Positions 1 to 40,353 of a stretch of 40,353 bases of DNA are shown here, piece by piece. The notes beneath the pieces are model-generated. The model made no database searches, was not told the origin of the DNA, and saw only the letters and a list, made by a program, of their open reading frames with translations. How positions within the stretch are numbered: the first letter of the stretch is position 1; the number at the start of each line of letters is the position of its first letter. This stretch comes from an uncultured Bacteroidota bacterium (GTDB lineage Bacteria > Bacteroidota > Bacteroidia > Chitinophagales > Chitinophagaceae). The stretch lies in NCBI GenBank assembly GCA_903831935.1, contig CAIKZP010000154.1, positions 1 to 40,353 of the forward strand, written 5' to 3'. The translations under genes were made by a program, and so were the position numbers.

Positions 1-203
1 AATTTTAATTACTAATAGAAATTGTAAATCATTGTAATATAATTATTTACATTTAAAATTGCATACTATAATTATTAGTAAATCAATTTAATAGTCAAAA
101 CACCTATTTATCTAATTAATTTAGTACTTGATTTTATAAAAATAACAATTGATTCGCAGATTTAATGAGAAAGCTCCCCTATTTTGCACTCAAATTATAA
201 ACA

Positions 204-650
204 ATGAAAAATTGGATGCTAGTAGTGCTTTTATCGTTTTTGTTCATGGCTTGTGCTGGCCCCAAATCATTTGAATATCGCGCAGTAAAGAATATTAAAC
301 TAGACCAATTAGGATTTGATCATACTAATTTATCCATGGAATTAGAGTATTATAATCCTAATTCATTTGGGCTTGATTTGAAAAAATTAGATGCCGATGT
401 TTATATTGACAATCGCTTTTTGGGAAAGTTCAACCTCGACACAACCATGCATATTCCTAAAAAAGCAAACTTCAGCTTACCATCAAAAATAGCAGTTGAC
501 ATGAAAGCAATGTATAAAAATGCTTTTAATATGGTGTTAAGTAAAGAAGTGTTAGTAAGCGTTAAAGGAACTACCAGGGTTGGTAAAGCCGGAATTTTCA
601 GGACTGTTCCATTCACTTATGAAGGCCGACATAAAGTAGATCTATTTTAA
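204..650 (+). CDS. LEA14-like (LEA type 2) lipoprotein
   Basis: The 148-residue product begins with a short hydrophobic signal ending in a lipobox (FMAC, Cys17), so it should be lipid-anchored in the cell envelope. The rest resembles the LEA type 2 / water-stress beta-sandwich fold: a segment around residues 45-57 (LEYYNPNSFGLDLKKLD) matches the usual 'v.npN...l.l..l...v.v.g' pattern, followed by alternating beta strands. The biochemical role of such proteins in Bacteroidota is not established. It is convergent with the next gene, with 12 bases between stops. The 203 bases upstream are very AT-rich, and I see no clear promoter or other feature there. Confidence 0.7.
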   Translation: MKNWMLVVLLSFLFMACAGPKSFEYRAVKNIKLDQLGFDHTNLSMELEYYNPNSFGLDLKKLDADVYIDNRFLGKFNLDTTMHIPKKANFSLPSKIAVDMKAMYKNAFNMVLSKEVLVSVKGTTRVGKAGIFRTVPFTYEGRHKVDLF

Positions 651-662
651 ATGACCTTTATT

Positions 663-1070
663 TTACTGAATTGGTTGAATATGACAAGGTTTTCGGGGCT
701 GAGGTCCACCCCCATCAATTGCTCTTTTGCAAATTGCAGGTATCGTTTTATAGGCATCTTCGGTAGCTTTTTCTGAATCTGCATCAAAACCTGCATTATT
801 TAGTGCCGTTCTAATCATATCTGGGCTAACCCTATCTGGAAAGTATTGTACCCTAATTTCCCCTTGTAGTAAATTGATTTTCCATTGAACAAGGCCACTT
901 TCCATATTGGACTTATTTTCTACAATCAAGTATTTTTCTAATACTTCTTTGCATTCCCAGCACTTGAGATTCTCTGATTTTATGGTAATCCAAACTGCTT
1001 TGTCTTGCTGTGCATATAAAAATTTACCTAAAAACAAGCAGCATATAATTAATAAGATAAATTGCTTCAT
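663..1070 (-). CDS. secreted heavy-metal-associated (HMA-like) domain protein
   Basis: The product has 135 residues. An N-terminal signal peptide of about 20 residues ends at LYA-QQ. The mature part looks like a ferredoxin-like HMA fold: a first strand (VWITIKSENLKC), a CxxC motif at Cys37-Trp-Glu-Cys40, and a later 'IRVQYFPDRVSPDMIRTALNNAGFDAD' segment typical of the second half of HMA domains. The C-terminal tail has two more cysteines (Cys114, Cys129) in a Gly/Pro-rich stretch. A periplasmic metal-binding or redox role is inferred. It lies 19 bases downstream of pyrE on the same strand, so the two may be co-transcribed. The partner metal cannot be read from the sequence. Confidence 0.65.
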   Translation of the reverse strand: MKQFILLIICCLFLGKFLYAQQDKAVWITIKSENLKCWECKEVLEKYLIVENKSNMESGLVQWKINLLQGEIRVQYFPDRVSPDMIRTALNNAGFDADSEKATEDAYKTIPAICKRAIDGGGPQPRKPCHIQPIQ

Positions 1071-1089
1071 GGCTATTTATTTGAATTTA

Positions 1090-1722
1090 TTAAATCCCTT
1101 TCCAATTGGCTGGATCTGTTCTCCATTGTAGTAACAACTTTTCAGTATCCGCAGAAATGGTACCTTTTTCAACAGCCATAGAAATAAGTGTGGCATAATT
1201 GGTTAAAGACAAATATTTAACCCCTGCTTCTTCGAACGCTTTGGTAGCAATATCAAATCCATAGGTAAAAATAGAGACCATCCCCACTACGTTTAAACCA
1301 GCATTTTTTAATACTGTCACAACGTCTAAACTACTTTTTCCGGTAGAAATCAAGTCTTCTATTACCAAAACTTTCTTGCCTGGTTCGAATGAACCCTCAA
1401 TTTGATTACCCAAACCATGTTCTTTTGGTTTTGGTCGCACATAGATATAAGGAAGTTTTAATTGGTCTGCAGCCATTGCCCCCCAAGGAATACCTGCTGT
1501 TGCAACACCTGCTAATAAATCCACTTCTGGAAAAGCTTCAAAAATCAGGTTACACATTTCACTTTTTACAAAATCACGCGTATAAGGAAAAGACAATACT
1601 TTTCTATTATCGCAATAAATGGGGCTTTTCCATCCACTAGCCCAAGTAAATGGATTTTCTGGGCTCAATTTTACGGCTCCTACCTGTAATAATTTTTCTG
1701 CAACAGCTTTTTCGTTTGTCAT
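1090..1722 (-). CDS. pyrE: orotate phosphoribosyltransferase
   Basis: This enzyme converts orotate and PRPP to orotidine 5'-phosphate in cytoplasmic UMP synthesis. I chose the ATG at 1722 (MTNEKAVAEKLLQ), giving 210 residues. The frame stays open to 1806, but the extra 28 residues look nothing like PyrE and would overlap the divergent Nudix gene. Visible motifs are the orotate-loop region WASGWKSPIYCDNR (residues 28-40), the flexible catalytic loop RPKPKEHGLGNQIEG (96-110) and the PRPP-binding signature VLVIEDLISTGKS (118-130). It is unlinked by strand run to pyrR-pyrB but lies within 3 kb of them. The HMA protein gene follows 19 bases downstream. Confidence 0.93.
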   Translation of the reverse strand: MTNEKAVAEKLLQVGAVKLSPENPFTWASGWKSPIYCDNRKVLSFPYTRDFVKSEMCNLIFEAFPEVDLLAGVATAGIPWGAMAADQLKLPYIYVRPKPKEHGLGNQIEGSFEPGKKVLVIEDLISTGKSSLDVVTVLKNAGLNVVGMVSIFTYGFDIATKAFEEAGVKYLSLTNYATLISMAVEKGTISADTEKLLLQWRTDPANWKGI

Positions 1723-1724
1723 AA

Positions 1725-1756
1725 TTGCGAAGGTATAGCTTGAACAAATAATTTTG
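1725..1756 (+). promoter_or_regulatory. Bacteroidota-type promoter for the Nudix gene
   Basis: A perfect -7 element TAATTTTG (1749-1756; consensus TAnnTTTG) is preceded by TTG at 1725-1727 with a 21-base spacer, matching the -33/-7 architecture of the Bacteroidota primary sigma factor. The predicted start of transcription leaves a leader of about 25 bases before the ATG at 1788. Confidence 0.5.
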
Positions 1757-1787
1757 CTCGTAGATTGCATAATCTTATTCACAGAAT

Positions 1788-2207
1788 ATGGAAGAAAAAC
1801 AAACAATAATTGCAGCAGGAGGTTTGGTTTTGAACGAGGCTAATGAATTACTCTTAATTTTTAGACGTGGATTTTGGGATTTACCCAAAGGAAAACTAGA
1901 CCCAAATGAATCTATAGCCGAATGTGCCGTAAGAGAAGTGACCGAAGAAACAGGTGTTAACAATATTCAATTAGGAAAATTAATTGCAATTACTACCCAC
2001 GAATATTTTGATACATATATTAAAGCAGATGTGAAAAAAGAAACACATTGGTATCATATGCGGGTTGATGGTAAGCCAAATTTAATTCCACAAACCACAG
2101 AAGATATAACCGCCATTGAGTGGACAAAAAACCAAAATTTGTTAGAAAGGTTAAGCAATACTTATCCTACCATTATTGAAGTAATTACAAAAGCAGGCTT
2201 GATATAA
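1788..2207 (+). CDS. Nudix hydrolase
   Basis: The 139-residue single-domain protein has a complete Nudix box from Gly35 to Val57: GKLDPNE, then RE at 49-50 and EETGV at 53-57, fitting GX5EX7REUXEEXGU. The glutamates of the REVTEE core bind the catalytic divalent metal. Such enzymes hydrolyse a nucleoside diphosphate linked to another moiety; the substrate is not predictable here. The N-terminal strand AAGGLVLNEANELLLIFR and the early WDLPKGKLD are typical of small MutT-like housecleaning enzymes. It is divergent from pyrE and convergent with the thioesterase gene, with three bases between the stops. Confidence 0.88.
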   Translation: MEEKQTIIAAGGLVLNEANELLLIFRRGFWDLPKGKLDPNESIAECAVREVTEETGVNNIQLGKLIAITTHEYFDTYIKADVKKETHWYHMRVDGKPNLIPQTTEDITAIEWTKNQNLLERLSNTYPTIIEVITKAGLI

Positions 2208-2210
2208 ACT

Positions 2211-2639
2211 TTATCTTTTTTGTAAGATAGCAACAGTTAATCGACTGATACAAACCAATCTATCTTGTTGATCATAGATTTTAATATCCCAAATATGTGT
2301 GCTGCCTCCAATATGAACTGGTGTTGCAATGCCCGTTACAAAACCTTCCGAAACACCTCTTACATGGTTGGCATTAATTTCTAAACCAACGCAGTGAAAT
2401 TTAGTAGGATCAATTACTAAACTTGAGCCTACACTACCCAAAGTTTCTGCTAATGCAACAGATGCTCCACCATGCAACAACCCATAAGGTTGTTTGGTAC
2501 GATGGTCTACAGGCATGGTTGCTTTAATAAAATTGGCACCAATTTCTGTGAACTCCATACCTAATAAATCGCCAAGTGTATTTTTGCCGAAATCTTTAAA
2601 ATCGGCTAATTGAATTTGTTGTTGGAACCAAATAGACAT
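2211..2639 (-). CDS. hotdog-fold acyl-CoA thioesterase (PaaI/MenI-like)
   Basis: The 142-residue protein has the PaaI/YdiI-type hotdog signature HGGASVALAETLGSVGS at residues 56-72. Glu65 occupies the position of the catalytic carboxylate in YdiI/MenI, and Gln50 and His56-Gly57 sit nearby. Family members hydrolyse aromatic acyl-CoAs, and a 1,4-dihydroxy-2-naphthoyl-CoA thioesterase role in menaquinone synthesis is plausible but not proven from context. It is the last gene of the pyrR-pyrB-coaD run, nine bases after coaD. A phenylacetyl-CoA-type thioesterase is the main alternative. Confidence 0.78.
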   Translation of the reverse strand: MSIWFQQQIQLADFKDFGKNTLGDLLGMEFTEIGANFIKATMPVDHRTKQPYGLLHGGASVALAETLGSVGSSLVIDPTKFHCVGLEINANHVRGVSEGFVTGIATPVHIGGSTHIWDIKIYDQQDRLVCISRLTVAILQKR

Positions 2640-2648
2640 GGAAATAAA

Positions 2649-3119
2649 TTATGAATACAGTGTATCAATTACCGCTTGTGGTAAGAATGGCGATGCATTA
2701 CCTCCATTGCGTAAAATGTCTCGCACAATGGTAGAAGCAACTGAAGTATATTTAGGTTCTCCTGTTAAGAATATCGTTTCAATGGAACGATCAAGCGTTC
2801 TATTAGCATCAGCAATTGTTTTCTCATATTCAAAATCACTTACAAATCGAATGCCTCTTAAAATAAAATGCGCATTAATTTTTTTGCAATATTGAATGGT
2901 TAATCCTTCGTATGTAACACTTTCTACCTTGGGTTCATTTTTATAAATTTCCTTAAACCATTCCATACGTTGGTCTGCAGAAAACATAGGATCTTTAATA
3001 GCATTAATGCCAATACCTACATAAATTTTATCAAAGAGTGGTAATGCCCTATCAATGATATCAATATGCCCCAGTGTAACAGGATCAAATGTTCCAGGAA
3101 ACAAACAAATACGTTGCAT
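2649..3119 (-). CDS. coaD: phosphopantetheine adenylyltransferase
   Basis: CoaD transfers AMP from ATP to 4'-phosphopantetheine, the penultimate step of coenzyme A synthesis in the cytoplasm. The start is set at the ATG at 3119 (MQRICLFPGTFDP), giving 156 residues, the normal length for CoaD; ten more in-frame residues upstream would run into the end of pyrB. The nucleotidyltransferase motif GTFDPVTLGH lies at residues 9-18, with the TxGH-type His18. The C-terminal ATP-binding motif is present as SVASTIVRDIL, followed by FLPQAV. It sits ten bases after pyrB and nine bases before the thioesterase gene, indicating one operon. Confidence 0.93.
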   Translation of the reverse strand: MQRICLFPGTFDPVTLGHIDIIDRALPLFDKIYVGIGINAIKDPMFSADQRMEWFKEIYKNEPKVESVTYEGLTIQYCKKINAHFILRGIRFVSDFEYEKTIADANRTLDRSIETIFLTGEPKYTSVASTIVRDILRNGGNASPFLPQAVIDTLYS

Positions 3120-3129
3120 AATTAAACGA

Positions 3130-4056
3130 TTAATTTTCTCTATTAGCAATTAAATATAGCACTGCCATTCGAACTGCTACCCCGTTTTCAACTTGGTTTA
3201 AAATAATAGATGACGATCCATCAGCCACATCGCTATCTAATTCAACACCTCTGTTTATTGGTCCAGGATGCATGATTACTATTTCTTTACCAAGTGAATC
3301 TAATAATCTTCTATTGATACCATAAGCCAAACTATATTCTCTTAAAGATGAAAATAAAGGCTGGTTTTGTCTTTCTAATTGTATGCGTAATACATTGGCA
3401 ACATCGCACCATTGTAAGGCTTTCTTTAAGTTGTATTCAACTTTCACACCAAATGCTTCACTAATATATTTTGGAATAAGGGTTGGCGGCCCTGCAACCA
3501 TTACTTCTGCACCCATTTTTTGTAATAGATACATATTGCTCATTGCAACCCTACTATGCATTATATCGCCTATAATGGCCACTTTTAATCCGGCCAATTG
3601 TCCGAGTTTTTCTTGCATAGAAAAAGCATCTAATAAAGCCTGGGTAGGATGTTCGTTGATACCGTCACCAGCATTAACAATGGCAGCAGGAATATGCTTG
3701 GCCAAAAAATGCGGCGCACCAGAAGCACTATGGCGCATTACCACCAAGTCTACCTTCATACTCAAAATATTATTTACTGTATCGAGTAGGGTTTCTCCTT
3801 TTGCAGCAGATGAACTACTTGCGGCAAAATTTAAAACATCAGCCGATAACCTGCGTTCCGCTAATTCAAACGACATTCTTGTTCGTGTAGAATTTTCGTA
3901 AAACAGGTTCACAATAGTAATATCCCTTAAGGAAGGTACTTTCTTAACAGGCCTTTGTAGGACTTCTTTAAATTGTGTTGCGGTAGATAGAATAAGCTGT
4001 ATATCCTCAGTTGTGAGGTGCTTAATACCAAGTAAATGTTTGGTAGATAGTTTCAT
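3130..4056 (-). CDS. pyrB: aspartate carbamoyltransferase catalytic subunit
   Basis: This enzyme condenses carbamoyl phosphate with L-aspartate to N-carbamoyl-aspartate, the committed step of pyrimidine synthesis. The length (308 residues) is normal for PyrB. The carbamoyl-phosphate-binding motif FYENSTRTRMSFE is at residues 52-64, with STRTR at 56-60. The HPTQALLDAF motif and the late HPGPINRGVELDSDVAD motif are also intact. No PyrI regulatory chain follows, so it probably acts as an unregulated trimer, as in many PyrR-containing bacteria. It lies 21 bases after pyrR, consistent with joint control. Confidence 0.95.
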   Translation of the reverse strand: MKLSTKHLLGIKHLTTEDIQLILSTATQFKEVLQRPVKKVPSLRDITIVNLFYENSTRTRMSFELAERRLSADVLNFAASSSSAAKGETLLDTVNNILSMKVDLVVMRHSASGAPHFLAKHIPAAIVNAGDGINEHPTQALLDAFSMQEKLGQLAGLKVAIIGDIMHSRVAMSNMYLLQKMGAEVMVAGPPTLIPKYISEAFGVKVEYNLKKALQWCDVANVLRIQLERQNQPLFSSLREYSLAYGINRRLLDSLGKEIVIMHPGPINRGVELDSDVADGSSSIILNQVENGVAVRMAVLYLIANREN

Positions 4057-4077
4057 TAAAGGTCAAAGATAATGGTT

Positions 4078-4644
4078 TCAGTTATCCAATAGCATTACTT
4101 GTTCATTTTGTTCATTTTCATTCCACAAAACTGTTACCCTTTGTGAGAAAATGGTATCAATTGCTTTACCAAGATAGTCGGGTTGTATGGGTAGTTCTCG
4201 ACTAAAGCGTCGGTCTACTAGCACACAAAGCGCTACTTTGGATGGGCGTCCATAGTCTAATAATGCGTCTAAAGCCGCCCGAATAGTCCTTCCGGTATAC
4301 AGTACATCATCAACCAATACCACTTCTTTGTTCTCAATGGAGAATGGAATATCTGTATTACTGGCTATATGTAAACTTTTTCTAACATCATCTCTGTAAA
4401 AAGTGATATCTAACTTTCCATACTGAATGGTAGAAGGGTCAACGAGTTGCGCTAATTCTCGAACAATGCGGTCGCTTAACAAAATACCCCTTGGCTGCAT
4501 GCCAATGATTACCGTGTTTTGCAAACGGGGATGGTTCTCCAATATTTGATTGGCCAATCTTTTTATGGTTAACGCAAGTTGTTCCTTTGATAAGATTATC
4601 TTCAAAACGTAAATTTTAATAAAAATAAATGCTTTCTCTGACAC
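4078..4644 (-). CDS. pyrR: PyrR family pyrimidine operon regulator / uracil phosphoribosyltransferase
   Basis: PyrR is a type I phosphoribosyltransferase that in other bacteria senses UMP/UTP to control pyr genes and also makes UMP from uracil and PRPP. The PRPP-binding motif VVLVDDVLYTGRTIRAAL is at about residues 108-125, and the GMQPRGILLSDRI segment (48-60) is characteristic. The start is uncertain: the longest frame uses GTG at 4644 (188 residues), but the N-terminal 13 residues look atypical, and a TTG at 4605 (175 residues, beginning at KIILSKEQL) may be the real start. It leads the pyrR-pyrB-coaD-thioesterase operon. I do not see an obvious PyrR-binding attenuator in the short upstream region. 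Confidence 0.88.
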   Translation of the reverse strand: MSEKAFIFIKIYVLKIILSKEQLALTIKRLANQILENHPRLQNTVIIGMQPRGILLSDRIVRELAQLVDPSTIQYGKLDITFYRDDVRKSLHIASNTDIPFSIENKEVVLVDDVLYTGRTIRAALDALLDYGRPSKVALCVLVDRRFSRELPIQPDYLGKAIDTIFSQRVTVLWNENEQNEQVMLLDN

Positions 4645-4689
4645 TCCAAACGATTATTAAGTACTTAGTTGATTAATTTGCCGGTTCAA

Positions 4690-5772
4690 ATGTTAAGATT
4701 AGACCATATTACCCTTGTTCAATACAGAAATTACCTACAAAACTCCTTTGAATTTACAGAAAGAGTGGTATGTATTTGTGGTTTAAACGGAGCAGGCAAA
4801 ACCAATTTGTTGGATGCCATTTATTATTTGAGCATGTCTAAAAGTTATTTTTCAAGGCCGGATGCAGCAAATGCGCTTCATGGTTTGGCAGGTTTTAGAC
4901 TAGATGGCTCCTATCATTTACAAGGAGAATTACAAAAACTCGTATTCATTTTAAGAGAAAACAATAAAAAGGAATTGAGTTTAAATGACGAAGCCTATAA
5001 AAAATTCTCAGATCATTTGGGAAAATTTCCTTGTGTAATGATTGCACCTGATGATGTTTCTTTAATTAGTGGATCAAGCGAAGAACGCCGACGATTGATT
5101 GATACTATTTTATGTCAATTGAATAAAACCTATTTATTACAATTAATTGACTACACTAAATTATTACAACAGCGCAATAGTCTTTTAAAACAGTTAGCAG
5201 AAAACGGTTCTATAGATGAATCATTGTTTGAAGTAATAGACCAACAATTGTGTAGTAAGGGGAATTATATCTTTAAAGAACGTACCAATTTTTTAGTTGG
5301 TTACTTACAATTGGCAACAGAAATTTATACAAAAATTTCGGGCAATACCGACAATGTAATCATGCAATATGAAAGTCAGTTGGTGCAATCAAGCATGGAA
5401 GAATTGTTTAAAAAGAATCAACAAAAAGACCGCATATTACAAAGAACAAGTACTGGTATACACAGAGACGATTTGTCTTTTAAAATATTAGACCAAGTAT
5501 TTAAAACAGAAGCCTCACAAGGGCAACGAAAAAGTTTATTATTTGCGTTAAAACTGGCAGAGTGGCAAGTATTAAAAGACCAAAAAGGCTTTACCCCAAT
5601 TTTATTATTAGACGATGTATTTGAAAAATTAGATGAAAAAAGGATGTACCAATTGTTAAACTGGGTTTGTACACAAAGCGATGGTCAGGTGTTTATTACC
5701 GATACCCATTCAGAGCGGCTGAAATTTCAAATGCACCATATAAACACGCAATTTCAATTGATTGAATTATAA
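4690..5772 (+). CDS. recF: DNA replication and repair protein RecF
   Basis: RecF is an SMC-like ATPase that helps load RecA at single-strand gaps as part of RecFOR. I chose the ATG at 4690 (MLRLDHITLVQYRNY), which matches the conserved RecF N-terminus; an upstream in-frame TTG at 4669 adds seven unlikely residues. The protein has 360 residues. Walker A is GLNGAGKTN (31-39). The ABC signature appears as ASQGQRKSLLFALKLAEW, and Walker B as ILLLDDVFEKLD. The C-terminal TDTH motif follows. dciA starts 59 bases downstream, a pairing frequently seen in bacteria. Confidence 0.94.
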   Translation: MLRLDHITLVQYRNYLQNSFEFTERVVCICGLNGAGKTNLLDAIYYLSMSKSYFSRPDAANALHGLAGFRLDGSYHLQGELQKLVFILRENNKKELSLNDEAYKKFSDHLGKFPCVMIAPDDVSLISGSSEERRRLIDTILCQLNKTYLLQLIDYTKLLQQRNSLLKQLAENGSIDESLFEVIDQQLCSKGNYIFKERTNFLVGYLQLATEIYTKISGNTDNVIMQYESQLVQSSMEELFKKNQQKDRILQRTSTGIHRDDLSFKILDQVFKTEASQGQRKSLLFALKLAEWQVLKDQKGFTPILLLDDVFEKLDEKRMYQLLNWVCTQSDGQVFITDTHSERLKFQMHHINTQFQLIEL

Positions 5773-5819
5773 TTTAAAAAAGAATTACAACTTATATTAG
5801 CAATCAAATTTTGTAAGCT

Positions 5820-5827
5820 TATCTTTG
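5820..5827 (+). promoter_or_regulatory. -7 promoter box abutting dciA
   Basis: TATCTTTG matches the Bacteroidota -7 consensus TAnnTTTG exactly. No TTG is seen at the expected -33 position, so support is partial. If used, the transcript would begin within a base or two of the dciA ATG at 5832, giving an almost leaderless mRNA independent of recF. Confidence 0.3.
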
Positions 5828-5831
5828 AAAT

Positions 5832-6113
5832 ATGTCTGAATATCATATTGGTGCTGCCATTAAAGGATTCCTTAAAAAAAGTCATTTGAACAATGGCGTC
5901 CGCGCTGTTCAAATTGAAGAAATATGGGAAACACTCATGGGTAAAACAATAGCAAAATATACCGATAAAATAAAGATATTTAATAAGAAGCTCTATATAC
6001 AAACAGCTGTTGGTCCACTAAAAAATGAATTGCAATTTCAAAAGCCACAAATTGTAGCAAGGGTTAACGAAGCATTTGGAGAAGAAGTTATAACAGAAGT
6101 AATTATCTCATAA
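5832..6113 (+). CDS. DciA-like (DUF721) helicase-associated protein
   Basis: The 93-residue protein fits the short DUF721/DciA form. It has an N-terminal helix with IGAAIKGFLKKSHL, the conserved 'W...MG..IAKYTDKIKIFNKKLYIQT...PLKNELQFQKPQIVARVNE' core, and an EEVITEVII strand at the end. DciA proteins load the replicative helicase DnaB in bacteria lacking DnaC/DnaI, which includes Bacteroidota. Position directly after recF supports the call. A perfect -7 box, TATCTTTG at 5820-5827, ends only four bases before the ATG. The gene is convergent with the permease gene, with 13 bases between them. Confidence 0.8.
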   Translation: MSEYHIGAAIKGFLKKSHLNNGVRAVQIEEIWETLMGKTIAKYTDKIKIFNKKLYIQTAVGPLKNELQFQKPQIVARVNEAFGEEVITEVIIS

Positions 6114-6126
6114 TTAATTAGTGTAC

Positions 6127-7176
6127 TTATTTTACACTAATTCTAGGATCAATCCATCCATACAAAATATCTGCTAATATATTTACCAGTATAAAAAAAG
6201 TTGCGGTTATTAATACGCTACCCATCACCACTGGAAAGTCTAATTTCTCTAACGCATCTACTGTTACTTTTCCAATACCCTTCCAACCAAAAATATATTC
6301 TACAAAAAAAGCACCTGCTAATAATTCTGCAAACCAACCTGTAATAGCAGTCACTACAGGATTTAGTGCATTACGTAATGCGTGTTGAAAAACCACTACT
6401 GCTTTACTGAGTCCTTTTGCATAGGCTGTTCTTATATAATCTTGGTCTAAAGTATCAAGCATAGCACTTCTAGTAAGTTGTGTAATAATTGCTAGCGGTC
6501 GAATACCCAATGTAATTGCAGGAAGTATTAAATTTTTCAATTGTAATTGCTTGCCATTGAATGGATCAATTTCATATAAGCTACCTGTCATTTGTAAGCC
6601 AGTAAGATTGTGTAATACAAATCCAAATAGATACGCTAAAATAATTCCCATAAAAAATGATGGGGCAGATATTCCTAATACACTAGTAAAAATGGCACTT
6701 GTATCCATCCATGTATTTTGCTTAACGGCTGCAAGTACTCCTAATAATATGCCTAAAAATGTTGCAATAAACATGGCAGCAAGTGCTAGTATAATGGTGC
6801 CAGGTAATGCTTCAAACAAAACCGAACCAACCGCTTTTTTTGTTTGGTAAGACCTTCTTAAATAGGGAATTTTAAAACCTATTTTTTGGGCAATATTCCC
6901 AATAAAAAATCCATTCAATTGTTTGTCTGTAATTTCTTTACTTGAGTGAACACAAATTGGCGAAACATCATTTAAGTACAATGCAAACTGTTTCCATTTA
7001 GGTTGATCTAGTGCTAATTCGCGGCGAATATTTTGAAGGGTGGCACTATCTCCTGTTTGACCTAAAATTAATCTGGCCGGGTCTCCAAAACCTTGAAACA
7101 AAAAAAATACAATTACTACTACACCAAATAAAACAAAAGAACTGTAGGTGATTTTTTTTAGTAGGTAATTGAGCAT
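6127..7176 (-). CDS. ABC transporter permease, DppB/OppB family
   Basis: The 349-residue polytopic membrane protein has an N-terminal segment VVIVFFLFQGFGDPARLILGQ and several later hydrophobic spans. The cytoplasmic EAA loop DYIRTAYAKGLSKAVVVFQHALRNALNP (about residues 246-272) docks on the ATPase in binding-protein-dependent importers. The ending GWIDPRISVK is classical for DppB/OppB. A 45-residue extension after the first span (about 75-115) carries extra polar sequence. No partner permease, ATPase or solute-binding protein is in the window, so the substrate (peptide, nickel or other) is unknown. It is eight bases after the DoxX gene, as the third gene of that operon. Confidence 0.85.
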   Translation of the reverse strand: MLNYLLKKITYSSFVLFGVVVIVFFLFQGFGDPARLILGQTGDSATLQNIRRELALDQPKWKQFALYLNDVSPICVHSSKEITDKQLNGFFIGNIAQKIGFKIPYLRRSYQTKKAVGSVLFEALPGTIILALAAMFIATFLGILLGVLAAVKQNTWMDTSAIFTSVLGISAPSFFMGIILAYLFGFVLHNLTGLQMTGSLYEIDPFNGKQLQLKNLILPAITLGIRPLAIITQLTRSAMLDTLDQDYIRTAYAKGLSKAVVVFQHALRNALNPVVTAITGWFAELLAGAFFVEYIFGWKGIGKVTVDALEKLDFPVVMGSVLITATFFILVNILADILYGWIDPRISVK

Positions 7177-7184
7177 ATTGACAT

Positions 7185-8288
7185 TTATTTCCAGTTCAAT
7201 ATTTGTTGCATTATTTTATTGGCATCGGTATAACTATATTTAAAAGCAATATTTGCTTTTTGCATAAAAAATATAGTTGGGTTAACACGAGCAGCTGTTT
7301 TGAGAACCGTTGCATCACATCTTAAAATAGGTAGATTGGCATAGTGCTGCTGTGCAGTAGAAGCATCGGCAGTAACTAATATTACTGAAATATGATTCAA
7401 CTGTGCAGCTTTAATTATAGTTTCGATGCTTTGTTGCCAACTAGCCCATTCATTAAAGTCTTTTGCTAAAATAAGTAGGTATTGTTTGTTGTCAAATACA
7501 GCAGCAGTGCTGTCTGTACCACTTATTGTTTGTAATGAAAAATCTGCAATAGCCGCTTTTAAACCATTTCCTTTTTTGGCTAATACATCTGTACGATCTA
7601 CATAAATATAGGTTGAATCAAAATCTGCTGGAAAATGGGCTTGGTCGAACTTTAGTTCTTGTCCATTTTTTTTATAGATAAAATTTAATGCAAAACTATC
7701 TGCTATAGCACCTTCCGGCGTTTTCATTTGATCTAAAATATTATTCCCTTTTTTATAAGGCAAGCAATCAACAATTGGTAACCGACGCAATACATAACTT
7801 TGTAGCCATCCAGTGCCATTTAAGCTGATTAATATAATTGCAATAGCAAAAGGATTAGAAATAGCAACTTGAATATTATTTCTATAAATGCATAGAATAA
7901 TAATAAGTAACAATAATACTAGGTCTTTTGTAAAAGATTGTGCAGCAGTTAAAGGCAAGCAATCTCCAAAACAACCACAGGTTTTTATTTTACCCGAAAA
8001 CAATGCATACCCAGTTAAAAATGTAAAGAAAATGATTAGTGCTAATAACAACCAACTAATGGTTCGAATTTGCCATCCTATAATTACAGCAACGCCTGTT
8101 ACTACTTCAAAAACATTCATCAATAATGAAAAAGCAAGTGTGTAATCGTGAAGTGCATTCCAGCCCCATACTTCAAAAAATTCTTGCATTTTATAACTAA
8201 GTCCTAGTGGATCATTTGCTTTAACCAATCCAGAAAAAATAAAGAGCAACCCTACTATCCAACGAACAATGAGTAAGAAATTTTTCAT
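7185..8288 (-). CDS. DoxX/MauE-type membrane protein with C-terminal thioredoxin-like region
   Basis: The 367-residue protein has four N-terminal transmembrane segments in about residues 1-95 with the DoxX-like start 'RWIVGLLFIFSGLVKANDPLGLSYKMQEFF'. This is followed by a cysteine cluster CGCFGDC at 104-110, resembling the MauE/vitamin-K-reductase-like group, and a further span near 115-155. The C-terminal half is soluble, with alternating strands and the late 'NPTIFFMQKANIAFKY' segment of a thioredoxin-like fold, but it lacks a CxxC. Proteins of this type in Bacteroidota usually sit next to DUF1599, as here (11 bases). A redox role in the inner membrane is inferred; the substrate is unknown. 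Confidence 0.75.
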   Translation of the reverse strand: MKNFLLIVRWIVGLLFIFSGLVKANDPLGLSYKMQEFFEVWGWNALHDYTLAFSLLMNVFEVVTGVAVIIGWQIRTISWLLLALIIFFTFLTGYALFSGKIKTCGCFGDCLPLTAAQSFTKDLVLLLLIIILCIYRNNIQVAISNPFAIAIILISLNGTGWLQSYVLRRLPIVDCLPYKKGNNILDQMKTPEGAIADSFALNFIYKKNGQELKFDQAHFPADFDSTYIYVDRTDVLAKKGNGLKAAIADFSLQTISGTDSTAAVFDNKQYLLILAKDFNEWASWQQSIETIIKAAQLNHISVILVTADASTAQQHYANLPILRCDATVLKTAARVNPTIFFMQKANIAFKYSYTDANKIMQQILNWK

Positions 8289-8299
8289 GGAAATATAAT

Positions 8300-8842
8300 T
8301 TAGTGTTTGCCCTCTTCAATTAATATCAAGGCAAAAATGGCATAGTTCAAAATGTCTACATAATTGGCATCAATTCCTTCACTAATTAAAGTTTCACCGT
8401 CGTTAGCCAATATCTGTTTTATGCGCAATAATTTAACCAAAATTAAATCTGCAAAACTTTCTTGACTCATATCGCGCCAAGCTTCTCCATAGTCGTGGTT
8501 TTTATCGAGCATGGTGTTTTTAGCAAACAAAACATATTGCTCGTACCAAGCAGCCACTTTTTCTACAGGAACTTCTTCCACTGCTGGATTGTTTAATGCT
8601 AATTGAATCAATCCAATAACAGCATAATTTACAATACCCTTAAATTCAGAAGGTATCCCATCCTGCACTTTTTGGGTTTGTTTATCTTGTATTGTTCTTA
8701 TTCGCAAGGCCTTAATAAAAATTTGGTCTACTACAGAAATAGTCCTTAAAACCCGCCAAGCAGTGCCATAATCCTTGGTTTTTTTAATAAAAATATCCTG
8801 ACATTGGCTAATTGCCTGATCGTATTGTAGATTCGTTTCCAT
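8300..8842 (-). CDS. DUF1599 family protein with internal duplication
   Basis: The 180-residue, probably cytoplasmic protein consists of two tandem copies of the same motif: 'KKTKDYGTAWR ... IFIKALRIRTIQ ... GIVNYAVIGLI' (about 20-80) and 'DKNHDYGEAWR ... LILVKLLRIKQIL ... DILNYAIFALI' (about 113-173). The DYGxAWR and RIxxI signatures are those of DUF1599, a helical family related in sequence style to nucleotide-processing proteins; the biochemical activity is not known to me. It heads an operon with the DoxX-type protein and the OppB-like permease, and is divergent from folP. Confidence 0.8.
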   Translation of the reverse strand: METNLQYDQAISQCQDIFIKKTKDYGTAWRVLRTISVVDQIFIKALRIRTIQDKQTQKVQDGIPSEFKGIVNYAVIGLIQLALNNPAVEEVPVEKVAAWYEQYVLFAKNTMLDKNHDYGEAWRDMSQESFADLILVKLLRIKQILANDGETLISEGIDANYVDILNYAIFALILIEEGKH

Positions 8843-8872
8843 TTTATGCTCCTGACGTTAAACGCTTATTAA

Positions 8873-8880
8873 TATCTTTG
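8873..8880 (+). promoter_or_regulatory. -7 promoter box for folP
   Basis: TATCTTTG exactly matches TAnnTTTG and lies 30 bases before the folP ATG in the short divergent intergenic region. I do not see a good TTG at -33, so this is a partial promoter match. Confidence 0.35.
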
Positions 8881-8910
8881 ATAGGAATGCAATATAAATG
8901 AATACTCAGA

Positions 8911-9732
8911 ATGTTTACACTTAACTGCAAAGGAAGATTAATAAAAATAGAAGAACCGGTGGTAATGGGCATTTTAAACACCACCCCCGACTCTTTTCAT
9001 GCGGCTAGTAGAACAAAATCGGTTGATGACGCAATTGAAAAGGCAAAACAAATGCTGGATGCTGGGGCAACTATTTTGGATATTGGCGCACAAAGCACAC
9101 GTCCTGGCAGTGAAAATCTAGGTGCTGACACAGAATTAGAACGTATTATTCCTGTAATTGAAGCGATTTCAAAGGCCTTTCCGGAAGCAATTATTTCTGT
9201 AGATACATTTATTGCTAAAGTTGCAAAAGCAGCTGTAATGGCTGGCGCATCTATTGTAAATGATATAAGTGGTGGTTTGTTTGATGAAAACATGCTAACA
9301 ACTGTTGCCGAACTCAAAACACCTTTTATTTGTATGCATGTAAGGGGAAATGCCAATACCATGCACCAAATAACGCCTTCCTCAAATTGCACACTTGAAG
9401 TACTCGATTATTTTATAGAACGAATTGCTGCTTGTAACAAAGCAGGCATTGTTGATATTATAGTAGACCCTGGTTTTGGATTTGGCAAATCGATGGATGA
9501 GAATTTTCAATTATTGAAAAACTTACAAGTATTCACCCAACTTAAAAAGCCAATTTTATTAGGCGTTTCTAGAAAATCAATGATCTATAAAACATTGAAT
9601 GGAACAGCTGAAAATGCCTTAAATGGCAGTACTGTTTTACACACAATAGGATTATTAAATGGGGCAAGTATTTTACGTGTACACGATGTTAAAGAAGCGA
9701 GAGAAGCAATAATACTTACGCAACAACTATAG
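8911..9732 (+). CDS. folP: dihydropteroate synthase
   Basis: FolP joins 6-hydroxymethyl-dihydropterin diphosphate and p-aminobenzoate in folate synthesis. The 273-residue TIM-barrel protein has the first signature MGILNTTPDSFHAASR (19-34) and the second, DAGATILDIGAQSTRPGSE (50-68). ISVDTF, VNDISGG, MHVRGNANTMH, DPGFGFGKSMDEN and the terminal GVSRKSMI and RVHDVKEA motifs all follow in order. In the first motif the usual S-D-G after TPDSF is replaced by HAA, a minor variation. It is divergent from the DUF1599 operon and followed by a bidirectional terminator. The diadenylate cyclase gene that often follows folP in Bacteroidota is absent. Confidence 0.94.
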   Translation: MFTLNCKGRLIKIEEPVVMGILNTTPDSFHAASRTKSVDDAIEKAKQMLDAGATILDIGAQSTRPGSENLGADTELERIIPVIEAISKAFPEAIISVDTFIAKVAKAAVMAGASIVNDISGGLFDENMLTTVAELKTPFICMHVRGNANTMHQITPSSNCTLEVLDYFIERIAACNKAGIVDIIVDPGFGFGKSMDENFQLLKNLQVFTQLKKPILLGVSRKSMIYKTLNGTAENALNGSTVLHTIGLLNGASILRVHDVKEAREAIILTQQL

Positions 9733-9834
9733 CAATAAATACTTATACAATTTGCTCATGTAAAATTGCTATTCAACAAAACAAATCTGCAAATTGCGCA
9801 CTGCACAAATAATTAAAAAATAACAGGTATTAAA

Positions 9835-9878
9835 ATAACAAGAGGCTGTTTCAATTTAATGAAACAGCCTCTTGTTAT
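9835..9878. terminator. bidirectional intrinsic terminator between folP and the FKBP gene
   Basis: A 19-bp perfect stem (9835-9853 with 9860-9878) encloses a 6-base loop. The core arm is AACAAGAGGCTGTTTCA. It lies between convergent genes and has AT-rich sequence on both sides; neither side has a long uninterrupted T run, so termination strength on each strand is inferred from stem stability. The rest of the 171-base gap shows nothing else. Confidence 0.8.
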
Positions 9879-9903
9879 AATTAATTAATTGTACTAATTA
9901 TTT

Positions 9904-10830
9904 TTAGTGATTTGCTGGTTGACCTTGATTTGGTTGACCTGGCATAGGTTGTGCTGGTTTTGGAGCAGGCACAGTTACATCTGTAATTTCAATATCAAAC
10001 ACAAGGTTTGCATAAGGAGGAATTACTGGAGCAGAACCTTGAGGGCCATAAGCCAACAATGCTGGAACCAATAAACGACCTTTTCCACCTTTACCAAATA
10101 AACGTAAACCTTCGTCCCAACCTCTAATAACTGATCCAACACCTACTGTTACATTAAGTGGTTGTCCTACCAATTTAGAATTGACCATATTAGAATCAAA
10201 GATTTTACCATTCACAAATGCACCTCTATATAAAATAGTTGCTTGCATGCCAGAATCAGCCATAGGCAATGTTCCTGGATTTTGAATTTCAACTAACACA
10301 CCATTTTGTGTTGACTGTGTTTTCAATTTTTTGCTGTCTGCGTAAGTTTTTAAATCTTTAATTTCTCTAGCTTTTTCAGCATCCATTTCTACAGCATAAT
10401 CTTTCATCATTTCTGGTTGACCAGGGAATGTTTTTAAGATATCAACTCTTCCAGAAATGAAATCTCCTTTTTTGAAAATATCATTGTATTCAACCATACC
10501 CAATTTCTTAAGGGTATCAACACTCATGCGAAATTCAATTTTATCTCCAACAGATGAAGTTGGTAATAATTCTGTGAAATTGTATTTACCTAAATGTGCA
10601 GTATCAAGTACAAAATATACTGGAATATGCGCGTAAGAAGAACTTAAAATTGAATCTTTTGCAGCCAATTTGTACTCAATATTGAGTTTAATAGACTGAC
10701 CATTTTTTAAGGTTTCTTTACTTGTTCCTTTGGTTACTTTGTAAGCAAGGCCACTTGGTGTTTTTTCATATTGGTTACAGCTTGCAAACAATACAATCGC
10801 TAATAAAAGCTTGATGGTGTTTTTGATCAT
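9904..10830 (-). CDS. FKBP-type peptidyl-prolyl isomerase lipoprotein
   Basis: The 308-residue protein has a lipoprotein signal (LFASC, Cys18) and so acts in the envelope. The C-terminal FKBP domain spans about residues 185-285, with 'GMQATILYRGAFVNGKIFDSN', 'VIRGWDEGLRLFGKGGKGRLLVPALLAYG' and 'PPYANLVFDIEITDV', covering the usual active-site strands. The N-terminal region (20-150) reads like a second, degenerate FKBP-like module (SGLAYKVTKG ... GDKIEFRM). It ends in a Pro/Gln/Gly-rich tail after residue 289. It follows the DHH phosphoesterase gene by only two bases, so the pair is probably co-transcribed. Confidence 0.88.
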   Translation of the reverse strand: MIKNTIKLLLAIVLFASCNQYEKTPSGLAYKVTKGTSKETLKNGQSIKLNIEYKLAAKDSILSSSYAHIPVYFVLDTAHLGKYNFTELLPTSSVGDKIEFRMSVDTLKKLGMVEYNDIFKKGDFISGRVDILKTFPGQPEMMKDYAVEMDAEKAREIKDLKTYADSKKLKTQSTQNGVLVEIQNPGTLPMADSGMQATILYRGAFVNGKIFDSNMVNSKLVGQPLNVTVGVGSVIRGWDEGLRLFGKGGKGRLLVPALLAYGPQGSAPVIPPYANLVFDIEITDVTVPAPKPAQPMPGQPNQGQPANH

Positions 10831-10832
10831 TT

Positions 10833-11840
10833 TTATTGTAGTTGATTTTGGTATTCAGTTATTACTTGTTTAAATTTTTCTAAAGCTATTTCTAAAGGCT
10901 CTCCGCTCCTACCACCTGCTGCATTTATATGTCCGCCACCTTCAAAATGTTTGCGTGCAAATGAATTCACATCAAAACTTCCCTTACTTCTAAAACTCCA
11001 TTTACGTTCTTCGTCTCTATCTATTACCAATGCACCAAATTTAATACCTTGTATGGTTAATAAATAATTCACTAAACCTTCTGTATCACCCGTTTTAATG
11101 TCGTACCTATTTAAATCAGCGCGTGTAATATACATCACAGCGGTATTATATTCATACAAAACTTCTAATCTATTCATTAATGCATAGCCAATAAATCGAA
11201 GTCTACCTTCTAAAAAATTATCGTAAATATGTTCATGAACAATTGTATGATCTAATCCTATTTCCTTTAAATGTGCTATTGCCCTATGAACAGCTGCAGT
11301 TGTTGATGGAAAACGGAAGGATCCAGTATCGGTCATTAAGCCAGTATATAAACATTCTGCGATTTGCGTATTTAAAACTGCTGCATGGCCAGAACCAATT
11401 ATAAAATCATACACCATTTCGCAAGTAGAACTTTTTGAAGTGTCGCTAACACCAAAATTAAACGCATCTTCTTGTGGTTGTTGGTGGTGATCTATAAGTA
11501 TTTTAACACAATTAGCATCGGTTAAAGGCTGCTCTAAATGTTTTGTACGATGAAGGATATTAAAATCTAAACAAAACAATAAATCAGTTTCTTCAATGAT
11601 TTTTTTTGCTTTTTCTCTATTATGTTCAAAATCTAGCACATTTTCAATCCCTGGCATCCATTTTAAAAAATCAGCCCAATTTGTAGGAGAAATTACCTGA
11701 ACCTTATGGCCAAGTGCTACCAAAAAATGATATAATCCAAGCGCAGAGCCCATTGCATCACCATCTGGCTTCTGGTGCATAGTAATTACCACTTTCTTTG
11801 GTGTATCTAACTGGGTATAAAATAATGAGATGCTTTGCAT
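10833..11840 (-). CDS. DHH family phosphoesterase (NrnA-like)
   Basis: The start is placed at ATG 11840 (MQSISLFYTQLDTPKKVVITMHQKPDGD), giving 335 residues; the open frame further upstream to 11957 would cover the ndk promoter region. DHH/DHHA1 motifs are complete: HQKPDGDAMGS (22-32), the Asp of LDFN at 92, DHH at 117-119, TDTGSFRF, and the C-terminal DHHA1 motif GGGHINAAGG. NrnA-like members degrade nano-RNA and/or 3'-phosphoadenosine 5'-phosphate; others hydrolyse cyclic dinucleotides, so the exact substrate is open. It is divergent from ndk and two bases upstream of the FKBP gene. Confidence 0.88.
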   Translation of the reverse strand: MQSISLFYTQLDTPKKVVITMHQKPDGDAMGSALGLYHFLVALGHKVQVISPTNWADFLKWMPGIENVLDFEHNREKAKKIIEETDLLFCLDFNILHRTKHLEQPLTDANCVKILIDHHQQPQEDAFNFGVSDTSKSSTCEMVYDFIIGSGHAAVLNTQIAECLYTGLMTDTGSFRFPSTTAAVHRAIAHLKEIGLDHTIVHEHIYDNFLEGRLRFIGYALMNRLEVLYEYNTAVMYITRADLNRYDIKTGDTEGLVNYLLTIQGIKFGALVIDRDEERKWSFRSKGSFDVNSFARKHFEGGGHINAAGGRSGEPLEIALEKFKQVITEYQNQLQ

Positions 11841-11941
11841 ATAGTGGCGGCAAAATTGCGGTTTCCGTCTTATTATATCAAAACAATTTATAGAAATTAA
11901 CAAAAAGAACCGAAATCTGCGGTAAAAGACGGTTAATTGTG

Positions 11942-11949
11942 TAGTTTTG
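11942..11949 (+). promoter_or_regulatory. -7 promoter box for ndk
   Basis: TAGTTTTG fits TAnnTTTG and lies 21 bases before the ndk ATG. The -33 position has no clean TTG, so this is a partial match. The region between the divergent nrnA-like gene and ndk (11841-11970) holds no other recognisable element. Confidence 0.35.
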
Positions 11950-11970
11950 CCTCCCAAATTTTAATTGAAT

Positions 11971-12387
11971 ATGAGCAATCGTACATTTACCATGATTAAG
12001 CCAGATGCAACCAATAAAGGTTATACTGGTGCTATTTTAGACCAAATCATTAAAGCTGGATTTACAGTTAAAGCAATGAAATGGACAAAATTAACTGAGG
12101 AGCAAGCTGGTTTGTTTTATGATATTCATAGGGCAAGACCGTTTTTCCAAGAATTGGTTGATTTTATGATTAGTGGCCCTATTGTAGCGGCAATTTTAGA
12201 AAAAGAGAATGCAGTTGCAGATTTTAGAACTTTAATTGGAGCAACCAATCCTGCACAAGCAGAAGAAGGTACTATTCGTAAATTATATGCCGCTTCTATT
12301 GGCGAAAATGCAGTTCACGGAAGTGATAGCGATGAGAATGCTGCCATTGAAGGCGATTTCTTCTTTTCTAAATTAGAAAGATTTTAA
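11971..12387 (+). CDS. ndk: nucleoside diphosphate kinase
   Basis: Ndk transfers the gamma-phosphate from NTPs to NDPs through a phosphohistidine. The start is ATG 11971 ([14 protein letters not shown]), giving 138 residues; a TTG two codons earlier is unlikely. The N-terminal [13 protein letters not shown] is diagnostic. The active-site motif normally written NAVHGSDS is present intact near the C-terminus ([13 protein letters not shown]), with the catalytic histidine, and [12 protein letters not shown] ends the protein as in the family. A strong hairpin terminator follows 29 bases after the stop. Confidence 0.96.
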
Positions 12388-12416
12388 TTGGTTGGATATT
12401 TTTTATCCTTCAATAA

Positions 12417-12453
12417 AAAAGAGGATGTATCTGAATTAGATACATCCTCTTTT
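12417..12453. terminator. bidirectional intrinsic terminator between ndk and xylA
   Basis: A 16-bp perfect stem (12417-12432 with 12438-12453) has a 5-base loop. The arms end in AAAA/TTTT, so each strand has a short T run at the base of the stem. It lies between convergent ndk and xylA. Confidence 0.8.
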
Positions 12454-12525
12454 GATTTAAATAATGATCAACCGATTTATTTATTACACCAACTGATTTT
12501 ATAATTCAAATGATTGTAATTAGAA

Positions 12526-13854
12526 TTAAATAAATCGATTAATTAAGTTTTCTAAATATTCTTGCTTTCCACTGATTACTGCTGGCTCACCATTAGCAAC
12601 CGCAAAATCTCTTAAATTTTCGAGGGTTAATAATCCCGCTTCAAATTCTTTTCCTTTACCAGTTTCGTAAGAAGCATAACGATCTGAACGGATTTTTTTA
12701 TACTCAGATTGTTGTAAGATATTATCTGCAATAACTAGTGATCTTGCAAATGCATCCATACCACCAATATGTGCATGGAATAAATCTGCTTCGTCGGTAG
12801 AATTTCTTCTGCGTTTAGCATCGAAATTAATTCCGCCTCCTGCAAATCCTCCAGCTTCTACTATAATTAACATTGCTTCAACTAACTCATTAATATTGGT
12901 AGGAAACTGATCTGTATCCCAACCATTTTGATAATCGCCTCTATTGGCATCCATACTTCCTAATAAACCTGCATCAACTGCAGTTTGTAATTCGTGTTGG
13001 AATGTATGCCCAGCAAGTGTTGCGTGGTTTACTTCAATATTTAATTTGAAATCATTTAGCAAATCGAATTGGCGTAAAAATCCAATTACAGTTTCTACAT
13101 CATAATCGTATTGGTGCTTGCTTGGCTCACATGGTTTAGGCTCAATAAAGAAAGTCCCTTTAAAACCATTTCTTCTTGCATAGTCTTTTGATGCATGTAA
13201 AAAACGGGCAAGATGTTCTTTTTCTTTTTTCATATTGGTATTCAACAAAGTCATATACCCTTCTCTTCCACCCCAAAAAACATAGTTCTCACCACCTAAT
13301 TCTATGGTTGCATCTAATGCTGCTTTTACTTGTGCCGCACCATGAGATAATACATGAAAATCTGGATTGGTTGATGCACCATTCATGTATCTTTTATTAG
13401 AAAACAAATTAGCTGTGCCCCACAATAATTTCACACCACTAGCTGCTTGCTTTTCTTTTAAATATGCTGTAACTGCTTGTAATCTTTTTTCGTTATCAAC
13501 TACATCATTGGTATAGTCTACCACATCTACATCATGAAAACAATAGTATGGCAAACCTAATTTGGTAATAAATTCAAACGCAGCATCAGCCTTATCTTTT
13601 GCTCTAGCAACCGCATCATTTTTTGCGTTCCATCCATAAATATGAGTGGGTTCTCCAAAAGGATCTCCACCGTTTCCAACAAAACTGTGCCAATAAGCAC
13701 ATGCAAATCTTAACCACTCTTTCATTGGTTTTCCAGCAACGATTCTAGATTCGTCGTACCAACGATAAGCCAATGGGTTGGTTGATTCTAGGCCTTCAAA
13801 TTTAATTTGACCTACACTTGGAAAGAATTCTTTTTCTCCGAGAATTACTGACAT
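12526..13854 (-). CDS. xylA: xylose isomerase
   Basis: XylA interconverts D-xylose and D-xylulose in the cytoplasm with two divalent metals. The length of 442 residues is that of class II xylose isomerases. Visible signatures are [11 protein letters not shown] (catalytic histidine near residue 101), [37 protein letters not shown] (metal-ligand Glu), [18 protein letters not shown], and [18 protein letters not shown] with metal-binding aspartates. It follows xylB by 33 bases on the same strand, making a xylB-xylA catabolic operon. No XylR-type regulator is adjacent. Confidence 0.96.
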
Positions 13855-13887
13855 AATTGTTTTTTTTGTTAAGATTAAAATATAAAA

Positions 13888-15369
13888 TTAATTAGTTAAT
13901 TGTTTTGTTAAAACAGATTTCCAATCTTGGTATAAATCGTTGTATTGCTCAGCAGCATTGGGTTCTATTATTTTCAATGGCTTATTAATGCTGAAAGCTT
14001 CTTTACTAGATGCATATACACCTAATCCAATTCCTGCACCAATGGCAGCACCTACACTCCCATCTGAATTGATTAATTCTACAGGTGTATTGGTTGCATT
14101 TACAAATGCTTGCGCAAATACATCACTTAAAAATAAATTCGCTTTACCTGCTCTTATGATGGTTGGCGTAATGCCATTCTCGCGTAAAATATCTAAGCCA
14201 TATCTAAAAGCAAAAGCAATACCTTCTTGAGCAGCTCTAAATAAATGTGCAGGGGTATGTTTATTTAAATTAATATGGTTCATGTGTGCATCAACCGTTT
14301 TGTTTTCAAGCATGCGCTCTGCACCATTTCCAAAAGGCAACAACACTAATCCATCACTGCCTGGAGCAATGGTGCTAGCGGCATCGTTCATTTGTTGGTA
14401 AGACAATCCCGCACCGGCAATTTGTTTGATCCAACTATTTAAAATACCCGTTCCATTAATACATAGTAATACCCCAATTCTTTGCAGTGTACTAGTATGA
14501 TTCACATGTGCAAAACTATTTACACGAGATTTTGCATCGTATTTTAATTGATCAGACACGCCATATATTACGCCTGAAGTACCTGCTGTAGCAGCCACTT
14601 CGCCCGGTTCCATTACATTTAAAGACAAGGCATTGTTGGGTTGATCTCCCGCTTTATAAGTTACAGGAATCCCTTTAGTTAATAATAATTCTTCTGCAAT
14701 GGATGCCGAAATTTGTCCATGACTAGCAAATACATTTTGAATGGTTGGAATAACCGATTCATTTAAACCATAATGATTGAACACATCTTTAGACAATTCG
14801 TCTTCTTTAAAATCCCAAAAAATTCCTTCGCTTAATGACGAAATACTAGTAGTAAGCGAATTGGTTAGTTGAAGGGCAATATAATCGCCGGGTAGCATGA
14901 TTTTATTAATCTGTGCGAAGATTTCTGGTTCATTATTTTTAACCCAAGCCAGTTTAGACGCTGTAAAATTTCCTGGTGAATTTAATAAATGGCCTAATGA
15001 TTTTTCTGCTCCAATGGCTTCAAAGGCTTGATTGCCCAATTCTACAGCCCTACTGTCGCACCAAATAATACTATTTCTAAGTACTTGTTCATTTTTATCA
15101 ATACATACCAATCCATGCATTTGATAGGCAATACCAATGGCAGCAATATCGGATGGATTGTATTTATTTTGGGCATGTGCTTTTAATATAGCCAATTTGG
15201 TGTGTTTCCACCAATCTTGGGGAGATTGTTCTGCCCAGCCCTTTTGAAGCGAAATTATGGGCGTTTCTGTATCGGGATATTGTACCGACACAAGTGTTTC
15301 TTGGGTTTGCGCGTTTATTACGGCAACTTTAATGGAGGATGTTCCTATATCAATTCCTAATAATAACAT
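13888..15369 (-). CDS. xylB: xylulokinase
   Basis: XylB phosphorylates D-xylulose to xylulose 5-phosphate for the pentose phosphate pathway. The 493-residue FGGY-family kinase begins with the ATPase phosphate-1 motif LLGIDIGTSSIKVAVIN (2-19). GWAEQSPQDWW, IAYQMHGLVCID and SIIWCDSRA follow, typical of xylulokinases. The second-domain motif AGDQPNNALSLNVMEPGEVAATAGTSGVIYG contains the catalytic Asp, and the C-terminal GSVGAAIGAGIGLG loop is intact. Its order upstream of xylA is common in Bacteroidota. Confidence 0.94.
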   Translation of the reverse strand: MLLLGIDIGTSSIKVAVINAQTQETLVSVQYPDTETPIISLQKGWAEQSPQDWWKHTKLAILKAHAQNKYNPSDIAAIGIAYQMHGLVCIDKNEQVLRNSIIWCDSRAVELGNQAFEAIGAEKSLGHLLNSPGNFTASKLAWVKNNEPEIFAQINKIMLPGDYIALQLTNSLTTSISSLSEGIFWDFKEDELSKDVFNHYGLNESVIPTIQNVFASHGQISASIAEELLLTKGIPVTYKAGDQPNNALSLNVMEPGEVAATAGTSGVIYGVSDQLKYDAKSRVNSFAHVNHTSTLQRIGVLLCINGTGILNSWIKQIAGAGLSYQQMNDAASTIAPGSDGLVLLPFGNGAERMLENKTVDAHMNHINLNKHTPAHLFRAAQEGIAFAFRYGLDILRENGITPTIIRAGKANLFLSDVFAQAFVNATNTPVELINSDGSVGAAIGAGIGLGVYASSKEAFSINKPLKIIEPNAAEQYNDLYQDWKSVLTKQLTN

Positions 15370-15441
15370 GTATGATTTTTATGACTATCTCAAAGTAATG
15401 TTATTTTACTCAATATATAGTCACTCATAGCAAGGAAATCA

Positions 15442-15756
15442 TTAAAAACTAACAGTTGTTTTGTGCTGAATAATTTGTTGTAATTCTTTGGCAGAAGTTA
15501 CACCAGACTTACGCCATAATATCTGTCCTTTTTGAAATACAATTAGTGTGGGCACCCCTTGAACCTGGTAAGCTTGAGCAGCAGCAGGATTTTTATCTAC
15601 ATCTATTTTAATAATAGTAACAGATTCTTTAACGGCTAGTTTTAGTTCTTTTAAAATTGGCGCCATCATTTTACATGGGCCACACCATTCAGCCGAAAAA
15701 TCAACTAACACAGGCTTTTCGCCATTGATTAAATTTTGAAAATTATTATTAGGCAT
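15442..15756 (-). CDS. thioredoxin
   Basis: The start is taken at ATG 15756 (MPNNNFQNLI), giving 104 residues; 12 further in-frame residues upstream lie inside the preceding gene. The active site WCGPC is complete (Cys25 and Cys28), preceded by VLVDFSAE and followed by KMMAPILKEL; the cis-proline segment VQGVPTLIVF is also present. There is no signal peptide, so it should be a cytoplasmic disulfide reductase. The gene overlaps the end of the DUF6132-like gene by eight bases, which implies translational coupling, and it is the last of a three-gene unit. Confidence 0.92.
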   Translation of the reverse strand: MPNNNFQNLINGEKPVLVDFSAEWCGPCKMMAPILKELKLAVKESVTIIKIDVDKNPAAAQAYQVQGVPTLIVFQKGQILWRKSGVTSAKELQQIIQHKTTVSF

Positions 15757-15949
15757 GTTTTTCTTTTTTAAAAATTCCAAATAATAAGGCACCCATCAAA
15801 GCAAAATAAAGGGTACTATTAATGGGTTTTGAAGTAATCATACAAGTACCACTACTACAACCTATTTGACTATAATAAGTATACCCAGCAATTGCTCCAA
15901 TACATGCGCCTATGATGTACAATAAATTATTGTTAAACCACTTCTTCAT
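15749..15949 (-). CDS. small membrane protein, DUF6132-like
   Basis: The start is placed at ATG 15949 (MKKWFNNNLL), giving 66 residues. There are two hydrophobic segments, about 10-27 and 46-60, separated by a conserved-looking GCSSGTCMITSKPINSTLY loop with Cys31 and Cys36. The pattern matches the small DUF6132 proteins of Bacteroidota, whose function is unknown. It overlaps the preceding gene by 17 bases and the thioredoxin gene by eight, so the three are almost certainly one transcript. The paired cysteines beside a thioredoxin suggest a redox or sulfur link, which is inference. Confidence 0.65.
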   Translation of the reverse strand: MKKWFNNNLLYIIGACIGAIAGYTYYSQIGCSSGTCMITSKPINSTLYFALMGALLFGIFKKEKHA

Positions 15950-16172
15950 AGTCAATGTCTTTAGTTGATTCAATTGTGGTTACTTTTTTTTGGGGAACGG
16001 CACACCCACCAACACCACAACAACCAATATTAGCTAATGCCATACCAGATAAAAAAATACCAGCCAATGCATACATATATTCTTGTGCCTGAATACCTTG
16101 CACTAATATAATTCCGCCTAAAACAAGACGCAAAGCACGCATTAAATTCCAATTCTGTAATAGGTTATTCAT
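15933..16172 (-). CDS. small YgaP/DUF2892-like membrane protein with Cys cluster
   Basis: The start is placed at ATG 16172 (MNNLLQNWNL), giving 79 residues; the upstream 14 codons cross a likely promoter box. The segment 'MRALRLVLGGIILVQGIQAQEYMYALAGIFLSGMALANIGCC' has the two-helix arrangement of the YgaP-like/DUF2892 membrane family, which is often fused or linked to rhodanese domains. After the second helix comes GCCGVGGC (Cys51, 52, 57), a potential metal or persulfide site. The C-terminus is acidic. It heads the overlapping unit with the DUF6132-like protein and thioredoxin. Confidence 0.6.
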   Translation of the reverse strand: MNNLLQNWNLMRALRLVLGGIILVQGIQAQEYMYALAGIFLSGMALANIGCCGVGGCAVPQKKVTTIESTKDIDYEEVV

Positions 16173-16177
16173 GGTAG

Positions 16178-16185
16178 CAAAATTA
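16178..16185 (-). promoter_or_regulatory. -7 promoter box for the redox trio
   Basis: On the minus strand 16185-16178 reads TAATTTTG, a perfect TAnnTTTG. No convincing -33 TTG was found. It ends five bases before the ATG at 16172, so transcription would start at or next to the start codon. Confidence 0.3.
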
Positions 16186-16278
16186 CTGAGAATACAATCT
16201 ATTGCGTGTAACAATTGTCACCAAACCCTATTAGTCAATTTTTTATCGTTTATTTGTTGGATACACAACAATAGTATT

Positions 16279-16641
16279 ATGATGAAGTACGAAGAATTGG
16301 TTAAAAATCATTCCGGAAAATTAATTGACCAGTTAGTTGCTTGGGTAATTAGTAAAGATCCAGTGGAAGTTTTGTTCAACTTTATGGATGAAGACCAATG
16401 GGCTATTATTTCAATGCACCAATATGAAGAAGATACCGAAATATCACTTCGATTACATATCAACAATTTTTACGACTTGTACTTAGGTTATTACGACGAC
16501 GAAGATGAGTTTTTTGAAATCATCCATCCACTAACTGAAGAAGAAATTGAACAACTTCCTATTGGATTAAAAAAAGTAATGAAAAAAGTATTAGACGACG
16601 AAAAAGGAATGCGACTATCAGGCAATTTCTTGTCTAGATAA
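16279..16641 (+). CDS. hypothetical acidic protein
   Basis: I do not recognise this protein. The start is taken at the first of two adjacent ATGs (MMKYEELVKNHSGKLIDQL), giving 120 residues; the longer open frame overlaps the divergent redox genes and is unlikely to be coding. There is no signal peptide or membrane segment. The sequence is rich in Asp, Glu and Tyr (YEEDTEIS, YYDDEDEFFEIIH, LTEEEIEQLP) with predicted mixed alpha/beta content, and ends in a basic helix (KKVMKKVLDDEK). It stands alone, divergent from the redox trio and convergent with the aldolase-family gene. It may be a cytoplasmic adaptor-like protein, but no function can be assigned. Confidence 0.6.
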   Translation: MMKYEELVKNHSGKLIDQLVAWVISKDPVEVLFNFMDEDQWAIISMHQYEEDTEISLRLHINNFYDLYLGYYDDEDEFFEIIHPLTEEEIEQLPIGLKKVMKKVLDDEKGMRLSGNFLSR

Positions 16642-16665
16642 TTCAAACTTTTTCATCGCCTAAAA

Positions 16666-17646
16666 TTATATTGCTGGATCATGAAAAACCTTTGGGGCTA
16701 TTATTGATTCAACAGACAGTTTTTCAATTCCTAAAGTATTGCACCATCCCAAAAACTTTTCATGAATTTCATTTAAAGTTTCTTTTTGTGCTGGGGTTAA
16801 TTCTAATACATGCGCACGACTAATGGTTCTAATGGGTAATCCTCTTTTTGCTAAAAAGTATTTGGCACTCATAGGATATGCTATATGAATTAAAGGATCT
16901 ACTTGAATCAATTCATTTTGCAACCAATCTACTTGTTCTTTCATTGCAGGATTTGCAGCGTTATTAACCATCCATACCAATATTTCAGGATAAAAATTTC
17001 CCGAAATAGAACTCATTCCTTTACCTCCATTGCGCATTACATAAGAGGCATTGGGTGTATGCGCATCAAAGAATTCAAATGAAGTATTGCCAGATTCTTT
17101 TAAAATATTCAGCTTCGCTTTTACTTGTGATTGGTCTATGGAAGTGTCTTTATGATAAATGAATCGCTTAGTTTCTAATAAAGTTTTAAATACATTGGCT
17201 GTGAGTATTCTTTTATAAGGTGCAGGGCATTCATATAATCCAAATGGAACACCTGGAGCAAGCGCTAACATTTGTTGAAAGTTGCGCAATAAAATTTCAT
17301 CACTATCTTCAATATTTGCAAAATGACCAGTAATTAAAATCACTGCATCAATACCTGTTTCGTAGATTTTTTTTGCAAAAATGGCTTTATCCTCAATGGT
17401 TAAACCAAAAGATCCTGTAGCAACAATTGGAACCCTCCCTCTAACATATCTTACTATAAAACTGGTGAGTTCTAAGCGTTCGTCTTCGGTTAAACTATAC
17501 ATTTCGCTACTTAAACAATTGGCAAAAAAACCTTTAACCCCTGCTGCTAAATAAAAGTCAATCAATTTTGCAACTGCATCAAAATCAAGCTTTGCCTTTA
17601 AATTAAAAGGCGTAATCATTACGGGCACAAATTTATTATCCATCAT
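16666..17646 (-). CDS. dihydrodipicolinate synthase / N-acetylneuraminate lyase family protein
   Basis: This is a class I aldolase-fold protein of 326 residues from ATG 17646 (an earlier in-frame TTG at 17652 is less likely). The Schiff-base lysine is in FIYHKDTS (about Lys166), and the conserved tyrosine is in FGLYECPAPY (about Tyr138), replacing the usual YNxP. The GxxGE substrate motif is altered to CLSSE (about 44-48). These changes make true DHDPS activity unlikely and fit a sugar-acid aldolase or dehydratase. It lies 14 bases after a sodium symporter gene, so the pair probably imports and cleaves a monosaccharide or sugar acid from the polysaccharide locus. The substrate is unknown; a 2-keto-3-deoxy sugar acid is one possibility. 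Confidence 0.75.
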   Translation of the reverse strand: MMDNKFVPVMITPFNLKAKLDFDAVAKLIDFYLAAGVKGFFANCLSSEMYSLTEDERLELTSFIVRYVRGRVPIVATGSFGLTIEDKAIFAKKIYETGIDAVILITGHFANIEDSDEILLRNFQQMLALAPGVPFGLYECPAPYKRILTANVFKTLLETKRFIYHKDTSIDQSQVKAKLNILKESGNTSFEFFDAHTPNASYVMRNGGKGMSSISGNFYPEILVWMVNNAANPAMKEQVDWLQNELIQVDPLIHIAYPMSAKYFLAKRGLPIRTISRAHVLELTPAQKETLNEIHEKFLGWCNTLGIEKLSVESIIAPKVFHDPAI

Positions 17647-17660
17647 ATACAAATTGATTG

Positions 17661-19220
17661 CTATTTTTTTATAAAGCTTTTAAGTTTAGTGAGTAATAGA
17701 CCAGAAAGAAAAATGGTTAAAGTGCCTACTACTATTATCATATTCTTGTGTAGTGCAATTTTTAAGTACGATAATTCTGGAGATAATTTATTGGAGAAAC
17801 TAAACCAAATAATTACAATTACACCAATAATTACGGCTATGATTGCCTCGGTATTTTTTGTTTGTTTACTTATAATTCCTAACAAAAATAATCCTAGCAT
17901 GCCTCCAGCAAATATTCCCGACAACTCCCACCAAACATCTAAAATACTTTTTATACCAATCATCGATAAACCAAAAACTAAACCAATTAATCCTACAATA
18001 ATGGTTGATGCATATAGTATTACAAACTCTTTTTTATCTGAGGCATTATTTGAAAAATATCTTTTATAAATATCTTTTGTAAAAACTGTAGCAGACGCAT
18101 TCATTCCAGAACTGATGGTGCTCATTGCTGCAGATAAAATTGCTGCTACTATTAAACCCAAGCAAACAGTAGGCACTTTATTTACCATAAAATGTGGCAT
18201 TACTTTGTCGGCATAATCTGCTGGTTTAAGTTGTTGCATATACGTTGACACATCAACTGCGCTTGCTTTTAAACCCAATTTTTGTATGGCTAAACTATGT
18301 TTTAACGAATCTGCAATGGCTGGATTAACTTGATAATAAGCAAATAAAGCAGTGCCAATTATAAAAAATAATAACGATGCTGGAACGTATAAAAAAACAG
18401 ACAACCAAACAGATTTACGAGCCTGCGAATCAGAAACGGCAGTATGGTAGCGTTGAATATAATTTTGATCCATCCCAAAATTATTGAGATTAATAAAAAA
18501 ACCATAACAAAGCACTACCCAAAAACTACTCTCCTTAAAATTAAAAGCCGTAGTGCCTAAACTGAATTTATCATTTGATTTTGCAATGGCATAAATAGCA
18601 GTAACACCTCCAGGTATCTCCCAAATAATTAAAAACAATATCAGTAAAGCTCCTAATGTTTTAAGTACGCCTTGCACAACTTCTGTCCAAATAACTGCTT
18701 CTATTCCCCCTAAAACCGTATAAATAATAATACAGATACCCATCACCATCATAATAGAAGACATAGAAAATCCTAGAAGCGCCTGTAGGGTTAATGCCAT
18801 GCCAAAAAACACAGATCCCATTCTTGCAAATTGGGTTAATAAAAAACAAATCACTGCATAGGTTCTAGCCCATGGTCCAAATCTTTTTTCTAAATTAGTA
18901 TAGGCCGATATTTCTCCTGTATTTCTATAAAACGATACAAAATATTTAGATGCTACCCAGGCGGCAAAAGGCATTGAAATACTAAAAACAAAAGCATTCC
19001 AGTTTGTAGCAAATGCTTTACCAGGAACGCCTAAAAATGTATTGCTACTTAAAAATGTTGCATAAATAGAAATACCTATTGCCCAACCTGGTATTTTACC
19101 AGATGCTTTTGTAAACTGTTCGGTGTTTTGATTCTTTCTAGAAAAATAAAACCCAATACCTATCATGGCAAATAGGTATATGAAAACAATTGACAAATCA
19201 ATAAAGGGTATGTTTTGCAT
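17661..19220 (-). CDS. sodium:solute symporter (SSS family)
   Basis: The start is set at ATG 19220 (MQNIPFIDLSIVFIYLFAMIGIGFYFSRKN), giving 519 residues; the longer version would begin at a TTG. The protein has about 13 hydrophobic spans. Family features include RKNQNTEQFTKASGKIPGWAIGISIYATFLSSNTFLGVPG after helix 1, 'GGIEAVIWTEVVQG' and 'AAILSAAMSTISSGMNASATVFTKDIYKRYF', the region around the sodium site in SGLT/PutP-type carriers. It belongs to the inner membrane and would take up a sugar or sugar acid with sodium. It is divergent from the AraC regulator and directly upstream of the aldolase-family gene. Confidence 0.88.
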   Translation of the reverse strand: MQNIPFIDLSIVFIYLFAMIGIGFYFSRKNQNTEQFTKASGKIPGWAIGISIYATFLSSNTFLGVPGKAFATNWNAFVFSISMPFAAWVASKYFVSFYRNTGEISAYTNLEKRFGPWARTYAVICFLLTQFARMGSVFFGMALTLQALLGFSMSSIMMVMGICIIIYTVLGGIEAVIWTEVVQGVLKTLGALLILFLIIWEIPGGVTAIYAIAKSNDKFSLGTTAFNFKESSFWVVLCYGFFINLNNFGMDQNYIQRYHTAVSDSQARKSVWLSVFLYVPASLLFFIIGTALFAYYQVNPAIADSLKHSLAIQKLGLKASAVDVSTYMQQLKPADYADKVMPHFMVNKVPTVCLGLIVAAILSAAMSTISSGMNASATVFTKDIYKRYFSNNASDKKEFVILYASTIIVGLIGLVFGLSMIGIKSILDVWWELSGIFAGGMLGLFLLGIISKQTKNTEAIIAVIIGVIVIIWFSFSNKLSPELSYLKIALHKNMIIVVGTLTIFLSGLLLTKLKSFIKK

Positions 19221-19415
19221 GTATTGATAATAAAGTTCCTGTGGCAAGCAGTACTAAATGAATAATTAAAATTCAATCATAAAACTATTCTTAAATGGGC
19301 AAAGTTCTCTGAAGTGTGTTTTCTAAAATATGTACTATATTGTCATGAAATAGTGTAGTATTACTTATTTAATAATAATATTAGACTTATTTTAGTGGTA
19401 ATTAGTAAAATAAGC

Positions 19416-20288
19416 ATGAAGCCGCATTATCATAAAGTTCCCAAAAAACTTGAAAACTCGTTTAGCTTACGTAAAGATGTGTCGGCCAATTTTGATACTA
19501 CTTGGCATTATCACCCTGAATTAGAATTACACTATATAAAACAAGGAGAAGGCATAAGATTTATAGGAGATAATATTAGTAATTTTTCGTCGGACGAAAT
19601 GTTGTTATTAGGCGAAAACCTACCACATACATGGAAATCGCATGATGCCTATTTACAACCTCAATCAGAACTAGCGGTAGAAACAACCGTTATGCATTTT
19701 CTACCGAATTGTTTGGGCCAAGAATTTTTGTCATTACCAGAATCTTATCAACTAACCCAATTGATTGAAAAAGCAAAAAATGGATTGCTTATTTATGGAG
19801 AAACAAAATGGAAACTATTGGCATTATTAGAAGCCGCCTACAATGCAGTTAACCTTGAACGTATTTCATTATTTATATCTATTTTAAATACACTAGCAGA
19901 AACCAAAGAATACGAACCTATTACTAGCTCACATGCTTTTTATCAGTCAAACCAGTTAGAAACAGATCGGCTCAATCAAATATATACATACACACTTAAG
20001 CATTATATGAACAATATTAGCTTATCTGAAATTGCATCATTAAGTTGTTTGAGCGTTACTTCTTTTTGTAGGTATTTTAAAATGATGACGAACAAAACTT
20101 ATACCGATTTTTTAACAGAAATTAGAGTTAGTTATGCATGTAAATTATTAATAGAAAATAAATCATTAACTGTTGAATCGGTAGGAAACGAAACTGGATT
20201 CAATAATGCTTCTAATTTTTTTAGACAATTTAAAAAGATGGTTGGCATTACACCAAAAGCATATAGAAAAAAATACATAGTAGGTTAA
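19416..20288 (+). CDS. AraC family transcriptional regulator
   Basis: I chose ATG 19416 (MKPHYHKVPKKLENSFSLRKD), giving 290 residues; a GTG at 19395 adds seven residues without family similarity. The N-terminal cupin-type ligand domain shows WHYHPELELHYIKQGEGIRFIGDN. The C-terminal 100 residues carry two helix-turn-helix motifs (ISLSEIASLSCLSVTSFCRYFKMM and LTVESVGNETGFNNASNFFRQFKKMVGITPKAYRKK) characteristic of AraC/XylS proteins. It sits between the divergent symporter-aldolase unit and the GH95-like gene 35 bases downstream, so it likely responds to a sugar and controls one or both. The 195-base upstream region shows no clear operator. Confidence 0.9.
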   Translation: MKPHYHKVPKKLENSFSLRKDVSANFDTTWHYHPELELHYIKQGEGIRFIGDNISNFSSDEMLLLGENLPHTWKSHDAYLQPQSELAVETTVMHFLPNCLGQEFLSLPESYQLTQLIEKAKNGLLIYGETKWKLLALLEAAYNAVNLERISLFISILNTLAETKEYEPITSSHAFYQSNQLETDRLNQIYTYTLKHYMNNISLSEIASLSCLSVTSFCRYFKMMTNKTYTDFLTEIRVSYACKLLIENKSLTVESVGNETGFNNASNFFRQFKKMVGITPKAYRKKYIVG

Positions 20289-20323
20289 TAAAAAAGTCTA
20301 TTTTCAAATAATAAAAATATTTA

Positions 20324-22648
20324 ATGAGAAATCGCAGAATAATATTGCCATATTTTATAGCCTTTTTTATATCTCTTATATCATACAATTCATACGCGCA
20401 AAGCAATGCTATTCAAATTAACTGGAATAGTTTTATGCAAGAGCAGCAACTACGCTGGGATTCTATTAGTACAAATTATTACACAGGAATATTGCTTGGA
20501 AACGGACGATTAGGAACAAATATTTATAAAGAATCTGATAATGCAATTCGATTCGAAATTGGCAGATCAGATGTTACAGACCAAAGACCACATTATCCAG
20601 ACAGCGTTAGTGGAGAACAACTATTGTCAAAACCTAGATTGGCTATTGGAAAAATGTTATTACACACAAAAGGCAATATTGTAAATGCAACTATGCAACT
20701 AGATATCTACAATGCAGAAAGTACTGGCACAATCACCACAACTCTTGGTAGCATTCATTTTTATGCGATTGTGCCAACTGGTGAGGAAGTAATTGTTGTA
20801 AAAGTATTTGGCACTGGTGAAGAAAAAAACAACTTATGGGAATTTATTGCCGAAGAAAGTATTTCACCTAGAATTACTGCCCAGTCAAAAAAACAAGCTG
20901 CATTTGATTATACCAATAATCCACCATTTATAGAAAAGGATTCAGCACAATTTCACTATTGCTATCAACCATTATTATTTAGTGATGGCTATGCTACTGC
21001 TTATAAATTAATAAAAAAAGCCGACACTAGCACTTTGGTGTTAGCTGTTGGGAATGCAATTGATTTTAAAACAAGTGCAAAAAAAGAAGCCTTCAATTAT
21101 ATCAATAGTTTTTTTGCAAAAAAAGAAGCTGCTATTATTCAAGCACATCGTAAATGGTGGCACGAATATTCAGAGAAAAGTATGATTTCTGTTCCTGATG
21201 CTAGAATACAAAATTATTATACGATGGAACAGTATAATATGGCTGCAGCAACAAGAGCAGGAAAACCAATGGTAGACTTAATGGGCCCTTGGTTTAAAAG
21301 CAAAACACCATGGCCAGCTATTTGGTGGAATTTAAATACACAACTAGCTTATTCATCGGTATTTGCGTCTAATCATTTAGAAATAGGAAGGTCATTATTT
21401 GATGCCTTATATAATAACCGTAATACCTTAATAAAAAATGCACCAAAGCAATGGCAAAATGATGCTGCTGCAATAGCAAGAATATCTTCTTACGACCTGT
21501 ATTCGCCAGTTACACAAGATGAAATTGATAATGGAAAATTTGAACCCGGAAATTTAACATGGACATTATTTTATTACCATAAATATTTCTTGTATTCAAA
21601 GGATTCCATTGAATTAAAAAATCGCATATTTCCATTACTTAAAAGGTCTGTGAATTTCTTATTGCATTTATTAACGAAAGATGAAAAAGGAATCTATCAT
21701 TTGGCAAATTCTTTTTCACCAGAATATTCAGATGCCATTGATGCACATTATAGTTTAAGTGCCTTAAAATGGGGTCTTACAACATTAATTGCTACAAATA
21801 AAACTTTATTGCTAAATGACCCAGATAGAAAAAAATGGGAAGAAGTATTATTACACCTAACGCCATACTATAGTACCGAAATTGGTTACTTAATTGGCAA
21901 AGACAAACCATTATTAAATGGGCATAGACATTTTTCTCATTTAATGATGATATACCCTTACAGAGAAGTTTCATTTACAGATACTGCTACAGCTGCTGTG
22001 ATGCATAAATCAATCAATTACTGGGAATCGTTAAGTAAAAAGTTTAGGGGATATTCTTATGTAGCAGCATCTTCTATGTCTTCACTAAATAATAATGGCA
22101 ATAAAGCCTACCGATATCTAGATACTTTTTTAAATAGACATGCCGAAGTGAATGGCCTTTATGCCGAAGCAGGACCCTGTTTTGAAACGCCTCATGCCAT
22201 GACGAATAGTTTATTAGAAATGTTATTACAGAGCCAAGAACCGCTTATTCGCGTCTTTCCTGCTATTCCTGATAATTGGAAAGATGTTTCGTTTGTTAAT
22301 TTAAGGGCTGAAGGTGCTTTTTTAGTAAGTGCTTTGAGAAAAAATGCACATACTACAATTGTAATTGTTACCAGTGAAAAAGGTGGAAATACATCCATTG
22401 AAACTGATATAGCAGCAGCCAATATTATAGTTCAATCAAATAAATCTAAAGCAAATTATAAAATTCTAACCCAAAATAATAGATCAACTATTCATATCAG
22501 TACTATTGCTGGCGAAATAATTACCATTCGCGATAGAACAAATGCTACAGATATTATCAGCCCTATAAAACAAACAAGTTTTAGCAATCAATACTGGGGC
22601 TTACAAACAAACCATAAAGAAAGTGTTATTAAATTAAATAGAAAATAA
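20324..22648 (+). CDS. GH95-like glycoside hydrolase, secreted
   Basis: The 774-residue protein has a signal peptide ending near SYAQ-SN (residue 26), so it is probably periplasmic. The N-terminal 'YYTGILLGNGRLGTNIYKE' (52-70) matches the GH95 opening 'LPLGNGRLG'. In the (alpha/alpha)6 domain I see WWNLNTQLAYSS (334-345) with the paired asparagines Asn336/Asn338, SFSPEYSD (463-470) with Glu467 as candidate acid, and HRHFSHLMMIYP (534-545). The late 'EMLLQSQ...VFPAIPDNWKD..FVNLRAEGAFLVSA' is also GH95-like. GH95 enzymes remove alpha-L-fucose or alpha-L-galactose by inversion. The position of the usual catalytic Asp (IDGNFG) reads FETPHA here, so specificity and even family placement are uncertain. 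Confidence 0.7.
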   Translation: MRNRRIILPYFIAFFISLISYNSYAQSNAIQINWNSFMQEQQLRWDSISTNYYTGILLGNGRLGTNIYKESDNAIRFEIGRSDVTDQRPHYPDSVSGEQLLSKPRLAIGKMLLHTKGNIVNATMQLDIYNAESTGTITTTLGSIHFYAIVPTGEEVIVVKVFGTGEEKNNLWEFIAEESISPRITAQSKKQAAFDYTNNPPFIEKDSAQFHYCYQPLLFSDGYATAYKLIKKADTSTLVLAVGNAIDFKTSAKKEAFNYINSFFAKKEAAIIQAHRKWWHEYSEKSMISVPDARIQNYYTMEQYNMAAATRAGKPMVDLMGPWFKSKTPWPAIWWNLNTQLAYSSVFASNHLEIGRSLFDALYNNRNTLIKNAPKQWQNDAAAIARISSYDLYSPVTQDEIDNGKFEPGNLTWTLFYYHKYFLYSKDSIELKNRIFPLLKRSVNFLLHLLTKDEKGIYHLANSFSPEYSDAIDAHYSLSALKWGLTTLIATNKTLLLNDPDRKKWEEVLLHLTPYYSTEIGYLIGKDKPLLNGHRHFSHLMMIYPYREVSFTDTATAAVMHKSINYWESLSKKFRGYSYVAASSMSSLNNNGNKAYRYLDTFLNRHAEVNGLYAEAGPCFETPHAMTNSLLEMLLQSQEPLIRVFPAIPDNWKDVSFVNLRAEGAFLVSALRKNAHTTIVIVTSEKGGNTSIETDIAAANIIVQSNKSKANYKILTQNNRSTIHISTIAGEIITIRDRTNATDIISPIKQTSFSNQYWGLQTNHKESVIKLNRK

Positions 22649-23890
22649 TTACTTACTCAAAGATTTATTATATCTAATTAGGGCTTCTAAAAAATAGTAA
22701 TCGGCATAGATAAGTGGTGCATCAATTTCTGCGCCATGCGGAATACTGCCAACACTATGTTTTAATAAAAAATTACCATTCTCACCAAGTTTTGATCGAT
22801 AGGTATCAGTTGCTAATGAATGTAAGATCGCTATAGCATTTTCTTTGTAGTTAGCACTTTTATTGCCAGCATAGTTTGCTAATTCAAATAAGGCAGATGC
22901 TGTAATGGCAGCAGCAGAAGCATCACGAAGTTTTGTTGTAACCATATAAGTTTTAGACCTAGGGCCTGGTGTATAACCTGCTTCTCCAATATTAAAATCC
23001 CAGAATGGTATTTTATCGGCAGGTAAAGTTTTTGCATTTAAAAACCAATCAGCCATACCTATAGCAGTTTTTAAAAACCGAATATCTTTTGTTTCTCTAT
23101 AAGCCATTGTAAAACCATAAATACCCCAAGCCTGTCCCCTAGCCCATGTAGAATTATCGGAATAGCCTTGAGCCGTTTCTCTAGCAATTACTTTGCCTGT
23201 AATAGTATCATAACATACTACATGAAAGGAACTATAATCGGGTCTGATTTGATATTTCATGGCTGTTAAAGCATGCTGAACGGCTATGTGTTTAAAACTC
23301 GTATCACCTGTTTCTTTAGAGGCAAAAAATAGCAATTCTAAATTCATTAAATTGTCTATGATTACCGGAAAATTGTACGATTTATTATTATTCCAAGAAT
23401 CAAACCTATTCCATGATTTAATACTTTTTGTTGTTTTATTATAACGTGTACTTAGCGATTTTGCAGATTGAATTAGTATGTCTCTATACATTTTATTCCC
23501 TGTAATTCTATAAGCATTACCCAAACTACAATAGGTCATAAAACCTAAATCGTGGTGTTCTGTAAAATTTTGAAGCGGATATAATTTTGTAGACCACTCT
23601 ATTGCATTCTCTTTTAATACTTTGTCTTTAGAATATTCAGCGGCCATCCAAAGGTTTCCTGGAAAAAAACCACTTGTCCAATCGTATAGATCAAAACCTA
23701 TCATTTTACCACTCTTGTCAATTGTTTTTGGAAAATGATTGGGTATTTTATTTGCCTCAACAACCATATATTTAAGTTGTTGTGTTGCAATATTTAAATT
23801 GTTTTCAATGAAACTGTCTTTATTACTTACAGGATAAAAAGCAGTTAAAGCAAAAACAAAAATTAGTGATAATATTAAAAATCGCTTCAT
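22649..23890 (-). CDS. GH88-like unsaturated glucuronyl hydrolase
   Basis: The 413-residue protein has a signal peptide without a lipobox (cleavage around residues 19-22) and should be periplasmic. It fits the (alpha/alpha)6 GH88 family: YDWTSGFFPGNLWMAAEYS (69-87), the aspartate of TEHHDLGFM (Asp114) and that of PVIIDNLMNLELL (Asp179), which match the two catalytic aspartates, plus STWARGQAWGIYG, FWDF, and RDASAAAITASALFEL. GH88 hydrates the 4,5-double bond of the unsaturated uronic acid left by lyases, releasing it from the oligosaccharide. It is the last gene of the lyase operon. GH105 is the main alternative, but the WARGQAW and HHDLGFM context favours GH88. Confidence 0.87.
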   Translation of the reverse strand: MKRFLILSLIFVFALTAFYPVSNKDSFIENNLNIATQQLKYMVVEANKIPNHFPKTIDKSGKMIGFDLYDWTSGFFPGNLWMAAEYSKDKVLKENAIEWSTKLYPLQNFTEHHDLGFMTYCSLGNAYRITGNKMYRDILIQSAKSLSTRYNKTTKSIKSWNRFDSWNNNKSYNFPVIIDNLMNLELLFFASKETGDTSFKHIAVQHALTAMKYQIRPDYSSFHVVCYDTITGKVIARETAQGYSDNSTWARGQAWGIYGFTMAYRETKDIRFLKTAIGMADWFLNAKTLPADKIPFWDFNIGEAGYTPGPRSKTYMVTTKLRDASAAAITASALFELANYAGNKSANYKENAIAILHSLATDTYRSKLGENGNFLLKHSVGSIPHGAEIDAPLIYADYYFLEALIRYNKSLSK

Positions 23891-23940
23891 TAGTAATTAA
23901 TTAATAATTTAAACATTAGGGGTATTTATTAAAACAGGAT

Positions 23941-25881
23941 CTATTTTTTTGGTGTAATTTGATAAGTATAAGTACCTGTTTTCGATATTTTTTTAGCAAC
24001 TAACTTTAATCTATACAATTCCTTTCCCCAAACATTTGATAATCTTGGATCAGTTTGTGGTATTACATCGTAAGAAGCAATAAAATCTGTTGGATTATAT
24101 TTTAAAATAATTGCTTTTGATTCTTTTTCAATAATAACCGACCCAACAGTAGATAAATTCGGTTTACCCCAAGTCATAAAATTAATTTGATTTGCTTCTT
24201 TCAAATCTTTTAATTCAAACTGATCAGTAATAATTAAAGCATTATCAGAAACTAGTTCATACTTACGATTCCAAGTATCTACAAACACGTCTTTACTATA
24301 TGCACCAGCCATATCTAATGAAAATATATGTTTCAACGAATCAAATACCACATTTTTTGCTTTGTATTCAGCACCAAATTGTTGTGGCAAACCATTAATC
24401 ATAGGAAGATTGTGGTAATTGCTTTGCATACTCCAAATAGAATAACGCTCATTGCTAAAAGTTTGTCTGGTATAGGTTCCTACACCAACATCAATGATTA
24501 ATGGCATAGCATCTAAATAGAGTGAGAAAGTACCAACATCATTGTGATTATGGCTTTCAGCATTATACCCTGCCTTAGCCGCAAAGAACAAACCATTGCT
24601 AGTTTTCATATAGCAAAACTGTGTTTGTGGATACCAAGCATAAGTATTTTGAGGTAGCGCTGCTTTTGTTTGTATTAATGAATTATGATTTGCAATGTTT
24701 TCTAATGTTCTAAAAATATCTCTACCTGCATTTATATCATCTCCATTTTTTTCTCTAGAAATTAAATAGGCCGCAAAACTTTGCATATCTGTACTTTTTA
24801 CTGCTAGCCCATATCTATAAATCGCACCTGCTTCTCCTCCCCCTTTTGCAGAAGCATCTGCAAAATTTACAACCCAACCATTTCCAACATAACTTTTAGC
24901 AATATACTCTCCCATATTTTTTATGATGGGCTCATTAAAAATAGAAATCTTGCCATTAGTGGCATTGCTTAGTAATTGTAAATAATCATACATTTTTCCA
25001 GCTGCATGGCCCCAGTAAGAAGGACCCTCTTCACAACCACCATCTTCATGATTGTAATTGATAAATTTATCTACCGATTCCATCGTGCGATAAACTGCTT
25101 TGGCTTGTTTGATAGGATTTTCTTCTAATAACAAATAACAGGTTAACATATTAAAATTGCACCAAGGATTCCAATTATTAACCATAGTACTTGGTTGTGC
25201 ATTGAATGCTTGCCACCAATAATCACTTCGCTCCATGTATGGATCAAGTATTCTATCTTGTAAATTCTTTCTTAATTTTTTAGATATAATAGGATTTGAT
25301 TTGTCGAATTCTTTATTAAAAAAATAATAAGTCCATGAAAGGAATGAACCCAAATCACCAGCAGTAAGATCAATTAATTGTTCATTAAAATCGGGCAAGG
25401 AACGTCTTGATTTTTGGGTGACCAAATGAGCTGATAATGCCCAAGAAGACATTTCACAGGTTTGCCAAACACCATTAATAATTTGTGGTATAAATCGTCC
25501 TTTACCTTCAGACAATTCTGCCATCACCAAATTACTTAAAGCAGTTAAATTAGATGTAAATGGCTTTTCCATTGCTACCCTACTTCCACTAGATTCAAAT
25601 TCTAAATAATCTGTTGCTGTAACTACTTTCCATTCGTAATTCAAATGTTTTTCGCCTAATTGAATTAATTCAGTTTTAAAAGTACTAGTATATTTATCCC
25701 AACCGGCTCTATCGGTATAATTTGGATATTTAATCCATTGTTTATTTGTTACCAAACTTGTCTTTACAATTTCTAGAGATGCTTTTTTTTGAAGCAAATT
25801 TCTATAATCATGTGCATACAATTGAAAAGACAATAGTAAACAAACTAGTAACAAAACTTTATTAAACAAATTCGTTTTCAT
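23941..25881 (-). CDS. heparinase II/III-type polysaccharide lyase
   Basis: The 646-residue protein has a signal peptide (residues 1-23, no lipobox), so it should be periplasmic. It consists of an alpha-toroid domain (about 30-400) with NNWNPWCNFNM (235-245) and CEEGPSYWGHA (283-293), and a beta-sandwich domain (about 415-646). The heparinase II/III signature HNHNDVGTFSLYLDAMPLIID starts at 444 and YHNLPMING is at 489-497. Likely catalytic or metal residues are the Asn235 region, Tyr289, His444/His446 and His490 (inference from lyase families such as PL12, PL21 and PL33). It cleaves uronic-acid glycans by beta-elimination; the exact PL family and substrate cannot be fixed from sequence alone. 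It starts six bases after the GH16 gene. Confidence 0.85.
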   Translation of the reverse strand: MKTNLFNKVLLLVCLLLSFQLYAHDYRNLLQKKASLEIVKTSLVTNKQWIKYPNYTDRAGWDKYTSTFKTELIQLGEKHLNYEWKVVTATDYLEFESSGSRVAMEKPFTSNLTALSNLVMAELSEGKGRFIPQIINGVWQTCEMSSWALSAHLVTQKSRRSLPDFNEQLIDLTAGDLGSFLSWTYYFFNKEFDKSNPIISKKLRKNLQDRILDPYMERSDYWWQAFNAQPSTMVNNWNPWCNFNMLTCYLLLEENPIKQAKAVYRTMESVDKFINYNHEDGGCEEGPSYWGHAAGKMYDYLQLLSNATNGKISIFNEPIIKNMGEYIAKSYVGNGWVVNFADASAKGGGEAGAIYRYGLAVKSTDMQSFAAYLISREKNGDDINAGRDIFRTLENIANHNSLIQTKAALPQNTYAWYPQTQFCYMKTSNGLFFAAKAGYNAESHNHNDVGTFSLYLDAMPLIIDVGVGTYTRQTFSNERYSIWSMQSNYHNLPMINGLPQQFGAEYKAKNVVFDSLKHIFSLDMAGAYSKDVFVDTWNRKYELVSDNALIITDQFELKDLKEANQINFMTWGKPNLSTVGSVIIEKESKAIILKYNPTDFIASYDVIPQTDPRLSNVWGKELYRLKLVAKKISKTGTYTYQITPKK

Positions 25882-25887
25882 AGACTA

Positions 25888-26700
25888 TTACATTAATCGA
25901 TAATATTTCACATAGTCAACTTTCATGATTGTTGTTGTAGCTTTCTTTGTACCAAATCCACCACTAACAATTGGGCCAGCCCAAGAGCCTACTGCATAGT
26001 TCATTACTTCTGAACTAAGAATCATAAATTCAGACTTTTGAGATACAATTGTTTTATACTCCCAAGTTTGTACACCATCAACAAAAAATCGATAATAAGT
26101 TGGCGTCCATTCAACAGTATATAAATGATAAGCGCCACTATTTACACCTAAGTCTGCAGTTATAAGTCCTGTAGTTTTATGACTTGTTCCGTATCCATCC
26201 CAATGAAGATTATGGTGTGCACGGCCATCCTTACTTAAGGTTTCTACTACATCAATTTCCATTCCTGCTGTTTGAGGATCGCCAATTGGATTACCCATTG
26301 TGGCGCTTTGAACCCAAAATGCAGACCAAGATCCTGATTGATTTGTAAAAGCAATTCGGGCTTCGAATTTGCCATATTTATATTCCTTATTGGTAGATAT
26401 CATTCCTGTATGATGCATCACCACACCTGCAATGGTATCAGAATAAACTTTTAATACTAAGTTCCCAGCTCCATCTGTTGAAACGGTTGTTGTATCGTTG
26501 TAGCCATCGTGTCTTACACCAGGATAACGGTGAGACCAATCCAACATATTTAATTGCGTTCCATTAAAATCGTCTTGCCACGCTAGCTCGTATTGAGCAA
26601 TTACTGGAACTGGTGGCGCAATAGGTGTTTCTGGAGTAGTATCTTTTTTACAAGACAATAATTGAATGGCCAAAATTAAATATACAAGTATACTTCGCAT
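25888..26700 (-). CDS. GH16 family glycoside hydrolase lipoprotein
   Basis: The 270-residue protein has a lipobox at QLLSC (Cys17) followed by KKD and a Pro-rich linker (23-33), which suggests surface exposure. The GH16 jelly roll starts with LAWQDDFNGTQLNMLDWSHRYPG. The catalytic motif is MEIDVVE (147-153), with nucleophile Glu148, Asp150 and acid/base Glu153, flanked by SGSWSAFWVQS and by HNLHWDGYG. The ending 'IMKVDYVKYYRL' is typical. GH16 enzymes cleave beta-1,3/1,4-glucans or galactans by retention; the specificity here is unknown. It is the only enzyme of the locus with a lipoprotein anchor. A strong terminator lies between susD and this gene. Confidence 0.88.
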   Translation of the reverse strand: MRSILVYLILAIQLLSCKKDTTPETPIAPPVPVIAQYELAWQDDFNGTQLNMLDWSHRYPGVRHDGYNDTTTVSTDGAGNLVLKVYSDTIAGVVMHHTGMISTNKEYKYGKFEARIAFTNQSGSWSAFWVQSATMGNPIGDPQTAGMEIDVVETLSKDGRAHHNLHWDGYGTSHKTTGLITADLGVNSGAYHLYTVEWTPTYYRFFVDGVQTWEYKTIVSQKSEFMILSSEVMNYAVGSWAGPIVSGGFGTKKATTTIMKVDYVKYYRLM

Positions 26701-26723
26701 GGAAAAATCTTAAGTATTAAAAA

Positions 26724-26762
26724 TTAAGAGGTGTTGTGTTGATTAAACACAACACCTCTTAA
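26724..26762 (-). terminator. intrinsic terminator/attenuator between susD and the GH16 gene
   Basis: A 17-bp perfect stem (26724-26740 with 26746-26762) has a 5-base loop and begins 18 bases after the susD stop. On the minus strand it is followed by TTTTTAATACTTA, so it is a classical factor-independent terminator in the direction of susCD. The GH16 start codon is only about 23 bases beyond the hairpin. Confidence 0.85.
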
Positions 26763-26780
26763 GCAAATTACAATAAAGTT

Positions 26781-28541
26781 CTAATTAGGCCAACCTGCGT
26801 TTTGTTTCAAGTTAGGATTCCTTTCAATTTCAACTTGAGGAATTGGCCATGTATTCATGTAGTCTCCACCATAAGTGTATCCATTTGCATTAGTACCCCA
26901 AACTTGTTGTGCACCATTACCGGTTTTAAATACAGCAGTTTTCCATGTATTCCAACGAACTTCGTCGAAATAATCAATTCCTTCATTTACAAATTCTATA
27001 CGACGTTCGTTTCTAACCCTATCACGTAAATTTGATTGACTAGTTACATAAGTACCTTTAGTAGCATCCGTTTGTTGTAACAAAGGCATACCAGCTCTAG
27101 TACGAACTTCATTTACTTTTAATATGGCTTCTGGAAGATTATTTAATTCAACTAATGCTTCGGCCCACATTAATAATACATCGGCATAGCGAATAATTGG
27201 AAAATCAATTGGTCCGTAACTTCTATTTAATAATTCAGTTGAATTTTCGTAAACAAATTTTCTGTGTAAATAATAAAAGAAAGTTTGTGTATCAGTTTGT
27301 AAATCGAAAGTTGGTGCAGTAGAAGCCCTATATGGAAATCTACTTATTACTTGTTGATTAGCGCCATTCAAAACACCGTTATAGGTATTATATGGAGTAA
27401 TTACAGTTGCTGCTAAACGTGGATCACGATTCAAATAAGCTTTCTGAATTCTTGCCTCGTTACCAACTGCCAAATACTTTGTCATATCTGCACCACGACC
27501 AGTTGCTGCAGTAATTTCAGCAGCAGTTAAACCGTCTCTTAAATAATATACTTGCCTTGCAGCTGGAGCCATTGTACTATATCCTGGTATAATAGCATCC
27601 CAAGAAAAGTTAGTACCATCAATATTTTCATACATATCAACTAAGCTATTTGTAGGAAAATAGGTATTCCAACAAGAACCGAATGAAGAACGAGTTCCAC
27701 ATAAAAATTGTGTAGTTGAACCTAATCCATTTACGCCAATATTGGTTAATGGAAAAATCATTTCATCACTTTGTTCATTAACTTCTTTAAACAAAAGACT
27801 ATAGTTAGAAAAAAGCGTATGACCTAAAGATTTTACTTGTGTAAAGTCAGCTACAGCTAAATCCCATTTTTGTGTATACATATATACCTTGCCTCTTAAT
27901 GCATAGGCAGCGGCTTTAGTTGCACGACCAAATGCAGCATTTCCTTTTGCATATTTGGTAGGAAGATTGGGTTCATTGATACAATCTGTAAGATCTTTAA
28001 TTACTTGATCCCAAACAGCTTGTTCTGTTGCTCTTGCTTTAGTTGCTTCACTAATTTTAAATGGTTCAAGATAAATGGGAACTCCTTTAAAAACTTGGTT
28101 TAATCTAAAATAGAAATAAGCCCTTAAAAATTTAGACTCAGCTATTAATCTTGCTTTTTTAGTGGCAACAGAAGGAGACTTTAAAGGAATATTCATGATA
28201 GCATCATTTGCGCGAACAATACCTTCATAAAAATTCTGCCAAGTACTACTAAACATACCATCACCAGGAGTTATTGTACCCTGCATTAGTGTTAGTGCTC
28301 CACGATTTTGACCAGTTAATGAGAATTGATCTATTTGATACAATTCTAAACCTGAGGCGGCAGCCGTATTTTGACCTAATCGCAAAGCATTATAAACACC
28401 ATTTACACCTAGGTCTGTTAGGTTGTCTGAAGTCCACATGGTTTCAGATGCCAAAGCATCATAAGGGGCAGTATCTAGCAACGTTTTTTTACAGCTAAAT
28501 AAACTTACCGCTATTAATAATATATAAAATGTCTTTTTCAT
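26781..28541 (-). CDS. SusD/RagB family surface glycan-binding lipoprotein
   Basis: The 586-residue protein has a lipoprotein signal (SLFSCKK, Cys17). It shows the SusD pattern: N-terminal 'LLDTAPYDALASETMWTSDNLTDLGVNGVYNALR', the TPR-like segment 'KARLIAESKFLRAYFYFRLNQVFKGVPIYLEP', 'RATKAAAYALRGKVYMYTQKWDLAVADF' and the C-terminal 'PIIRYADVLLMWAEALVELNN...VNEVRTRAGMPLL...RNERRIEFVNEGIDYFDEVRW'. SusD lids the SusC channel and captures oligosaccharides at the cell surface. It follows susC by 19 bases. The substrate is inferred only from the linked enzymes. Confidence 0.95.
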   Translation of the reverse strand: MKKTFYILLIAVSLFSCKKTLLDTAPYDALASETMWTSDNLTDLGVNGVYNALRLGQNTAAASGLELYQIDQFSLTGQNRGALTLMQGTITPGDGMFSSTWQNFYEGIVRANDAIMNIPLKSPSVATKKARLIAESKFLRAYFYFRLNQVFKGVPIYLEPFKISEATKARATEQAVWDQVIKDLTDCINEPNLPTKYAKGNAAFGRATKAAAYALRGKVYMYTQKWDLAVADFTQVKSLGHTLFSNYSLLFKEVNEQSDEMIFPLTNIGVNGLGSTTQFLCGTRSSFGSCWNTYFPTNSLVDMYENIDGTNFSWDAIIPGYSTMAPAARQVYYLRDGLTAAEITAATGRGADMTKYLAVGNEARIQKAYLNRDPRLAATVITPYNTYNGVLNGANQQVISRFPYRASTAPTFDLQTDTQTFFYYLHRKFVYENSTELLNRSYGPIDFPIIRYADVLLMWAEALVELNNLPEAILKVNEVRTRAGMPLLQQTDATKGTYVTSQSNLRDRVRNERRIEFVNEGIDYFDEVRWNTWKTAVFKTGNGAQQVWGTNANGYTYGGDYMNTWPIPQVEIERNPNLKQNAGWPN

Positions 28542-28560
28542 TGTTTCTTTGATTTATTTC

Positions 28561-31500
28561 TTAGAAATTAACGTTTATACCTAAAGCATATTGACGCATT
28601 GTTGGATAAGCAATACCAGCACCTTCTTCAGGATCAACTCCAGGATACTTAGTAATCATTAATAAGTTTTCTCCAGAAATAAATATTCTAGCCCTACTTA
28701 TTGTTGCTTTTTTAGTAATCTTTTCTGGAATATTATATCCTATTTGTAAGTTCTTAAGCTTAATCCATGATGCGTTATATAACCATCTGTCACTAGCAAC
28801 ACTACTGTTTTGTGCATCACTTGCTTTTAATCTGGTATAATAGGCATTAATGTTATTCTTTGGATCGTTCGCATCTAATGGATTGTAAAAATAGTGGTCT
28901 TTTATTACCATATTAGATAATGCAAATCCATTTCTTACAGTTGAGTTATTGTAAGTATCATTCCAATAATATTGGAACCCTACAGCTCCTGCCCAAACCA
29001 TTGATAAATCAAAAGATTTCCAATTTAATTCTACATTAAATCCAAAAATATATTTTGGTAAAGTGGAAGTTGTAACAAATTTTTGATCATAAGAATTACC
29101 GTATTGGCCATCTCCATTTAAATCGGCATAAACCAAATCGCCATAATAGATTCCTGTAGCAGAAACAGTGTTTGCAGGTAATAATTTATATCCTGCAAGA
29201 ATCATTGCTTTAGCCCAGTTTAAATCATCGATAGTTCTAATCATACCATCTTTAGGTCCACCATTTTTATTAACTGTTCCATCACTATTAGTATAGGTTC
29301 CTGAACCTTTGTAAACTTCATATACACGGAACTCATTAATTTTATGACCTTCCAATATACGATTGGTTCCTCCAGAAGATACTAAGCCAAGATTTGATTG
29401 AAACACTTGTGCACCAGTTGCATCAGTAACATATCCTTCTACTAATGCGCCTTTATATTTTGTAACTGTATTGGTATTGTAAGCAAAATTTCCAGAAACT
29501 TTATAACCTAATTGGCCAAGTTTTCCACGATATCCTAAACTCAATTCTATTCCTTCATTACTTACACCTGCAGCATTAATTACTGGAGCAGAAGCTGTAC
29601 CAACAGTTAAAGGAATAGGAACAGTCGTTAAAATACCATCAGTTAAACGACGATACACATCTAACTCAAACAATATTTTATTATTTAAGAAAGCACCTTC
29701 TAAACCGATATTAGTATTGGTTGTTTTTTCCCATTGTAAATCAGGATTTGCAATACGACCAACAGCTAAACCAGAGTATTGAACATTATTAAAAGAATAC
29801 AATCTAGTTGCGTATGTTGATTGCCAGTCGTAGTTACCACTCGCATTATTTCCAAGTTTACCCCATGAAGCACGCAATTTTAAATTACTCAACCAATTTT
29901 TTGTGCTACTCATGAACTTCTCTTCTGTTATACGCCATCCTGCTGATACTGATGGAAACAATCCCCATCTTGAATCAGGAGAAAAACGTGAAACCCCATC
30001 ATAACGCATATTTCCTTCTAATAAATACTTATTATCATATGAATAATTTAGTCTTCCAAAATAAGAACGCATAGAATAATCATATTCTGTTCCACTTGTT
30101 GTTGTAGGTAATAATGCAGAACCTAAATTAGTAATTGTGTAATCAACTAACCCTAATTTAGAAGCACTAAAATCGTAGTAATTATAATACATTTGGTTAT
30201 ACCCTACCATTGCATTGATATCATGTTTACTTTTAATTTTAGTAGTATAGCGTAACACATTATCAAAAGTAGTTTGATAGTTTTTATCAAATCCATAATA
30301 CGTACTAGCAGTAGAAGGATCTCCAGGAGCCGCTTTTAACTCGTTAGTTGCAAAATTCCATTTTTCTTGCGGAACTGCATGACTATTGCTTTCTGCAAAT
30401 CGAGTTTGGTAGTTAAATCTTGTTTCAAAAGTTAAACCTTTTAATAAGTTAACAACCGCATACATCGTTGTATTAAAGCGACTTGTTTGGTTATCTCCAT
30501 CTGTATTATACAAATATGCAAAAATTGCATTAGCAGTAGAAGATTCTTCTGGTGCTTGTGGAAAACCATATTTACCTTGATAGAAAGGAACAACACCCGG
30601 AGTTGTTTGCCCTAGGTATGTAAATGCTGATCCTGTATTACCCAATTGAAAGGTTTGAGTAGAGGCAAAAGTTTGCGTACCAAGTGTTAACCATTTAGAA
30701 ACTTTAGCATCTAAATTTGCTCTTAATTGATAACGCTTTGTGCCAGTATTTTGCATAACACCATTATTATTCATATATCCAATAGATAATAAATAATTGA
30801 TTTTATCTGATCCACCATTAATAGAGATGTTATGATTAGCCAATGCTTGGTTATCAAAAACTGCATCAGCCCAATCTGTATTAGGATAAGCAATACTATT
30901 TGGAACACCTAATGCATTAAGTTGGTTAGGTATTTTTGAAGCAGAATCCCAAGCATTAATTGTTGCAGCACCAAATATTGGGGTTTGACCAACATTAACC
31001 GCTCCTTCATTAATCATACGCATATGCGTTGCATAATTGGAATTATAACTAGGTAAGTTAATAGGACTTGTACTTGAAAAAATGCCATTATAAGTAACAG
31101 TCGTTTTATTCTTCTGACCTTTTTTTGTAGTAATTAATATTACACCATTACCAGCCAAACTACCATAAATAGAAGCAGAAGCAGCATCTTTTAATACTGA
31201 AATAGATTCTACATCAACTGGATTTACGGCATCCATACTACCAATAATACCATCAATGATTATTAGCGGCGAATTACTACTAAGCGTTCCCGTACCACGT
31301 ATTAAAATACTTGCTCCATCCGAACCTGGTTGACCCGATCCTTGACGGGCATAAACACCGGCACTCAATCCAGAAAGAGAGGAAGATAAATTTGATGTTG
31401 GTCTATTTTCTAATTGTTTTGAAGAAATAGTAGCCACAGAACCTGTCATATTAACCTTTTTCTGTGTTGCATAACCTACAACAACAATATCGCCTAAATC

Positions 31501-31827
31501 AGTTGATTTGGTTTTAAGAACGATATTAACTGAGTTACTTGTTCCAACAACAGATTCTAAAGGTTCGTGATTTACTGAGGTAAAAACCAAAGTTGCACCA
31601 GTTGCAGCCTCAATACTGAAGCGTCCTGATTCATCAGTTTGGGCACCTACCGTTTTATTCTTAATTGAAACAGAGACTTGTGGAATAGGTTTTCCATTCT
31701 CATCGTTTACTGTACCAGATAGTTTTTTGGTTTGAGCCAATAAAATCATTGGCATACATAAAACCATCAAGGCAAATGTCATTTTTTTAATTAGACAAAA
31801 CTTCCAATGTTTGGAGAGCAATCGCAT
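28561..31827 (-). CDS. SusC/RagA family TonB-dependent outer-membrane transporter
   Basis: The 1088-residue protein has an N-terminal signal (hydrophobic residues 17-31), a carboxypeptidase-regulatory-like domain (about 35-105, LSGTVNDENGKPIPQVSVSIKN), a TonB-box-like DIVVVGYATQKK at 113-124, and a plug with 'IRGTGTLSSNSPLIIIDGI' and 'VESISVLKDAASASIYGSLAGNGVILITTKKG'. The rest is a beta-barrel ending in aromatic Phe (NVNF), as outer-membrane proteins do. With SusD it imports glycan fragments using the TonB-ExbBD energy system. In the usual SIYGSRAANG motif, Arg is Leu and one Ala is Gly. The extra N-terminal 15 residues before Met16 may or may not be translated. Confidence 0.95.
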   Translation of the reverse strand: MRLLSKHWKFCLIKKMTFALMVLCMPMILLAQTKKLSGTVNDENGKPIPQVSVSIKNKTVGAQTDESGRFSIEAATGATLVFTSVNHEPLESVVGTSNSVNIVLKTKSTDLGDIVVVGYATQKKVNMTGSVATISSKQLENRPTSNLSSSLSGLSAGVYARQGSGQPGSDGASILIRGTGTLSSNSPLIIIDGIIGSMDAVNPVDVESISVLKDAASASIYGSLAGNGVILITTKKGQKNKTTVTYNGIFSSTSPINLPSYNSNYATHMRMINEGAVNVGQTPIFGAATINAWDSASKIPNQLNALGVPNSIAYPNTDWADAVFDNQALANHNISINGGSDKINYLLSIGYMNNNGVMQNTGTKRYQLRANLDAKVSKWLTLGTQTFASTQTFQLGNTGSAFTYLGQTTPGVVPFYQGKYGFPQAPEESSTANAIFAYLYNTDGDNQTSRFNTTMYAVVNLLKGLTFETRFNYQTRFAESNSHAVPQEKWNFATNELKAAPGDPSTASTYYGFDKNYQTTFDNVLRYTTKIKSKHDINAMVGYNQMYYNYYDFSASKLGLVDYTITNLGSALLPTTTSGTEYDYSMRSYFGRLNYSYDNKYLLEGNMRYDGVSRFSPDSRWGLFPSVSAGWRITEEKFMSSTKNWLSNLKLRASWGKLGNNASGNYDWQSTYATRLYSFNNVQYSGLAVGRIANPDLQWEKTTNTNIGLEGAFLNNKILFELDVYRRLTDGILTTVPIPLTVGTASAPVINAAGVSNEGIELSLGYRGKLGQLGYKVSGNFAYNTNTVTKYKGALVEGYVTDATGAQVFQSNLGLVSSGGTNRILEGHKINEFRVYEVYKGSGTYTNSDGTVNKNGGPKDGMIRTIDDLNWAKAMILAGYKLLPANTVSATGIYYGDLVYADLNGDGQYGNSYDQKFVTTSTLPKYIFGFNVELNWKSFDLSMVWAGAVGFQYYWNDTYNNSTVRNGFALSNMVIKDHYFYNPLDANDPKNNINAYYTRLKASDAQNSSVASDRWLYNASWIKLKNLQIGYNIPEKITKKATISRARIFISGENLLMITKYPGVDPEEGAGIAYPTMRQYALGINVNF

Positions 31828-32128
31828 AGGACAATCGTTTTAGGTGAATTAAATGTTGATTATTAAAAGTTAGATTGGAATCCAACTAAAAAATCTACTT
31901 TACAAAAATCTATTTTGTTTAACGAAATGATGGGTGAGCATTGTAAATATTAAGGGGGACTATTATAAAGAATTAGCCTTATTAAGTTCTAAAATGGCAG
32001 ATAAGCATAGAATTTAATATAATCACCCTTAATATTTAAAATAATCACCCGTATGGGCATCTATTTAGGAAGAACAAATAGTTAATTTTAAACCCAATAG
32101 TTTCGGTTTAAATAAAGCAATTTTTAGC
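31828..32128. promoter_or_regulatory. divergent susC/HTCS control region
   Basis: These 301 bases separate the divergent susC and HTCS genes. They contain the inverted operator-like array listed separately (31932-32050). On the susC side there is an 11-base palindrome TTGGAATCCAA at 31875-31885, 48-58 bases before the susC ATG. On the HTCS side a near-consensus -7 box TAGTTTCG lies at 32098-32105, 23 bases before the HTCS ATG. No exact TAnnTTTG is seen on the susC side, which fits an activator-dependent promoter. Confidence 0.6.
31932..32050. repeat. inverted array of paired TCACCC half-sites (putative HTCS operator)
   Basis: The arms at 31963-31932 (minus strand) and 32019-32050 (plus strand) are 32 bases each and match at 27 of 32 positions; 13 of these are contiguous (CCCTTAATATTTA). 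Within the plus arm ATAATCACCC occurs twice, at 32019-32028 and 32041-32050, exactly 22 bases apart. The minus arm holds the degenerate pair ATAGTCCCCC and ATGCTCACCC at the same 22-base spacing. Two tandem half-sites two helical turns apart is the expected arrangement for an AraC-type DNA-binding domain, and mirror placement toward both genes suggests control of susC and the HTCS. The binding protein is inferred. Confidence 0.7.
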
Positions 32129-35100
32129 ATGAAAATTCTACAATCATTTATAGCTTCAACTCTATTCATGCTTTTAACTGTATGTTCGAAAGGACAAATA
32201 GTAGAATTCAATCATATAACTAATGAAAATGGATTATCAAGTAATTCTGTATTAGCAATATGTCAAGATGCGCTAGGTTATATATGGCTTGGTACACCTA
32301 ATGGTTTAAATAGGTATGACGGTACCAATATCAAAACATATAGCGTAAATAATAATAAGAACTTCCCTCCTAATATATATACCTTATATACAGATAGCAA
32401 TAAAGACATCTTGGTAGGCACACACGAAGGATTAAAAAAATACCTAGCAGCAGCCGATCTTTTTATACCAGTAAAAATTCCAGGTATTCGAACCGAAGCA
32501 GTTACTTATTTATATGAAGATCAAAAAAAGAATCTATGGATTGGTACTTCAAATGGGCTATTTGTTTTAGACATCACTAGAGACACTAGTAAAATACAAT
32601 CCTTTTATAGTTCAGATAATTCCATATCAATTGCTGCTAATTATATAAAAGCTATTTACGAAGACCACAATGGAACAATTTGGATAGGTACAATTAATGG
32701 CCTCACGCAAATACAACAAAGAAATGGCAAATGGCATTTTCAAAACTTTCGCAACATTTCTACCGATCAAGGAAGTTTAAGTGCTAGTTATATAACTTCA
32801 ATTGTAGAAGATGGAATGCAAGGTTTATGGATAGGGACACTAAAAAACGGGGTTAATAGATTGGCTTTAAATACTGGTCAAATTAAAAGATTTCTATTTC
32901 AGAATAATAGTCCAACAGGAATAGTTAATAACAATATAAGGCAAGTTGTATTAGGACAAGATGGTAAAGTATGGATAGGTACACAAGAAGGTATCAGTAT
33001 TATTGACCCGACCAACTTTGCAATACAATCATATCAACACGATCCAAAAAATAAAAAAAGTTTAAACCAAAATTCAGTTTATAGTATTTATCAAGACGCT
33101 CAAAAGTCTATGTGGATTGGCACCTATTTTGGCGGAGCTAATGTTAGTTATTCTGCTAATACAAAATTTAACCTTATACAAAATAATGAAGGAAAAATAG
33201 GTTTGAGTAATAATGTAATTAGTGGAATTGTAGAAGACAATAAGGCAAATTTATGGATAGGAACAGAAGGTGGTGGATTAAATAAAATTGATGCTCAAAC
33301 AAAACAATTAACTGTTTATAAAAATATCATTAACAATGCTTCTAGTTTAAGTTCAAACTTAATTAAATCAGTTTATAAAGATAGAGATGATCAAATATGG
33401 GTAGGTACAGCGCAAGGTGGAGGTTTAAATCTATTTGATGCTAAAACTAGCACTTTCAATAGAATGTTGTTTGAAGAAAATTATGAAAAGAACGAGTTTT
33501 CAACACACAACGAAATACTATCCATTTTTGAAGATTCAAAAAATAGATTTTGGCTAGGCAGAACTCAAGGAATAGAATTATTTATTAGAGATAAAACAAA
33601 TTTAATTCCAGTAAAAAACAACCCATTAACTGGTAAAGACAAAGAATCATTAAATGCTAAACTAAAAGTAGCCAGAACCTTTCAAGAAGACAATAAGGGA
33701 AGATTGTGGATAGGTACTAATTATGGATTATATCTTATAGATGGCAATTATGTTAGAAATATTTGCAAAAAAGATGCCGTTAATTGTATTACAAAAGACC
33801 TTAATGGAAATTTATGGTTTGGATTAAATGGCGGATTAGGAATATACAATTATAAAAATGGTAATTACAATCACATAAACAATATTCTACTATCAGAAAA
33901 ACGGATATTGGGAATTATTGCTGATAAGCTTGGGAATTTATGGCTAAGTACAGATAAAGGGTTGATTAAATTTAATCCATTAAATAATTCCTGTCAAATT
34001 TATAAAACAAGCGATGGGATTGCCGCAAATGAATTTAACTACAACGCCTATTTTCAAAATAGTAAAGGTGAAATTTATTTTGGCGGATATAATGGTATAA
34101 CCAATTTCATTCCTGAACAAATTGAAACAAATAATACCATATCAAAATTGGTATTTACAGGATTAAAAGTAAATAATGCAAAAGTTGAAATATTAGATAG
34201 TTATGGTTTACTTGAAAAAAATATCAACCAAACCACAGAAATAAAATTTAAATACAATCAAAACATTTTCTCTTTAGATTTTGCGTTATTAAACTTTATT
34301 AAAAGCAACAAAAACAAATACACATACAAGTTAATAGGATTTGAAAAAGAATGGACAGAAACCAATAACACAACAATTTCATATGGCAATCTCCCTTATG
34401 GCAGTTACAGGTTAATTGTTATGGGATCGAACAATGACGGAATTTGGAGTGAACCTTTGGAAATGAGCATTCGAATGTTACCGCCATTTTGGTTAACCTG
34501 GTGGGCTTATACATTTTATGGAATTATAATTTTAATGCTACTGTTTGTAATACATCGATTTTTCTTTTTCAGAGCAATGCTTGTGAAAGAAGAGGAATTA
34601 CACCAAGTTAAAATGAATTTTTTCACCAATGTATCGCATGAAATATTAACGCATTTAACGTTAATTATGACGCCAATTGAAAAGGTTATTGAAAGCAAAC
34701 AACTAGATGATTCAAATACACAAAAACTAAGTTTAGTAAAATCAAATACAACTCAATTATTAAGACTAGTTAGGGAGTTAATGGATTTTAGAAAAGCAGA
34801 TACTAATCATTTAAAATTAGAAATAGGCAAATACAATTTGATTGAATTTTTACAAAGCATATTAAATAGTTTTCAGGAATTAGCCAATTCAAAAAACATT
34901 CAATTAACATTCAAACACAAAGAAGATCTTATAAATATTTACATTGACCAATCGCAGATTGAAAAAGTGTTTTTTAATTTAATTAACAACGCATTAAAAT
35001 TTACGCCAGACTATGGCAAGGTTACTGTTAGTGTAGATCAATTAGACAATAAAGTAAATATATCTGTTATTGATAATGGCAGAGGAATACATCCAGAATA

Positions 35101-36175
35101 CATATCTAAATTATTTACAAACTTTTTTCAAGTAGCAGATCATGGAAAACAAAATACTGGATATGGCATAGGCTTAGCATTGTCTAAAAACATTATTGAA
35201 TTACATAAAGGCAACATTACTGTAGAAAGCGAAATCAATAAAAAGAATAGTTATACCTGTTTTAAAGTGTCTTTACAAAAAGGAAATGAACATTTAAAGG
35301 AATTTTGGCAACTGAATGATGCTATTACTAGTACTCAGCCAATTATCGAAAAATTGATCACAAATAATATTATTGCGCCAAACAATTCTAAACTAAGTAT
35401 ACTCATTGTAGAAGACAATTTAGATTTATGCCAATTATTAAAAGAAACTTTTGAAAAAGAGTATACTATTAATATCTGCAACAATGGACTAGAAGCCTGG
35501 AATTTTGCAATAACAGAAATTCCAGATTTAATTTTAAGCGATGTGATGATGCCAGAAATGAATGGGTTTGAATTATGTGAAAAAATAAAAACAGACACTC
35601 GAACAAGTCATATTCCTGTTATATTGTTAACCGCCAAAACAACAGAGTCTGAACAGATTGAAGGTTTAATTAATGGTGCAGACCTTTATTTAACCAAACC
35701 ATTTAACAATAAAGCATTGGCATTAAATGTTCGAAATTTATTAACCCTTAGGAAGAACTTAAGAAACAAATTTTCTGAAGAATTAAATTCAGCCCCCCCA
35801 ACAGAAAAAGCAGTAATAGATACTCATTTTTCTAGTACTATTGATAAAGATTTCTACAACAAATTAATTGATTTAATCCACGAACATATTGAAGATCCTG
35901 AGTTTGGTGTAAATATGCTATCTAGAAAAGTAGCCATGAGTGCCCCTATTTTGTATAAAAAAATAAAAGCACTAACAGATATGTCTGTGAATGATTTTAT
36001 TAAATCAATCAGAATGAAAAAAGCGGCAGAATTATTATTAAAAAATGAACTAAACGTTTCGGAAGTATCTTATATGGTTGGATATAATGACCGAAAATAC
36101 TTTAGCCGAGAATTTAAAAAACAATATGGCAAATCACCTAGTGAGTTTATGAATGATTTTAAAAATTCTCTTTAA
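32129..36175 (+). CDS. hybrid two-component system sensor/regulator (HTCS)
   Basis: The 1348-residue protein fuses all parts of a glycan-sensing system. After a signal peptide (1-22) there are 14 propeller repeats with lWiGT-like motifs (about 50-655), enough for two seven-bladed propellers, then a Y_Y_Y domain (about 700-783) and a membrane span (about 793-815). The cytoplasmic part has a HisKA domain with His837, an HATPase (N box LINNALKFTP 951-960, DNGRGI 982-987, GYGIGLAL 1011-1018), a receiver domain with Asp1138 and Lys1190, and an AraC-type HTH (about 1245-1343). The H-box reads SHEILTHLTLI rather than SHExRTPLTLI. It is divergent from susC and probably activates this locus in response to a periplasmic oligosaccharide. 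Confidence 0.95.
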   Translation: MKILQSFIASTLFMLLTVCSKGQIVEFNHITNENGLSSNSVLAICQDALGYIWLGTPNGLNRYDGTNIKTYSVNNNKNFPPNIYTLYTDSNKDILVGTHEGLKKYLAAADLFIPVKIPGIRTEAVTYLYEDQKKNLWIGTSNGLFVLDITRDTSKIQSFYSSDNSISIAANYIKAIYEDHNGTIWIGTINGLTQIQQRNGKWHFQNFRNISTDQGSLSASYITSIVEDGMQGLWIGTLKNGVNRLALNTGQIKRFLFQNNSPTGIVNNNIRQVVLGQDGKVWIGTQEGISIIDPTNFAIQSYQHDPKNKKSLNQNSVYSIYQDAQKSMWIGTYFGGANVSYSANTKFNLIQNNEGKIGLSNNVISGIVEDNKANLWIGTEGGGLNKIDAQTKQLTVYKNIINNASSLSSNLIKSVYKDRDDQIWVGTAQGGGLNLFDAKTSTFNRMLFEENYEKNEFSTHNEILSIFEDSKNRFWLGRTQGIELFIRDKTNLIPVKNNPLTGKDKESLNAKLKVARTFQEDNKGRLWIGTNYGLYLIDGNYVRNICKKDAVNCITKDLNGNLWFGLNGGLGIYNYKNGNYNHINNILLSEKRILGIIADKLGNLWLSTDKGLIKFNPLNNSCQIYKTSDGIAANEFNYNAYFQNSKGEIYFGGYNGITNFIPEQIETNNTISKLVFTGLKVNNAKVEILDSYGLLEKNINQTTEIKFKYNQNIFSLDFALLNFIKSNKNKYTYKLIGFEKEWTETNNTTISYGNLPYGSYRLIVMGSNNDGIWSEPLEMSIRMLPPFWLTWWAYTFYGIIILMLLFVIHRFFFFRAMLVKEEELHQVKMNFFTNVSHEILTHLTLIMTPIEKVIESKQLDDSNTQKLSLVKSNTTQLLRLVRELMDFRKADTNHLKLEIGKYNLIEFLQSILNSFQELANSKNIQLTFKHKEDLINIYIDQSQIEKVFFNLINNALKFTPDYGKVTVSVDQLDNKVNISVIDNGRGIHPEYISKLFTNFFQVADHGKQNTGYGIGLALSKNIIELHKGNITVESEINKKNSYTCFKVSLQKGNEHLKEFWQLNDAITSTQPIIEKLITNNIIAPNNSKLSILIVEDNLDLCQLLKETFEKEYTINICNNGLEAWNFAITEIPDLILSDVMMPEMNGFELCEKIKTDTRTSHIPVILLTAKTTESEQIEGLINGADLYLTKPFNNKALALNVRNLLTLRKNLRNKFSEELNSAPPTEKAVIDTHFSSTIDKDFYNKLIDLIHEHIEDPEFGVNMLSRKVAMSAPILYKKIKALTDMSVNDFIKSIRMKKAAELLLKNELNVSEVSYMVGYNDRKYFSREFKKQYGKSPSEFMNDFKNSL

Positions 36176-36176
36176 T

Positions 36177-39100
36177 TTAATTACTTAGAATTTTAACTGG
36201 CCCAAATAAACCAGAAGCTTGCAAAGGACTACTAGGTTTAAAATTATTTACAGGACACCAAGTTGGTCGTTCATTAACAGGTAATTTACTATCTCCAATT
36301 AATCTATTTACCCAAGTATTCACTACTTCAATTTTAATATCATTAGTACCTGGCTTAACCATTTTAGTGATATTTAATTTATAAGGAGCTGTCCACAATC
36401 CTCCAACATAAATTCCATTAACAGATACTTTGGCCATAGCTGTTACTGCGCCTAAATCAATAAAAGTTTCTTTATTAATATCCTTTTGGTTTATTTGAAA
36501 TGTAGTATTGTAAATAGCAGTTCCAGAATAGTATTTTATTCGATCATCGGTAGATTTTGTCCAGTCTTGTAAAGTATCAAAAACAACTTGTTCGCTAGGC
36601 CCCCTTTGAGCAGCACTAAAATTCAATTTCCATGGACCCTTTAATTGAGCAACTGTTTTTGGAATGGGGAAATTTAATGAAATGCTTGATCCTATTGCTT
36701 TTTGAGCTGGTTTTCTAAAAACAATGAATACACTTTCATAAGGTGCTAATTGCAATGGAACAGTGGTTGATTTTTCGTTTTGAGTAAAGCCAGCAAGGTT
36801 ACGCATATAGCCTGTAGTTGCTTCCCATAATTCAGGCTGCAATCCTTTAACCCTAAATGCAGGATTAATTATTTTTGTTTCTTGTGTTTGGTTCGACAGA
36901 AAATAAATTTCTGTATTACCCAAATTTCTATGACCATAATGGATAGATAAATCAGTTGGAATAGCACAATCAGGTATACAATTAATTAGTGCCATTGCTT
37001 GTTTCATATCCATTCCATTTAATATCATTCCCTTACCAAATTTTCGCGATGTGATTTTTACACCGTCTACACTACCCCATAACTCAGCAGCCATTTTTTT
37101 AATTTGTATATCTGCATTGGGTTGGTTTTGCAAACTAGGCGAACGCTTGGGTGCTGGCCCTAATATTACGGCTCCATCAAATACCAATTGTTTAATTTTT
37201 GCAAGTAATGCAGGACGCATGGTTTCCATTTTAGGCAATACCATCATTTTATATTGTGTACCGTGCGGAAGTGTAATTAAACCATCTTTTACCGTCATGA
37301 ATTTTTCAATCACTTCTGCATTCATATAATCGAACTGATAACCAACTGGTAATTCAGGATCAGTAACGCCAGTCATTTTAGGCGCATCTTCTCCAATAAA
37401 ATAAGCCACATCAGCCACATTCAACCCTTGTTGTAACATGAAATTATTACGCTTTAAATACGTTGTATAAACATCCATTTGCGAAAACCAAGTGTTCTTT
37501 CTATTAAACTCATTTCCAAACCAAGCATTCATGCCTGGATTTTTGTCTTCATATGGTTGTGTGATATAAACATGCAATAAAGTATTATTGATTCCTTCTG
37601 CAAAAAAGCGATCGCCTCGTTGTTTAATAGTTGCAGGATATCGGCTGAAAGGGTTGCCAGAACAAGTGTTTGACTCTGCAGAGATTTTTGTTTTTCCATA
37701 AATATGTCCACAAGAAGTAGCTGCACGATTTTCAATATTGCCTAATTCTCCTTCACTCCAAAACTCACCACCTATTTCGTCTGACTGTCCACCATACATT
37801 AAAAACTCACTCGGAAAACCCCAGTGGCCATAGTTTTCTAACCAAGTTCTTAAACCATTTTTATGACTCACTTCCCTTAAACCACCAACATAATCGTATG
37901 CAACTTTATCTGCCACCATTCTGCGCATATCCCATAAAAATCTGTCGGATGCTAATTGACTATTTACTACCATCCCATTGTAAACAGGTAAATAAGGAAG
38001 CGCACTATACCCATATCTTTTTTGAAAATCAATTAAAAAATCATCCGTAAAATTTTGACCACCTGTTTCATAACTATCCTGTACAACTACTTTAAATGTT
38101 TTTCTGTCTTCGGCAGGAATTCGTTTGAGTATTTCACCCATATGACCATTAAAATGTTTTTCAACTAATTGCTTACTCATTTTATCAACTTCATATCCGG
38201 TAGCTTCTGGCGATGCAGGAGAATTAACAGTTCCTGTTGGCGTCATCCCTGTTCTAGAAATAATCCAATCACCAGCTGGTACATTCCAATTAAGGGTACC
38301 ATCGGCAGATAAATATTTACTAATGTCTATTACTTTAGACCCATCAATTAAAGTACTGGCATCATTCACTACAGCTTGGTCATTCCACAAATAATCTTTC
38401 CAATAAGGTAGCGGTGTAGGATGCATTTTTGCCAAAGTCTTTTCGCTATATCGCTCTACCCTTGGCGATGCATACAAATCAATGGATGCAATACCAGATT
38501 TTGGTTTTTTGTTTTTAAATATTACTCGAAAGTTTTTTGCAGTGATGGCCGAAAAAGAAATTACCACAGGTGCAAAAGGATCAAATCCTACATTTAAGGC
38601 ATTATTAGAACGACTCATATTAAAATCAGTGATAGTAATATACTCGCCTTTATCAGATTCATATTGAAGTGAAACATTTGCAGACATTGGATTTTCGGTA
38701 GGTCTAATAGCAATACTTCTTGCAGTAAAAGTTTCTTTCGCATTTAGATTAACTATAAAATCAGAACCTGTAGGAAAATTAATGCCCGTTTTTTTATCTC
38801 CATCAAAAAGGGTAAATAAACTATCTACACTAGGCAATGAACTTACAGAAGCGTTTAATGTATTTAGTACTAATGAATTATTTTTTGGAGCAGGATAAGC
38901 AATCAATTTAACATCTTGAAAAAGTTGAATGGGTTTGTCTAATTTTTTTGATAGCTGCAAAGGTCCACTCACTTGCGTTTCAGAAGAAATTAAATAACGC
39001 ATGGCATCTGTAGATTTAATCCAAGGACCACCAGATTGACTCCATCCTGGCGAATTAAAAATGCCAATTTCAATATTTAAAGCTGTGGCTGTTTTTAGGG

Positions 39101-39413
39101 CTGCGTGTAAAATATCCCACCACTCCTCACTTAACATTTTTACTTTACCATAAGCTACATCCTTCAAGCCAATATTACCAATAAACGCACGGTTAATCCC
39201 TGCTTTTTTCATGGCATATAAATCATTAATAACGCCTTCTTTTGAAATATTATCAGAAATCCAATACCAATACACACTGGTTTGAATGCTATCTGGCGGA
39301 TGTACAAATCCAGCTTCTAATAGTTGGTCAGATACTTTGGTTTGATTGGTTGACCAAGCAACAAATACCAATAATGTAATAAGGCAGAAAACAGCCAAAA
39401 AGGTTTTTTTCAT
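36177..39413 (-). CDS. GH106-like alpha-L-rhamnosidase
   Basis: The 1078-residue protein has a signal peptide (about 1-21, no lipobox) and is probably periplasmic. The N-terminal TIM-barrel opening 'DSIQTSVYWYWISDNISKEGVINDLYAMKKAGINRAFIGNI' (41-81) and 'IEIGIFNSPGWSQSGGPWI' (114-132) are typical of GH106. Candidate acidic active-site residues are in VVQDSYETG (Glu449) and in the QSDEIGGEFWSEG segment (546-555). A galactose-binding-like beta-sandwich ends the protein (about 930-1078, LKGPWKLNF ... ASGLFGPVKIL). GH106 removes terminal alpha-L-rhamnose from pectins, ulvan and other polymers. The stop is one base from the HTCS stop. A second paralogue lies upstream. Confidence 0.85.
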   Translation of the reverse strand: MKKTFLAVFCLITLLVFVAWSTNQTKVSDQLLEAGFVHPPDSIQTSVYWYWISDNISKEGVINDLYAMKKAGINRAFIGNIGLKDVAYGKVKMLSEEWWDILHAALKTATALNIEIGIFNSPGWSQSGGPWIKSTDAMRYLISSETQVSGPLQLSKKLDKPIQLFQDVKLIAYPAPKNNSLVLNTLNASVSSLPSVDSLFTLFDGDKKTGINFPTGSDFIVNLNAKETFTARSIAIRPTENPMSANVSLQYESDKGEYITITDFNMSRSNNALNVGFDPFAPVVISFSAITAKNFRVIFKNKKPKSGIASIDLYASPRVERYSEKTLAKMHPTPLPYWKDYLWNDQAVVNDASTLIDGSKVIDISKYLSADGTLNWNVPAGDWIISRTGMTPTGTVNSPASPEATGYEVDKMSKQLVEKHFNGHMGEILKRIPAEDRKTFKVVVQDSYETGGQNFTDDFLIDFQKRYGYSALPYLPVYNGMVVNSQLASDRFLWDMRRMVADKVAYDYVGGLREVSHKNGLRTWLENYGHWGFPSEFLMYGGQSDEIGGEFWSEGELGNIENRAATSCGHIYGKTKISAESNTCSGNPFSRYPATIKQRGDRFFAEGINNTLLHVYITQPYEDKNPGMNAWFGNEFNRKNTWFSQMDVYTTYLKRNNFMLQQGLNVADVAYFIGEDAPKMTGVTDPELPVGYQFDYMNAEVIEKFMTVKDGLITLPHGTQYKMMVLPKMETMRPALLAKIKQLVFDGAVILGPAPKRSPSLQNQPNADIQIKKMAAELWGSVDGVKITSRKFGKGMILNGMDMKQAMALINCIPDCAIPTDLSIHYGHRNLGNTEIYFLSNQTQETKIINPAFRVKGLQPELWEATTGYMRNLAGFTQNEKSTTVPLQLAPYESVFIVFRKPAQKAIGSSISLNFPIPKTVAQLKGPWKLNFSAAQRGPSEQVVFDTLQDWTKSTDDRIKYYSGTAIYNTTFQINQKDINKETFIDLGAVTAMAKVSVNGIYVGGLWTAPYKLNITKMVKPGTNDIKIEVVNTWVNRLIGDSKLPVNERPTWCPVNNFKPSSPLQASGLFGPVKILSN

Positions 39414-39507
39414 ATAAAAGTTTTCAAAAGCAATAACGGCTTTTAAAAATAACCTTTTTATGGGCTTTAATTTTATTAATCGTTAATCTCTTAGTTTTTA
39501 TCTGAAA

Positions 39508-40353
39508 TTATTTTTTACTTATTAAAATCTGTACCGGTCCCAACAATCCAGATGGTAGCAATGGCGTATCAATTTTGTAATGATCATTTGTACTGAATGT
39601 GTAGCGGCCAGTGATTATTTTTTTTCCTCCAAGAAAGTCTAGTGGCGTTTGCACTTCACGTACATTGGCATCGGCTGGTTGCTTGTCGCCAATCATGCGG
39701 TTCGGCCAACGGTTTACAACTTCAATTTCAAGTTGGTTTACGCCAGATTTTATTGCACTTGTCACTTCAACCCTGAAAGGTGCACACCATACCACACCTA
39801 GGTCTTTGCCATTTAATTTCACTCGCGCCATGTCGTGGACTTCGCCTAAACTCAAATAGGTTTTTCCCAAGGAAATGCTTGTAATACTAAACGCCTTTTT
39901 ATAAGTGGCAATACCTGAATAATATTTTATTCCAGACGCTGTATTTGTAGTCCAATCTTGTAATGTATTAAAAACAATTTTCTCCGGCCCACCCCATTTT
40001 GGATCGAAAGCAAGATCCCATGCTCCAGTTAATTCTTGACTGACTGCTAATTCCGTAAAATTCTTTGTTGTATTCAATGCAAGTGCTGTTTCTTTTTCTC
40101 CGAACAACACAAAATAACTTTGATACGCATCAAACTCAATAGGAATGGTTATTGTACCATCCTTACGCTCAAATTGAGACAACGGCAATCGCTCACCAGT
40201 TACAGGGTTCCAGAGTTGGGCGTTAGCTTGGCCAACGCGAAAACTGCAGTTTGCTTTAATTTGATTAGCGGTTCTATTTGAAATAAAATAAATATCACGG
40301 TCTTCGGTTTGCCGATGATTATATCGTACAGGACCTGTTGCCGTGAAATCTTC
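39508..40353 (-). CDS. GH106-like alpha-L-rhamnosidase, C-terminal part (cut by window edge)
   Basis: The reading frame stays open to the last base of the window, so this is the final 281 residues of a longer gene that starts beyond 40353; the internal Met at 40188 is not the start. The segment DRDIYFISNRTANQIKANCSFRVG followed by AQLWNPVTGER matches the same region of the neighbouring GH106 protein. The C-terminal beta-sandwich is clearly homologous (VFNTLQDWT, IKYYSGIATYKKAF, LNGKDLGVVWCAPFRVEV, NRWPNRMIGD, SGLLGPVQIL). It differs by an insertion before the last strand (GGKKIITGRYTFSTNDHYKID). It is 94 bases upstream of the other GH106 gene on the same strand. Confidence 0.8.
   Translation of the reverse strand, partial: EDFTATGPVRYNHRQTEDRDIYFISNRTANQIKANCSFRVGQANAQLWNPVTGERLPLSQFERKDGTITIPIEFDAYQSYFVLFGEKETALALNTTKNFTELAVSQELTGAWDLAFDPKWGGPEKIVFNTLQDWTTNTASGIKYYSGIATYKKAFSITSISLGKTYLSLGEVHDMARVKLNGKDLGVVWCAPFRVEVTSAIKSGVNQLEIEVVNRWPNRMIGDKQPADANVREVQTPLDFLGGKKIITGRYTFSTNDHYKIDTPLLPSGLLGPVQILISKK

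Follow-up and report, generated by a model that had tools for sequence, protein, structure and literature searches.

Mirrored candidate HTCS operators between a susC operon and an adjoining HTCS gene in a genus of the Chitinophagaceae

In an uncultured bacterium of the Chitinophagaceae, a 301-nt intergenic region separates divergently transcribed susC (minus strand) and HTCS (plus strand) genes and contains two sequence arrays that mirror one another. We asked which regulator such arrays would serve, which of the two genes they would control, and how the arrangement arose. The stretch of DNA that was analyzed, referred to as the window, is the 40,353-nt contig C154 (CAIKZP010000154.1) of a 3.5 Mb assembly (212 contigs, 96% complete). 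The reading that we favor, with a probability of about two in three, is that the arrays would be mirrored HTCS operators, one an ancestral activator site for susC and the other a gained autoregulatory copy; it draws on the arms, their spacing and orientation, their conservation, their co-occurrence with the HTCS, and the clade to which the double arrangement belongs.

Genes and arrays of the locus

The HTCS combines Reg_prop, Y_Y_Y, HisKA, HATPase, receiver, and HTH_18 domains (Pfam) in a single chain, which is the full architecture of the HTCS protein family, and its receiver carries the SHIP motif that PMC11253607 describes. The GH16, heparinase II/III-like, and GH88-like genes (22649–26700, minus strand) probably constitute the remainder of the susC operon. 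Further out in the window, positions 19395 to 22648 hold an AraC-type regulator gene (19395–20288) followed by a GH95-like gene, and positions 36177 to 39413 hold a GH106 rhamnosidase gene that is convergent with the HTCS gene. The GH95-like, GH106, GH16, GH88-like, and heparinase-like genes suggest that the substrate is a glycan with rhamnose and uronate.

Table 1. Positions, strands, and supporting evidence for genes and candidate regulatory elements of the window
Feature	Position	Strand	Evidence or remark
SusC-like TonB-dependent transporter	28561–31827	-	Pfam
SusD-like protein, 3′ of susC, same strand	26781–28541	-	Pfam
HTCS, C-terminal AraC-type DNA-binding domain	32129–36175	+	Pfam; SHIP motif in receiver domain
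GH16 gene	25888–26700	-	Pfam, ORFs
Heparinase II/III-like gene	23941–25881	-	Pfam, ORFs
GH88-like gene	22649–23890	-	Pfam, ORFs
Predicted susC −7 element, GATTTTTG	31903–31910	-	Consensus match; 21 nt downstream of proximal CCC
susC-facing tandem operator (candidate)	31932–31963	-	Kept in 6/6 genus loci and 11/12 family loci with HTCS adjoining susC
Proximal half-site, susC-facing arm, ATGCTCACCC	31932–31941	-	
Distal half-site, susC-facing arm, ATAGTCCCCC	31954–31963	-	
Inter-arm spacer	31964–32018	.	55 bp here, 54 bp in 5 other genus loci; sequence poorly conserved
HTCS-facing mirrored tandem operator (candidate)	32019–32050	+	6/6 genus loci; detected in 0/9 divergent loci outside the genus
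Half-sites, HTCS-facing arm	32019–32028, 32041–32050	+	22 bp apart
Predicted HTCS-gene −7 element, TAATTTTA	32083–32090	+	Consensus match; 32 nt downstream of proximal CCC

The two 32-base arms are inverted relative to one another, identical at 27 of 32 positions, and separated by 55 nt, as the original prediction had it. When the 301-nt region was dinucleotide-shuffled 300 times, the closest inverted pair of 32 nt matched at 24 of 32 positions, and none reached 27. Ungapped extension lengthened both arms to 38 nt, with 82% complementarity. A tandem 20-mer repeat (18/20 at a lag of 22) was equaled in 1 of 300 shuffles. The half-sites of the HTCS-facing arm are two perfect copies of ATAATCACCC, and those of the susC-facing arm (ATAGTCCCCC and ATGCTCACCC), which are likewise 22 bp apart, are each 8/10. 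The claim that each arm holds two half-sites at this distance was borne out in the window and throughout the six genus loci described below. Beyond the half-sites, the conserved unit reaches approximately position 31971 (a TTTA box) in the susC-facing arm and starts at about 32011 in the HTCS-facing arm. A genome search for the paired motif, proposed earlier as a check, returned a single exact match to ATAATCACCC-N10..14-ATAATCACCC in the assembly of the window, at this intergenic region. Separately, an imperfect tandem repeat, AAAAATCTACTTT / AAAAATCTATTTT, 15 bp apart, lies at positions 31889 to 31916 and overlaps the predicted susC −7 element.

An inverted repeat can also form a long hairpin, as an RNA element or as a DNA cruciform. 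Folded as RNA, the window stretch has a z score of −5.84, with none of 200 shuffles as good, but the five genus orthologues have z scores of −1.87, −0.86, +0.40, −0.67, and −0.77; the fold is thus not a conserved one. Since the two predicted −7 elements are placed beyond the arms, neither of the divergent transcripts would include both arms. The hairpin, whose strong fold is peculiar to the window, was rejected as extremely unlikely.

To describe what the half-sites have in common, a unit profile was built from 26 half-site units (13 arms, 7 loci). It consists of a CCC box, a TTTA box ∼12 bp upstream, and an invariant A in between. The CCC is invariant in 26 of 26 units, a count that is partly selected because the anchors for that alignment were chosen by eye; later profile searches of new loci are free of this effect. 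A direct repeat of ∼21 bp is a trait of predicted HTCS operators, and the spacing is 22 bp in 13 of 13 arms of the 7 loci, both window arms included. Ten further loci with the 22-bp arrangement were found by ungapped PWM. HTCS DNA-binding domains contain two HTH motifs with one recognition helix each (PMC11253607), and a unit that is bipartite and spans about one helical turn would be expected on this basis. Such a unit bears on the 13-mer CCCTTAATATTTA, which is identical in both window arms and had been taken as a core under constraint beyond that of half-site binding. The HTCS-facing arm of the sister genome G060 has CCCTAAGTATTTA in its place, so that the two arms of G060 differ there, and the unit profile accounts for the 13-mer. 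We therefore rejected the core as a stand-alone element and prefer to see in it the upstream box of the bipartite unit.

Conservation in the genus and distribution in the family

A search of 147 genomes of the genus for the SusC of the window gave six hits at E ≤ 1e-200, in the genome of the window and in five that their coordinates identify as G060 to G064. Both arms are present at all six loci with the 22-bp spacing and a gap of 54 bp (55 in the window), and the arm-to-arm match at the other five loci is 22, 17, 17, 17, and 17 of 32. The conserved feature is the set of four predicted half-sites together with their geometry. The distance from the susC-facing arm to the susC start is 95, 96, or 104 nt among these loci. 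Within the subclade G061 to G064, mean pairwise identity is 0.91 for the susC-facing arm, 0.90 for the HTCS-facing arm, 0.51 for the inter-arm DNA, and 0.77 for the whole region. The corresponding identities between the window and G060 are 0.97, 0.81, 0.72, and 0.86; here, the HTCS-facing arm falls below the whole region and is somewhat above the inter-arm DNA, so this pair indicates no constraint on it beyond the CCC boxes and their spacing. The candidate operator facing the HTCS gene is thus plainly constrained in G061 to G064 but not in the window/G060 pair. An extra CCC(C) box was noticed by eye ∼20 bp upstream of the distal HTCS-facing half-site in L037, L032, L126, and L036. This box of the four-genome subclade, absent from the window, is possibly a third half-site.

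We trained a profile, R1, on the 13 arms and ran it over seven whole genomes, in which the training arms match by construction. With 150 of 3190 to 6503 first-look candidates scored per genome, no match outside the intergenic region exceeded 16.2 bits; given this number of scored candidates, a weak second target may be present elsewhere in the genomes. The same search bears on whether the arms are the terminal repeats of a small mobile element, or else arose by a recent and functionless inverted duplication. In line with such a reading, the arms mirror one another more closely in the window (27/32) than in its relatives, and the second copy was found only in the genus. However, the arms score 27 to 37 bits, compared with 16.2 for the best R1 match elsewhere, and both are kept through the genus at fixed spacing and stand out from neighboring DNA in the four-genome subclade. 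A mobile repeat, very unlikely on these grounds, was rejected because no further genome copy scored above 16.2 bits among the 150 candidates.

In the family, SusC was detected at E ≤ 1e-230 in 21 of 394 sampled genomes. When the window and G138 (whose SusC has the same coordinates as that of G062) were left out, 19 genomes with 20 loci remained (L153 to L172, L159 being the G065 locus). R1 found the susC-facing site in 11 of these 20 loci, 10 of them outside the training set; its only other match was in L162 (5.1 bits, E 7.3). A PWM scan of 750 nt around the susC start, with 100 random sequences of fixed composition as the null, gave susC-facing scores of 24.8 to 46.2 in the 11 loci, 4.1 in L155, and ≤ −5.7 in the other eight; the null maximum was 6.1. 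The HTCS-facing site was detected in none of the 20 family loci (PWM ≤ −0.9; the null 95% point is −1.8, and L172 lies just above it). One sequence record, L033 (JADCRZ010000029.1), is titled Williamsia sp., which is an actinobacterial name; it has the same SusC coordinates as G476, of the family of the window, and the title looks wrong.

A full-length HTCS relative (45–51% identity) adjoins susC in 12 of the 20 family loci. It is divergent from susC in nine (L159–L161, L163, L167, and L169–L172), and in the remaining three (L153, L155, and L162) the two genes are in tandem, the HTCS gene first and susC after it. The susC-facing site is present in 11 of the 12 loci with an adjoining HTCS relative and in none of the eight without one, which were judged HTCS-free from ∼6 kb on the upstream side of susC (Fisher p = 7e-5, uncorrected for kinship; the family loci are related, so the test overstates their independence). 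The exception is L155, a tandem locus in which the HTCS is present and no convincing site was found. Loci that keep the genes and lose the motif would speak against the original prediction, and on this point, the outcome was mixed: the susC-facing pair persists nearly wherever the HTCS does, whereas the HTCS-facing arm was found in none of the nine divergent loci outside the genus.

The C-terminal domains of 19 HTCSs (without G063) were aligned, and those of site-bearing loci keep xLYKK and DRKYFSxEFKK-like stretches with few changes. The recognition stretch reads DSKYFS in L167 and L169 and DRRYFSQEFRK in L155; the HTCSs of L040 and L085 differ more. As evidence on the recognition helices, this pattern is no more than suggestive.

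Another AraC-type regulator, rather than the adjoining HTCS, might bind the sites. The partnership with the HTCS is our inference, and the window itself encodes the AraC-type regulator noted above. The site nevertheless accompanies the HTCS relative throughout the family, and none was found where susC has no adjoining HTCS; at the eight HTCS-free loci, the one upstream ORF scanned per locus was LacI-type in two, FecR-type in four, a transposase in one, and a 3-keto-disaccharide hydrolase in one. We consider a different regulator improbable. The earlier proposal that the HTCS next door is the regulator is favored by its full domain complement, by a repeat architecture that matches published HTCS sites, and by the 11/12 versus 0/8 distribution, and its binding to the arms is predicted from these. 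Upstream of susC in L190 (G435), a DDE-type transposase gene occupies the place where the HTCS gene sits in other loci.

Predicted operation and history of the two operators

Bacteroidota promoters have a −7 consensus of TAnnTTTG and a TTTG near −33 (PMC7366714). Across 17 loci, the match to TAnnTTTG after the susC-facing site peaks at an offset of 21 nt (3.88 of 6 letters), followed by 20 nt (3.53), relative to a mean of 1.84 (SD 0.54); with 10 representatives, offsets 20 and 21 tie at 3.5. At least four of the six consensus letters are present at offset 21 in only 9 of the 17 loci, and the best other offset reaches 8. NAnnTTTG occurs at exactly 21 nt in the six genus loci but not in G065. 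On the HTCS side, TAnnTTTA lies 31 to 32 nt past the HTCS-facing site in all six genus loci. An offset of 20 to 21 nt would put the proximal susC half-site at about the position of the −33 box, and the HTCS-facing one would lie a helical turn further out. In AraC-type activation, a promoter-proximal half-site beside the −35/−33 region is typical.

We propose that each copy, made up of two bipartite AraC-type units in tandem at 22 bp, would act as an operator of the adjoining HTCS, two DNA-binding domains of which would sit next to one another on the same side of the helix. As a canonical HTCS tandem operator, the susC-facing copy probably drives susC. It would be the ancestral activator site; its proximal CCC ends 20 to 21 nt before the −7-like element, and from this position near −33, phosphorylated HTCS could recruit RNA polymerase to susC and the rest of the operon. 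The HTCS-facing copy, which precedes the −7-like element of the HTCS gene by 31 to 32 nt, suggests that this gene is autoregulated: it would let the HTCS regulate its own transcription in a feedback loop. In this scheme, we infer that the HTCS binds the arms and activates transcription, that it regulates its own gene and with which sign, and in which direction the arrangement evolved.

Both arms might instead serve susC alone, the HTCS-facing one as an upstream helper or looping site. That the gap is held at 54 to 55 bp in all six genus loci while its sequence diverges, as if the arrays were in register, would fit such a role, as would the low, constitutive activity of the BT1754 promoter, which does not respond to fructose, its signal (PMC3404733). 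Against this, the second array is oriented toward the HTCS gene and stands at a fixed 31 to 32 nt from a −7-like element of that gene in six of six loci, and outside the genus, susC seems to manage without it (0/9 divergent loci). We regard a role at susC alone as doubtful and favor an autoregulatory operator at the HTCS gene. The original prediction that one regulator would drive both divergent genes agrees with arms that face both of them; as a general arrangement, it does not hold, since among the loci compared the mirror was detected only in the genus.

A bolder and quite tentative idea, which we think unlikely, is that the four half-sites form one spacing-locked complex, in which two HTCS pairs would touch across the 54- to 55-bp gap and couple both promoters, and which would have arisen once by inverted copying of the ancestral operator. 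If so, the uptake operon would be switched by the sensor together with the sensor's own gene, as one unit. A constant gap in diverging DNA hints at arrays in register; two promoters at fixed positions may also explain it.

The history of the arrays was examined on a maximum-likelihood tree of 28 SusC rows, in which G060 is represented by only 440 residues and the midpoint root serves for drawing. The six rows with both arms group together in a single clade (100/100). In the next starred group, they are joined by L115, L160, and L161, which have the susC-facing site only, and by L154, which has no HTCS. The predicted susC-facing operator is old and widespread, and probably ancestral. The HTCS-facing copy was apparently gained within the genus, most simply once, in the ancestor of the members that have the locus. 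A second profile, R2, built from nine arms without those of the window and G060, recovered three of these four arms at 13.0 to 15.2 bits, with the best background match at 16.8; the HTCS-facing arm of the window was not recovered by R2 in the G000/G060 search. Scores at background level indicate that the subclades have diverged past what a nine-arm profile spans; outside the genus, an HTCS-facing arm that had diverged could likewise have escaped detection.

Predicted Bacteroides HTCS operators are two-site direct repeats on one DNA face, spaced 21 bp on average (Ravcheev et al. 2013, PMC3878776). The arrays described here resemble them in being direct repeats before genes of the HTCS's own locus and differ from them in the 22-bp spacing and in the second, inverted copy that faces the HTCS gene in one genus. 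In the main text of that paper, the terms "inverted repeat" and "divergent" do not occur, the single "autoregulat" concerns Crp, and neither a mirrored pair nor HTCS autoregulation is described. In work on the BT1754 and BT0366 HTCS systems, ChIP-seq is reported to place HTCS binding at the polysaccharide locus under HTCS control (Lynch and Sonnenburg 2012, PMC3404733). The likeness lies in an HTCS site at the controlled locus, binding being predicted in our case; the difference is that the mirrored operator predicts autoregulation, whereas the BT1754 promoter is constitutive. The proposed regulator differs from AraC-family activators that use direct repeats in being an HTCS, in which the sensor kinase is part of a fusion. 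Neither a mirrored HTCS operator nor HTCS autoregulation appears among the matches listed from a literature whose coverage is without most subscription journals and bioRxiv preprints. Within the literature surveyed, then, the tandem site follows the published HTCS architecture, and the mirrored, lineage-specific second operator is the new part. The HTCS sites published in the cited papers are predictions in Bacteroides; here, a site is traced from genus to family alongside its regulator and its promoter geometry, and a change in the arrangement is located on a tree. If the proposal is correct, these loci would allow an HTCS that lacks an autoregulatory operator to be compared with one that has it, as a natural before and after.

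Unrelated divergent HTCS/susC pairs

HTCS relatives were taken from a scan of genome contigs; the best 80 of at least 572 relatives were kept, giving 79 loci, a few of them close. Tblastn with 10 SusC queries placed a divergent susC match within 2.5 kb upstream in 13 of these 79 HTCS loci; some of the 79 end at contig ends, and the susC match of L063 is more than 1 kb away. Without four orthologues of the window locus, nine unrelated pairs remained and were compared with 60 shuffles each. Inverted-pair p values for the nine ranged from 0.05 to 0.92, with L077 and L102 at 0.05. The method is weak: the orthologues themselves gave 0.07 to 0.68 (G061 0.07, G062 0.42, G063 0.68), and in the four-genome subclade, no best repeat fell at a lag of 22. 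As the test misses arrays that are known to be present in orthologues, its p values do not establish that mirrored arrays are absent from the unrelated pairs.

The best direct repeat lies at a lag of 21 in four of the nine unrelated loci (L040, p 0.017; L085, p 0; L102, p 0.033; L106, p 0.15). At positions ∼7930 to 7968 of L085, close to where the HTCS reading frame begins (a start that is itself uncertain), there is a near-perfect 21-bp direct repeat, TACAATTGATCCAAAAAC, with 17 of 18 positions matching. This repeat, beside an unrelated divergent HTCS/susC pair, is possibly a single HTCS-type operator.
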